A stretch of DNA of 64,000 bases from Rhyzopertha dominica (taxonomy: Eukaryota > Arthropoda > Insecta > Coleoptera > Bostrichidae): contig QCXZ01000003.1 in NCBI GenBank assembly GCA_025024175.1, positions 14,543,621 through 14,607,620 on the forward strand, in the 5' to 3' direction. The position numbers and the translations under genes were made by a program. The notes beneath the pieces are model-generated. The model made no database searches, was not told the origin of the DNA, and saw nothing but the letters and a program-made list of their open reading frames with translations. Shown here piece by piece: positions 1 through 64,000 of the stretch (the stretch's first letter is position 1; every line of letters starts with the position of its first letter).

Positions 1-1335
1 TATGTTCTATTGTTGGTACTTCTTGACGAAACCTCTTTTACAGAATACAATTAATTTGATTTTTTTATTCAGCGAACGGGCAGACGGGAGAATATGGACA
101 TAATCTGATTAAAGCAGTAGAAAAAAGATTACGAAAGAGCAGAAGAAAAAATCGGTTTAAGATTAGGTATAATTTATTATCTGAATAACACTGAAAACAA
201 AATTGAATTTCACTTACGAAATTCAGGAAAACTAAAGATTTAAAATTCTTAAACTACATAATCTAAAATTTGATGTTACGCTGTTTATAGTTGTTTATAT
301 AAGAACACTTATTTATATATAGGAATATGCTCCCACATGTTTAAATGATGCCAGAGAACTTGGATACCTATACTAATAGCATTTTAAACAAATCTGTGTA
401 GTGTATCGTGTCTAAGACTGTTTCATAAACATGTAGAAAGTGCCCTTCAGATTCTTTACAAAACGTTAAACGTCTCGGTGAGAATATGGAAAGAATATTC
501 GGTGAATGTGATTCTAATACATCCGCCGAAAATAGCGAAATTTTATACTTCAAGTCACCTAAAAAGAAGACGCCAAGGAAAAGCAGTTTGACCACTTATT
601 TGCCTGGAGTACCAGAGTATAAGGTTACGATTGTGATTGACATTGTATACGAATTTCATAATAGGAAGGAAATCGTGCTACCTTAGCTAAATTTACCAAT
701 AAAATTCTATGAATTAGAATGACATGATTGAAACGAAACATATCGAGTTTTGTTGCGTCATATGAGGATTAGATGGCGTAGAATGCAGAACAATTGGAAA
801 GTACTCGTATTTTGTTAGGCATAAAAAATTAGTAAAAGTCACATGCTTGTTGCACTATCCGCGATGATTAGAAGTGTTTCGTGGTGGTGCTGATAGCCGG
901 ACATTTCACGGCTGACAAAGTGACAAGATTACGTTCATATTCGATTCGGTTTTCGATGCATGGTCTCATTACATGGTTGTGCATTTCTTTCGCTATCATT
1001 ATCATGTAAATTATACAGTTCACAATTATAAACATAAACAGACCAAATGAACATTAATTAACATATTTATGTATTAAGAAATATGGGATCAGATCACCTT
1101 ACTTTTGCCATTTAGAGGAAATTCAATACTTTGTTAGTCAAAATATTTTGATTGACGAATCCGATCTGCACAGTGGACACACTTTCCCAAAAAAACAGAG
1201 GATTCAAAGAAAGAGTTATTTGTGAATATCTTAACAGCGGATCTTTACCTGGATGTCCCTTAATATTTGAATCGTTTCAGAGAATTATGAAAAATAGCTG
1301 TAGGATAGGTTCATCTTTAACTTACCGAAGAACTT
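1..1335. other. No gene recognised
   Basis: AT-rich DNA with only short open frames. The longest on the plus strand (486-686 and 1152-1337) match no family I know and have no splice or promoter context. From about 1150 on, the sequence may be the ruined start of the transposase remnant described next, but I cannot show that. Confidence 0.5.
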
Positions 1336-1339
1336 AATA

Positions 1340-1765
1340 TTTATTATAATAATATACAAACACACCCCGATCCATCGACAAATTCTAAGAAAACTGATAT
1401 TATTAAATGGGTTAGGGACAGAAATATATATATTTCCAGCCAAATATTTAGAAATCTCAATTGCATCAAATAATAGAATGCCACAATATACGTAACATAT
1501 AAATTCGAATTGTTATTGCAAAATCAAGTACAAACCGTTTTGCGTTTACCGCCATACTATCCGGATTTAATGCCATTGGGCTAACATGGGCTAAAGTTAA
1601 AAACAACGTTGCCTCAAGGAATACAGTTATAATACACCTGGAAATTGAAAATTAATTTAGTCAGATTAGAGCTGAGGACTAGAAGAAACGCTATGAAAAG
1701 GTTAAGAAAAGTGAAGAAAAATATACTGTATTTAGTTCGCAAATGAAACGTAAATCTTTAAAATG
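1340..1765 (+). mobile_element. Tc1/mariner-superfamily DDE transposase remnant, C-terminal part
   Basis: Translating across frames gives a segment reading TDIIKWVRDRNI near 1395-1430, then VLRLPPYYPDL at about 1537-1570, then after a frameshift near 1580 LTWAKVKNNV, and finally a basic tail containing EDxKKRYEKVKKSEEKY up to 1730. This order matches the end of DDE_3-type insect transposases: a 'lrlPPYxPdLNPIE...W...K' block holding the third catalytic acid, then a short helical tail. The expected catalytic E after P-I is lost in the frameshift, and several stops interrupt the frame. It is a dead fragment. The exact subfamily is not clear. Confidence 0.6.
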
Positions 1766-1779
1766 CTATAAAGTCGTTC

Positions 1780-2390
1780 GATATATTTCCTTTGCATATC
1801 CAAAACACGTTGCCATCGCTTCGACAGTAATGTAATGTCGTTAAATACGCCATTTTTGTCAAAATGTTTCAGCAGTTGAAACGCAAGCTGTTGCAGGACT
1901 TTTATCCTTCCAAGTTAATAAATCGGACTTCTCCTTTTTCTTTCTGACTTTCATTCTCTCTCCTTTCCACTGGAGGAACAGAACTAAATTTGAATGACTC
2001 ATGTCAGGGCTACACGGGGATGTGGGAGAATTTCACACTAGTTCTTCTCGCAAACTCCTTTGACTGACATTGCTTTATGCGATCAAGCGTTATCGTGCAA
2101 GAGGATTACGCCGCTCTTTCATATCTCGGTTACACTTTTGGAATCATGTTTTTCCATGCGGTATTCTTCCATTGTTGTAGCCACAATAGCAGCAAAAGTG
2201 TTGTTGGTAGCTGTATGAGGTTCCAACTTCTGTGGTCGTCTTTAACACTAGTTCAACGCTCTAAAACCCTTACTTCATCAAGTTACTATTGATATATCCA
2301 CACAGGACTTCTGGCAAGCTTCTTGTAACGCACGGTGAATTTCAGCAACCGTTTTTTCGCCCAGTGTTTGAAATTTCATATACGCTCATT
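1780..2390 (-). mobile_element. Mariner-type transposase remnant, internally deleted
   Basis: Read on the minus strand, 2385-2190 gives an N-terminal helix-turn-helix-like segment (MKFQTLGEKTVAEIHRALQ, then a degenerate SVKDDHRS block equivalent to the mariner linker 'SVEDDPRSGRP'). From about 2115 to 1960 it gives HDNA...SHKAMSVKGVCEK..CEILPHP, the usual mariner block around the second and third catalytic acids. The C-terminal LLSKRWQRVL..YIE signature follows at about 1850-1780. The middle third of the protein is missing and there are many stops and frameshifts. This is an old, non-functional copy. I did not find convincing terminal inverted repeats. Confidence 0.6.
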
Positions 2391-2394
2391 AATC

Positions 2395-4205
2395 CCCTAC
2401 AGTGACGCGTTACATTGAAGAATTTTTTACATGTAAACTGAGTAAACTACCCGCACTCTATATATTGCTAAATGATGTCCCAATGATAGACTTTTATAAT
2501 TTGATAGCACTTGTTTTTTCACCATCACCATCGCCAGTTTATCGCTAGTTTGATATGTACAGGAATTATAACATGACCCTCGTAAGTTAACAGAGCATTA
2601 TGTACCATTTAGTTTTTAAGTAAGCAAGGAAGTGTGAATATTGCCTTTTAATAATTTTATAATACTTAGGTAGTTTATTTTTTTTTGTAATTTGTGCTGA
2701 CATTAACTCTGGGAGGAATGTAGGTAATGCAAAAAAACTGCGCGTTTTATCCCGCGTGCCGTATTTCGTCTGTGCTACTGTAAATTCAGGTTTATCGTGA
2801 TGGATGATTTAGAATTAAATATGACAAGTATTCTAATTACATGGTTTAGTTTACCTCTCTGCTGCAAAGATCATTTCGAACTAATTCAAACAGAATGCAA
2901 TTTTGGGTTCTACTAAACAGCTATACGGCTACAATTATAAAGTAACTTACTGCAAGTATTAAGAACTTAAAAAGATTATTTACTTACTTATGTAGCAGTA
3001 CTTAAAAGTAATGACATAGCTGCTTGCGACGTGCATATAACAAAATATTGTATAAGGGAGTAAGCTGAATTAGGAAGTTTCAAAATATTTGGNGTACTTT
3101 TCAGGTATTGTCTTCATTGAAAGCCTGTTTGAGAAGATGAGTGGTTATTGTAAGCTTAACGTATTAAGTCTAGGTTGCAAATACTTTCATATACTATTCT
3201 TATTTTTTATTTCTTATCCTTAAGCTATCGTTTTAATGAGTAGGGAATGACACCTGCAGTACCGACTATTATTTTTTGTCGCCAAACATCGCAGGTTATT
3301 TCTGTGGCAAGACCTATATATTTAGATTATATTTACAATGAAACAAGTTTGGTCCTTTTAGCTCCAAATAATATATAACAGCGGTTATAGCCGTTTCGGC
3401 TTACGCCATCAACAGACTAAAGAGAAACACTAGTCTAATTATTATAACAACCTGTACCTGAATGACAAAATATTATCTTAATTGACGCTTGGTTTATTAT
3501 AAACATAATCTAGACATCAAAGCCCCTAACCATGAAAACAATCAATTTTACACCTATGTATTTGTTGAATTTTTCGTGGAATTTTTGTACGCTTTCATTA
3601 TTTATCTGTATTAAGTTGGTGTTCTTCAGGTTTATGTTGTTATAATATTTAGTTTCAGATTGTTATATGTATAACCATTAGTATGGTTTTATTTCAGTAT
3701 GTTTAATGCGAGCTATTTGTTAGTAGGCCTGCATTTTTCTAAAATACCTATAAATTATGTCTAGGGCGTTCAATAGTTCATATTTGTAGCAAGGTGCCTG
3801 ATGCATAGCTTTAGCAATGTTGTTAGGTCTTTAAGTGTATAGTGTGTGCTGGAGCTGTATATCCAGCGATTACATGTTTTACGTGGCACCGATTTTATTA
3901 TATCAAATTGAAACCTAATAATAATCTGTATCAGTTAATGACGCTTGCACTGCATTGTTATTTATACTATTCTATTACAGTTTAATAATATTTATCCACA
4001 GTTCGACACTTTTTATGACTGTTTATGTTATCGATTACCATGCATTCACTTTGTTAGACTATGTTGTACTTCCATTAGTGCTTGTCGTTATTTGTTTTTT
4101 TGCAAATCAGTTCCTGAGTGTTTTCTTACGTTAAACTTCCAAAATTCCTGCAAGTGTTGTTATTGATTACAGACACTATTTTGACAATTATATTTTATTC
4201 CATCT
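2395..4205. other. No gene recognised
   Basis: I see nothing supportable in this AT-rich stretch. The 73-codon plus-strand frame at 3945-4166 has no recognisable motif. One n is present near 3093. Confidence 0.5.
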
Positions 4206-4209
4206 TCGA

Positions 4210-4385
4210 TAAAAAGACTTTAATAACTTCAATTGACTTGTTTGACGGCGCTAAATGAAACATTTTATTAATAATATAATAATTATAACACTTGGTAATG
4301 TTTCAGATTTTATTGAGTTTAACCTCTTACATGTTTGAAACATTACCAAGAGTTATAATTATTATATTATTAAAAAGACTTTAAT
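4210..4385. repeat. Hairpin element flanked by 15-bp direct repeats
   Basis: An inverted repeat with 38-nt arms (4268-4305 and 4336-4373, one mismatch, about 30-nt loop) could form a long hairpin. The unit is bracketed by a perfect 15-bp direct repeat, TAAAAAGACTTTAAT, at 4210-4224 and 4371-4385. The right copy overlaps the outer edge of the hairpin. The arrangement suggests insertion of a foldback or MITE-like sequence with duplication of its target, or a local duplication. No coding potential. Confidence 0.6.
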
Positions 4386-5018
4386 TCATATTCAGCTATT
4401 TCAACAATAGAGAGTAGCTTACATATTGTTTGCCTGTATATTTGGGTTGCATTTTTGAATTAAACGCTAATGGGGAGCTTATGCGATTCGAGGGAAGACA
4501 GAAATAGATTGTATAAAAAATATTATCTTTTAGGCGTACCAGTAGATAGGTATACTTACGTTTTGATTTAGGTGCTAGGACGTCCCCAGGCTAGCTACGA
4601 CATCTCCACTTTAGTCGTGAATTTCGTAACATTTCTGTATGAGAAATCCGAGTCGGAACAATATTCTTAGCCTTGATCTAAAAAGATGCAAACCAAAGTG
4701 TAAAATATGTATTGAATTGTACATTGACCTGATTGTACGGAAGATCATTTCGGTTAAATGGGTGTCTACACTAATAATTTGAAGAGTTTGTGGTTGCACG
4801 ACTTAACGAATATAATCGCTTTGCCGCTAATTTGCAGCTCATTTTGATTTGCGTATTAATTAAGAAGTACGGATGCTTGTGCAAGCGATCAGCATACGGT
4901 AAGCAGAACATCAAGCGAATGGTGCGTATAATTAATTGCGACATCGGATGAAGAACGCTTTATTGATGTTTATAAAAAATATATGTATGGAAAACCAGAT
5001 CAGATAATGTTATAAAAG
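4386..5018. other. No gene recognised
   Basis: AT-rich spacer. Only a 62-codon minus-strand frame without recognisable motifs is present. Confidence 0.5.
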
Positions 5019-5094
5019 CTGGCAATACTGTTTCAGAATATATATATTTACCTGGAAAAAAACAATTAAATCTTATAATCATTATTAATCATAC
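5019..5094 (+). repeat. SINE 3' tail (head lost)
   Basis: This segment aligns with the tail of the tRNA-like SINE at 5285-5425. Both begin CTGGCA.TACT, run through TTCAGAA.ATATAT and CTGGAAAA, and end with a TCATAATCATTATTA-like stretch. The tRNA-like head seen in the second copy is not present upstream, so this copy looks truncated at its 5' end. Confidence 0.45.
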
Positions 5095-5284
5095 AGATAA
5101 TAAATAACTTTGATATTATAATAATTTGGGTTGTAATTAGATACTGGTCGCCAGAATCTGTCCGCTCTCAATCTTGAAAATAAAGAGGGACGAACGACTT
5201 AATTAGCTGGAGAAGAGCGCTAGATAGCGTTCGGTAGCATCACGCATAAACTTTGACATGTATGCCACTTTAACCTGAAATTGG

Positions 5285-5425
5285 AATCGAACTTTGGTGG
5301 TGCAGTGGTTAAGCCATTTGACTAGTAGTAGAAACATCCCGGGGTCAATCCTGGCAGTACTTATTCAGAAATATATTTTTCTGGAAAATTTTAATCAAAT
5401 CTCATAATCATTATTATTGATACTA
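5285..5425 (+). repeat. tRNA-derived SINE
   Basis: An A-box-like TGGTGCAGTGGTT at 5298-5310 and a B-box-like GGGTCAATCC at about 5342-5351 lie at tRNA-like spacing. They are the internal RNA polymerase III promoter elements expected of a tRNA-derived SINE. The tail to 5425 is shared with the truncated copy at 5019-5094. The B box departs from the GGTTCRANNCC consensus and no tRNA cloverleaf is preserved, so it is probably inactive. Confidence 0.45.
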
Positions 5426-5429
5426 GTCA

Positions 5430-7940
5430 ATTTTTACGACTCATTGTTATATTTGTGAAAATTTAAAAGAGAGTGTTTGTTTAATGTGTAACTCTCCTTA
5501 GATGCAGACTTAGAAGAAGCGTGTTGGGCGTTCCACGTTAATTCCAAACAAATCAAGGGAATGATATGAAAATACACACAAGATTTGCAAGGGACGGTGT
5601 GAGGCAAAACACCAACATATTGTGGTGGCGTACTTGATTCAAAGGAATGAACAATTAAAAGTTCCAAAAAGTTATTAGTGGGCAATTACCATTAAAAATC
5701 ACAATAGTTCATGATTCGCTGGACAATTCCAAAGTTTTCGACATTAATTGACTACATCAAATAGAAAAATGTTGTTTATAAACCAAAAAAGGCCAGTGCA
5801 TTAACTAAAAAAGACATATCCCGATTCGTAATTGAGGCACCAGATGACAAATATTTAAATTCATAAGGTAAATTTGAGTGACCTACATGTACATACTAAA
5901 AATATTTTTTTATTTTAGGTAGCAATGACACTAGATAAACCTATCTGGAGCATAATATAGAAGGGAAGAGTTTAACAATATGACCATTAAGGACATTGAC
6001 GATCAATGAATTTTTATTGCTGTTTGAAATTCCGCAAACAGTTATATTTAAACGGAGGATGGAATTTAGAAATTTGCGGCAACAAACGCAAAATCTTCGC
6101 ATGTTTTTTTTAAATTATTATAAAGGTGAAGCCAGTGAGGTAGTTAGGAAAGTAACAATTGGAAATGGCTTCTAAAGTTGCTAAAGTTTGTGAAAGTGTC
6201 CCAAGAACTAGGAAGGTTTACAAGAACCCATATTTTGAGTTTAGGCACTTGACATCTTCGTTTTTAATTTATTTTCTGTATTTTCAATTTTTCGTCGGTA
6301 GCCCAGTAATATCTCAGACTACCATATTAGATAACTTGCGTGTAGGTCAGCGACTACATAATTCTTAACAATTAAAATTCCTGTTATTGCAAACTGATTT
6401 TTATTTGATAAAAGCAAATTTCGGGATCACCAGGCTAAAATAATTAAATCTTGTTGCGATGCTATAAACTGCAACATTAGCTGGCGTCGCTCTATTAACA
6501 TTGCCTGTTATTCAGTTTTGCTAAGATGAACAGATTGAGCGAAATTCTTAAAAAAGGCTTTTAATTTGGGGATTACATCGGAGTCGTTGGCAGTTCTGAA
6601 TTTTATTTATTTAACAGCTGACTATCTACTCATTAATATGGCGTGCTGCACCTTCAGTAGGTACCTACATGTATGGTAAAATGATGGGCTATGGGTAGAT
6701 ATGATGAATAACTAGGGTGAAGGACATGTTGAATGATGAGGTTGAGTAATGACTATTATAGTAGGCTAAGTTTTAATGAAATAAATTTAGAAAAAGTTTA
6801 GTTTATCAACTTATTATTTTCTGTTATATATACATGTATCTTAAGCGAAAACACTGAGACATCCTCTACTTCTGAGTAAGTTAGGAAGTATGAAGTATCA
6901 GCGCCTTCTCAACATGCCGAGAATGCGTTGGAAGTATGTATTAATCTATATATGACTTGGCTTTTGGCTATATTAAACATAGTCCTGCAGTGTGAAGCCC
7001 TCTTGCGTTCATAGCTCAAAATACAACGTGGAAGGTGCACAGAAGTCTTCCGACGTGGATTACTTGCAGCTAAGTAACAATGGTTGCATAAACACTCAAC
7101 GAAAACAAACATTTCAGCATTTCACTGCTACTTTCACCCGAAAGAAGTCTGAACGTTTGTTTTTGTTGTTGGTTGCAGCGGTTACAGCTATGGTAGCTAA
7201 TTTTTGTAGATTTCAGTTTCCCAGTCATTATACCCTTTTAATTTATAGCATATTGCTGCTAACTTTACACATAACACGTTTTCCTGTGAGTGTAGTTTCC
7301 AGCTCATATATGTATATATGACATTGTATTGACAATGCTTTGTGCTCAGCTTTCAGGTCTATATGTATCTTTACAAAAGTATTATCATCTATAAGCATGT
7401 TTTGCAATAATCACCATCCGGTTTTACGAGTAATATACTCTGGGGAAAAAGGTACATACCAATTAGATGGTTTACTTTTTCAATCAACAAAAATAGTTTT
7501 ATTTCACTGATATTCCAACCCGTTACTCATTTTCAAGACAGTACAAGTGGATAGGTAAATTTAACATAAGTATATCAAAAACGGGTGTATTTATAAAATG
7601 TGTTTAAAATTTTGTTTAGTAATCACACCTATAGGAAGTTTTAAGCAATATGCAGCTGCAAACCACTGTAAAAAGTGAAAACTGATACGTACTTCTCCAA
7701 GTGGAATTGTTAATAATTAATTCTTCTTTAAGAAAATTATAATTAAAAATTGAAACCGACTTTACTCTTTAAATTGTAAAGCGCTTTCTGTTAACGAACC
7801 GCCATCGTCAGTACCATCAACATTTGAAAAAAAAAGAAACTTTTACAAACAGTTTGACATATTAAAAAGCGGAGGAAACAGAAATGCTCCTCTACGTGTC
7901 GCCCTTTATTAGAAACATCTACGTATATACTAATGTAGAC
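5430..7940. other. No gene recognised
   Basis: Several frames of 60-109 codons occur. The plus-strand frame at 6992-7321 begins with GTG and lacks an ATG until its hydrophobic end. The frame at 6159-6368 (ATG in reasonable context at 6159 and 6165) matches nothing I can name. I see no domain, splice structure or repeat that would support a gene. Confidence 0.45.
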
Positions 7941-7982
7941 AATGTATACTATGCGAGGGTGAATGCTTTCAGCGTCCATAAA

Positions 7983-8064
7983 TATAAGATATTATTTTGT
8001 CGGATAGATCGCTGTCTCTTGAAAACACTGACAAAAAATTAATAGTCTGACGTTTCGATTACAC
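7983..8064. repeat. Inverted terminal arm of PLE (left)
   Basis: Perfect 82-nt inverted match to 8968-9049, judged base by base. It contains the 3' half of a hammerhead-like fold (8045-8084). Confidence 0.85.
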
Positions 8065-8084
8065 CTGTAATCTTTGTCAAAGAC
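8045..8084 (-). ncRNA. Hammerhead-like fold in PLE 3' end
   Basis: On the minus strand: stem I GTCT/AGAC (8081-8084 with 8045-8048), an eight-nucleotide core TTGACAAA, stem II GATTAC/GTAATC closed by AGGT, then GAAA, and a minimal stem III ending in GUC before stem I. PLEs are known to carry hammerhead ribozymes with a tiny helix III of this kind (GAAAC..GUC). The usual CUGANGA core here has U at C3 and A at G8, so the pair that forms in the active structure could still be Watson-Crick. Whether it cleaves is unknown. Confidence 0.5.
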
Positions 8085-8263
8085 GAAGAACCTCAAAATT
8101 TGCCTGACACAAGTTCAAACAAAATTTTGAAAGTAAATAAACAAATCACCAAGGATGCGAGACGTCATAGAAACAGCGTGCCAACCTGATAAAAAAGGAA
8201 CCTAACGATGAGAAAGGAACTACCTACCTACTAGATATACACGAACTACTTGATAAAGGATAA

Positions 8264-8960
8264 CTACAAAATAGCCTTCCAAATGTCACCTAACTCATAA
8301 TTTCCACAATCCCTATTAAAATTATTAGTATTCCTACAAATTTCTATAGCTTCTTCTATTAGACGTTTGTGATAATATTTTTCTCTATGTAAAATTTTTG
8401 TTTTATCAAAATCAATCATCAATCAAATATGAGTGTTGAGCTACGGAAGATTTATCTATCTGTTGCAACCTAGTAGCACGTATGTGTTCTTTCAAACGCG
8501 TACCTACTTTTCTTTTAGTTTGACCCATATAACCCTTTCCGCAAGAACAAGTAATTTTGTAAACACCTTCACTCTCTAAATGTACTTTATCTTTAGTAGA
8601 ACTTAAAATTTTTATTTATATGTACTATCAACAACTAAAATATCGTGTTTTCTAAGCATCCTCTTTAATTTTTCCGAAACTTTTCAACTTCAATTTACTT
8701 TGTCCTGTCTGAGAATTTACTTGATTTGGATGAGCACTTTTATTAAAAACTGACCAAATATTCTTACTACTATAACCATTTCTCACTAGCGCTGATTTAA
8801 GATGATATATTTCTTTTTGTACAGAACTTTCATCTGATATCCTTTGTGCTCTAACAAATAACGTCCTAATAAGACTATTCTTTTGAGAAGGAGGGTGGTT
8901 AGATGTGGCATGTAAATATCTGTCTGTGTGTGTTGGTTTTCTGTAAACCGTGTGTCCTAA
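8264..8960 (-). pseudogene. PLE reverse-transcriptase C-terminus plus GIY-YIG endonuclease, frameshifted
   Basis: From 8960 downward one frame reads LGHTVYRKPTHTDRYLHA followed by about 70 more residues. This is the end of the PLE reverse transcriptase ('FLD...I...G...YRKPTHTDRYLH'). The frame breaks near 8670 and again around 8610. A GIY-YIG-type endonuclease then reads GVYKITCSCGKGYMGQTKR (about 8566-8510) with the conserved TRLKEH further on. The C-terminal tail LHREKYYHKRLIEEAIEI precedes a stop at 8264-8266. PLEs use this nuclease to nick DNA and prime reverse transcription. The RT palm is absent, so the copy cannot move by itself. Confidence 0.8.
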
Positions 8961-8967
8961 CTGTCCA

Positions 8968-9049
8968 GTGTAATCGAAACGTCAGACTATTAATTTTTTG
9001 TCAGTGTTTTCAAGAGACAGCGATCTATCCGACAAAATAATATCTTATA
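8968..9049. repeat. Inverted terminal arm of PLE (right)
   Basis: Reverse complement of 7983-8064. The match stops exactly where stem II of the hammerhead-like fold would need its other strand, so only the left copy can form the whole fold. Confidence 0.85.
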
Positions 9050-9061
9050 ATGTATACTATG

Positions 9062-10660
9062 TATACGTAAACAATGTAGACCATGTGTATACAATGTTGG
9101 ATGTTGGAAGTATGGAAGTTATGGTGGACAGTAGACATTTCTTGTACTTATGTTTGTATGGGTAATATCACTGGGGTTCCCATATAAAACTATGCAAATG
9201 AATGGACGCAAGCTTAACATTTACTGTATTTAAGGTTTTGTCGTACAAACTGAATCCGTTTTTTTGATTGGTATTGCTATAGCAACGACCTGAAGTTGAA
9301 CTTAACAATTGGGCCTAAAGTGTTGATTATTTTAGAATTTTGTTTTGTTTCTGTGGTATTAAAGATTTTAACTTTTTAACTTTTATATTTCAGAATGTGG
9401 TTTTTGTTCGCTATTTGTGTTATAAATTAATGCAATCGTTTTATTGTGAAACTGTTTCTTTGAGTTGATATCTACATTCATTACATACTTCAAGTATTGT
9501 ACGTCTCTATTTACATTAAAAAATACACTAGCAAGCCTAAAATACATTCTTAATCACTCATTGACCTCCTTTCCCCTACGGTTTATTCATCCCAACCACG
9601 AACTCCTGATTTAACACCCCGTAACTATTCTATTTGGAGTATGGAAACGAGCACCTGTGTAGTATTCTAATGAGTAATGACCATAAAAGAAGATTTGAAG
9701 AATACGCCGCATCTTACCAAGTTAAAAAAAAGAACATTAAGAAAGGCTGAAATTGTTAGTCTTTGGGTGGTTTATTTAAATTAACGCAGTTAATATCAAC
9801 TTCCGGTGTAAGCAGAAGATACAAAGCACACTATTTCTAATATACTTCTAATACCTGTACACTAATATCACATTTAACGTGTAGTACTTTTTTATGATCA
9901 AAGTCTGTCGTACATTTGACAATTATTATAGTTACAGTTGATTAGATTTCTTTGTAACTAGTAGTGAATTTAATACAATCCCTAATTATTATTAAATGTA
10001 AAAAAATGTTTATTGTAACAGCTGCTTTAATATAGTTCCTATATTTGATCGAACTATCGTAATGAAGTGTCAAAGATGTGTGACTTTTTGTTTTATTATC
10101 TTTTTTTCAGAAATGAACAAATGCGCTGAAATATATAAGTAATTGAAAATCACAGCAAGGGGTCTACCATAACAAAAAAAACAGCATGGCGGTAAAGTTC
10201 ACACTCCTCATTTTATTATAGAAAAATTATGCTAATGAACGGTTAAATTGGAAGAAACATATATAATGTAGTCATTGGAATTTGCGGATTATTCCGTTGA
10301 AAGTGGTTCTACTAATAAATATTCTTAATGATTTCCTAATATAGCTGTAGTGAAACGTTCAATACATATGCGTGTATCTTGAATGTAATGCTATCAATTT
10401 ATTTGTATTTTTACAAGGCGTGTCTTGCTTAAGTCACATTTTGTTGGTGATATCAAGCCACTGCATCTAGTACATTTCCGAACAGGCTTTTCACAGCTTG
10501 ACTCCATTTAATTTGTTTTTTGCCTTTAAAAGAAAGCGAACTCGTCCGATCTGGAAATACACAACGCCTTCATGAATAATGCTTATGACAGGTAAACAGA
10601 TAGTCTGCCGAGTGTTACATAAAAGCAAACCGAAAACATGAGGTCTTTTAAACTTTCAAA
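9062..10660. other. No gene recognised
   Basis: AT-rich spacer without recognisable coding sequence, tRNA-like boxes or long repeats. Confidence 0.5.
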
Positions 10661-10663
10661 CTG

Positions 10664-10991
10664 ACCAATATCTTGATTGGTTTTCTGTTCCAATCTTTTA
10701 AGAAGTAGATCATAATGGCATCGTGCCATTAAGCGTTCAAACTTGTTAGTTTGAAGAGATAATAATTGTAATTAGACTGTTACGCCTTTGACAGGCGTTT
10801 GTAAATGGCGGGAACTTTTGACACCGACAAAATCCTTTCACTGACCGAGTGATACAACCTGTTGACATCTACAGTTTAAATGTTTGATTTCTTTAATTGT
10901 TGTTAATCGTACCTTGTGTAGATGTCTAATTTAACCGCGTTTGCTTATACGCGGACAGTCGATTATTGTTCCTAAATAGTCAGCATTGACT
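10664..10991. repeat. Cluster of eight short perfect stem-loops
   Basis: Within 328 bp I find perfect inverted repeats at 10664-10681 (6-bp stem), 10714-10730 (7 bp, 3-nt loop), 10736-10755 (8 bp, 4-nt loop), 10782-10798 (6 bp), 10838-10852 (5 bp), 10864-10873 with 10917-10926 (10 bp, 43-nt loop), 10935-10954 (CCGCGT/ACGCGG) and 10978-10991 (5 bp). No open frame, tRNA boxes or transposon ends accompany them. It could be a structured non-coding RNA, a regulatory array or a chance cluster. I do not recognise a family. Confidence 0.45.
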
Positions 10992-11848
10992 GATAAACGA
11001 AAATTTGTGTAACTCGAAAGCTTGTTGTTTAAGATTAATGTATTTCTATTACCGACCTACGTTTTCGTGTACGAACGCAATTAAATAAAGAGCGACGATT
11101 GGGTGGCTCTGCTATTTAGAAAAAAGGTAAACAAGAACTGGTCACGAGATCTTATACTAAGGGGAAGGTCCTTTAAACATGTATCAAATGCAGAACCCTN
11201 AATAAACCGGGATCAGCAAAGAAAATATTGATTCAATCCATGATATGGTGTTGAATGATAGGGGAGTTACAGTCAAATACATAGTAAAATTCGGCTGAAA
11301 GCAGATCATGGCTACCATTTTGACGTTTTACATTTTACACTTTTTTCTGATTTCCGAAGGATAAACTGAGTAATTAGATTTAATAGACATACGGTCGTAG
11401 GACACACAAGAAAAGCCTCAAAATTAGAAGCTATTGGGCTGTAGGTATGGCCGTGTCGATTTCGTTATCTTTAGACTGTAATTATAATACCATTTGATCA
11501 CTTTGTATTTTATTCACCAATATGACCTGATCCTGAACCAAGCAATTATTTTTACAATTCTGAAATTATGACGAATGGAGAGACACATAATTTTGGGTTT
11601 GTTTAGCCAGTTATCTGCTTGATGTGTCAAACTTCAGGACATTGACACTGAAATACAGTCTTTTTGTTTATCGGATAGCATATTTACTGTTGGGGGTGAG
11701 CCGAAATCGGTCAACAACGAAAGCATGATTTAACCTAGATAGGAATATTTCGAATGCATAAAATTAAGTGCCTTAAAAGATAAATTTTTTTCAGAGATGG
11801 CGGACTTTTAGTTATATTGGAAGTAGACGTAAACTTCCTTACTCTAAA
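10992..11848. other. No gene recognised
   Basis: Nothing supportable. One n near 11200. Confidence 0.5.
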
Positions 11849-12030
11849 CGGAACACCCTACTGGTCATTACATTCTTGAATTCTGCACTAAAAATTACTG
11901 ACAGGACCATTCCAGCGTAATTTCACATTTTGGGAAAAATTTGACTTATGAAGTGTTTCGGGCCATTTTAGAAACCTTTGAAACCGAAAGGGATGCGATT
12001 TCCGCAGTTCGCTTCTGAAAGGAACAACTT
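11849..12030 (+). repeat. Unclassified dispersed repeat, copy 1
   Basis: This stretch aligns, with indels, to the reverse complement of 14265-14470. Shared anchors are CCATTCC, TTTCACATTTTG, AAATTTGACTT, GCCATTTT and GGGATGCGATTT.CGCA followed by GCTTCTGAAAGG. Overall identity is roughly three quarters by eye. It starts with a GGAACACCCT-like motif common at insect element ends. No protein is encoded. Confidence 0.5.
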
Positions 12031-12299
12031 ACTTTTCTCAGATGTTACATTTCATACAATTTATGGGGGCCAATATTTACTAATCCAAACATATTTCCGT
12101 TTTTTGGTTTGTTTGGTTTTTGGCATCTGCCATCAATGATTTTTGAGAAATGTTTTTTCTTGTTGAAACTTCAATAATAATCACGTGCTGTTGCGTTAGC
12201 CGTGAGTGATGCATGGCAAATTTCCTTTTGTCTTCTCGCAGAAATGTCTTTTTCATTATCTTATGAACTTGCCGTTTCTTGTGAATTAGTAAATAATTA

Positions 12300-13115
12300 A
12301 TTAATGTGGTTTATTTCTTGCGTTACATAGAAGAAAATTCATTACCTTAAGGATGTACGCACAAAGTTTTCCCGACCGTATGCTTCCAAATTCATCGGCA
12401 TTTTTGAGTTCGAAAGGAAGGTTTAATAGTACTGAGTGTGTAAAATACAAGAAGAAAGAACGTACAATATCTGGGACACATGTCCAAAATTGTCGTTTAA
12501 ACAGCAGGGAAATAAGTAGCAAATTACAAATAAGCCAATCCTTTGTGACAAGAATACTCATAATTCATAAAATAAATTTTATGCTACAACTTTAAATTAT
12601 AGTTTAGGAACTATATCAGACTGACTGCCTCAACAGATTCTAGTTTCCTGAACGTTATTTGCCAAATTCAATACAGAAATTAATTTATTTGGTAATGTTA
12701 CTTTACAGATGAAGCTACATTTCACACGAATGACTTTGTGTCAAGGCACAACTGCCATTCCTACAATACTGAGAATTGTCAATGGGTAAGGCTTTTCAAC
12801 CATCCATATAGGTGGTCTTTGTATATATGGTGTATCACCTTTGGAAGGCACATAACTGCACGTTATTTTTTTGTTGAAAATGTCAACGGTAATCGCTACT
12901 TACAGTTTTATCATTTAATAGAAATCTCCAACTTTTCATAAAGATAGCATACAGCAGACTACTTGAAAGAAGAATTTTCAAACAAATTGATTCAAAGTGT
13001 AGGTCCTAGCCTATGCCCAGCGGAATTCCCTGATTTAACGGAACTTGTTTCCTCTTACGGGTCTACGTTAAGCAATTGGTTTTTAAAGAACTGTTATCGC
13101 TCGGGGCGATAGAAA
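12300..13115 (+). mobile_element. DUF4817-type mariner-like transposase, degenerate
   Basis: The segments appear in the right order for this abundant insect transposase family. An N-terminal helix-turn-helix region reads AQSFPDRMLPNSSAFL at 12359-12406. SREISSKLQISQSFVTRIL follows at 12506-12562. The first catalytic block, DEATFHTNDFVSRHNC, lies at about 12708-12760. IWCITFGRHITARYFFVEN lies at about 12827-12884. A worn third block, FPDLTELVSSYG, lies at about 13027-13065. Frameshifts and stops separate the blocks. The first two are in frames of 80 and 67 codons, which makes this one of the better preserved copies here. It cannot encode a complete transposase. Confidence 0.7.
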
Positions 13116-13397
13116 GAAGCAAATCCGTTGTTACTTTTAAAGTGTGAATGAAAATATTTTGATAAATGAATAACTCTATATTAAAACGGTTGCGCGCTTG
13201 TTATTGTTAAGCTGGTAGTTACGTGGAATACTTAATCTAAATTTAATTGGTTTTGCTATTATCCGTTTTTTCCCTAAGAACTTGATGTAATATTAACTGA
13301 TTTTTATTATTTAATTTGTCATTCATTGTGAGTTTTGCATTAAAGCCTGGAATCTTGTTCGCTAAGCTGCTACCACAGCTACTAGTGTGACTGCTAC

Positions 13398-13440
13398 AAA
13401 GTTAAAAGTACCCAAAGTTAAAAGTACCCAAAGTTAAAAG
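13398..13440 (+). repeat. Tandem repeat, 16-bp unit x 2.7
   Basis: AAAGTTAAAAGTACCC is repeated at 13398-13413 and 13414-13429, with a partial third copy to 13440. It ends two bases before the target duplication of the hAT element. Confidence 0.9.
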
Positions 13441-13442
13441 AC

Positions 13443-13450
13443 GTAACGAC
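13443..13450. repeat. Target-site duplication of hAT element, left
   Basis: GTAACGAC, identical to 13922-13929. Confidence 0.85.
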
Positions 13451-13921
13451 TAGGGCCGGGCGATACCGTTAGACAGAAATCGATATTCGACACCCGTGCA
13501 GTATCGATATCACTCAAAGGTGTCGAAGCATCGCAAATATCAAAGGTATTGAAGATGCTTCACTATGCGTACTATATATCAGTGGTTAGACTATTGAATA
13601 CTGCAATAATTTCAATTTTTCTTATTCTATATCTATATAGATAGATCTATATTTCGAACCTTCAGTACCTTTGAAGCCGCCAATATCTTGGACGCTACTA
13701 TTTTTTGATATGTACTTTTCCACTTTTGTGTTGTTTCAATTTTTTATATTTTCAATACCTCAGATAATTTTAAATACGTTCCATACTTTTAAATAGTTTC
13801 ACTACTTCTGAATACTTTCAATACTTTCGATACTTAAATACCACGACAAGGTGGTATCGACACTTGTAACGGGCAAAGGTACTGATACTTTGAGTAAGTA
13901 TCGATACTTTGCCCCGCCCTA
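13451..13921. mobile_element. Non-autonomous hAT element (MITE)
   Basis: The element begins TAGGGCCGGGCG and ends CCCCGCCCTA, giving short terminal inverted repeats of the hAT type (TAGGGC.GGGC). It is flanked by a perfect 8-bp target-site duplication, GTAACGAC, at 13443-13450 and 13922-13929, the length diagnostic for hAT transposition. The 471-bp interior has no reading frame. It is rich in ATCGATA and GATACTT motifs in both orientations, which may be subterminal transposase-binding repeats. It would have been mobilised by a hAT transposase encoded elsewhere. Confidence 0.85.
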
Positions 13922-13929
13922 GTAACGAC
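13922..13929. repeat. Target-site duplication of hAT element, right
   Basis: GTAACGAC, identical to 13443-13450. Confidence 0.85.
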
Positions 13930-14264
13930 TGTGTACTACGAGTTTACTGCAATATCCTGATCCTGATCCTGAGTACTGGCATTTCCAAGAAAAAATGGAA
14001 GAAAATTCGCCACACGTCCTTGATAGCTAACAACATAAAACAGTTATTTGAAATTAAAAAAAAAAAACGCAAACTCAAAAAATTGTTTGTTGACAGATAC
14101 TTCCACTTTTATCAACAGAAAGGAAATTTGATGATGCAATAGATGATGCAAGAAAGAACATGAAGTTTCATTAGAAAAATTAATTATTCATGTTTAAATT
14201 AGTAAATAGCGGCTAGCATAAATTTTATGAAATTATAAAAAATGTAAGAATGTAATATAGATTA

Positions 14265-14470
14265 TTCCTTTCAGAAGCAAATTGCAGAAATCGCATCCCT
14301 CTCAGTACCTTCGTATCGTAGGTTATCAAAATGGCGCTAAATACTGTAGAAGTCAAATTTTCAACAAAATGTGAAATAACTTCGGAATGGTGCTACTTGC
14401 CTATATCAAAGTGGCTTTTATTTTTAGTGCTAAACTAAAAAATGCAATAATAAAAGGGATATTCCATTTG
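14265..14470 (-). repeat. Unclassified dispersed repeat, copy 2 (inverted)
   Basis: Reverse-complement relative of 11849-12030, sharing the GGGATGCGATTTCTGCA and TTTCACATTTTG anchors in the same order. The two copies lie 2.2 kb apart in opposite orientation on either side of the hAT element and a mariner-like remnant. Confidence 0.5.
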
Positions 14471-14474
14471 AAAT

Positions 14475-15720
14475 ACTGAATTTAGTGCAATCGAAAGCTC
14501 ATCATCTTTGAAAACATATTTTAAAGCTCATATTTAAACAAACCTTATTTTACACACCTTCCGCTAGTAGGTTTACGTCATCTACTACTTTTTTTATTAT
14601 ATCTAAAAGTGATGATGAAAGGCCATTTCACTTTTATTTAAAGCTATTTCGCTTAGGTCGTATTTTATGACAGAAAAATTGCATGCAGTAATTACATATA
14701 ATCTCGGGCAGATTATATACGATGCATTATTCACAGACTATGAAACGCAAAAGTGATTTATTTTTAATGGCCACCTCGTAACTTTTCCTCTTGAGCGAAT
14801 TCCCGCGAAAACGGAACCCGTTTCAATTAAATCACTGCTTCCACCATAAACATAAACAAAGGAGAGTTTCTAGCAAGGTCCAGATCTAGTAATAAAAGTG
14901 AAAATCGGTTGAAAAAATATGAACCAGTTTAGGTGTTATATACTCACTGCCCGGAGGCACCCACGAGGGGTTTCACTGAAGCCCGGCAGAACCTAAAAGA
15001 AGTGTGCCACACCGGACTCCGAGTCCTTTCTACACAGTATGCCTTCTCCTTATCGCTTGTATGTGTTACACATACATCAGGCGCTTCTAATGGAATCGTC
15101 AGTTCCAGCGATTCTAAAACTAGGCCGTTTTGAAATGCAGTAAAGTGATTTTTTCGCAAATTACTTAATACGAAATTATGGGAAACAAAATGCTGTCTTT
15201 CCCAAACATATAAAAACTTAGTCCGGTTTTGAGTACTTGCTTCGAGTGAAATGTCTAATGAAGCGTTGTTACAAATCCACTGTGTCTGTGTGCTTATAAG
15301 TAATTATCGATTTTGTTTTGTTTTAATGTAGGTACTATATTTTCCATATGGTGGAGATATCTATCTATTTAGCGTTGAGATATTAACTGTTATGATTCAA
15401 GCATTTTTATTGACCGGGATTTACGTCCTGTACCGTTAGACGACCGCCTGGAACCACAGTATTAACAATAAATTTTATATACAGGAAATATGTATTTGTA
15501 TTTTATAGGCATACTAGTTGATGTAGACCTGCTTCGCTCCATTATAATATTTAGAAGACTGAAGGAAAATTTTATGCAATTGTGGATGATTGCATAAATT
15601 TATATTAATATAATTAATATAATCGGTACCTAACTATTCCGTCAGTTACATATCAAGCGCTACTGGTCTAGCCTTTGTGAATGATGTAACAAGTAGTATG
15701 CTAGCATGAGTAGGTCCTAA
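14475..15720. other. No gene recognised; GC-richer patch at 14930-15135
   Basis: Mostly AT-rich spacer. The patch at 14930-15135 is distinctly GC-richer and open on both strands (66 and 71 codons), but neither translation matches a family I know. It contains a perfect stem-loop, TGTATGTG/CACATACA, around 15058-15076. It may be part of an unrecognised repeat. Confidence 0.35.
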
Positions 15721-15724
15721 GGGA

Positions 15725-16580
15725 CTATGTGTGTTTAGCGAACGTGCTCTGAGCGAACCAGACATTTTGCGTGCTTCGAGCGAACCAAGCGCAGGTATAG
15801 TTTGTGATTTGAAAGTTGAGCCCAAGTTGAGCCTCACGTCATAAATCTAAAGTGTATGGTTCAAATCGATTGAAAGTCGCTGTCAGATTTTTTCAGTAGC
15901 GTGCTGTTTAGTGGGCTACAAATTATACATAATGTGTATTGCTGGTGGTACATGTGTAAGGGGCAAGCTCTGGATATTATACCCCACAATTTTGATTTTT
16001 ATACTAATTCATAAAATAAATTTATTATATCTGTGTCAATCGTCGGCCCGACATCCTAGTGCAATCAAAAAAGTGCGCTTCTATAAAGGCTACATACATC
16101 GACAAACATAAAATAAGACTCGAAAAACTTCCTCCTTTCTCGTGACACAGTAGACACTAATATTATAGGTACGCCAACTTACACAAGTTCTTTTGGGTAT
16201 AAACTACACTCACTAAAGGTTCAATACAATGTTTAAATGTTTGCAAAATCACAAGATAAACCACGAGGCACTCACTACAAATAATAATGCAACGCCACTG
16301 ATGAAATGTCAATGATGACATTAGTTGGTGACATACGTTCGCGCAGCATCTACATCATGACAGCTACTATTAGAAAGAGAGAGAAACGGGCACGTACGTC
16401 TAATTCGCAGGAGACGTACGTCCTAAATGCCACTCCATATAAGCAACGCAAGCACGAACGGTACAACAATAAAATTAGTTGTCTCTGCTTGATTCGCGAA
16501 ATCGTGACGTGAGGCTCAACTTTCAAATCACAAACTACAGTCGTATCGCACCCGTGTTCTGAGCGNACCAAATAATTAAN
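15725..16580. mobile_element. Candidate DNA element with long, complex inverted ends
   Basis: A 33-nt sequence (16505-16537, beginning TGACGTGAGGCTCAAC) recurs in inverted form at 15798-15841, where it carries an extra 11-nt tandem copy of AAGTTGAGCCC. Outside each arm lie AGCGAACCA-type motifs: three on the left (about 15736, 15751, 15778) and one, with an n, on the right (about 16561-16570). The 660 bp between the arms holds only short frames. It may be a non-autonomous transposon with subterminal repeats. No target duplication was found. Confidence 0.45.
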
Positions 16581-16584
16581 GAGA

Positions 16585-19500
16585 TATGAATTCCGAATGA
16601 CATGCTAAATGCGATTCTTTAATAAGACAAATTATTAATAAAATTGATGTAATTTTACCGAAGTAAATTAAAATGACTGGGATATAAGTAATATATAAGA
16701 TACATATAATGCAGTCTTATGTTTTGAGATGTGTTGCCCGCTGAATGCTTGCAGATAAAATAAAAATATCAAACATGACAATCGGTACCTGAATAACATA
16801 ATACAGTTAAAAACAGTGGCTCATAAGACACGTCTAGTTCTCACATGAATTCAGGAATTTAGGGATAAGTTTTGAAGTTGTCTTCTCGTTATGATTTGTA
16901 TGTTATTATGTTATTAATCATATACATAATATAATACAAAGCACTACGCAATTTTTACGAGTTTATGATCAAGTATTCGTGCAAAAAGTGACTTCGTAAA
17001 TCAAATTTAAATACCAAAAACAAATATACGCGCCTATACATCTTTTGAAAGTTTGCTTTAAAAATTAGGAAAAAGTATATTTAAGAATGGATATTTAGAC
17101 TAGCCATAGAAAAAATTGGGCTAAATCTATAAATAATGTTTTCTTACTTGTTTAAAAAAATTAATATATCACCTTACAAATTTTACAAGACATAAACGAT
17201 TATTCAAAATTTATAGATGTCATATTCCTTAAGAATTTTATTATGTTCCCGTCCTCTTCCAACTTTTTTGTAGGTGTTTCTAGTTGGTTATCTAGCTGGA
17301 CATACTCTTTTGTCCATTTTGTTTGGCTGATGCCGTACTCCAGCTGCATTGTCTTTCAGTTTTTGTATCAAGAAATGTATGTTTGGTGTAGTACGACCGA
17401 TAATTGTCGCATAAACTACGTAACTATAATGCCACACAATACTTTTTACCCCTGTTTTAAGGACAGGAAAGTTCTGCTGCTTATCTTTCGATGTTGACCT
17501 GTGTGCTGGCGGTGGAGATTTCGGTAATACCGCGATATACTGATTATAAAACCAGCAGGGCCGGCGCTACCATTAAGGCAGTGGCCTAGGGCGCAAAAGC
17601 TGTAAAGGTCATCTTTATAGAACTTCGTAATAGATGTCAACCAGACATGAAGAGAGTAAGTAATCGCACACACATACTTGGCAACTGGCATCATCGTGAA
17701 CCACTCCTATTCGTATAATTTGCTACTAATCATAATTTAACCATTTTTTGTTTAATTCTTTATGGCAATTGTTAACTTCGTTTAATGTTATTGCATTTGT
17801 GGGGTACCGCCATTGATGTTACTACCAAGTCTTTGTATTGGAAATTTTGTTATCTTAATTTGCTTTCATTCCTTTTATTATCATCAGTTTGAGTTAGTAA
17901 TGGTAATTCTATTTTATATTTTTCGGTCCCGTGATTCTTTATTTGATCTCCCACAGTGTAGTTCATATCTTCATTTGTTTTAAACTAAAAACTTACTAGC
18001 TAGTTAATTAATTTTAAAATATGTTTTAATACCTACCTAACTGACGTTGTGCACACATTGTTTAAGGGATGAATCCTCGACTAGCCTAGAACAGCAAACG
18101 CAAACTCGCTTAAGGAATAAAAACATGAAACATCAATAATTTCTATATTTTTCACACTACTACCGATTTCCAGAGCAATTTCATGGTTATGGACAATGTC
18201 AACAATTATTTTCGATATGTCGTCTACAAAAGAGTTTTAATATCTGCATCGGCCTTAGTAAACAAGATTATTTCTTAGTAAAATAGGTTACCATTTGATA
18301 TTCAATTCAATTAAATAATTAAAAATTAACGTTTTGTAGTGCATCGTCTTCAAGACGCCGCTTAACGTTTGGTCGTCACTGGATCACCTGCAAGAATGAC
18401 TTTCGCCAGCGGGGCGTGTTCATATTAATCTCCGTGCCTTAAAGGAATAAAAGGACAAGTTAGCGGATCTGACAGATAGTAGAACAAACTAATAAACGTT
18501 TTGCATATTTTTCACTAGTACAAGCTTAAATCCGAATAAGTTTACAAACATACAGTCGAGGAAAATATTATTTACAAAGTTGCATGTTGGTAGCGGAAGT
18601 ATGTACAGTATTAATTACTATATTTTTTGCTACTGAACATATTGAAATCTTTTATTTGCTTGTTTGTTTGTAACGATTTTAGTTAACAACTTTTCACATA
18701 CTGAGTAATAAGAATTAACGGTTTCTTGGTTAAGCAGAAGAAGCACTTGGTATTTGTAGCGTGCTCATAATGAAGTTATTTCATTGTGATGTAAATAACG
18801 TGAATACTTGTATGTGACTGACTGTAAGTGTAAAGTAGAAGCATGAGGTGACAATTGCATCCAATTTAGAACGATCAGATATACTGTTATAGTCGCTTAC
18901 AGATCACTTTCGAGCGCTCCTACTAAGGTTTCCTATATGCAGAGCTCTATTCCTACTGGTAGTTACGGTACTGTAATATATTTAGTGCCTATATTACCCA
19001 AAAATGGAAGGTAATACGTGTCCACGTCAAAAAATATTTTTTATTAAGGGCAACATTGGCCATACCGTGAAGCCTGCAACAATTAATTCATTAGAAAATA
19101 ATCCCGAAGAATTTCCCGAGATAGAAGTAGACAAACACTCACATTTAACAATATTAGGTATCCAGGGTCCAGGAAGACATATTAGATATCACCTGCTTGT
19201 TCTACTACGAAAAATATTCTTTACACATCCAGAAAGGCTTATAAAGGGATGCCCTTCTATCAGTAGGGAACATTCCATGTTGTATGACAGGTCTATTTGC
19301 CCAAGCAGTCCAAGGTAAACATTTTCAGCAGTATGTGTCTTGCTAAGTGTATACTGAATAGGTGTGCTTTAGCTTTAGTCAGTACAAATACTTACGCTTG
19401 ATTATCCGACAGGGGTAACTACAGGCTACTTATATCGTTGACTGTACAGATTACCTAATAAGTGTCAAAGAAGTTGGAGGCGCGTATCGCTCGCTTCCAT

Positions 19501-21385
19501 CAGGGTCGCTTCCGTTTGCCTTATTTGTTAATGCGACTGCGAAGCGTTTTATGATTTTTTTTTTATTTCTAGCGATGTTACACAAAGTATGCTTCCTGCT
19601 TCAAAAGTCAGTATGAAAACAGACTTAAAACGCGAGCATTATGAGCGTTTTCCCAATTTTTGATCGAAACCAACCATGTAATATTGCACTTACTGTGATG
19701 GAGGAAGGATACCGGTTACCGGTATGTTAAATTACAAGCTGTCTCATACTATGCCGTGGTAAAGTGCTTGTAACTTTAAAAACTGTATAAATATTTTAAA
19801 AACTGCTTTCAAGAAACAGATTCAACTTGGTTGAAAAATTTATAGATTATATTATTGATACTAAAACGGATTCAAGTGCACTCTATTCTAACTATTGTAC
19901 ATTTTCCTAAACAGACCTAAACGTTTGTATGCATATGAAATTATGAAAAGAACAAAAGGGGAAGAGAATAACGTGTTTTCATGTACAATGGTACTATAGT
20001 AGTCACATAGCCTGAGGAGGCGCATATCGTATTATGTATCTTGTATTCCTTTCGTATGTGTACAATAAGTGCTTCTCATGCACTAATTGTGTAAAAATTC
20101 TACTACTAACCACAAACGCAAATAGCTACACAGACTTCGTTATTTAGCCACCTACAGGTGTCTTGTAAATAAATAAACAAGAAGTGCAAGTGGCCGGTTA
20201 GATTACCAAATAAATAATACGGTGCTTTGACTCGACAAGGTTTCGTTTTCACTGCCGCTAATGTAAACGCTTTTCCAGGTTGTAGCATGTCCTTCGGAGA
20301 GATAGCAGTATACGATTGATTTTGATGACCGTTTAACGGTAGATCAACGTCCGGACGTCCACGTGGAAATTGCTGCGTGGGTTACAGAAGTTAGGCTTTC
20401 AAAGTGATAAAATCATTATTAATGTAAAAGGCGTATGCTCGCTTTTTTACTTGCCTACAACGTACTATAAATATTGGTTTAATATTTATTATGGTTTTAT
20501 TGTATCCCGTATAAAGATGTAAAATTGGCAAGCTACATTCAAGTTGAACTATCCGAATAGAAACAGGCAATTAAATAATTACAAACATTATAATTTAAGG
20601 TATATCTAAAACGAGTTTTTTTTCTAATTTCCTGGCTTTCTCCGGACGTGTCAGGAGTTTGAACAGAACACCTTTTATTTCAAGTCTTTTTTTATTTTAT
20701 CTTGGCACAATATATACTTCTGAAACCATCCATTTTAGCGCTTTATTTTTAATGTGATAGCGTTCAATGCACGTATTAGCGATACTATAAAATATAAGTA
20801 GGCTTTTCAAGTGTTCTGATCTATCTAACATCTGTGGGTAAGAAAGAAATCGTCCTATTTATTTATGTCAAACATCAAGCAAACGGCTATTTTTTGAATT
20901 AGGTATATATTAACACCGAAGGAATATTAAACAAGTGTACGACTCGAGTACAATTTTGGGTAAAGTCGCTTCAGCGAAATAATATGGTTCTAAGAAAATG
21001 ACCTTTCATCGTGCATGAGGGAATTAAAAGAAATAGCTAAAGTTTTATGTTGGAAAGCTGCAGCATTATATTATGTTAAACAGTGGCACCAACCAACAGT
21101 GGAATTTGGCTCAAATTAGCATACGAGTTTCGGACCCCAAAGTCACTCCGATTTCCAATTTGTGCCATTTAACCCTTAACCTTTAGCATTTTTCCCGGAA
21201 ATTATCACAGATAAAAGTCGTCACTATGTTTAAAAATACGGGGATTTTTGATAGTCATCTTTGAGTGACCACTTTTTTTTCTATACAATTATCACCCAGA
21301 TATGTACTATTCACACTATTTTTTGTCACTGTAAAATGGTACTAAAAGATGATAAGACAATTATTTTGTCTGCTTACTACACTCA
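16585..21385. other. No gene recognised
   Basis: I searched both strands and found no recognisable protein. The longest ATG frame, 19004-19318 plus (104 codons), has no domain I know and no splice context. GC-richer patches occur near 18340-18430 and 19480-19560 without interpretable content. A CAGGGCCGGCGCTACC motif near 17549 resembles one hAT end but has no partner. Confidence 0.4.
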
Positions 21386-21389
21386 TATA

Positions 21390-22460
21390 CTAGGCGGCCA
21401 CAGGCAATATAGTTGTTATATAATAACAGTGATTCAAACGAAAAAAGGGGATATATACGTACTCCAGGCTCTGAAGATAAATGACGAAATCAAATCTATT
21501 TTGCTGGGGCTGGATTATCTGCTACTTTGAAAGTAGTAGGTCTTAAAATAAAATATCCTGAGAACGAACTTTTGTTTGAAGGATTACTCCCAAGCCTTAG
21601 TAGATCGTCGCACAGATATTTACATCTGTTCATTACGCCCTTTCACTGAAACGACCCTTTAACGTCTCCTCTACTAAATGATTGTCCAATAGTGGATCAA
21701 TTTCTTTTTGAATCTGATCGAAGAGAAAAAATAAGATCTCGTCAGACGATTAAAAAAATTGCAGCTCATTTGTAGCAACCTTGTATGTTCTTCACTAAAA
21801 TAAACCAAGGCCCTTCTGTGGGATCTTCAAGAAGCAAGCTTCGAGAGCGAGGCACAAAGGAAAGAAGAAGGGAAAGTTTTGCGAGATACAGAGGACATTC
21901 GTTGAACACCAGGGGAAGATGATAAGACAACTTTTTCTGCAGTAATCACTTGCACCTCCGTCAATTTTCAATTTTCTTCAGAGGCAGTGGAAATCACGCA
22001 CTTCTAACCCAGAGGTTATTAATATTTTTTTAATAAGGGTAATTGAAGAATGTACTTCTAGCTACAAACAATTTATATGTTTTCTTATGCCAAAGCCCAA
22101 TGGCTCTTGTATATTTATCTTCAATCTAAAAACGCTAAACTAGCTAGTACGGAGCACTTTAAGATGAAAGTGTACTCCAAATGTCACATATATATTTTCA
22201 TTTAGCAGCAAACAAATCTTACACAAAATTTCAGGTTTCAGGTTTAACAATAAATTATACTAATTTAGCTCCTACACATCTTCAAAAACAAGGACCGATT
22301 ATAACTCAATAAGATCAGAGAGTTGTCAAAATTCGCTTTAAACAGTGCAAAAATATATACTGACGGAAATGCCCGCGGTTTAGTGTTCAATTTTTAGAGA
22401 AGTATTTCAAGATTAATAAAAAGAGAAAAATGCGAGTTAAACCAATAAAAGTTTAATAGC
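21390..22460 (+). mobile_element. DIRS-like retrotransposon remnant (Gag and RT fragments)
   Basis: Around 21460-21530 the frames read ALKINDEIKSIL and then, shifted, GAGLSATLKVVGL. These match the end of DIRS ORF1 ('lNpEi...GAGLsALG'). At 21790-21920 comes NQGPSVGSSRSKLRERGTKE with a basic RYRGHSLNTRGR tail, typical of the same ORF. At 22080-22140 the start of the reverse transcriptase reads MPKPNGSCIFIFNLKTLN, followed after a one-base shift by STEHFKM, a DIRS/PAT-like string. The catalytic YxDD block, the RNase H and the tyrosine recombinase are not recognisable. Stops and frameshifts abound, so the copy is long dead. Confidence 0.6.
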
Positions 22461-22464
22461 ACCA

Positions 22465-23390
22465 AGTGGTCAAAGGTTGAATATAAGAAAGTTGAAGACC
22501 ACCCTGTACAATATGTACCTTAATGGTGAACTAGAGGATGGCAATTATTTTTTAAGCTTGGGCTAACTACGCTCACTTGGTTTTTCCAATCGACTCACGG
22601 GGCGAAAGCATATAACGGACACTCATGTAGTGTTTGCTCTTTACTTCACTTCACTTGTATTAGTTTAGCCGCTAGTCATTTGGATGTTTTTACGTGTCCC
22701 CTATTCTGGCTCCTTATGGGTTATTTTCATGCACTCTCATGTATCATGCGCGCGTAACGGGCATAACTCTTTTTGAAACTAGGTTATCGTAATTATCTGT
22801 CACTAGAAGTGTGGGGCAGTACTAAACATACGCGGTTAACTGAGATGAGTAGGTTTAGTATATTTTGTAGTATTTCAGAATGGCTAATTAAATCAATAAA
22901 AATAATTGTCGATTCATTCTGATAACTGATTTTACTTAATTAAAATGTAGCTGAATCAAGAACGAAGGAGAAAGAGCGACAAACAAAATTAATTAGAAAT
23001 GTAAATAGTATTATTTGAAATTCACTTATCTTACGTTCTGGTCGCGACATGCAGCGATTTTGTATACGATGGCGCCGTCTTTTATGATTATGCAGGTTTC
23101 TTGAAAAGGTTACCATTTGTATATTTTTTTGATGGAAAGAAGATCACGCTTAATACGAGTATAACAAAGCTCCAATAGTAATCATTTACCTATTACATAA
23201 GTTTCAACTCTGAATATGTACTCAAAATATAATGCCCAAAAATAGTTTAGCTATAATTTCTGGTGAAAATTGAATTCTAGCTATTTAGAACAACCCTTAT
23301 TTATATTCTACTATTAGTATGGAAATTATCTTAAATCTAACTAAATAATAATCGGGACAAAAGCATTCTTACAACAAATTATCACAACCT
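22465..23390. other. No gene recognised
   Basis: AT-rich spacer. It may include the eroded rest of the DIRS-like element, but I cannot identify any domain. Confidence 0.4.
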
Positions 23391-23394
23391 TCTA

Positions 23395-23535
23395 GAGAGA
23401 AGTATGCCAATCTTGCTATGCATTGTGTAAAATGCTGCCTAAAGGTGTTCCTCATTTTCAAAACATTTTTGAATACCTTATCTTTCAATGACCCCGGAAA
23501 AAGTCTAAATAAGTCCGGTGATCTGGCAAGGCAGT
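23395..23535 (-). mobile_element. Mariner-like (DUF4817-type) transposase fragment, C-terminal
   Basis: On the minus strand one continuous frame reads LARSPDLFRLFPGSLKDKVF and continues to FTQCIARLAY. It corresponds to the 'WPARSPDLTPLDFFLWG.lK..Vy...i..CI' end of this family. Only this terminal piece survives. Confidence 0.6.
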
Positions 23536-23539
23536 GTTT

Positions 23540-25800
23540 TACTGTAAGTAATAATATACATCTTTCTGACGAGCAATTTTTAAAGAAATATTCTTAGAAA
23601 TACTGGATATAGGATGTATGATTCTTCTCTGGGCTAATATCTAATAATACACGTATTTACAGCCCTTGTCATTTATTGCAGCTCACGTTCTATATTCAAA
23701 AACACAAAAAATTTGGCACCGGGTAATAATAGCTTCTTCTGCTACGAAAAAGCATACTACCTTTGTCCTTGCCGTATTCATGCTGGGAATACAGTACCTG
23801 GAAATTGACCAGACAGGTATTCTTCTTACTGAAAGCAGCCCTGATGTTTATACCTATCAGCAAATTATCAAAATTATGCTACAGGGGTTCAAGTCAACGC
23901 TCAGAAGTTAGCGATTTCGGATATTACATTCGATGCTCTGTTTGCACATGTATTCTGTAGTGACTATAATAGTGTGCGTTGCGTTTGGTGAAAATACCGT
24001 TATTGGTATATCCCCAGCCGACCCGATCACTTAAGAAGGAAAATTAACATTGCCCTCAGACATAGCCTTTCCTTTAATACTAGATATACTGAAAATTTGT
24101 AAGACTTATAATTTATTGACGTGGAGACGCCTTACACTGCATTTTGGGGATCATTTTATGTATATGCCTATACGCCATCTAGCGGTGGCCTTACTAACTA
24201 CGACGTATTAAGGCCGGTAAGTTAAGGAAAAGCTTAGCAAAAAAAAGAGTCTTTTAGCTCACAGTCAACTTATTTAATAAGATATTTACGTCAAACTTAC
24301 CAGTGTATCAAAGATCTAGTTATGCTGTACTTTTTGAATTAAATGAATTTTCATTTTTTCTGGTTAATAATTTACAATAATCGATTCTAAAACTCGGTAC
24401 TGCTTTTACTCACTGGAAGGTTTCTGTCGAAACAGCACAGGTTTTTTGAATGAACCTTGTTCTTCTAAATTAAACGCCAAACCTTTTTCTTCGTTCTAAA
24501 AGCTACCTTTCTCCATTGTCAAACTTGATTTGCTTTGAAAAAAAGAGTACCTAGCAAATATAAAATTATAGTAATACATGTCCATACACTTGATTCTGAC
24601 AGAACTGCCAATAGTTCTTCGTCGCTGTGGCTTTAACGCATGTGCATGCTGCGTCCACTTATAAAGGAATCGTTTTACTGAAATATTGCAAATGCTGTGT
24701 TCTAGAGCGGATGGAACAAAAAGCAGTATCCGGATCTGTTCATTATTATCTTGAATACACCGTATATTAGGATAAACTGAACATTCTAGATTTGAAAACA
24801 GACAATTTCGAAACTATTTCTGATATGAAAGGATAGTTCTGGACAAATATAGTGTAGGCATGGCTAAATAATAATATTCAAAAGTGATTATGCTTCGCAC
24901 ATGAGCCCTCGAAGCTTTTTACCTTTCTTAGAACTACTTTACACCAGTGACAACAACCTATTTTGGTAGAAAGCATTCGTGGGAACGCTAGCATACTATA
25001 CTAAAAATCCAAGCAAAAATTGGTAGTCAAAAAATCCAGAACGAATAATAAAATCTTTCTTTTCAGCGGCCACCACGCTTTCTTCCTCAAATATTCAATA
25101 TCCTTGTTATTGTATCCAAGATATCTGTGTACACATAAATAGTATCAGCCGACTTTTTGTAGATTATAAATCAGACTGTAACAACGTAGAAATTATGACA
25201 GAATGAACAGGGTTTTTACTCGAGAACGGAACGACGCGCCACTTTCACCTGGTGCGCGACCTTGTCGGCCGTGACCGTCAAAAGCGCGGGACCCTCCAGC
25301 ACTCATGGGCATGCTATTATAATTTTCAGTACCGCGCTTTCGTTATATACTAGCGTACAAGAACGCAAATATCTGGTTTCTTCATCCTGGCCATGATTTA
25401 TTAACGGATCAAATTATAATGCAGGAAGCCGCAGGACAGCACAGCCTGGAAATAGAGAATCGGTTTGATGACGTATACCTCCCGGGGTTTGGGAATTTGA
25501 TAATATTAAAAATGAACACAGCAAAAGGTAGCAGTCCCCTGTTGTTATTTTCCATTTATTGTAAGGATATGCTGCAGTGCTGTACAACGTTACATTAAAC
25601 ATTTTTTGAAAATACAAGGCCAACTTATTATTTTTTTTAATGGCATAAAGGGTCAAATTTAATAATATTTAAAATAGATTTTTCTGACTTTAGTAATGTA
25701 ACATATCAATCAAAAATTTAATTCTGGAAAAGTAAAACTACATTTGCCTTGAAACTTGCATGCTAGCTAAAAATCAAACTTGTGTGCAAAAATTAGTTCC
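23540..25800. other. No gene recognised
   Basis: The frame at 23666-23911 (plus, 81 codons) is unrecognised. A GC-rich patch of about 100 bp at 25215-25315 stands out from its surroundings but yields no interpretable protein or RNA. Confidence 0.4.
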
Positions 25801-25802
25801 AC

Positions 25803-26440
25803 AATGGTACATTTAAATGAAACTGAGGGTATAGCAATTCTGATGATCGGTGGTTATGACGACAGAAGGCGAAATTTTGAAATTCTTCCAAATCGGAAAC
25901 TGATCTCCAGGGCGAAGGTTTCGAAAACCTTACACAGATTTTAAGAAACTGGTAGCGTTAAAGACCGTGCAAGACGTGGGCGACCACGAATTATTACCAA
26001 CGAAGAAAATTCTTGAAGACTATGTAGGATGTGGTAGAAAATCCGAAAAGTTCAGTGCAGCTTTAAACTACAACACGAATAGAGAATGCATAAAAAACTA
26101 AAACGCGAAAACATCAATTGGCTACAAAAATTAAGTGAAGACAGTTCTCGGATGAGTCAAATTTTGTCTAAATGGACATGTTAACCGCCATAAGTGTCGA
26201 TATTGGTCTGATCGAAATCCGCAATCGATGGAGCAGGTTGACAAGCAGCGACCGCAGAAAATTAAAGTTTGGTGTGGCATCACTGGTCGGAATATCGTAA
26301 GCCCTTTCGTCAGTATTAACTTTTACTTATATCAAAGTTTAGGCGGTATAAAGATACCTATAATAAAGACATTTCCAATGCTAACAAAAATTTTTTCAAA
26401 AAGGTTTAGTGGCTCGATATTTATTTAAGTTTCGTTTAAA
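25803..26440 (+). mobile_element. Mariner-like (DUF4817-type) transposase remnant
   Basis: Starting at an ATG at 25804, the frame reads MVHLNETEGIAILM, with a few shifts to NRKLISRAKVSKTLHRF, ETGSVKDRARRGRPR and ITNEEN by about 26010. This is the N-terminal helix-turn-helix domain and the GRPR linker typical of the family. Further on, SDESNFV-like and LNGHVNRH remnants lie near 26150-26190, and PQKIKVWCGITGRNIVSPF at about 26253-26308. The C-terminal D/E block is gone. Compared with the usual protein of about 350 residues it is shortened and interrupted. Confidence 0.7.
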
Positions 26441-26444
26441 ATAA

Positions 26445-28015
26445 GGTATGCGTGTGTTACATAACAGAACTTAAAAATATTAAATTTGACCGTTCTTGCC
26501 ATTTAAAAAATCATGTATCCTCAGAACAAATGGAGATAGAAATTTTATAAACATCCGAGACGATGGAATTTAAATACATTTAGGCATATGCCAAATTTCA
26601 ATAAGTTGGTATATTTTTACCTCAAGATAACACTAGGCCCTCGTTTGTTAGATATTCCTATGAACAATATCGTAAAAACGGAATGGAAATTAGAAATTAA
26701 ACGTGATAGGCACTTTAAAGGTATAAAAGTAAAAATATAAAAAGGTAGGGTAACCATTAAAAAAAGCTGTTTAATGTAGATACTAAATTTGTTGCAAGTA
26801 ACAGAGTCGAACTGTATTCTCAATAAATGACCAGAGCAGTAAATATATTTACCTAGAATTAAAATCATTGGAAACGGGAATGTATCAAGTGTTTCCAAGA
26901 ATATTACATGTTTATAAAAATTACCCCCGTTTTACAGTATTTATAACTGTATTGTCTGCTTATGTTTGTTTTTCAATCAGTTTTCATCTGTATATTTCTG
27001 AAGGTACTTCTTACTGAATTACTTGAAAACATTTCGTCTGGAAACCAAGCGTGTAATTCGCTTAATTAATCTCATCAGTCTCTGATTCGTGAAGCAATTC
27101 CAAAACGAGTTTCCATTTAGCGGTTATTTTGATTACGTCCGAAAACAGGTCGTATGAGAAGAAAGCGAAAATAAAACAATGAGACATCATCCATTGACAA
27201 GAATTGCAGCACCCAATTACAGGAAAATTAGTAACTTAGAATGTAATAAACATAAAGCGTAACACACTGTTAAGAAATGTTATATTAATAAATAATTATA
27301 TACTAAATAATTATTCCTAGATCAAACAAAATGAACATATTATAATACAGGATATGCCAACAACGTTAAAAAAAGCTAGAGGTAAAGTACTCACTAATTC
27401 GCTTCAAAACAATTTGTTTTTAATCCTAATACATATATGTCACAATAATTACAATACTAGCATGAAATAATAATAACAGTAATAATAATAACAACAACAA
27501 CAATTATAATAATGATAGGTGTTACTCGTGATCTGACAAGCACATTTGATGTATTGGTGCACCAGTAAATTGTTAGGTTGATTTACTCGTGTATCATAGA
27601 TGTCACCTAAGAAATTAGGAAAAAATTAAATATTCGAAAATGTTATCCAGGGAGGAATATAAACAACAAACACATATAAAATAAGGATATTGTTGCTAGT
27701 AAGTATAATAGCAACTAAATCTATAAATGATAATAAATTAATGACACTTGAAACATGAGTCTCTGCACGCGTACCCCTCCTCTAAACAAATTTACATGGT
27801 TTCGTCTCCTGTCACAGCGAAATACTATAAAGTTTTATCCAGCCCAGCCAAGTATCGGTCAAGATAGTAATATGGTAATTGTTTGAATAAAAGTGGCTGT
27901 AAAAATTTGAAAATTTACTCGACAAGCCACGGACATAAAAACTTTCTTTCTCCATTAGCGATCCTTTTATTTAATTGTTCAAGATCTCTTTAACTGTATT
28001 ATACTCGATATACTC
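26445..28015. other. No gene recognised
   Basis: AT-rich spacer with a simple-sequence patch at 27466-27515. A minus-strand frame at 26617-26898 (93 codons) has no recognisable motif. Confidence 0.45.
27466..27515. repeat. Imperfect trinucleotide repeat (AAT/AAC)
   Basis: Interrupted runs of AAT and AAC triplets, with no coding context. Confidence 0.8.
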
Positions 28016-28019
28016 TGGT

Positions 28020-28366
28020 ACACCAAAAATTTTTCCTTTTTTTCATGCTTCTTGAGGTCCTGTCAATCTTGTTCCAGGACATCATCAATTTGAACAGTGA
28101 TTTTTTTATTTAAATCGATAACTTGATTGTTTAGGTCATGTTTGAACTCAGATTTCGTCGTAACAGAGTTTTAGTATCTTTAAGCTGATTTTCTTCGACA
28201 GCAATCGTTGCAAACTATCTTTAGAGAACATGATTTAAATCTTGTCATTTTTCATTGAGATTAGTACAAGTAGCGTGTAGCGGGCCTTGTCATCAGTCGC
28301 AAGTAAGATTAGGTTTACTGGAATTATTGGCGCTCGCGCATTTTACACAAGTACTCATCTTGTATT
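28020..28366 (-). pseudogene. Non-LTR retrotransposon ORF1-like fragment
   Basis: On the minus strand an ATG at 28366 opens MSTCVKCASANNSSKPNLTC, an N-terminal cysteine motif (CxxC...C) like that of PHD-type ORF1 proteins of CR1-like and related LINEs. After stops and shifts, the sequence TTKSEFKHDLNNQVIDLNKK and ITVQIDDVLEQ (about 28165-28070) has the heptad character of the coiled coil that follows. No EN or RT sequence adjoins it. I infer a decayed ORF1. The clade is uncertain. Confidence 0.45.
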
Positions 28367-28369
28367 CTT

Positions 28370-29495
28370 TACCTATATAAAATGAAAAAAAGAAAGAGGT
28401 TTCACACCTAGGGACTCGTCGGGGTGAACAAGGCGAACAAAATACCGCGGAGTAAACTCAAGGTGCAGAGAGTAATGGAACCTTAACAAAAAGGTGAGCA
28501 AAAAGCTAAGAGATAAAGAATACTCAGTGGGCTAGCAAACAGAAAGTAATTGCTGATTTTAAGTACGCTTCAACGAAAGTAAGTATAAATGTAACAATAC
28601 CTAATGGGGGCAGATGACATTAAATTTAATAATATTACCGTTAAACCACAAACACATTAATTAATTAATTTCAATTTGACAACATTTGCATTAACAACGA
28701 TACATTTGTTGCAATAAGAAATAAATTGCCAGACATACCCTGCAGGTTATTAAGGATGCTTATAGAAACTTCGTTAGTTGGTTGTAAACTAAAAGAACGT
28801 GATGTAGGAATACAGCTTTAGGCAAGAGAAATTCGAAGTAAATTGCATTTTAGTCCATCTGGATAATGAAAAACTATTTGTAGTATTGTGCGCGAACCTA
28901 ACTTACAAATTAGGTGTTAGGTGCCAGTAAAGAAAGGTAATCAGTTTTGTTTTCTACGTTGATGTTGCTAAAACGTAAATGTAAAATCACTGTTTCGCTA
29001 GCTTGCGCATCGTGACGCAGTGCACGCTATTAAAATTATTATGCTATTAAACTTGCATTATAAATGTCGTTTTTGACCTACGAGTAAAAGACACGACACT
29101 GATGAGCCCAATATTACCTCAAGTCTAGTTTCTGTGTCATTTTTGTTGTCATGAATTGCATGAAAGAAGAGGTTGCTTGAGCGGTGTAGCGAAATTATAA
29201 ATATGTGAGTTGTTCAATGTTTTCTGCAGATATGTTGGCAGTTGTTTGAATTCTCTAAACATAAAAACATTCAGACAGTAAATTTAGGAGCTGTGTATGA
29301 GAAAATCGAATTACTGATATCGATAGTTGGCAGTGATATTTCAACCAATTACAAGAATTCAGATAAGCAATTTAAACGATTAGATAGACGATTTTTTGGT
29401 GCCTTTCCGAAGCAACATAATTATATTAAAAATCCCTACCTGTATACACTTAGGTAAATAAAGATTTGTCGCGAAAGCAGGCGAAAGTTAAATGA
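28370..29495. other. No gene recognised
   Basis: AT-rich spacer without identifiable features. A CTGATGAG motif near 29099 has no matching hammerhead partner sequence. Confidence 0.45.
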
Positions 29496-29499
29496 AAAA

Positions 29500-29600
29500 G
29501 ATTGTTGCTTTGACTGGGAATCGAACCAATGACATTTAGCCCTACGCTCCCGCACCCAGACCGCCGCGTTACGAAACCCTCTCTTCGACTGACGAAAAAA
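29500..29600 (-). repeat. tRNA-derived SINE-like sequence
   Basis: The minus strand carries a perfect B box, GGTTCGATTCC, at about 29517-29527. Upstream, at tRNA-like distance, is a GC-rich segment (TAACGCGGCGGTCTGGGTGC) that stands in the A-box position but fits the consensus poorly. It is far more GC-rich than its surroundings. A cloverleaf with a sensible anticodon arm could not be folded, so I call it a SINE head and not a functional tRNA gene. Confidence 0.4.
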
Positions 29601-29604
29601 ATAA

Positions 29605-31230
29605 ATCAAACATTATATGTCAATTACTACGTGAGAATTGCAGAAAATAAATAATAAAATTCAATGTTAATGTAAGTAAATGCAAAAGAAACTTATTTAT
29701 AACGTAGCGCAGCTTCTGCACATTTTAAATACTGGATGTTTACCAAAACATTAATTTTAATGTTAGATTCTGGCAAATAAAACGGGACTAAAGGTATTAA
29801 ACTTGAGCCATCGAACTGATTACACCACCAGTTGCACAAAAAGCAAGCAAAGTGCTCATTACTTTTTGTACACACCAACTTACATAGAAAATTGTTATTA
29901 GGGTCAAAATAGTGAATTAAAAAAAAAACTAGTTTTACAAGACGCCTTTGTCGCATGCATTCAACGTTTACAAAACCAGCTGAAAGCGACAGAGAGCCTC
30001 ATTCAACGGGTTTTTATACAATTTTTTCCATTACCGTCTTCTACACAAGAAAATGTGAGAAATTGAATAAAAATCAAAAGTTTAGGGAAATTAAACCTGA
30101 TATGCTTAAGTTGTTTAAGTATTAATTTTGACAAGACCCATGACAGCTACGACGTTACGAGGTGAAGTTTGTTTAGTGTTCCATGAGTTTTTGACTGATA
30201 AAAAAAATCCGTTTCATATACAATACAAAATAAAAGAAAGCATTTTAAATACTAAATGTTTTTTGTTTGCTTTGTAGTGACTCTAAACAATAATAAGAAA
30301 AGGAACGTTATGTAAGCGAATGGAAAAGAAATAAACTGAAGAATTTGCCAAATAAAAAGCAGTAGAAAAATAAAACGAAGAAAACTGCGGAGAATTTACA
30401 GAGGATGATAGGGAACAACTGTATCTATAATTTACGGTCATAGGATTTACAAACAAGTTTGTCCTCATAGATACACATAGACAGTATAGTGCATACTTGG
30501 TTGTAGTGTTTCTTTTTTTTTCTTTAAAACCTTTTATATAGGCGATAGACGCTTCAAGATTGTCTGCAAAAAATCGACGGTGACAAGTTTGTGGGACTTG
30601 ACAAAAGAGGCAAGAACAATTCCTAAAAATAAGATCTTAGAAAATACAATATAAAGAGTAATAAATCATATTATCACTTATTTATCCGGCCATTATTTTT
30701 ATAACGAGAACCCGAATACAAGACACCTTTCGACGATTTGAATGTTGACAAAATGTACCTTCTGTATAAATATCATTGTATTGGGAAAGGCGACCAGTTA
30801 AGGAGGTATATTAATGTCATATTTTTTTTAATACTGCTTTTAATTTGAAATTTCTCCATCCCCAATCAGATACCTGTAATAAATGCAAAAATTTACACAA
30901 CTTAGTTTTGCAGTTAATTATGAATTAGAACGACAAGTCCATCAACGGCAAACAAAACGAGCTACAAGCAGCAACGACAAAATTAAGTAAAAATGTAAAA
31001 TTTATTTTTGATCTACAAAAAGATTTTACCAGCGCCACTACTAATTGTAAACGAAGTTTTATTGCTTAAAACAGTAAAACCAGTTGTGGACATAGCATAT
31101 TCGTATGTTCGGCCTTACTGTTAGCGGAATGAGCTGGTAGTGTTAAAATAAAAACAAAAGTATAGCATAGAGTTGTTCATATACATTGTTCGCAATACAC
31201 ACTTCGAAAAATTAACCATAATGTAAAGAA
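29605..31230. other. No gene recognised
   Basis: AT-rich spacer. Minus-strand frames at 29693-29956 and 30283-30468 are not recognisable. Confidence 0.45.
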
Positions 31231-31233
31231 ATA

Positions 31234-31397
31234 AATTAGGTAGCTTGGAAACAAGCCGANTGAACGTATGTGCTTTGTCTCGCTTGATTTATCAGATAAC
31301 TCTGACGATCGTTTCGACCTAAAACGGTCACTGTCAAAGAGATAACAGCGTTATTATATTATTACGTTCAATCAGCTTGTTTCCAAGCTACCTAATT
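31234..31397. mobile_element. Palindromic mini-element with a hammerhead-like core
   Basis: Two 35-nt arms, 31234-31268 and 31363-31397 (AATTAGGTAGCTTGGAAACA at the outer ends), are inverted copies with one mismatch and one n. The 94 bp between them holds a compact RNA-like fold at 31295-31346 on the minus strand. A related string, CTTGTTTCCAAGCT, recurs at 61133-61146. No protein is encoded. It may be a non-autonomous derivative of a Penelope-like or retrozyme-like element. Confidence 0.55.
31295..31346 (-). ncRNA. Hammerhead-like RNA fold
   Basis: On the minus strand the 52 nt arrange as stem I (GTTATCTCT with AGAGTTATC, two mismatches), core TTGACAGT, stem II GACC/GGTC with loop GTTTTA, GAAA, then stem III A-CG/CG-U around AT, and UC before stem I. 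All three helices meet as in a type I hammerhead. Against the CUGANGA consensus, C3 is U, G8 is A and A9 is G. The U/A change at 3 and 8 is the same as in the PLE fold at 8045-8084 and would keep the 3-8 pair. Activity is unproven. Confidence 0.5.
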
Positions 31398-31749
31398 GAT
31401 TCAGGATGTTTCACAATGANGGCACTTTTGAATCCATTCAACATTTGTAAATAAATAATTTTAAAAAATAACCATGATTTCTATCCAAGCACAATAAGTA
31501 AAATTGAAAGATATTAAAAAATTGTTAGATTTCACTTCTTTCATTTACCATCAATTTTAGTAGCAGTATGAACCAAAACTGCAAAATATAAAAGGGAAAT
31601 TGCCAGCAGTACAGCTGAATGTTCGCAAGGTGAAAATACAGAAGATAGACAATATAATTACATGGATTTTGTTGTTAGACCGTTAGTAAATTTGGTTAAT
31701 AATTATACTTGCACTGAAGAAATACGCTTTTGGTACAATTAAGGGTATG
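31398..31749. other. No gene recognised
   Basis: Spacer between the palindromic element and the gypsy element. One n near 31420. Confidence 0.5.
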
Positions 31750-31754
31750 TTTAT
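31750..31754. repeat. Target-site duplication, left
   Basis: TTTAT, identical to 35646-35650. Confidence 0.9.
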
Positions 31755-31958
31755 TGTTACGTTTTGCGTAATAAAACACTTTCTAAACTTTAGATATATA
31801 TTAACTGAACGAATAATCTATAAATACATGCGGTACTGATCATCGCAAAACCCGAAGTGCCCATTTCTAACTAAATATAGAACTCTTATAAAAAGTTATC
31901 ATCCTCGGGTTTTTCGCTGCTGTATAGCAACCTTGCTAGGTACTCGTACGATACAACA
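31755..31958 (-). repeat. 3' LTR of gypsy element
   Basis: 204 bp, TG...CA. It differs from the other LTR at about 31819, 31840 and 31860. A TATA-like stretch, TTTATAAGAG on the minus strand, lies near 31880-31890. Confidence 0.92.
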
Positions 31959-31972
31959 TACCTCCTTCCTTA
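31959..31972 (-). other. Polypurine tract
   Basis: Immediately inside the 3' LTR the minus strand is AAGGAAGGAGG followed by TA, the expected plus-strand primer of an LTR element. Confidence 0.75.
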
Positions 31973-32075
31973 AATAATTGTACATATTTACAATATCATG
32001 AAATCTATTTACAATATCATGAGATATCTTAACATTTTTGACAAAAAATATTCTGTATAACAATATCATAAATAG

Positions 32076-33401
32076 TTATAACTGAAGCCTATCTGGTGGC
32101 TTAATTTGGCTACGACGTCTTAATATCCTATCAGACATGTCATTGTTATTACTATTAGCACTATTTACATTCACTAAGTTTGATCGCGGTAAAATAGATA
32201 CTGACATTTGCTTTTCCGTTTTATTGTGCTTGATTTGATTTGAATGTCTTTTCCAAATTTCATTTTCGTTTTCTAATTTTACCAAAAATGTCCTACGGCC
32301 TAACACTGATTTTATAATTGCTGCACACCAGTTAGCGGTATTTGGCCGATAATCTCTCACCCACACCCTATCTCCTGCTCGAAACACCGCTGTTGATTTT
32401 TTATTATGACTTTGTATTATCTGCAATTGCTGTTTTTCATATACGGTTTTATCTACAGATGGTAATAGCAAGTCAAAATTTGTCTGAAGATTTTTTCCTA
32501 ATAAAATTTTTGCGGGTGATTTTCCTGTTGTAGAGTGAGGAGTGCTTCTATAATGAAAAAGAAATCTATTCATAATTAAATTTAAATCTTTGGTTCNCNC
32601 GCTATGTTGGGCTTTTAAAAGAGCACGTTTTAAAATTTTTACGNCATTCTCTGCTTGACCGTTGGTTGCAGGATGGAAAGGTGCTCCAGTCAGATGTTTT
32701 ATACCGCACTTTTTCAAGAAATTTTGAAACNGATCCGAGGTAAACGATTTAGCGTTATCAGAACATANCTCANGGGGCAATCCAAACCTTGCAAAAACTT
32801 CACGGAGTTTATTTATTACTACAGTCGAAGTCATTTTATTAACCTGAAAGCATTCTATCCATTTTAACGTTGCGTCTTCAATTACAAAAAAGTTATAGTC
32901 AAGACACGGGCCAAAAAAGTCAAAATGTAACCGTGTCCATGGTTGACTCGGCCATTTCCACGGTATGAGATCAGATTTAACAGGAGTACTCGAAAAAATG
33001 GCACACGATTCACAATTTTGAGCAATGCGTTGTATTTGGTCATCCATAGATGGCCACCATATATACGAACGCGCGAATGCTTTTATTTTTGTTATACCCA
33101 TGTGTGTGGAATGTAAGTCTTGTAACAAAGAGTCTCTAAATTTATTTGGAATGATAATTCCGTAGCCCCACATCAAACAACCTTGTTCTACAGATAACTC
33201 ATTCTTAGGAGTGAAATAAGGTTGAAGATTAGGTGAGTTTAATTTTCGCGGCCAACCGTGATTTATATAAAATAAAACTTTACTTAGAACCGGATCTTTA
33301 GATGATTCCGTTCGAATTTGCTTAAAATCGAGCGGAATATGCGATTCACAAATATAATCCAAATAAGAAGTCTTACTTTCGCGTTTTTCTTCAGTTTCCA
33401 C
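32076..33401 (-). CDS. Gypsy integrase, 441 codons, in a shifted frame
   Basis: The frame continues the pol coding sequence after the frameshift near 33403. It contains the HHCC zinc-binding domain (DLHSTHMG ... CESC, about residues 96-137) and the catalytic core with D (HFDFFGP), D (CSDNAKSF) and E (NGQAEN), the DDE triad that joins DNA ends. A C-terminal segment, ANWCAAIIKSVLGRRTFLVK, resembles the GPY/F module, and the tail is basic. Isolated n's at about 32595-32770 leave a few residues undetermined. No stop interrupts it. Whether it was ever made by programmed frameshifting is unclear. The local sequence looks more like a simple one-base loss. Confidence 0.85.
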   Translation of the reverse strand: METEEKRESKTSYLDYICESHIPLDFKQIRTESSKDPVLSKVLFYINHGWPRKLNSPNLQPYFTPKNELSVEQGCLMWGYGIIIPNKFRDSLLQDLHSTHMGITKIKAFARSYIWWPSMDDQIQRIAQNCESCAIFSSTPVKSDLIPWKWPSQPWTRLHFDFFGPCLDYNFFVIEDATLKWIECFQVNKMTSTVVINKLREVFARFGLPXEXCSDNAKSFTSDXFQNFLKKCGIKHLTGAPFHPATNGQAENXVKILKRALLKAQHSXXTKDLNLIMNRFLFHYRSTPHSTTGKSPAKILLGKNLQTNFDLLLPSVDKTVYEKQQLQIIQSHNKKSTAVFRAGDRVWVRDYRPNTANWCAAIIKSVLGRRTFLVKLENENEIWKRHSNQIKHNKTEKQMSVSILPRSNLVNVNSANSNNNDMSDRILRRRSQIKPPDRLQL

Positions 33402-35407
33402 CGGTAACGCGATAAAATATCAGCCTGATTGTTTTTAGAACTCACATACTGGATATCGAAATCAAATGCTGAAAGAATATGGGCCCATCTTTGAAGCCTA
33501 TTTGCCGCAAAAATTGGCAAACCTTTTTTAGATCCGAATATTGCCAATAACGGTTTATGGTCCGTTATTAACAAAAACTTTTTTCCGTACAAATATTGAT
33601 AAAATTTCTTTATGCCATAAATAATTGCAGCTGCTTCTTTTTCAATTTGAGAAAACTGACGTTCCGATTTGTTTAAAATTCGAGAGGCAAACGCTATTGG
33701 TTTTTCTATATTTTTCTGATATACGTGACTAATCACCGCGCCAATACCATATTCACTCGCATCTACTGTTAGTTTTATTACTGTGTTTGGATCATAATAC
33801 GCTAGAACAGGGGGTGCACAAAGTGATTGTTTAATTTTATCGAATGACTCTTGACATTTGTGGGTCCATTGCCACTCGGCATTTTTCTGCAATAATTCAT
33901 ATAAGGGCCTTAAAGTTAGAGAAGCATTTTGCAAGAACTTGTAATAAAAATTAACAGAACCAAGGAAAGATTTTAATGTAATTTTACCTTTCCTAAATGT
34001 GCCCAATTTTACTTCAAAAATTTCATTGTATTTTGCACACAAATCATTTATATCTGACACCGATAGATTATTTAATTGACCGTCTAACTGATGGCTAACT
34101 TTTCCTATTCCTAAATTTAACATTTTTAAACCATTGCGGCCTATCAATGGAGGTCCGCCGTTTTTTATGACGTACGTTTTCAAAACATGAGGTATATGTT
34201 CATACAGTATATTTAATTTTAAATAACCAATCGGCTTTAAGGCTACTCCTATATAGTCTTTTAGAAATAAGTCATTTTCGAACAATTGTTTTTGTTGAAA
34301 ATACCGAAAATACAATTTTTCTGATATGGCTGCGTGAGCAAAACCCGAATCAGCTTGAAAACTGATCGGTATGTTTTCAGCCATTACTTTCACGTATGTC
34401 GGTTTAACATTATCATCATCCGCATACAAAGTTTCAATACTGAAAACATTATCATCGCCGTTTGATGAGCTATCAGAAAAATTGTGCTCGGTTAAAAAAT
34501 TGTTACTCCTATTAACTATAGCACCGCACACCGGAGCCAAATGCCCCTTTTTTCCGCACTTATGACATGAATAATTACGATAACGGCATTCGCCACTTCT
34601 ATGATTTTTCCGACCACAACATTTACACTTACTGTTGCTCCCTTCTGTTGATCTCGAAGAACCTGCGCTCTCGATGTGTTTAGTCTGTCCCTGCCGTTTC
34701 CTTGACGCTGACATCGGCCTTGTTGGGGTTGCTCGAGGTCTAGGGGTCGAACCTGGACGCTTTGTTTTGAAGTAACCACTGCTGCCATCGCCCTCTGTAG
34801 CGGCTGTAACATCACGTTCCCTCAAAGCGGACTCCTTTGCCATTGCGATTTTACACAATTTGGGTAACGTAACCGTGGAATCTGCTGCATTTTCTTCAAA
34901 CAATCGTTCCATGATTGGACCTTGACCCATTCCAACCACAAAGACATCTCGCATTACAATTTTTAATTCGCTTCCAAATCCACAGGTGCTTGCTAGAGTT
35001 TTTACTCGCGCGGACCATTCCGCTATTGTTTCTTGTGGCTCCTTTTTAGCAAAATAGAATTTCAGGCGTTCCGAAAAGTATGACTTTACGGGTTTAAAGT
35101 GTTCTTCTAAAATCTCCACTAATTCCTTGTACGTTTTAGTGTCGGGTAACTCCGGTACACAAAGGTTGCGTAATAGTATGTACGTCTCTTCGCTTAACGT
35201 ATTTAATAAAATAGCTTTTTTCCGTCCTTCATCCGTGATACCATTCGCGATGAAGAATTGTTGAAGTCTTTCTCGGAAAACTACAAAATCCGAGACTTTG
35301 TAATTGAATAAGTTTAACGTACCCAGAAGTCCCGCCGAAGTAACTTCCGGTTGTGGCAATTTGACCTCTGGTTGTGGCATTTTGGCCCCAAATGTGTATT
35401 TTGACAC
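33284..35407 (-). CDS. Gypsy Gag-protease-(RT-deleted)-RNase H polyprotein, 707 codons
   Basis: One uninterrupted frame. Residues 1-250 are a Gag capsid-like region. About 259-295 hold two zinc knuckles (CKCCGRKNHRSGEC and CHKCGKKGHLAPVC). The protease has its catalytic DSG near residue 352 (QADSGFAHAAIS). Around residue 474 the text passes from the segment normally upstream of the reverse transcriptase (EIFEVKLGTFRKGK) straight to its thumb (LKSFLGSVNFYYKFL), so the palm with the YxDD aspartates, roughly 250 residues by family comparison, is absent without loss of frame. RNase H (TVDASEYGIGAV, TDHKPL, NNQADILSR) follows. The frame leaves its natural course near 33403, probably by loss of one base, and ends with about 40 foreign residues. 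The ATG at 35407 lies just after the primer site. Confidence 0.88.
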   Translation of the reverse strand: MSKYTFGAKMPQPEVKLPQPEVTSAGLLGTLNLFNYKVSDFVVFRERLQQFFIANGITDEGRKKAILLNTLSEETYILLRNLCVPELPDTKTYKELVEILEEHFKPVKSYFSERLKFYFAKKEPQETIAEWSARVKTLASTCGFGSELKIVMRDVFVVGMGQGPIMERLFEENAADSTVTLPKLCKIAMAKESALRERDVTAATEGDGSSGYFKTKRPGSTPRPRATPTRPMSASRKRQGQTKHIESAGSSRSTEGSNSKCKCCGRKNHRSGECRYRNYSCHKCGKKGHLAPVCGAIVNRSNNFLTEHNFSDSSSNGDDNVFSIETLYADDDNVKPTYVKVMAENIPISFQADSGFAHAAISEKLYFRYFQQKQLFENDLFLKDYIGVALKPIGYLKLNILYEHIPHVLKTYVIKNGGPPLIGRNGLKMLNLGIGKVSHQLDGQLNNLSVSDINDLCAKYNEIFEVKLGTFRKGKITLKSFLGSVNFYYKFLQNASLTLRPLYELLQKNAEWQWTHKCQESFDKIKQSLCAPPVLAYYDPNTVIKLTVDASEYGIGAVISHVYQKNIEKPIAFASRILNKSERQFSQIEKEAAAIIYGIKKFYQYLYGKKFLLITDHKPLLAIFGSKKGLPIFAANRLQRWAHILSAFDFDIQYVSSKNNQADILSRYRWKLKKNAKVRLLIWIIFVNRIFRSILSKFERNHLKIRF

Positions 35408-35427
35408 ATTGCACAGTCTACAAGATA

Positions 35428-35440
35428 ATCCTCGTCGCCA
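35428..35440 (-). other. Primer-binding site, tRNA-Ser(GCU) type
   Basis: One base inside the 5' LTR the minus strand reads TGGCGACGAGGAT. This is complementary to the CCA-tailed 3' end of a typical eukaryotic serine-GCU tRNA, recalled from family knowledge. It would prime minus-strand DNA synthesis. Confidence 0.75.
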
Positions 35441-35441
35441 C

Positions 35442-35645
35442 TGTTACGTTTTGCGTAATAAAACACTTTCTAAACTTTAGATATATATTAACTGAACGAA
35501 TAATCCATAAATACATGCGGTACTGAGCATCGCAAAACCCGAAGTGGCCATTTCTAACTAAATATAGAACTCTTATAAAAAGTTATCATCCTCGGGTTTT
35601 TCGCTGCTGTATAGCAACCTTGCTAGGTACTCGTACGATACAACA
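35442..35645 (-). repeat. 5' LTR of gypsy element
   Basis: 204 bp, TG...CA. It is the transcription-initiating LTR in the element's orientation, reading away from the cuticular protein gene that starts 0.5 kb to its right. Its outer boundary touches the TTTAT target duplication at 35646-35650. Confidence 0.92.
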
Positions 35646-35650
35646 TTTAT
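35646..35650. repeat. Target-site duplication, right
   Basis: TTTAT, identical to 31750-31754. Confidence 0.9.
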
Positions 35651-36178
35651 CAACTCGATTTGTATTTGATTGTATATACTTTTGTAATCTTTTATTTCTC
35701 TTTTTGTTCAAATATGAAACAACTTAAAAGCTTTAATGACATTGTTTACATATACATATACATAAGCTGAAGTTTATAAACGATCTTGACTATTTATTTT
35801 TTAATTAATAAATATGTTGCATGATATAATAATAATAGTTCGTCGTTTATTTCTCAAAGCACACGCATCCGCCATGCATTTAAAGCGGGAAACCTCTGTT
35901 TCGAACAAAAGCGAAACTCGACGTTACATAACCAGTAAAAATAAAGGACTCCACCTGCGGTATTAAAAACTATCGATAAATAAACAGCGTCATGGAAGAA
36001 ATAATCGCCCGGGAGATGGGCCGGGCAGGTGAAAGGAGCCCGGTGCAAGGAAGGATTCGGATGGTACTCTTACCGCAGTTTCCAAAGCAGATCAGTCGAA
36101 GAGAGTATATGCAGACGAGAAAGGTCGAGGACGGTGACAGTGAACGCTGGTGGTGTTTGCTATAGCTCAGGTGTTACG
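35651..36178 (+). promoter_or_regulatory. 5' flank and 5' untranslated region of the cuticular protein gene
   Basis: The 528 bp between the gypsy target duplication and the start codon must hold the proximal promoter and leader. AT-rich to about 35980, it then becomes distinctly GC-richer. No good TATA box is visible. TCAGT at 36092-36096 fits the arthropod initiator and would give a leader of about 85 nt, but this is only a sequence match. No in-frame ATG precedes 36179. Confidence 0.4.
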
Positions 36179-36214
36179 ATGTTCTTCGCGGGAGGCGCTC
36201 TGATGCTCGTACAG
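36179..36214 (+). CDS. Cuticular protein exon 1 (start codon)
   Basis: Twelve codons, MFFAGGALMLVQ, ending in phase 0 at CAG|GTGAGT. The ATG has A at -3 and is the first ATG in a frame that is open upstream. Confidence 0.82.
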
Positions 36215-39200
36215 GTGAGTTATTCTCGCGTTCGTGTATTGTGTATTGTTTGGAGTAGCCCAAGAGGCGGTCTTGTGAATGGAGATGATTGTTTTACATA
36301 CACTGATATACTAATTGGGATTTCTTTGTTAATTTAAATTGGAGCTTCGACCCAGAAAAATAATTTGTAACAAATTCAATGATACTTTTACAGAACCTAA
36401 ACGTCACCTATATTGTGACTATATTAAATTTTCACAGTTTACAACAATAAGTAGTGCTTATCAAATTTAGCCATCCTCTTATTGTTTTTTGGAGAAAAAA
36501 ATGCTATGCTTTTTATTTTTGGTTTATCGAGAAAAATATTCTTTATAAAAAGTTTTACGTGGTCTCAAATGCAAATCATAAAAACACTTGCCCAAAAGTA
36601 GAATATTTCAATTTTTTAGTACTNGTGGTTTATGTGNAGAAAAATTGTTTTGTACAAAAATATATTCAGATATGCAATGTGATCCATCCAGCTCAAAATT
36701 AGCTGGTTCGCTTAGTTTTTAGACATTTAGACATTATTAAAGGTCTTCAATAAGTATAAGGCTTGCTTATTTTGTACATTTGATTTCATTAAGAATCAAG
36801 AAATATTTAACAATATTTATTTTTAAAATAAAAATAGGTATATAAATATAATAAGTAGTAACAAACATTACTTTTTCTTCATTTACTTATCGTTTAACGC
36901 ATCCATCTCTTAATACGCTCTTGCTCTTATTCCTTGAATGCTTCAAATAACCCAAAAAAAATCAAGTGGGGTCAAACCTGGAGATCTAGCTGGGTCAAAC
37001 ATTAATATTAACATCAAGACAATAACTTAATTAGTTTTGTAAAAACTGTAAATAGCGATTTGCTTTAAACGATTCACGAAAAAAGAAAGGTCCAACAATT
37101 CTGTTTTTATAAATGCCACACCACACATTCTGTTTAAAAGCATATCGGCCCTTGGATTTAATGTAAAATGGGAATTTCATTACTCCATCGACGACAGTTT
37201 TGCGATGAAACTGTCCCATTTAATGTAAATATTACTTCATCCGTACAAAAAAGCGCCTTATCAGAAACCGATAAACTTTTAACACTCTTTTGGACATCAC
37301 AAAAGAATTCATAAGGTATATCCTCATCTCCTGGTTTTAAAGGTTCTCAGTTAGTTAAATTTCCTTGGGAAGATTTTCTTTATTCGTAAATACAACAAAA
37401 ATATAGCCTTGTAATCTTTTCAAAAAAGAGTGAACAGATAAAAGTATGGTAATTTTCTCCGAGTAATACCTCATTTGATCCTTTTCAAATACAACTAAAG
37501 AAATGTAATCAGTTTCCTTGTTCAGCTTTTGTTAAATAATGGCAAAACTAAAGAGCTACAAATCTAATAAATACGCGTGGCAGTTGGTACAGTCAAACGA
37601 TTGCTATAGCAACTTCTTGCATTTGTCACAGTTTTGTATTAGTAGGACTCTTGGGTTGGAAACCCTGTATACGAGGTATAGTGGCAGAGGAAACGTCTAC
37701 ATTCACTACATGCATCATAAGGCTGAACGAACTGAGGACCCTCAATGTGCGAATGAATGTCGGTTTATATGGGCGATAAAATAAAATAAAAAACTTTGTT
37801 TTCTTAATTATGTCTATAACAAATACAAAACATATAGCGTCACCCAGTATGGTAACCCTTTACGTGCTTACCAATGTTATTATGTTCGACAGTTGTGCTA
37901 GCAGGAACACCTGTTTGATTTAACATAGCTGAACCGAACTGAACTTGGTTATATAGACGAGTAGTATACCTATTAGATGAATTTTATATTATATTTACAC
38001 GAAAGTTGTCTGTCAANGCTTTATAGAGAATATTTTTTTGACAGAAGTAAGCAGATTTAAGTAAACTTATGTTTGCACAAAATTGCATAGTACGGAGACC
38101 ATCGGTCTTGATAATAACAATTTTTAAGCCATTATTTATTATAATTTGCAATTTGGTACGCTGACATTGTTTATTTGGATTATTAAAGTATTAAAATTAT
38201 AATTAGTGTTGATCCATTGGAATAACAATTGATTTAATATTTTTTAATTGCTCATTTAAAATTTTCACGCCAGTGGATAAAAGAGGATTCAGTATAATAT
38301 TTATTAGCCATCTTATTTGCCACGAAAAAGGCAACATTGGTAAGAGTCGATTAATTTAATATTTTCCAAAATGGTGATCTTGTTAACCGATAGTAGTTCA
38401 TACAAAAAATTCATTACCAAATATGAAAATAAATAGAGATGATATAAAAATAGCTTCATTATATACAATGGTAAGTTTATATAGAAATGGTAATTACATA
38501 ATTATTCATTGTCACACACACAATCCTATATCTATAAAGAAGTTTATGAATACCTGAATTTGGTATTATTTTTCGACGTTATACTATTTAGTAAGGTATT
38601 GTAAGTAAATCAAGTCGCTGTTTATTGTTATGAGATCTCTCACAAGATTCATCCTTGCGTGAGCAAAAAACGAGTGTAATAAATCTATATTGTAGTTAAC
38701 TGCACGATTTGTATCTGTTTACGTAGTTATGAAATTCACCAAAAGATTTATAGTTCCTGTTTTTATTAATAATAAAAATGTATTTGCCCGACATCGTTTA
38801 GTTTAGTTATAAAGTTAAAGATTATTCTTAAAACTATCTTCTTTTGATACACCAAGACATTGAGTTTCATGAATCCCTAAAATTTATTTTGACTTCAAAG
38901 TAACATACTCACTGCTTTTAGAATTGATTCTATTTTTATACTATAGCATTGAAGGTTTTTAATCTAACAGAACCAGATAATCATAATTACACAATTTACC
39001 ATTTCTTTGAACAGTGTAATGCTGACAGATGGCATTGCCATCCTAAATTCTTACTTTCATCATACCATTGCTTTGGTATATAAGCAAAACCAGTTCTGTG
39101 CCGTGTTGTCTACACTAGACCTAAATTCACTGATGAGCTGTAATGACAGCGAAATAGTACTATCTGCAGTTGGTTGAGGTGTAGACAGCACAGCATAGAC

Positions 39201-40941
39201 ATGCATTTTAGTGTCATTACTTGTTTAAGAAATCTCATATTGTCCTGCTATAAGGCAATATACAGACGTACCAAGAAAGAAAGTTTGAATAGCAACACTT
39301 TATTTCATAGATTTCAGTGCAACTTAAACAAACATGTTGCCGTCTCTTTGTAAGGTGTGACTAAATGGTACAAAGCGTTACCTACCCCTTATCTCTCAAC
39401 AATGTAGCTTTTTCAGAAATAATATAAAATGTTCGCCAAATATCAAAATGTATTGTCCTCAAATACAGTTCTTTATTAGTATTCTTTGTTATGTACAGAT
39501 GTTATCTAAAATACACGCAACATATTTAAGTTTAGATAATGTGGCGGGCAATATATCTATCCATTTGTCTGAGTACCGCCGACTGTAGCGGTTTTGAATA
39601 TTATTTAATAAAATACATGATGGAGCATCGTCGTTCATAAACAGGATTTTTTCCACAGTGGGCTAAAATAATATNGCAGAAACAACAAATATTTTTTAAG
39701 CACGTATCTATAAGATTATTACCACATACTATATATATATGTGGATGGTGGTGTACCGTTTCTAGATACAAAAGTAATACGGCAAAATAATAAGATTGTC
39801 TTAGATTGGTATCAAAAACCCACCTCTTCAGGCAGATATATAAATTTTTTGTCAAATCACTCAATTAAAATTAAAATTAACTTTATTAGGCAAATGAAAC
39901 ACAGAATTAAAAAAATCTCACATCCAAATTACATAAATAAGAATTTACAAAAATTAAAAATTATGTTACTTCAAAATTCTTACCCGCAAACTTTGATAAA
40001 CAAAATTTTATTTTCTACTATTGATTACTTACAAAACGATTGTGCGATTAATCAACAAAATTTAAATTCGGTGAATGTTTTAGACAGAGTGGAGCAGCAA
40101 GAAAACCATGATTCTCAAAGTAATCATAATTCAGAAGTATCTCGGTTTGGATCTCTTCAAAATATTACAGGTTTGGCAACAAAATTAATTAGAAGTTTTC
40201 AAAATGAGGGTATAAAAATAGCATTAAAAAATTTTAAAAAGGGTTCAAATTTATTTAGCAAATTGAAATCAAAAATTTCATTACAATATCAATCGAATGT
40301 TGTTTATTCTTTAAAATGTGATACTTGTGAAAAAATTTATGTGGGACAGACATCGCAGTGGCTATCCAGTAGGATAGCACTGCATAAAAGTGATATTAGA
40401 AAAGATAGAGATCGATGTTCATTAGGAGAACACGTAATTAGAAATAATCACATAATAAATTGGGAAGAAGTCAAAATTTTAGAAAAAGAGAATGTTACAA
40501 ATAAACTTTTGATTTTAGAAATGTACCAAATTAATAAAAGTGCTAACACAATAAATAAAAAATCGGATACACAAAATTTGAGTAATATTTACACATATTT
40601 ATTATCAGAAGAAATATTAAAATCATAGTAAATCGGCAGGTATAAATTTATGAAAAATGTGGTGGCTATGTTGCAACTTTCATATTTTGTCATTAATCAA
40701 ATCTGTAATGAAACTTCAAATTCAATCAAATTATATAAGTTATGCAAGATTTGGAAGATAAAATTGGCCCCTTTTATAAACCTCAATTTCAGTAAGGTTA
40801 CGAGTTACATGTAGTTTTAGGTACATACTGTTATAAATGTTGTAGAAGCCCTGAAGAAGATTTAAAATAAAATCGAAAGCTTGGCAAAGAAAAAAGAGTT
40901 TACATAATTTCAACAAAAGTCGAATTCCCCTTAAACCGAAG

Positions 40942-40997
<56 letters not shown>

Positions 40998-43900
40998 TGG
41001 TAATATTCAATAGAGCTCNCTGCATATTTATGCAATTGTGTTAAATAAATGTTTCCTCCATATACGTAAAACAAAACAATTTTGATTTCGATATCGTTTA
41101 ATATCCCTTGAATTCTGTTAATGCATACCATAGCCTAAATGTAGCACGGCGAAGTAGTTGAATCATCATCTAACGTTATTAAGTCAACAGTTATGCCGTC
41201 TACAACGCTGTGCTTTTGTTATCCATTATAAGCTATTTCCATTCACCACATGGACAAGCTGTTGCATCTGTGTCAAAGTATAATTAATTTCGTTTGTGCA
41301 GGTAAAAGATTTAAGAGTTTCTTTTTTATCCAGTAAAATATATAATGGTGTGATATTAATGCTCACACTTCAGATCTTGCTTCAGATGCTACACTTTTTT
41401 TTATTGTTATTGTTAGGAATATTTGCTAGCATAAGTAAGACTAAGGATCACCTAACTTTTAGTGGTTATTGCACAAACATACAGTTAGTAGGTGCTGTAC
41501 TTACAGATTTAGGACTAACTCATGTTAAAAAGATACTGTCAATACTAATTGTTAAATTGATGTTGCTTTATGATCATCATATTATATTTCAGTTTACTAA
41601 GCTTTTGGAACGACTCAATGCTATTAGTTGCATGATCATTTAAACATTTTTTTAATTTGCATGAAAATATTATGAAAGCAAACGCGATAAAAACACACAC
41701 ATCTTAGGTAGTAAACTGAAATAGTTAATTACATGTATGACTTAATTGGGCTTAATATACATCAGATTTAATATTTATAGCTTAATCTGCTCCAAAAACA
41801 CCAAGTAAAAATAAATTACATACAATATAATAAACGATTACACCTCTAGAAATACTGCATATTTCTGAAAAAGTTTAAATGTTTTAGTTATATATGGTTT
41901 AATAATGAAACTTAATGTAAACTTGTCGTTTTCCGCAAATATTATCAAACTGGTCATTCATTATGTACTCGCCAAACTATAATTGTGTTTGCTAAACTAT
42001 ATCTTTGAAACTAGTACATACATTACAAAAATATATGCAAGATAATGTAGTAATAGCTTCACATGATGCAAATCACAACAAAAGCATAACTATCCACTAA
42101 AAATCAACCTCCAGTAGTCATAGCAACTACTACCAAGACAATACCAAAAATAACAATAAATAGAAAAGCTTTGTCGATTTGTTTACTTTCATTAACGTTC
42201 TCAATCACCTCTTCTTTGCTTACTCTTGTGCTGCGTGGTGAAATATTAAAGATGATGATATAGCAATTTCAGGAGCAACATTTTGCACTGTGGAGGAAGC
42301 CAGCCAGCAACTTACCAGTAGCGAATGCCTAAAATCAGATAGATATTTGAGTGATCCAATTTTGTTGTAACATTAAAATGGTGATCATCCAAATGTCAGA
42401 ATAGAAACACCGTTGCATGTCTAGAACCTTGCTCGATTTAGAATGTACAGTAGCGAGTTCTTAAGGCGATAATTGCATACAGCCTTACAGGCAAACAATT
42501 TTTGTGTCTACCTACGCCAACAAGCAGGAAAACAATTAGCTCCGCATATCCTTTTTGCTCTTACCATGAACTCGATGCTTGGCATTAGATGTTGACCCAC
42601 ATTCAAATTTGTTTTGTTTCATTTCGCCACAGGTTGAATCAAATGTTGCGTGGTAAACGATACTTAAGCGATGACATTGACATCGAATGCACCGTTTTTT
42701 TGCCATTCAAGTTTCTCAAATTATGAGGTGCGGTTGTCAGCATTAGGCCAACGAGCTTCTCCTGCATTATAGCTTCAATTCACTGAGATTATAGTAATTT
42801 TCTTACCGGATGTGGAGTCTGTCCTTAAATAATCATGTTTTATGCATTTAGGCTGCAGTCCATCTACGGTTTATTAAAATAAAATTTCAAAATTTGTAAA
42901 TACACGAAAAAAATATTGTGTCAAAGTACTTTAACTTCTTTGCCTAATAAGATTTTTGTCAGCTTAACAAGAACGAGTTCTTCTCTTTATAATACTCACA
43001 GTTGGTATCGTATCATCTCTATTATTAATGCTATTACAATTATTATAAGACAAGTATTAAACTCTTGGAAACTAATTTCATCCTGTGCCTTCACTGGCAA
43101 TTGCAGTTTACACTTATTTCGTATTAAATAATTTACACCTAAATAATTACAAGAATTAAAGGCTTTTATAAATATAGTGCAAGCAAAGTATGCAAAAGTT
43201 ATTTCATATGAGCGTTCATAGCATGATAAAGATTTGTCAGGGGTGTAACAATATTTTACGTCTAAATATTTCAAAGAATAACTAATATCTGTAAGATATT
43301 GTCGTAGACAAATATGACAAGTTTGCTACAAAAAGTCTGTAGTCGAAAGACACATTATTAATGAGCACATAAGTAAACTTACTGTCAATGGTTAATGTCT
43401 AAGACTTTTATGCAAATACAGCAGGTGTCCTATTTCAAACAATAACAATATAAAGCTTTGGTTATATTATAACTCGCATAAGCTGTTTTCCAACTTGAGG
43501 CGGTCCACACCTTTGGAGCTATTAATTTGACGATGTTGCTATATCACAAGTAAGACAGTGCACCACCACTAAAGGAAAATACTAAAGCCAGATTAAATTT
43601 TTCTTTGCATTCGATCTTACCAGATCTAACTCAAGTAGTGTTAGCACAGCAAATTATAATGTTGATGTCTCTCAGTGGTTTGTCATTATTCTCACTACTG
43701 AAAAATATTTTGCAAGTAAAAAATACCTTTAAACAATAGACATTAAATAATATAATAACATGTTATGCTTGTTGTTCAAGTTTGATCTCCAGTTCCTTAA
43801 ACAATCGATGAAATCGATTTTTGAAAACTAGGTTTAACTTCTCTGTATTCTTAGGACACAATTAAAAACAAGGTTCCTATTATTATGACTTTGAATAGAT

Positions 43901-46900
43901 AATCAGGTCGCTAGACCCATTTAATCTATCCGTACAGTTGAAATTTTTATATCCCGTCCTACGCTGTCAGATAAGGAATTCCTGGTATATGCTAGTTAAA
44001 TTAACTAATCTACCAAGTTAATCTCTTAAATGACCGTCTCTTTTTAGGTGTCTCTGGTACTTTTATTGATATTACTTTCAATCGAAGGAAAGCCGCCGCC
44101 TGGATACCAGAAACCGTTAGAAGAGATAGATAAGGTAAGATGCATTTACTATTACTATTATTTAGACGTAAACTATGTGTAGTTCACATTAAAATAAATA
44201 GCACAAAACTGATTCTTATCTACATATTCTACCGTCACGCAAGTATAAATTATGGAGTTGTATTAAAGTAATAAGGGTTTCTCAAATATAGAAACCCATC
44301 TTACTAACCACTTTGTCGTATTTCTGACAAATAGACGTAAGTGCCCTAGCTCTATAAATAATACCAATTTTTTTTTCAGAAAATTGACTGAATCGAAGCA
44401 CTCACAAAGTATTAAGTATATCATTTTGATTACTTTTGCAGCCTTTACAGAGATAAAACCTCTAAAAATTGCTTAGCATACCTTGCGCATAATTTTTTAT
44501 AGTAAATAAAAAAATTAGTAAGGAAGCGAGACAATTAAACGTGCCAAACTGACAAAAGCCTCTCTCAGAAAATGATTGAAAGCTCAAACCTTTCAAATAT
44601 AGAAGAATCATTTCCCACCATTTCCGACCACAAGGTACCAAGGTTGTACCATTTATCCAAAATCTGCAAGACGAATGTTCCTTCAGACCAATAGTAAATA
44701 TGATTGACTCACTTATAAGTATATTTTATGTATGTTATCAAATGATTTTTTTCTGTCAAAACTTGATATTTTAGTTTAACAAGGTTTGTTTATTTACAAA
44801 AGTACACATACTTGATGCTATTGATATATTTTCCGTAGGTGACACAATATCCAAATTATCCGAGCACTGTTTAAAATCTATTTACTTAAATAGTGGTCTT
44901 TACGAACAAAAATTACGTTGTGTATAGGGTTTACTTTTAAATCCTATAGTAGCTGGCTACCTTGTTAATGAAAGGTTTGAAGGATGTGGCGATTAATAGT
45001 TATCAATCTTTTAGGTTGTTTTTAAACAATAGATTGCAACTAAGTGTAATTTTGATTTGTAATACTAAATTATACGAAGGAACGTAAACCACTAAAATTA
45101 CACGGTAACACTCAATGTTCAGAGCAAAATTATAGTATAACACAATATTTTGAGTGTTACTGTGTATGTTTGATGGTTTACATACCTTTGTATTATTAAG
45201 TAAGTATTACAAACCGAAATTGCATTAAGTTGCAATCTATTGTTGAAAGACAATCTAAAATAAGTGCTTAAAGTTTATACGTTTCTCTCTCATTATAATA
45301 AGAACATCCAGGGATCTAGCACGTTACATCTTCTGGTACAACATGTAAATTGTAATGCTCTGCACACGCACTTATTGTAGGTTAAGCTTTTCAGCAATAC
45401 CTACATTGCAACTAGATGTAATTTACGTTTGTAATACTTGCTAAGTAAAGCGAAGGAATGTCAGCTACTCAAACATACACAGTAACACTTTAAAATATTC
45501 TTTTAACACTAAAAATTGCACCAAACACTTAACTACTTTTTGCACGTTATGACAACTTGGTTTGTTTTGATCCAGGATCTAAACTAAATGTAATTTCGGT
45601 TTGTAATACTTGTGAAGCAAAACGAAGGAGTGTAAGCTACTCAAATAAGCACAGTAACACTTCTAGATATTCTTTTAAAGTCACAAAATTGCACCTAACA
45701 CTGAGGTCCGTTACGCACGTTATGACAACTCGCTTTGTCAGGATCCAGGACTTTGACGTACCACAGAAAAATGGCCATCATTACGTCAGCACTAATATAT
45801 CGTATAGGGACCGGTCAAAAAAAACATATACATACTACTTAGTTGCAATAATGGGATTAGGTCTTCAGTAGACAACGTTAGGTGATATTTGTAAGGCTAT
45901 TTTGTAAGCTTTTATAAGCATCAAGTAGTTTGTTTCGATTTGGGTATTTACTTTTTAGACAAGGCCGTGAGTTTGATAAAGGTTGTAGGTGTAATAAATA
46001 GGTAAGTTAAATATGACTAAAATTAAATTAATGTGGGTACTGCAGATTAATATGATGGATGAATAGTAATATATCCTTTACACTTCTCCATAATTCACTA
46101 AATGGCAAAATCGTTACATTGTGAGATAATTCCTTGAAAAGTATTGGTCCATAATAGTAATTAATACAATTTTTATTTTTTCGCAAGTATTATAAGTATG
46201 CAAGTTTTTTACTTGTTTATAATTGTGAATATAACGTATAATGTATAAAAGATTCTGAATTTATGTCTTACTTCATCGTGGTACTACACCAACCACTCGC
46301 AAAGCTTTGCTTTGTAGATGAAAAATCAGACTTGCAACAGGAACATGTCCCCAACACAAGATTTCATAGGACGCGTAAGACATTACTAATGCACGAAATG
46401 CGGCCTTCAGTAGGTACTACCTGTGGAACTACTTATTAAAGACAGCGTAACAAAAATATGTTCTTAATCTTCTGTATTTTTCAATGTAAGTCAAGTAGAT
46501 CTGTTTTCGTGCAACTTCTCACACCTAAATGTAAAGTCAAATATATTTTTAAGGTTCTTGCCTGTATTACAGAGAAAATTTTGATAGACGTTGTAATAAT
46601 CACCCTAGATAAAGGAGTCCATAACTAAACGTTATTCATAATAATTACTCTGAACTATTAAACTGCATTCTGTAACAAACAGTCAATATTTTTGATACAC
46701 CTGTATGTGAAATAAAAAGTGAAAACTAAATAATTGCGAAAGCTGGACATTTGAATATTTAAACATTCGAATCGCCAACCTAGACAGCTTAAAAACGAAC
46801 TTGTTTATATTATGCTGACAATGTTTTCAATTCTGTTCAAAAAGTAGAAAACGAAATATTTTGTGACATAATGATGACTTCCAACCCTCTTAAGCGAATA

Positions 46901-49900
46901 GAAACGAATCATGTATTAGTTTAGTACATTCAAATATATCTGAAGAGTATTGATAAACAAAGCATAGTCTAAACTAACTTATTATCAAGTGAGTACTAGA
47001 ATAGATGGCAGTGTTCAGGATCAGATGTTTCAGTTGTGTTTTAACATTAAAATACCGATCGTGAAAAAAGCCATTTCAAGTTAAAATCAGATTAAGCATG
47101 AGCTCATAATATTTCCATTATAATGATATTGCTATCTCGGTGTATATCCTATATGGTAATGAACCTTCTCTATTAGCAAGTTCAACGTCTAATCGTGTTG
47201 ATATAGTGCCTTAGATTGCAAGGCTCGCCTAATGAGAAAACAAGAAATATCACCAGTAATCTCGAAAATTCGATTCCTTCCCAGGCAAACCTGTTCTGGT
47301 ATCGATTACTCTCTTTTTTAATGGCAAAGAAAGTAAACTTTTACTTTGTAGTAGTCATAGTAAGACTGTTGATTCAATTAAACTTGTTGTAAATTGCTGA
47401 AGAAATGTAGCATACCCGAACAATGCCGTCTATCCTTTTACGGCTGTGCAGGTGAATATAGTTATTCATGACTGGAAGTAGGTTAATCGGGCCTGATAGC
47501 TTGTTACTCTCGCTTTAGTTGTCGTCATTTGAAACATTCAAATATTTGCGGGAATACGGTACTTTAATTGCAGATAAAACTAACTGAGCCTTTTTAATCA
47601 GTGCCTTCCTCGCACCGTAAATACTCAGCATTCTCTTTTTTGTTGGTAATGTAATTAACCGCAACAATTTTAGGCAAGGCGTTACGAACGATTCAATGCT
47701 TGAATTGTAATTTCTTGTCTTCATTCGTGATAAGATTCGAATTTCCAATTATTGGATTTGAATAATTCATTGTAGTAGCTATAAAACTGTTTATCAGGAT
47801 ATTCAAAAAGCATTTTTGTTCGTTAGTGACCAACACACTTTCTTCATTGAGCAGTTTCTAAAGGAAAACAGAAATTATCTGCGTAGGTACATTTGCATAT
47901 GTTTCTTGCTAATAAGCAGCTCTCCAGGAACTGCTTCATGGTCCAATAAAGCTGAATGGAATCGAACCAGGCTTTCAAAATTCTGTAAGTTTTAATCGAT
48001 TGTCCTCCACGTGTGAGATGGATTACTAGCAGTAAAGTATGCTGTATTCCATGCACATGTTGAGTCTGCTTTCTACATTAATTCGTGTTTCATAAAATAT
48101 TGACAGTTGCTTGATCTTCTTTTATTTTCGCTGGCTTTTATATATTTATTTAAAACCTATTTTGCAGTTTCCGTTTGATGTCCTGCATCTTATTTATAAT
48201 TTGCGATAGTTTGTGGGCGATGATATATTGTATACTAGTCCGATTCTATTGTTGTACTCATGTATACCGTTCCTTATGATTTAAAGAATTTTCATTCTAA
48301 AAGCTATTAATTGAATTATTTTTATAAAAAGTCACTAGTATAAATATGCAGATAAGAGAACGTTTGTATCTCAGTCAAATACTTGTTTATGTTGTTAGGT
48401 TATAATTATAATTATAGGTACTAGCACATCGCTGGTGTAGAAAATAATTTATATAAATTATGGACAATGTAGTTTCGGTTATATCGTTCAGGATCTTCTA
48501 CATCGNTTTTCTTCTAGTANGGTCTGGTNAGGTCAGGTCAGGTCAGGTCAGGATCTACTCCATCTGTTTTCTTCTGGTAAGGTAATTTTGTAGCACCTTT
48601 GTTTCATGCACAGAATAAACAGATCGCAAAGCACTAAAAACACAATATCCTTGTCTTACTCCTTGCAGCATTTTAGGTGCCATTTCTCACTATCTTTTTC
48701 TTTTATCTACTTGCACATTTTAATTAGGAAATAACATCAATCAATTAAGCATACTTAAATTGCCTAGTTTCAAGTAAACGTTTGTATAAACACACTGTAC
48801 CTTACGCTTAGCCTTTCAAAGATATCCAGTACTATTTGGTAGGTAAGGATTTCACGCAAGAGATGCAAGTTTGCTTGATCGAAGCCATATCGTAATTTGA
48901 AATCATCAATGTGTTTGTCTATGTGTATAGCCTGCATAATTTTAAAATGGAAACAATTTCTTTTTATTTATTGTACACCACTATATAGATGAAAACGCTC
49001 GGTATGCTAAACATAGCACTAAACATAGAAGATTTTACTGACGAAGGGATCTGATAATGTGGGATTTAGTAAATTTTTTCTTAGCTTTTGATTTTAAATT
49101 ACCTCTCTATATTATACCCTTCTGCCGCAGTGTTAGATTTATTTCGATAAGTGTTCATTATGACACCAAGCCTGTGCTAAAGGCTGTGTTTCGGAAGAGC
49201 GAGAACGAGACTGAGGTAGAAGCTGTCGCTCTCGTACAGCTACTATGTAATGAGCTGTAGAAAACAAAATGATCTTAGTGCATTCCTTTGGTTACATTGT
49301 GCACTAGGGTGTCAACAAGTTTGCTATAATGGAAGTGTACAACATGTAAGTCGTTTTGTCATTGATAAATTCCTCCAATAAGACATGATTTGCATAAGTT
49401 ATAACAATTAAAAGAAGTTTGTAATAAATTACAATAAAAAACAATTAATCTTTATTTTCTTCATTGATTTAACCTTTATGTTGCTATGTTAGCTGCTGAA
49501 CATTTACAAATAATATAATCGTTCAGTTTGCTTTGCAATTTGCTTTTTTCAAAATTTAATAATAATAAAATTTAATTGTTTTAATTTGAAAAAGCAGGAG
49601 ATTGCAAGTCTGGTTCATTGAATAAAAAGTAAAAAGAAGCTGTTCTTCTAAACTAGATGATTTATTCCCAAAAATATTTATTTATTTATCATCTAGTTCA
49701 GAAGACCAGCTTCTTTTTATTTTTTATTCAATTACACGCCAACTGAACAGGAGAATATGAATTTAATTTTGAACTCTGGCTCATGTTTTTGTATTTCCAG
49801 AGCGAGAACAAGAGCAAAAAAATTGGAATTATTGAAATGCTTATCACGCCATATGCCCTCAGACCAATGTCTTTGACATGTCGGTTAACGTTAATGTTAA

Positions 49901-52900
49901 ATCCTCATCTTTTGAGATAATGGCAGTTTCCTTGAATGGAAGTTTGACTTTAGATAAACATTGTAAAGTTTTATACATAACTGTCAACATAATTATTTTC
50001 TTTTAAAAAGGTCTTCATTAAGCAACTTATGCAAACTAAACGTGATACTATCTATTTTTGTTTTTTGAAAAAATTGATAGTTCTAATAGCACATCAGGTT
50101 AGTAAAACTGTGTACCATTATAAATGTTCGGGATCATTTGTTTTGCTTTTTCTTTTCCTTCATAAGCTAATACACGTAACCGATTTTAGTAAACCAGTAC
50201 TTGAGGTTTATGCTACAAAACTTGTACTCCTACTAAGTGTTGTATTCAAGATTACACGTTTTATTTTAAAATTTTCTAAAATTCTCGATAATAGAGTAGC
50301 AGCTAAAAACTAACACCTGCAATGCATTACAAAATTATGTAGAACATACCATGTACCCCTCACTCCTTTACATGTTTGAATTGTGCAATATAAAAGTAGG
50401 GGGAGTTTTGCATATGATAAACGTATACGTCCAGAATAAATTTCATCTTAGTTGCTCGCCTGCTTTATTGACCTTAGTATCCGTTTTGTCTGTATTTTGT
50501 ATACAAGCCACTTAAATTTGCACGGGCTGTAAATATCGACGGTACAATTATCGAATATCTAGCCACTTTAGCAAACCATTTTCAATCCTATCTACGTGAC
50601 AAATGGGCATCAATTCTAAATTGGCACCGCAGAGAATTGCATCCACGTTTTAACAAATTGAGGTAGTGAAAGGTACTTCCTCTTGTATAATACCTTACTG
50701 TGATTTTTTATGCGGTTTGTTATTGGTAACAGTGTTACAGATCGCTTGAAACTCTTTTGAAACATGGTTTATAGGGGTTTATTCACCCGAAACTGTCAAG
50801 AGTAAATGCTAATTCTAGACCATTATTTGCAGGATCCACCCAAGTATGAATACGGCTACAGTATCGCAGATGAGAAGGGAACCGGTCAAGGAAAATTAGA
50901 ATCAAGGGATGGAGAACACGCTCAAGGAAGGTATGAGTATAGACAAAAGCACACTTCATTTATAATTTGACGGCTTCCTCTGTGGTCGGAGCAGAAGAAA
51001 AGTGATCCGCAGTTCAATTAGCATAACATGGTGGCAAATGGCACACATAGCGAGCCACTCACACCTGAAGGCTGGCTAAGTAATGAGCGCTAATTTGAGA
51101 AAAAAGAGAACGTTGCGTTCAGCAATCAACGCATAAATGCAATAAAAAAACAGAGTTCTGACATGGGTTTCAATACCGTTGCGAACGAGCCGCTGTATAA
51201 AACCCAGCAAGGTATTAAAGGAGGATGTGTCATTTATATAACGTTTTCGCACATACATATATACTTGATATAATACAAGTGTTTTCATGTTAACGTAAAA
51301 TATATTTAATAATTACGATAAGTGTGCCACCTTTCGCTTGTGCTCTAAAATACTTTGAAGCTAGGATTTTTTCGTCCTCGTTCTCAGGCCGTAGGGATCG
51401 TGGAAGTCAAACATTACGCTGATTTTGTCAGCATGTATGTAATTTAACCTCAGGAATAATTTGCTGTGAGTTCCTTTTTTTTCTTTACACGGTCGCCATC
51501 TTTCGCATCTCAACGTCCATAATCTCATGTCCTCCCAATGTCCTTCCTCTTAAGTCAATCGCATCATGTTCCAGATAGCCTATTTCGCTTTCGTCGTATC
51601 GCTGGCGTCCACTTATACATTCTTTTTGGCCATCGGCTTTCATCCGTTCGTCAAAAGTGACCGTTCCAGCTAAGTATTTTGCTATCTATGGGATGGTATA
51701 GTCCTTCTTTCACCTATAATCTCTCGTATTCTATCAATTATATTATGCTCCAGTCTGGAGATATGGCAGTTTTTAATAGAACATATTTCAAGGAACAGCA
51801 ACCTACATTTCTCTTTTTTTATTTAGCTCCCACGTTTACTTGCCATACATGGTTATACCTTTTTCTCTTGCAGAAGTTTTATTTGACATTTTACAAAAAC
51901 TCGCACCTATATCCAAGTTTTCTTGTTCGTCTACACCCACTACCTTATCTCCTACTACATATTAGGACCTCGTTATCAGCAAAACTAAAGTGTGTATTAT
52001 TTTCTGCCCCGCAGTGGTATTCCCATTCTATGACCTTCCAACTTTTCAGGACTTGTTCCAAATACACTATAAACAATGTTGGCGATAGTGAGTATCCTTG
52101 TCTTAGTGCCTTGTTAACAGGGAGTTCTTAAGAAGTGACGTTTCATACTTTTACTAGGCTACTGCAGGTTTCATACAATTTCATTATTGTTTCCCACAAC
52201 TTATCATCTACCTTCTACAGATCAACGAATGTTAAGTGAACCATCTTTCCTCTCCAGTTCTTTTCAATCAAGTGTTTAAGCGGAAATTTACCATCAATGC
52301 AATATCCTCTGCAGCCATTTTGCTCTTCAGTTTTGTGTTTTATTACTTTACCACTCAATTAGGCTACTGTAGGAATGATGCAGGCAAGCCGACTTCCTTT
52401 TTTAAATAACCGTGGAATAGTTGCTGTTTCCGTTAACTCGTAGGTGCCACCTCATTCAGACATGCATGTAATATTACTCCCAAAATATCTAGAACTATTA
52501 ACTTCTCTCGAGTTCATTATAGATTGTTCTTGAGTTCGCGTGGAGTTACTGTGGTTGTTTTTTGAATCTACCAAGAATTGTACTCTATTTTCCGTTGAAA
52601 GATTTGTGCAATACGTTTTCCATTTTTCTATAGTGATAAGGCTCATACCTTGGATGTCTCTATGTTGTGTTCGCATTCCTTTTAAGCACCCTCCACGACT
52701 TATTTGCTTTTTGTACCCTTTTCCTTTTATCTATATAATTTAATCTATCTTGAGTTTTTGCGCGCCAAACCATTTCTTATAAGCAGCCTTCTTCATCTAT
52801 TATCTGTCCCAATCCTTCATTCCAACATGGTGTATCTTTCCGATATCTTTTAAAAACTATTTATTATCTCTTTTGTGGCTTAACACGCTTTCTCCTTTCA

Positions 52901-55900
52901 TATTTTGCACCTGGGTGTTCTTTTGTTATGCAGGAACTTTGTTGAACCGTTCTTCAAGCTCTTAACATTTTACTTGATACTATTTACAGTAGCCTCGATT
53001 ACATCAGCTGGTCTGCCACGGTGTAGATGCTGTTTATATGGAAAATACATTTTGGCTATCACTAAAAAAAATGATTTGAGGCATATTACGATCCCCGTAT
53101 AACTCTAACATGTGATACGTTTAGTCCGGTCTTTTTCCTAAGAACAAAATAATAGATTGGGGTGGGTTGCTATTGCGAACATGTATATTTATGGATATCG
53201 TTGTGATGAAACCATCCATTTGCCATCATAAGTGTTTGTGTTCACATAAATGAATTTGTATCACTTCCGATGAACGTCGTTTAATTTCTTTTCCTGTTCT
53301 GCCATTTATATCTGCAATCAACAACACATTCCACCGATTTCCAACCTTTTCTAAGGTTGTCTTTAAATCGGGAGAGAAGTCAGAAGTCCTGGCATTGGTT
53401 GTTGGAGCTATAGCCACCAAGAAATCGTCACTCACGTCGATGTCCACTTGTAGAAGTCGAGGGGTAATTTGATCCCANGATTTCTATATTTTATACGTCT
53501 TTTTAANCGCTAGAGAAACCTCTCCTTGGGCTCGCCCTTCTTTTGGTACACCGCTGTATACATGCAGCCATTTTTCCTGTTTTTTTTTTACTTCTTATTG
53601 GTCTCTGTGAGAGTGACTATGTCAATTTTAAGCCCTTCCAATTCATTGAATAGTCGCTAACCATCGTACATTCCGCATTGGTAATGTCCATTTCTATAGT
53701 TTCTTCTTCAATCCCGAAACCTAGAGGACCAGGTAATTTTCTGTCAGAGTTTATTACCCTTAAGAACTTTTTTTCACGAGGAAAAGGAAACCAGTCTTCT
53801 GAACTTCCCTTAGACTAATGTGGAAAGTGCCTGGGTCGAGGATTTAAAAAAATGATGTATCATACTAAAAGAGACTTGTAATATAAACGTATTATNTAAA
53901 TTAAAACTTAAAACANTATTTATAATAAAGAATTAAATGCTCTTGTAGAAAACCATCAGGAAAGGCTAGGGTGCATTCTCATGTCGCGCTGTCGGCATTG
54001 TGCACGTTACCTTCTTTAGCTTTGGAGTAGTTCACAAGTATTTCGGCCACCCTCTTTAATTTTTTATTATTATTATTTAGAAAATTTGGAATGACCTTTC
54101 CTTAACTTATCGTCGTTGCAGGTACTTCGTTCAAGGGGCCTCATCCAATCAAAACGTCGAATACATCGCTGATGATTGGGGATTTCATCCGCTGGTAGAG
54201 TACAGCAACGTCGAACCCCACAGTCGTGTTAGAACAGAACTAGCAATCGGAGAAGAAGCCGTAAACGCCTTACGTCAAAGCAAACAGGTAATGCTCTTAT
54301 CGATTTAATTCAGCTTCTGCTCCTAGTATATAACTTTACCTTCCGTAGATGCAGTTTAATCCAGAGCAAGGCAATACGGAGTCTTCCCAGTTACTGAAGC
54401 AACCAACGGACCCCGACGGCGAAAATTCAGTAGTTGCTAGCACGACCGTATCACCTGTGCCTATTGCTCCAACTACTGAGATCAGTGACACTTCGGCGCA
54501 AACGTTGGGTCCCAATTTTGAAAATAAGGATGAAGGGCTTCCACAGACTACAGAAATTCCCATGCAGGATAAGATTTCAAGTAGTGATGGAGTTTTTGTG
54601 CAACAGTTACCCTTTGAAGGAGTCATCCAACGGTTTCTGGACGATCAAAATTCTATACAACAAAATGTAGGTTCAGAAGATCAACAAAGCGAACCTCCGA
54701 GCAAGTCTAACATTTTCATTATCGAGCGGCCTCAGTTAGTAAGTTTCCACAACCCAATGGATTTGGCTGGACTTGTTGAGAGTCATATACACCAAATTCA
54801 AAATGACCAAAGGAAGGAGTCAGCAAAAAATACTGGAAGAAATGACGATTTTGATGAAGGAATTTTACGACAACAAGTAGCAGGTAGCTTTGGTTCAAAA
54901 TTAAGCGCTCCAGGTCATGCCACAGGAAGACCTCTGCATACACAGGAAATTCGCCCTCGTACACGCAAACCATCAAGACTTGTAGAGAATACCAGTAAGT
55001 TAATTTCTGGACAGGACGTTTTAAACATAAACGACGCAATCGGTAAAGCTGCTGAAGATACAGCAGTGGCATCAGCAACACCGTCGTTACTAAAAGTAAC
55101 TGAACAGAATTTTGCATCGACGGATGTTTCTCTAAGTCAGATTAATGTGGTGGAATTAGACAGAGTGCAATCTACTACTCCTGCAAGTATTACTTCCACG
55201 GTACAGCCAATGCAACTATCAAAACAGCCAATTATTGTGGAAGAATATGAAGACGGACAGGTTACTTCTGAAATTAATCAAGTTACGGAGAATGTACAAG
55301 GATCTACTGTAGAAAACATAATAAGCGAAGACAGTCAAGCTATCCAATCTGAAACAGACTCTTCTTCAGTTTTAGTAACCCCACGTCCTGTGAGCGCCAA
55401 CTTTTTAGCGCCTATAACAGCAGGTATACGATTACAGCATATAGAACAAAACCAGCCGGAGATGCCTAAAAGAACACAAACTAAAGAAAAATATCTTGTA
55501 GAAATTCAGAAAACTCTCCCGTACTACATTGGGAAGCTAGAATACATGGAAAACGAAGCTGATGATATTAGTCTTCAACCTGATGGGAACAGCACCAATA
55601 AGGAAGCAGAGAAGACTGCAGTCGCGCATTTGGAATTGGGAGCGGCACTGATGAATTTCCCAGTGCCGTCAATACCAAATGGGAGACCTGAATTTGTGCA
55701 ACAACTTCCACTAGAGCATAGAAAACAAGTTTTCGCCGATACCCAGGATTATCAACAACTAAATGATATTAATGTACAACAATTACCGTCTACTAGTATC
55801 AACACGAAGTTTGCTGAATATGATCAGCAGCAAGCTCAAGGAGAACAAATTCAAGTACCTATACAACAAGGTGCTGCTGCAATAGTAGAAAAAGTTAAAC

Positions 55901-56892
55901 CTGTACCGCAGCCACTTGTTCAAGTGGACGTAACCAAAGCAATACCTCAGTACATAACAGCACCAAATCAATTGCACATTCCCATTCAGGTCCCGTACAG
56001 TGTTGATAAGAACGTTCCAATAACCGTCACTTTGGAAAAGGTGATTGAAAAGCCTGTTCCTGTGCAGGTAGATAAAATAATAGAGAAGCCGGTTAGAGTA
56101 CCATATGAAGTAACCAAGTATGTGGATCGACCGTATCCAGTACAGTTTACTGTACCCCAACCGTACCCAGTGGAAGTACGTGTACCAATACCATTCCCTG
56201 TGCATGTGCCACAGCCAGCGCCAGCAAACAAAAAAGTTCCTGTTCCTCAATTCATCGAGAAGCCTTCTCATGTGGAAAGGCCATTCGTACAATACATAGA
56301 TAAACCCCATCCCTTACCGGCAAAGGCACCTTTATCTGTACAACCGTATTACATTCAGGTGCCGTTTATACAAAGGGCAAACACTGCAGCAACCTACACC
56401 TTGCCATATCCAAATTATGTAAGCGTATACTTCCAGCAACATTTCCCTTCGAATCCAAAGACGCCACAAGCTCAACAATTGCGCGCCCCTCACTACAAAC
56501 CGCAACAATTACTGCCAGTCAATGACCAAAAGCCTGTTGATACGAAACAAACTTTGTACCAGTATTCCTATTCGCCTCCAAATGGCTTGCGCGGCTACTT
56601 ACCGCCTCCAGGTTCACCTAAACCTGCTTACGATCAAGAATCAGCGCAAAGTTTCTTGCAAGGGCAGTTCGCTTTCGGTGGAAATAGCTATGGTGGATTG
56701 TTACCTCCTAAAGCTCAGAGCTACCGAAGTGGAGGTCAGCAAACACGCAATCAGCAGCATTTCGGTAGGTTAAGGAGTGCTCGATCGAATCTTAAAAACC
56801 CAAGACTCGAATATGGCTTCTTGCCACCAATGATTCCATCTCTACAGATAGATGAGAATGGAAATCCAATTGAGAAGGACGAACAGAGGTAG
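36179..56892 (+). CDS. Cuticular protein, Rebers-Riddiford (CPR) family, 976 residues, five exons
   Basis: Joining 36179-36214, 44048-44134, 50833-50930, 54122-54287 and 54349-56892 gives one open frame with GT-AG introns throughout (7833, 6698, 3191 and 61 bp). Residues 1-27 form a signal peptide (hydrophobic core VSLVLLLILLS), so the protein should be secreted by epidermal cells. Residues 42-101 form the chitin_bind_4 domain: KYEYGYSIADEKG ... G.RYFVQG ... VEYIADDWGFHP, with the aromatic residues that contact chitin. The 847-residue tail is encoded by one exon. It is rich in Q, P and V, repeats FVQQLP, has a Pro-Val block at about 673-803 (PVPVQV, YPVEVRVP) and ends with LPP motifs. It is much longer than typical CPR proteins (100-300 residues). 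I infer a matrix protein with a long flexible region. The subfamily and symbol are not certain. Confidence 0.9.
36880..37530 (-). mobile_element. Mariner-like (DUF4817-type) transposase remnant in intron 1
   Basis: On the minus strand, blocks read CTDEVIFTLNGTVSSQNCRRW (about 37265-37205, first catalytic acid region), NVWCGIYKNRIVGPFFF and KANRYLQFLQN (about 37135-37030), and, after a deletion, DPARSPGLTPLDFFW (about 37000-36955). The HDGAP block with the second acid is missing. CCCTGTATA at about 37662-37670 may belong to its upstream terminal repeat, but no partner was found. It is inside intron 1, opposite to the host gene. Confidence 0.65.
37535..39090. other. Intron 1 sequence, nothing recognised
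   Basis: AT-rich intron DNA. The frame at 37539-37784 has no known domain. Confidence 0.5.
39103..39191 (+). ncRNA. Hammerhead ribozyme (type I-like, complete core)
   Basis: Stem I distal part: 39103-39115 pairs with 39179-39191 over 13 bp including one G-U. An asymmetric internal region (39116-39129 with 39165-39178) leads to the core CUGAUGA at 39130-39136. Stem II is GCUGU/ACAGC (39137-39141, 39146-39150) with loop AAUG. GAAA follows at 39151-39154. Stem III AUA/UAU closes GUAC, and the cleavage triplet AUC ends at 39164. Every invariant hammerhead nucleotide is present, so self-cleavage between 39164 and 39165 is predicted. It lies in intron 1 on the gene's sense strand. A diverged relative is at 63240-63330. 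Such ribozymes are known from insect satellites, retrozymes and Penelope-like elements. Confidence 0.82.
39741..40628 (+). CDS. PLE reverse-transcriptase C-terminus and GIY-YIG endonuclease, 295 codons
   Basis: One open frame. It opens with GVPFLDTKVI followed by WYQKPTSSGRYINFLSNHS, the end of a PLE reverse transcriptase, then a lysine-rich linker. From residue about 187, VVYSLKCDTCEKIYVGQTSQ with R and H further on (LSSRIALHKSDIR) is the GIY-YIG nuclease with the CxxC typical of PLE versions. The tail EEVKILEKENVTNKLLILE is also usual. The GTG at 39741 is not a real start, since the frame enters from the truncated 5' side. The lack of stops over 888 bp suggests a younger insertion than the other copies. 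Function is lost because RT is missing. Confidence 0.82.
   Translation: MDGGVPFLDTKVIRQNNKIVLDWYQKPTSSGRYINFLSNHSIKIKINFIRQMKHRIKKISHPNYINKNLQKLKIMLLQNSYPQTLINKILFSTIDYLQNDCAINQQNLNSVNVLDRVEQQENHDSQSNHNSEVSRFGSLQNITGLATKLIRSFQNEGIKIALKNFKKGSNLFSKLKSKISLQYQSNVVYSLKCDTCEKIYVGQTSQWLSSRIALHKSDIRKDRDRCSLGEHVIRNNHIINWEEVKILEKENVTNKLLILEMYQINKSANTINKKSDTQNLSNIYTYLLSEEILKS
40848..40885 (+). ncRNA. Hammerhead-like fold at PLE 3' end
   Basis: Stem I GCC/GGC, core CUGAAGA (matches CUGANGA), stem II GAUUU/AAAUC with loop AAAAUA, GAAA, a minimal helix III (A-GC-U) and U before stem I. This follows the minimal PLE hammerhead pattern with an intact core, but stem I is only 3 bp, so activity alone is doubtful. 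PLE hammerheads of this kind are thought to work as dimers. Confidence 0.45.
40944..40997. repeat. (TA)n microsatellite
   Basis: About 27 TA units interrupted once by TG near 40981. Confidence 0.95.
41000..44047. other. Rest of intron 1, nothing recognised
   Basis: AT-rich intron DNA. Frames at 41296-41643 and 42996-43274 are hydrophobic or low-complexity and lack recognisable motifs. Confidence 0.45.
44048..44134 (+). CDS. Cuticular protein exon 2
   Basis: Twenty-nine codons between a pyrimidine-rich acceptor (CTCTTTTTAG) and donor AAG|GTAAGA. It completes the signal peptide and the short pre-domain segment KPPPGYQKPLEEIDK. Phase 0 on both sides. Confidence 0.88.
44575..44985 (+). pseudogene. 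Penelope-like reverse-transcriptase fragment in intron 2
   Basis: The frames read PRLYHLSKICKTNVP (about 44637-44680), then FRPIVNMIDSL, then after a gap FTKVHILDAIDIFSV, LSEHCLKSIYLNSGLYEQKL and LLNPIVAGYLVNERFEG (to about 44985). This is the PLE RT order: LYGLPKIHK, RPIVN, SLFTNVP, ...YEQ.dGvAMGSPLSP..A..yme.FE. The catalytic and conserved sites are eroded by stops and shifts. It is a different part of the element from the copy at 39741, so it is an independent insertion. Confidence 0.65.
45026..45243. repeat. Inverted pair of a short repeat family
   Basis: Arms 45026-45115 and 45150-45243 are diverged inverted copies (start ACAATAGATTGCAACT, end near CACTCAA) around a 34-bp loop. Each arm also aligns to the tandem units at 45405-45757 (TTTGTAATACT..., CGAAGGA..GT, ACAGTAACACT). 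No coding sequence. Confidence 0.7.
45405..45757 (+). repeat. Tandem duplication of a 172-173 bp repeat unit
   Basis: Unit 1 (45405-45576) and unit 2 (45577-about 45757) share GTTTGTAATACTTG (45427 and 45599), CAGTAACACTT, ATATTCTTTTAA and GCACGTTATGACAACT (45542 and 45715), giving a constant spacing of 172-173 bp. With the inverted arms at 45026-45243, four diverged copies lie within 730 bp. Confidence 0.75.
45760..48520. other. Intron 2 sequence, nothing recognised
   Basis: AT-rich intron DNA. The minus-strand frame 47515-47748 (77 codons) has no known domain. A perfect B-box GGTTCGATTCC on the minus strand at about 47957-47967 has no A box. Confidence 0.45.
48521..48552 (+). repeat. Interstitial (TCAGG)n array
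   Basis: About six pentamers GGTCA (= TCAGG), the first two degenerate or with n. Flanked on both sides by AGGATCT.CT.CATC..TTTTCTTCT.GTA. (about 48490-48520 and 48551-48580), so the array sits between direct repeats. Confidence 0.8.
48585..49617. other. Intron 2 sequence, nothing recognised
   Basis: AT-rich intron DNA. A near-palindrome of about 55 bp (TGCTTTTTTCAAAATT with AATTTGAAAAAGCA) lies at 49540-49596. Confidence 0.45.
49618..49731. repeat. Foldback repeat, 43-bp arms
   Basis: Arms 49618-49660 and 49689-49731 are inverted copies with three mismatches (outer ends TTGAATAAAAA, inner ends CTAGATGA) around a 28-bp AT-rich loop. It resembles a small MITE or hairpin element. No clear target duplication. 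Confidence 0.7.
50833..50930 (+). CDS. Cuticular protein exon 3 (first half of chitin-binding domain)
   Basis: 98 nt between TTTGCAG and AG|GTATGAG, encoding DPPKYEYGYSIADEKGTGQG through HAQG and two bases of the next arginine codon (phase 2 exit). CPR genes often split the RR domain by an intron. Confidence 0.92.
51440..53720 (-). mobile_element. APE-type non-LTR retrotransposon (LINE), degenerate, in intron 3
   Basis: On the minus strand from right to left: apurinic-type endonuclease pieces (GLKIDIVTLTETNKK near 53600, HVYSGVPKEGRAQGEVSLA near 53540, ADINGRTG near 53300), a linker (ITIEKWKTYCTNLSTENRVQF, about 52660-52560), reverse-transcriptase blocks (KMVHLTFVDL near 52230, LRQGYSLSPTLF near 52100-52070), and FADN at 51983-51972 in place of the catalytic FADD. 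A C-terminal YKWTPATRRKRNR region near 51620-51570 is normal for such elements. Stops and shifts occur throughout. At about 2.3 kb it is shorter than an intact copy. It sits antisense inside intron 3. Confidence 0.75.
54122..54287 (+). CDS. Cuticular protein exon 4 (second half of chitin-binding domain)
   Basis: 166 nt between GTTGCAG and CAG|GTAATG. It finishes the arginine codon and encodes YFVQGASSNQNVEYIADDWG and FHPLVEYSN, the most conserved part of the RR consensus, then an acidic linker. Confidence 0.93.
54349..56892 (+). CDS. Cuticular protein exon 5 (Q/P/V-rich tail)
   Basis: 847 codons plus TAG after a 61-bp intron ending CTTCCGTAG. An alternative AG five bases downstream would delete the first two codons in frame. 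The exon has no stop over 2.5 kb in AT-rich DNA and shows clear compositional bias (Gln, Pro, Val, Thr, Ser), both signs of selection. Large minus-strand open frames at 55783-56310 are shadows of the Pro-Val repeats. Confidence 0.92.
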   Translation: MQFNPEQGNTESSQLLKQPTDPDGENSVVASTTVSPVPIAPTTEISDTSAQTLGPNFENKDEGLPQTTEIPMQDKISSSDGVFVQQLPFEGVIQRFLDDQNSIQQNVGSEDQQSEPPSKSNIFIIERPQLVSFHNPMDLAGLVESHIHQIQNDQRKESAKNTGRNDDFDEGILRQQVAGSFGSKLSAPGHATGRPLHTQEIRPRTRKPSRLVENTSKLISGQDVLNINDAIGKAAEDTAVASATPSLLKVTEQNFASTDVSLSQINVVELDRVQSTTPASITSTVQPMQLSKQPIIVEEYEDGQVTSEINQVTENVQGSTVENIISEDSQAIQSETDSSSVLVTPRPVSANFLAPITAGIRLQHIEQNQPEMPKRTQTKEKYLVEIQKTLPYYIGKLEYMENEADDISLQPDGNSTNKEAEKTAVAHLELGAALMNFPVPSIPNGRPEFVQQLPLEHRKQVFADTQDYQQLNDINVQQLPSTSINTKFAEYDQQQAQGEQIQVPIQQGAAAIVEKVKPVPQPLVQVDVTKAIPQYITAPNQLHIPIQVPYSVDKNVPITVTLEKVIEKPVPVQVDKIIEKPVRVPYEVTKYVDRPYPVQFTVPQPYPVEVRVPIPFPVHVPQPAPANKKVPVPQFIEKPSHVERPFVQYIDKPHPLPAKAPLSVQPYYIQVPFIQRANTAATYTLPYPNYVSVYFQQHFPSNPKTPQAQQLRAPHYKPQQLLPVNDQKPVDTKQTLYQYSYSPPNGLRGYLPPPGSPKPAYDQESAQSFLQGQFAFGGNSYGGLLPPKAQSYRSGGQQTRNQQHFGRLRSARSNLKNPRLEYGFLPPMIPSLQIDENGNPIEKDEQR

Positions 56893-57089
56893 AAAGTGCC
56901 GTGTTAGTAGTAGTTTTGGACTTTGTATTTATTTTTAAGTAAATATGTGCGTACTGTGAAGGGACTTTGTAACGAAGCTTAAAATTTACAGATTTATTTG
57001 TTTAGGCTAGATAGATGTATACATACAATGATTATGTAATTGTGCCCTCCTTAAAGGAGATTTATTTTGATTGATTGTGTCTTGTGTTC

Positions 57090-57103
57090 AATAAACCAAT
57101 AAA
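57090..57103 (+). terminator. Polyadenylation signals of the cuticular protein gene
   Basis: Two overlapping-region AATAAA hexamers at 57090-57095 and 57098-57103, about 200 nt after the stop codon, followed by T/G-containing sequence. They give a 3' untranslated region of roughly 230 nt. Confidence 0.7.
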
Positions 57104-57119
57104 ACACAATTAACGGTAA

Positions 57120-58555
57120 GATGAACAGTTGAAAGATTATAAAGTTAAGAGGAACTTACATGTTATTCTATTCTGATAAGACGATATTGTTTATATAATT
57201 CGTTTTTCTCTATTATAGCGATCACTACACCTTTTATATCCTGTAAGTGTGATGTAGGTAATCGTTATCTACGTACAAATGAGCAAAGATGACATGATAA
57301 ATATTTGCAAATAAATTATTTTTAATGATATGTGAGAACAGCAAATTAAAAAAGTGGTACTTATACGCGATCGAATTCTTGCAGATTAATATATATCATC
57401 AATAATTATCTTTTTATAAATACTTAAACCGAAAGTTCAACAGTAAAGCAGACGTACGAGAAACTGCTTCGGAGCTGCTTTTTCTACCCTAAAATTCTTA
57501 ATATATATTGGACCCGTTAAATTAAAATTTCAAAGTTGTTAATAATGGTGGCTTAGCAATATGATACACTGCTGCGAAAATCAGAAAGCCAGTGCCTGCG
57601 ATTGCAAATAATTAATTCTAACCTTGAACCGAAAATTTTGCTAACCTTGTGGGGTCAAATCTTTAGGTGTAAGTACACATAGGGAGTATACCACCGTAAT
57701 CTAGCACTATCTGATAAGTGCATCGTCTTTTTACTTTGTATATAACTTTTAAATGTTCTGCTTCATATTCGGATAAAGAAGTAAATTATTTTTCTACACC
57801 AGGAAGTGTATTTGGTTTCCTGGCAAGAAACAAGTCAAATTTGCAACCTCTAATAATAATAGTAGCAATTCCAGTAATTCATAGTATTTATGCAAACAAG
57901 AAATAAGTGACAGTATTGTCAGCTCATCCATTAATACAACCAACTGTATGATTTTCGATCATGTAATGCTTGGAACTTACTTTTCGATGATACTGTTCTG
58001 TTACTTACGAAATGACTGCTGAATAGCGTAAAACTTGGAATTATTCGCCTTACGTGACTAATGGGATTAGTGAAAGATGTCAGTAACACTATAAAATACG
58101 TATATAACAAAACCAACTGTATAAACGAAATAGTTTATTCCCATAGTAGGTTTCGCTGAAAAAAGATAAAATAGTTTAAAGGAATTCTTTGGCGCCATTA
58201 TTAATTTAGAGCAAAGGAGTCGTCATTGGAAAGTAATTTAGGAGTTATGCGCAATGGGAAGAGGAGGTAAGTTAAAAATGGATTTGAGGTATGTGCGTAC
58301 GTTCATATTATGATTATTACTTTTTCCATTTGTGTTGCGCATTTGAAATTTGTTGGATGTCTATTTATATTGTATACAAAGTGTTGCAGAATAGCTATTC
58401 CTAATTTTCAGAATTGATAGAGGGCAATTAAATGAACTTTTTTTTTAACTAGTGTCAGGAATTTTATCTGGGTCAAGATAATCTAGAAATCTTCAAGAAC
58501 AATTTCAATTGTAACATAAAAGTTAGTTATTTAAAAATTGAATCAGTTAAGGAAT
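57120..58555. other. No gene recognised
   Basis: AT-rich sequence after the cuticular protein gene. Short frames only. Confidence 0.5.
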
Positions 58556-58564
58556 ATTTTATTA

Positions 58565-59335
58565 GAAATAATACCCCATCAAGGTTTATAGCAATTTTTC
58601 AAATTACCATAAATAAAATCCACTGAAGTTAAATCTGATGAACGTGCGGGGCATAAAATTGGGCCCCATCCTCCAAATCATACATTTGGAAATTGTGCAT
58701 TTAAATAATTTCAGCAATACAATTCAGAGTGTTCTGGTGCACCATCATGCTGCAAAACAACATTACTTCGAATATTAAGTGGAACGTTTTCAAGCAATTG
58801 TGGTAGAATGTGTTCGAGAAAAATCCTACACACATGACCATCTGACNCTGNAGTAAATATGATCCCACTACATAATTTTCAACAATCCCNGTCCAAATAT
58901 TAATAGAAAACTTTCATTGTGAATCTCGAGATAATTTTCATCGCCCCGCTATTATCTTCATTAAAATAGCTACCTATATCTTGTAAAACATATTCCGTCT
59001 ATCCATAATATGCTACTAGGAAATTTTGATTCGTCGTTAATACTATTCAAGTACTAAGTATGCGCTTTCTGCACGTCAAACAGGTGCATCTGGTATGAGC
59101 AATGAGAAGAGTGCTAGTTTTCGGGGTATTTTCAAATTGCTGCAGAACTTAATCCTCAAAGTCAACATTTCGAACAGTACAACTGAATAATGATGTATAA
59201 CAAGAAATATAATTCTCAGTATACTGCTTGGCACCTTGGCATAAGTCCCTCTTGCTTCGTAAGCATTGCTCCGTAAGCAAGATGCATGTCTGCTAATATA
59301 CGTAAAATTAAGCATTTTCAATCAAACGCTACTCT
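58565..59335 (-). mobile_element. Mariner-like (DUF4817-type) transposase, near full order but broken
   Basis: On the minus strand: N-terminal ADMHLAYGAM near 59290-59260, INIWTGIVENYVVGSYLL near 58910-58850, LEHILPQLLENVPLNIRSN near 58820-58760, then the catalytic block VLQHDGAPEHSELY (58760-58720), LNAQFPNVWFGGWGPI and the third-acid region PARSSDLTSVDF near 58640-58600. The HDGAP aspartate and the D of SSDL are visible. Stops, shifts and several n's break the frame. It is one of the most complete of the five such copies in this window. Confidence 0.72.
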
Positions 59336-59431
59336 TTTTAACGGATTAATTTTTGTGACACGCAATACAACATGTAATTAAACATTTGTAGCACTAGTAG
59401 CACACGTAAATTGATAACCACGATAATAGTG

Positions 59432-59830
59432 TTGCGGATCAGTGCCATCTGTGGACAAGAGTAGCAGGAGTGTAGATGCGGTGCGATATGGCACTGCAGG
59501 TAGTTACCCTAGCAGCAGCTAGAGGGCGGGAATGTCGATGGAATGTACTCGAAATATAGACAGCGACAGTCAGATGTCCTAGAAACATCTAGAAGGATAG
59601 CGTAGCAGGAAGCTACCTATATAAAGCGCGGGCTGGCGCATGGCGGAAAGTCTGAAGTGTGAAGTTCTGAATTCGAATAGCGATTATCAAGCAAGCGAAA
59701 GGCTTAGTGAAACAGTTGTTCTCACTGCTAGTGTGTGCAGGAAAGTGGTTTAGTGAAATAGCAGTGTTAAAACAGTATTTTGAACTAGTTATGTGTTTAG
59801 ATTTAGTATATGTGGTACTAATGCTTTAAG
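59432..59830 (+). other. GC-richer segment with TATA box; possible solo LTR or promoter
   Basis: This 400-bp block is clearly less AT-rich than its surroundings. It opens with TGTTGCGGATCAGTGCC after a short AT-rich flank and contains TATATAAAG at 59619-59627 followed by GC-rich sequence. TG at the left, a central TATA box and no reading frame recall an LTR, but I could not define the right end or a target duplication, so the identity stays open. Confidence 0.35.
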
Positions 59831-59942
59831 AGGGGCGTTTACCTAGAGCGAATCGGGTCATTTTAAGCACCTACCGTTTTACATTTTACCGAGTTATTCG
59901 AAACTTTTTCGAAGTGAAATTTCGACATGGCAATGACAAAAG

Positions 59943-60101
59943 ATGTAGCTACAACGTAGAGTTCGAGTTTTTTCTGAATTTGGTACGGTAATGTAAATAT
60001 TTGTTGTTATATTTTGCTTAAAAATGCGTATATTTGGCGAGCTATTTCTCGAAAACTAAGGCACATAAAGGAAAAACTCGAACTCCACGTTGTAGCTACA
60101 T
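59943..60101. repeat. Inverted repeat, 30-bp arms
   Basis: Arms 59943-59972 and 60072-60101 (ATGTAGCTACAACGTAGAGT at the outer left end) match with one mismatch. Similarity continues weakly outward (ACAAAAGA). The 99-bp loop is AT-rich. A degraded relative of the arm, CAAAAGAT.T.GCTACAAC, lies near 62696-62715. Probably a foldback element. Confidence 0.6.
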
Positions 60102-60104
60102 ATT

Positions 60105-61465
60105 TCTTTGTACACTACCAAAAACATGAGCACGATAAATGAGTAAAAACATTCAAAAAATCTAAAACCGCAAACCCTTTCGCACGAGCCCGTCACGAGA
60201 GCGGAATGCCAATGCCCATCCCTACCAGGTCCGTCGCGTGGTATCCAGTGAACAGTGAGGCTAAGATACAATCCTGTCGGGAACGATCGAGCGGTATACA
60301 ATCTATTCCGATATGACTGAATTTCTAAGATTGTATGTCTAATTACACGTGACAAGTTTAATGTTAAAAGCTCTTTCACATTAATTTACTGTCTGCCAAA
60401 GCAATGGGGAGGCGGAAGGAAAATTATTATATAAGTTCCGCCAGAAATCATAGTCGACATGCAGTTAGAATGAAATGTTATATAGTTCATATTTACAGAA
60501 ATAAATGGGTTATCCCATATTTTGAATAACCTGGTATAATATCATAGTAAGTTACTAATATCACGCTTACTTTTTTATGCACACCCTACAACAACAATTT
60601 TCCGAATATTAGTTTAGCCCGTCTGTTGCTCGTACGATCTTTGCGTGATTTCAACCTATCGGCTACCCTCTTACGTCCCATGTCCCGCTGGTAATATGGG
60701 TTGCATAGTTTACATTTCTGCCCGATTGCTCCAAGTAAATGCCCCTCTTAAATGAAAGGAGTTGTCTCAGAAATCCGCAGTTTCAAGCCTGTTGTCGTAA
60801 CAATAGTTGCTACTATTCAGCATTTACTTTGCCGGGAGGGGGGCGCACCATATACCGCTAGGAAAGTCCTGGGGTGACAGCTAATTATTTTCATTTCATT
60901 TCAATACTCCAGAACTATGCTCGCTACCATTTCTTAAAATTTGTTTAACCATCGCTTATATTAATTTTGATGAATGAATATGGTTTATTCCCAATAGTTA
61001 TTTACGTATATAAATAATCTTACCTATTGCAAGTTAAGATAACCTCTTTGAAAGTGACCACTAGATCGAAATGATTGTCGGAACAATATAATAAAAAAAA
61101 AACATGAAGCACAGTACAATAAAACTGTTAACTTGTTTCCAAGCTGTGTTTCAGGAAGAGTACATCTTCGACAGAACTTATGTACAAAAAATGCTTTTGC
61201 TTCTGTTTATAAAACCTTTGGCTTGATTACCACGATTGAAAAGACCTTAGAAATCGTAATCGGAGTTTACTGAAATTGTAGATTAGTCTAGTACGGAAAA
61301 CAATTCAATGCTGTTCGCTGATATGGTAATTCTTGTAAAAATGGTTATTAATGATTTAGAAACACAAAGAAAATTAAAAAATATGTTTTCTGTTCATGGT
61401 ATATATACCCACCCAGAAGTGTTAATGATTCAGCTTTGATTTTGCTGTATGACCATTTTTGAGTG
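60105..61465. other. No gene recognised; GC-richer patches
   Basis: A minus-strand frame at 60056-60379 runs through a GC-rich patch (60180-60300) but matches nothing known. Another GC-rich patch lies at 60830-60865. CTTGTTTCCAAGCT at 61133-61146 is shared with the palindromic element at 31234-31397. Confidence 0.4.
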
Positions 61466-61469
61466 ATTT

Positions 61470-61690
61470 ATCTCGAGTTATGAAGAAAAAGTATTTACAA
61501 CGAAAGAGAATATATTATCTTGGACTAGATATGTTCATGATATTTTTTTTGTACTTGGACGGGAACTGACAAACAATTGGATGTATTGTTAAAATTCTTA
61601 AATGCTACAAAATTATACAATTTACGCTAGAGGAAGAAACTGATGGAATAATTATTAATTTTCTGGACTTATCTATATTGTAAAAAACTA
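61470..61690 (+). pseudogene. Penelope-like reverse-transcriptase fragment
   Basis: Across frames the sequence reads TTKENILSWTRYVHDIFFV (about 61497-61555), then KQLDVLLKFLNATK, then QFTLEEETDG and INFLDLSI. This is the PLE 'L.W.RYvDDIFvv...ll.fLN..h..I.FT.E.e..g.l.FLDl.I' block. The first catalytic aspartate of YvDD is H here, and two frameshifts occur. It is a separate copy from those at 8, 40 and 44.6 kb. Confidence 0.65.
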
Positions 61691-61694
61691 CAAA

Positions 61695-63230
61695 ATTAGC
61701 TATGAAAAAGAATTGGCAACTACTAAACAATTAACCTTTAACAACGGATACAGTACAAAAATTATGGACCGAAAATTTAAAGAACATGTATTCACTAAGT
61801 AAATTATTACAACTAAATTTCACAACCTCCGTAAAAATGAGGGGCGTGGATATAAAAACTCTGCACACCTAAGCTCCGTATAACTTTCATGATCTTTCAA
61901 AGTGATGTTATGGTCGAACCAATCGTTTATTCAATCTGTGAACAATGTAGGGTTATTTTTAACATATTGTAGTTCCTTTTAAAATTAAGAAGCCAACGTG
62001 GTTTTCGGTGTGACCGGCAGTGCTCTTCTTCTGGAAATCTTTTTACGTACGCAGCTTTCATTTTCTATACCTTGTCATTAAAAATAAATAAGTCGAGCTA
62101 TCCATTTTACAGTTACATGTGAATTAGCCTGAACGCTTTTTTGCAAGTCGCGTCGTAAGTTTTAAACGCATTATAAGCACCCCTTAAAGCTGATAAATTT
62201 CTCAAAATTTAAGATGACCCATTTTATAACCAATATACTTGGATTTACTTATATCCAATTTTATCAACCTAGTTGTTGACTTTGGCGATATCTTAGAATA
62301 AAAGGTTATCGTATTTTATAGAATGAATAACCCATGTGTAGCTAATAATCTATCTGAGTACCAAACCAGCTAAGTAGTTGGCATATAATCGTAAATCCTT
62401 AACACTTTCTTTCTCCTAATGCCTTCAAATGAATATTTTTCAACATATTTTCAGATTAACTGTCAAAAACAGATCAATTCATCATTCTTACTTTCTGAGA
62501 ACCTAATTTAGTGTAACAAGTGTGCTCGTTAAAATTATTCAGACGCATGCAAATTCTAATAAGTCTACCGCATTCAAGTTTTTTTTGAATTCTCATCGGA
62601 GAAAGTAAAAACAACGCAACGCGCTCCAACAGCAAACAATGCGCAAAACTTATAACCTTTGACAACAATTTTCATTTGTTTGGTTCCACTGATAGCAAAA
62701 GATATTGCTACAACATTACGCATAATAGACATGCTTGACTGAAGTAATTAGACGCGTGCTAGATGCTACAGGTAGCTTATAGAACCGGTTACGTAGGTCT
62801 GTAATCAGTTCCACTGCCATGGTCGGATTCCTCATAATGAACGTGAATTTAAGAGTGCGTCTAACAGCTGGCACTCTTTCACCGCTAGCCTGCGGCTATA
62901 AAAGTTATGTGAATCAGATATGTTTAAAACCTGGCGTTAGGCATTTACTAATCAAATGGATTTTCTCATAACCAATAGTTTCGTTTATCTTGAAAATATT
63001 CATAGGCAACAGGCTTTTTACTTTCATTCGAAGCTTCAAGACCAGTTAGCTATTGATATTCTCGAAATTATACGTAGTTGTTATCAGGACTAAATTTGAA
63101 TAGCTAAACCATATTTTTCTCATTAATTTGACCATATGCCCATGCCGACTGCAACCAACATCATAATTTCTTTACATGTATATTCGAAAAGTTTTTAAAT
63201 CGCCTATCTTGGCGTATATGAGGAAAGCAA
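61695..63230. other. No gene recognised
   Basis: AT-rich sequence. CTATAAAAG at about 62896-62904, preceded by GC-rich DNA, looks like a TATA box, but no transcript can be placed downstream. Confidence 0.4.
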
Positions 63231-63239
63231 GATCTGTGC

Positions 63240-63330
63240 CGTGTTGTTTGCGTTGGGACTATAGCAGTGCTGAGGAGGCTTTATAAGCCGGAAGCAGCTA
63301 TCCATAGATTGTTTTGACGCAGACAACATG
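63240..63330 (+). ncRNA. Hammerhead ribozyme relative, core damaged
   Basis: Same architecture as 39103-39191. Distal stem I 63240-63254 with 63316-63330 (15 bp, G-U pairs included), core CUGAGGA (63270-63276, fits CUGANGA), stem II GGCUU/AAGCC with loop UAU (63277-63289), and the AUC cleavage triplet at 63300-63302. GAAA has become GGAA at 63290-63293, and stem III is poor, so cleavage is unlikely. Compared with the other copy, three stem II pairs and three stem I pairs changed on both strands. The upstream TCTGTGCCGTGTTGT is also shared, so the two are copies of one repeat. Confidence 0.65.
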
Positions 63331-64000
63331 TTATAGACGTAATTTTGTTATTAAAAGAATATCAACTTCACTGTATCGAATTCCGCGGACGCATATATTT
63401 GTATCTAGCGTAGCATATCGCANGACGACGACTACCGAAACCGCCTTGTAGATGACTGCNGCCTNTTTCGGACAGGTAAATGACGATTCGTATTGCACCC
63501 TAAGCTCGTGTTATAATTTTTAATTTATGTAGTATAAGGGCAAAACTGTAAAACGTCAACATCAATCCTAAGCACAGTACATGGAATAAAAAACATATCA
63601 AATAAATAATTTTCTTTAATATTTTACAAATAATTTAAGACGCTAGTATATAGTCTATGCTTAGGTTTTTACTACACAATTATAATTAGTAAATATTATG
63701 AAATGAAGTAACTTAGGAAAAAAGCATATATTATGAAACATTAACTAATTCCAGGTAAAACTAAGATTTTGTTACTATAATTTGTGTTACTATTTTGGAA
63801 TTACTTTATTAATTGCTATGGGTTACGAAAATCTTGACAGAATATAATAATACTAATAGTTTTCTTAACCAGTAGACACTGCGAGTTTGAATGATTACAA
63901 ATGACGAGGGCGTTAGCCATAATTTGATTTGTTATGACACAGGTTACTATAATATACTTTAACCCACGTGTATATACAAAGCCTTATCTACATCTGTCCG
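63331..64000. other. No gene recognised
   Basis: AT-rich end of the window, with a few n's around 63423-63466. Confidence 0.5.

What the first reader, a model, noticed from the sequence alone, without database searches (positions are those of the whole stretch)
39103..39191. Complete hammerhead ribozyme in intron 1 of a cuticular protein gene
All invariant core nucleotides (CUGAUGA, GAAA, AUC cleavage triplet), three helices and an extended stem I are visible. It lies on the sense strand of the host gene, so a cleaving intronic RNA would be transcribed with it. It also has a dispersed relative, so it belongs to a mobile or satellite-like family, perhaps a retrozyme-type RNA. The fold is read directly; activity and mobility are inference.
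Basis: partly seen in the sequence, partly recalled or inferred. Interest (0 to 1): 0.85.

Follow-up and report, generated by a model that had tools for sequence, protein, structure and literature searches.

The report
Hammerhead-ribozyme mobile RNA element in beetle
The finding is a truncated copy of a small mobile DNA element whose RNA can probably cut itself and close into a circle; its copies in this probable beetle genome suggest how such RNA circles are copied back into chromosomes.

Summary
The hammerhead motif is real and not chance. It is a 5'-truncated copy (about 39012-39210) of a repeat in a probable beetle genome. Full units are about 351 bp and occur in tandem. One search lists 40 long matches at 97-100%, the window copy included. 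Of 41 aligned copies, 37 keep the core and all three helices; the window copy does not, since its core-proximal helix I is damaged. It lies sense in intron 1 (inferred) of a cuticular-protein gene.

The relative near 63.2 kb belongs to a second, older family (unit about 325 bp) whose helices differ in sequence but pair equally well. Unit size, tandem copies, GC below 50%, type I ribozyme, target-site duplications and a strongly self-paired predicted circle fit the metazoan non-LTR retrozymes.

The new part is how copies insert. In family A, 40 of 40 insertions end at one point (site A); of 19 with an inverted arm, 15 start it at a second point (site B). Arms cross the unit joint, and four stop after about one turn. 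This fits reverse transcription of circular RNA from two preferred internal starts, using both target strands. Penelope-like elements here also stand head to head but insert at (TA)n, so the enzyme is unsettled.

The parts
39012..39210 (+). 5'-truncated copy of retrozyme family A (unit positions 149-347); the left boundary is uncertain by a few bases because of shared letters CAGTGT
   Evidence: BLAST of the region against fetched copies and against the unit (L001 +149>351; the last 4 letters there are flank that resembles the unit joint)
39095..39199 (+). Type I hammerhead with extended stem I (outer arms 39095-39116 and 39178-39199, one C.A mismatch)
39130..39164 (+). Catalytic core CTGATGA, helix II, GAAA, helix III, AUC triplet; predicted cleavage after 39164
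39076..39111 (+). 36-nt block with TATA-like GTATATAAG, 89% alike between families A and B
   Evidence: unit A 213-248 against unit B 187-222
63201..63351 (+). Copy of retrozyme family B (simple truncated form) with a damaged core: GGAAG where the consensus has GAAA
39741..40998 (+). 5'-truncated Penelope-like element: end of the reverse transcriptase, GIY-YIG domain, 3' part with (TA)n; separate insertion from the retrozyme
40851..40885 (+). Minimal hammerhead-like motif of the Penelope-like element (CTGAAGA...CGAAAGCTTGGC)
   Evidence: regex motif present in 12 of 12 fetched Penelope loci; no Rfam hammerhead match
36203..36214 (+). Inferred coding part of exon 1 of the cuticle gene (MLVQ, donor AG^GTGAGT; a longer start MFFAGGALMLVQ at 36179 is possible)
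44048..44134 (+). Exon 2 of the cuticle gene, rest of the signal peptide (VSLVLLLILLSIEGKPPPGYQKPLEEIDK)
50833..56892 (+). Further cuticle exons, about 50833-50930, 54108-54284 and 54349-56892
   Evidence: tblastn of beetle relatives, four of which carry PF00379

Best explanation
The feature is a truncated genomic copy of a metazoan-type (non-LTR) retrozyme, a non-autonomous retroelement of about 351 nt with a type I hammerhead. Shown by sequence: the ribozyme fold, two families whose helices differ yet pair, tandem units, truncation, target-site duplications, one fixed 3' end (site A, unit about 347) and a preferred start for inverted arms (site B, unit about 188-201). Inferred: tandem copies are transcribed; the hammerhead cuts the RNA into units of about 351 nt; a host ligase closes them; a reverse transcriptase primed by both cut target strands copies the circle from sites A and B; the two cDNAs join head to head, or only the site A arm remains as a truncated monomer. 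The intronic window copy is most likely a passive insertion and, with its damaged helix I, should cleave poorly.
For: 40 long matches at 97-100%; cleavage sites 352 and 351 nt apart in L009; core and three helices intact in 37 of 41 family A and 12 of 24 family B copies, with different paired sequences in the two families; TSDs of 8 or more bp in 19 of 39 insertions against 1.1% of 2000 mismatched flank pairs; right end at site A in 40 of 40 family A and 18 of 21 family B chains; inverted arms begin at site B in 15 of 19 and 9 of 13; arms that cross the unit joint and four arms of about one turn; circular fold -137.1 kcal/mol, z -8.2, 0 of 100 shuffles, GC 44%.
Against: No RNA data: neither cleavage nor circles nor expression were seen. 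Loci were chosen by match to the ribozyme half, so the end statistics are biased towards copies that hold it. A linear multimer could also give joint-crossing arms. Exceptions to the two sites are L021, L032 and two chains of L034 in A, and L056, L057, L059, L064 and L066 in B. The window copy shows only a 5-bp AGTGT repeat. Rfam is below threshold.
Confidence: 0.85

Rival explanations
1. The ribozyme is the hammerhead of a Penelope-like element (its pseudo-LTR), left beside the Penelope fragment 0.5 kb downstream.
For: Same strand, 0.5 kb apart; Penelope-like elements are known to carry type I hammerheads (PMC7761336).
Against: The retrozyme unit has no match in 11 of 12 Penelope loci; the only match is the window copy itself in L042. 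The Penelope copy starts at 39741 in mid reverse transcriptase, and the missing part was not found upstream by tblastn with 36 relatives. Each of the 12 Penelope loci has its own different minimal motif.
Confidence: 0.03
2. It is a conserved intronic ribozyme with a host function, as proposed for amniote HH9/HH10: it would cut the cuticle gene's first intron and affect mRNA maturation.
For: Sense strand of intron 1; best Rfam match is HH9.
Against: Many near-identical copies elsewhere with the boundaries of insertions; helix I damaged here although intact in 39 of 41 copies.
Confidence: 0.04
3. The retrozyme is real, but a LINE-type enzyme moves it, with ordinary twin priming on linear multimeric RNA; no circle is needed.
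For: TSDs of 8-14 bp and target motif A^G differ from the (TA)n ends of the window's Penelope family; twin priming is known for LINEs (recalled).
Against: Four inverted arms stop after about one full turn; inverted arms begin at one preferred place; 23 of 34 Penelope neighbour pairs in this genome are head to head and none tail to tail within 6 kb (one tail-to-tail pair within 10 kb, two within 20 kb).
Confidence: 0.4
4. Chance similarity to a hammerhead in a simple inverted repeat.
For: Rfam finds nothing at curated thresholds.
Against: Chance scan; helices that differ between families yet pair, and a core kept in most copies.
Confidence: 0.01

Closest known systems
Metazoan non-LTR retrozymes with type I hammerheads (Cervera and de la Pena 2020, PMC7229834; abstract, sections 13, 14 and 17 and passages read)
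   Same: Type I hammerhead, tandem units of 150-450 bp, GC below 50%, TSDs longer than 4 bp, strongly self-paired predicted circle, presence of Penelope-like elements in the same genome.
   Different: Two families in a probable beetle; insertion record with two preferred starts, head-to-head arms and arms of about one turn ('inverted' and 'truncat' do not occur in that paper's main text). Expression and circles not seen here.
Penelope-like elements and their minimal hammerheads (PMC11167929, passages; PMC7761336, passages)
   Same: Type I hammerhead; head-to-head copies; in the lizard element both target strands are extended and synthesis starts inside a stem-loop.
   Different: The retrozyme has a helix III and no coding sequence was matched; no shared sequence with the local Penelope family; targets are not (TA)n.
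Amniote intronic hammerhead HH9 (Rfam RF02275)
   Same: Best covariance-model match; same core and helix order.
   Different: 19.8-28.0 bits against a gathering score of 52; here a multi-copy mobile element.
Dolichopoda pDo500 satellite hammerhead (PMC2837043, passages)
   Same: Insect repeat with a hammerhead; a double-hammerhead form has been proposed there.
   Different: No sequence comparison was made here; this element is mostly dispersed with truncation and TSDs, not a long satellite array.

Membership tests
Metazoan non-LTR retrozyme | Type I hammerhead with intact core and helices | tested here: met
   37 of 41 family A and 12 of 24 family B copies; the window copy itself has helix I broken
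Metazoan non-LTR retrozyme | Tandem units of about 150-450 bp | tested here: met
   352 and 351 nt in L009; about 325 in L071. Tandem copies are a minority of fetched loci; the window copy is single
Metazoan non-LTR retrozyme | GC content below 50% | tested here: met
   43.9% for one unit of L009
Metazoan non-LTR retrozyme | Target-site duplications longer than 4 bp | tested here: met
   19 of 39 insertions with 8 or more bp against 1.1% in the control; not clear for the window copy
Metazoan non-LTR retrozyme | No LTR, primer-binding site or polypurine tract | not tested
   No dedicated search was made
Metazoan non-LTR retrozyme | Self-cleavage and circular RNA of 170-400 nt in tissue | not testable with these tools
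   Only predicted: unit 351 nt, circular fold z -8.2
Metazoan non-LTR retrozyme | Penelope-like elements in the same genome | tested here: met
   140 matches, some with open frames of 856 aa
Penelope-like element hammerhead | Located within a Penelope-like element | tested here: not met
   No match of the unit to Penelope sequence in 12 loci apart from the window copy itself
Penelope-like element hammerhead | Minimal motif lacking helix III | tested here: not met
   Helix III pairs are intact in 41 of 41 family A copies
Rfam Hammerhead_HH9 | Reaches the family's gathering score | tested here: not met
   19.8 bits and 28.0 bits against 52

The most novel reading that the evidence does not exclude
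Animal retrozyme RNA circles are reverse transcribed directly at the target by an enzyme, with a Penelope-type enzyme as leading candidate, that uses both cut strands as primers and starts at two preferred internal sites of the circle, the inverted arm running about one turn at most, which gives head-to-head insertions. The genome would then hold a fossil record of circular-RNA retrotransposition.
Probability: 0.4. Interest if true: 0.8.

Novelty: new member of a known kind. Interest (0 to 1): 0.6.

Why it matters
How animal retrozymes move is open: the 2020 paper proposes circular RNA templates and Penelope-like or LINE enzymes as candidates (PMC7229834, section 17). Here two families in one genome keep a record of insertions with preferred starts, joint-crossing arms and arms of about one turn. 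That makes the circular-template idea testable by counting junctions in any retrozyme-bearing genome and by an in vitro assay. In the held library, 'retrozyme' with 'twin priming' gave 0 papers, 'retrozyme' with 'beetle' 0, and 'retrozyme' with 'target-primed reverse transcription' 1 (PMC10886601, listing only). Subscription papers and preprints were not searched.

Tried and rejected
Rfam at gathering score gave nothing; the weak HH9 match is not taken as membership. Linking the ribozyme to the Penelope fragment was rejected. Exon 1: a first scan gave two implausible candidates, the next a count of one that was not printed, a looser one gave four rows, of which MLVQ and its longer form share one perfect donor. 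A strict scan that asked for contiguous core-proximal stem I pairs missed the site because of the helix damage. The automatic alignment A1 misplaces the core of the two window copies, so only its outer stem was read: of 25 pairs of the outer stem, 22 also pair in the second copy and 3 break. Rfam gave no hammerhead match for the family B window copy or for the Penelope motif. A transcription start at site B as the cause of copies that begin there was considered and not settled. One forward arm (L032, unit 302) begins exactly after the predicted cleavage point (unit 301), so a linear cleaved template is possible for some copies. The window copy's 5-bp AGTGT repeat is not used as a TSD.

Dropped rows and limits: L003, L007 and L008 were left out as the same places as L009 and L010. 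L026 and L027 carry the same flanks and are probably one duplicated event, counted twice. Inner end positions are BLAST boundaries, uncertain by a few bases. In one search the last 10 of 140 rows were left out as second pieces of copies already listed. All retrozyme loci are best matches to the ribozyme half: 41 and 53 matches listed, from 529 and 986 first-look candidates with 40 scored each. So copy numbers are lower bounds, and arms lacking the ribozyme were not sampled.

Full report
Observation. The sequence at 39095-39199 folds as a type I hammerhead with an exact core and a long extended stem I. The motif is beyond chance: one site in the window; 3 core-plus-helix hits in 100 Markov windows, none with a stem I run of 8 or more pairs. 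Rfam gives no match at its curated thresholds and a sub-threshold Hammerhead_HH9 match.

Gene context. The named relatives of the open frame at 54349-56892 are beetle proteins with the cuticle domain PF00379 (4 named of 17 hits). tblastn places exons at about 50833 and 54108. The signal-peptide exon is 44048-44134, and a first exon ending MLVQ^gtgagt at 36214 completes a signal peptide. The hammerhead is thus in intron 1, sense strand. The gene model is inferred.

A dispersed family. The window's genome (479 Mb, 138 contigs) lists 41 matches to the 129-bp ribozyme query, 40 of them long and at 97-100%, from 529 first-look candidates of which 40 were scored. I fetched 37 loci with flanks. L009 holds a tandem array with cleavage sites 352 and 351 nt apart. 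The window copy covers unit positions 149-347 (39012-39210). Family A copies differ from their consensus by 1.0% on average, the window copy by 1.6% (41 copies).

A second family. The relative near 63.2 kb leads to family B with a unit of about 325 bp. Its copies differ from consensus by 4.2% on average, the window copy by 9.4% (23 copies). Between the A and B units blastn at E 0.01 found only a 36-nt block with a TATA-like GTATATAAG. The hammerheads nevertheless keep the core while the helices change on both strands: CUGCA/UGCAG to CUGUG/CACAG, GCUGU/ACAGC to GGCUU/AAGCC, UAG/CUA to CAG/CUG. The extended stem pairs fully in both consensus sequences, 13 and 24 pairs. Core and all three helices are intact in 37 of 41 A and 12 of 24 B copies. 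Helix III and its loop are palindromic (AUAGUACUAU), so two RNAs could also pair as a double hammerhead; this is inference from the sequence and from the published weak helix III of type I motifs (PMC7761336, passage).

Retrotransposition. Of 39 insertions, 19 have TSDs of 8 or more bp, against 1.1% of 2000 mismatched flank pairs. A second, anchored scan lists 22 insertions with matches of 8-14 bp, with A before the nick in 19 of 21 and G after it in 13 of 22. Family A chains end at unit 344-351 in 40 of 40. Left ends are of two kinds: simple truncation (21, of which 7 begin at unit 186-207, around site B) or an inverted arm (19, of which 15 begin at unit 188-201). In family B 18 of 21 chains end at site A and 9 of 13 inverted arms begin at the corresponding place. 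Exceptions are L021, L032 and two L034 chains in A, and L056, L057, L059, L064 and L066 in B.

Circular template. Arms cross the joint between unit end and unit start, both inverted (for example L002, L010, L019, L026/L027, L032, L035, L060, L063) and forward (for example L009, L012, L034, L071, L073). Inverted arms of L010 (201 to 1, 351 to 205), L019 (200 to 1, 351 to 200), L060 (168 to 1, 323 to 149) and L063 (167 to 1, 323 to 161) stop about where they began. A linear single unit ending at site A cannot give this. A circle can, and so can a linear multimer for the crossing alone; a unit-length RNA opened at site B would also explain the stops. Folded as a circle, one real unit reaches -137.1 kcal/mol, z -8.2, 0 of 100 shuffles. 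In that fold site A lies at a hairpin loop (CAUGCAU-UUUA-AUGUAUG); near site B the sequence AUACC...GGUAU can form another small hairpin.

Who moves it. Penelope-like elements are abundant here: 140 matches listed from 10998 first-look candidates, some with open frames of 856 aa. Among 130 listed copies, 34 neighbour pairs lie within 6 kb: 23 head to head, 11 same strand, none tail to tail; within 10 and 20 kb there are 1 and 2 tail-to-tail pairs. A lizard Penelope enzyme extends both target strands and starts inside a stem-loop (PMC11167929, passages). This resembles the two-armed retrozyme insertions. Against it, the Penelope family in the window ends at (TA)n and shares no sequence with the retrozyme, while retrozyme targets read A^G. 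No LINE control could be run. I put about even odds on a Penelope-type against a LINE-type enzyme.

Verdict. The insertion record with two preferred starts and arms of about one turn is the part that I did not find described: 'inverted' and 'truncat' are absent from the main text of that paper, and the literature searches are.

Noticed in passing
40851-40885 (+): Minimal hammerhead-like motif (CTGAAGA...CGAAAGCTTGGC, with an extra A before helix II) in the 3' part of the Penelope-like element; found by pattern in 12 of 12 fetched Penelope loci, with a diverged version in L051; no Rfam hammerhead match.
   Followed up: partly
39076-39111 and 63214-63249: TATA-like block GTATATAAG kept between two otherwise dissimilar retrozyme families, upstream of the ribozyme; perhaps a promoter.
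   Followed up: no
Genome G000, Penelope copies listed: Head-to-head excess among Penelope-like neighbours: 23 of 34 pairs within 6 kb, no tail-to-tail pair.
   Followed up: partly
8267-8993 (-): Broken pieces of a second, diverged Penelope-like element.
   Followed up: no
31755-35646 (-): LTR retrotransposon with 205-bp terminal repeats, 99% alike, with integrase and RNase H domains.
   Followed up: no
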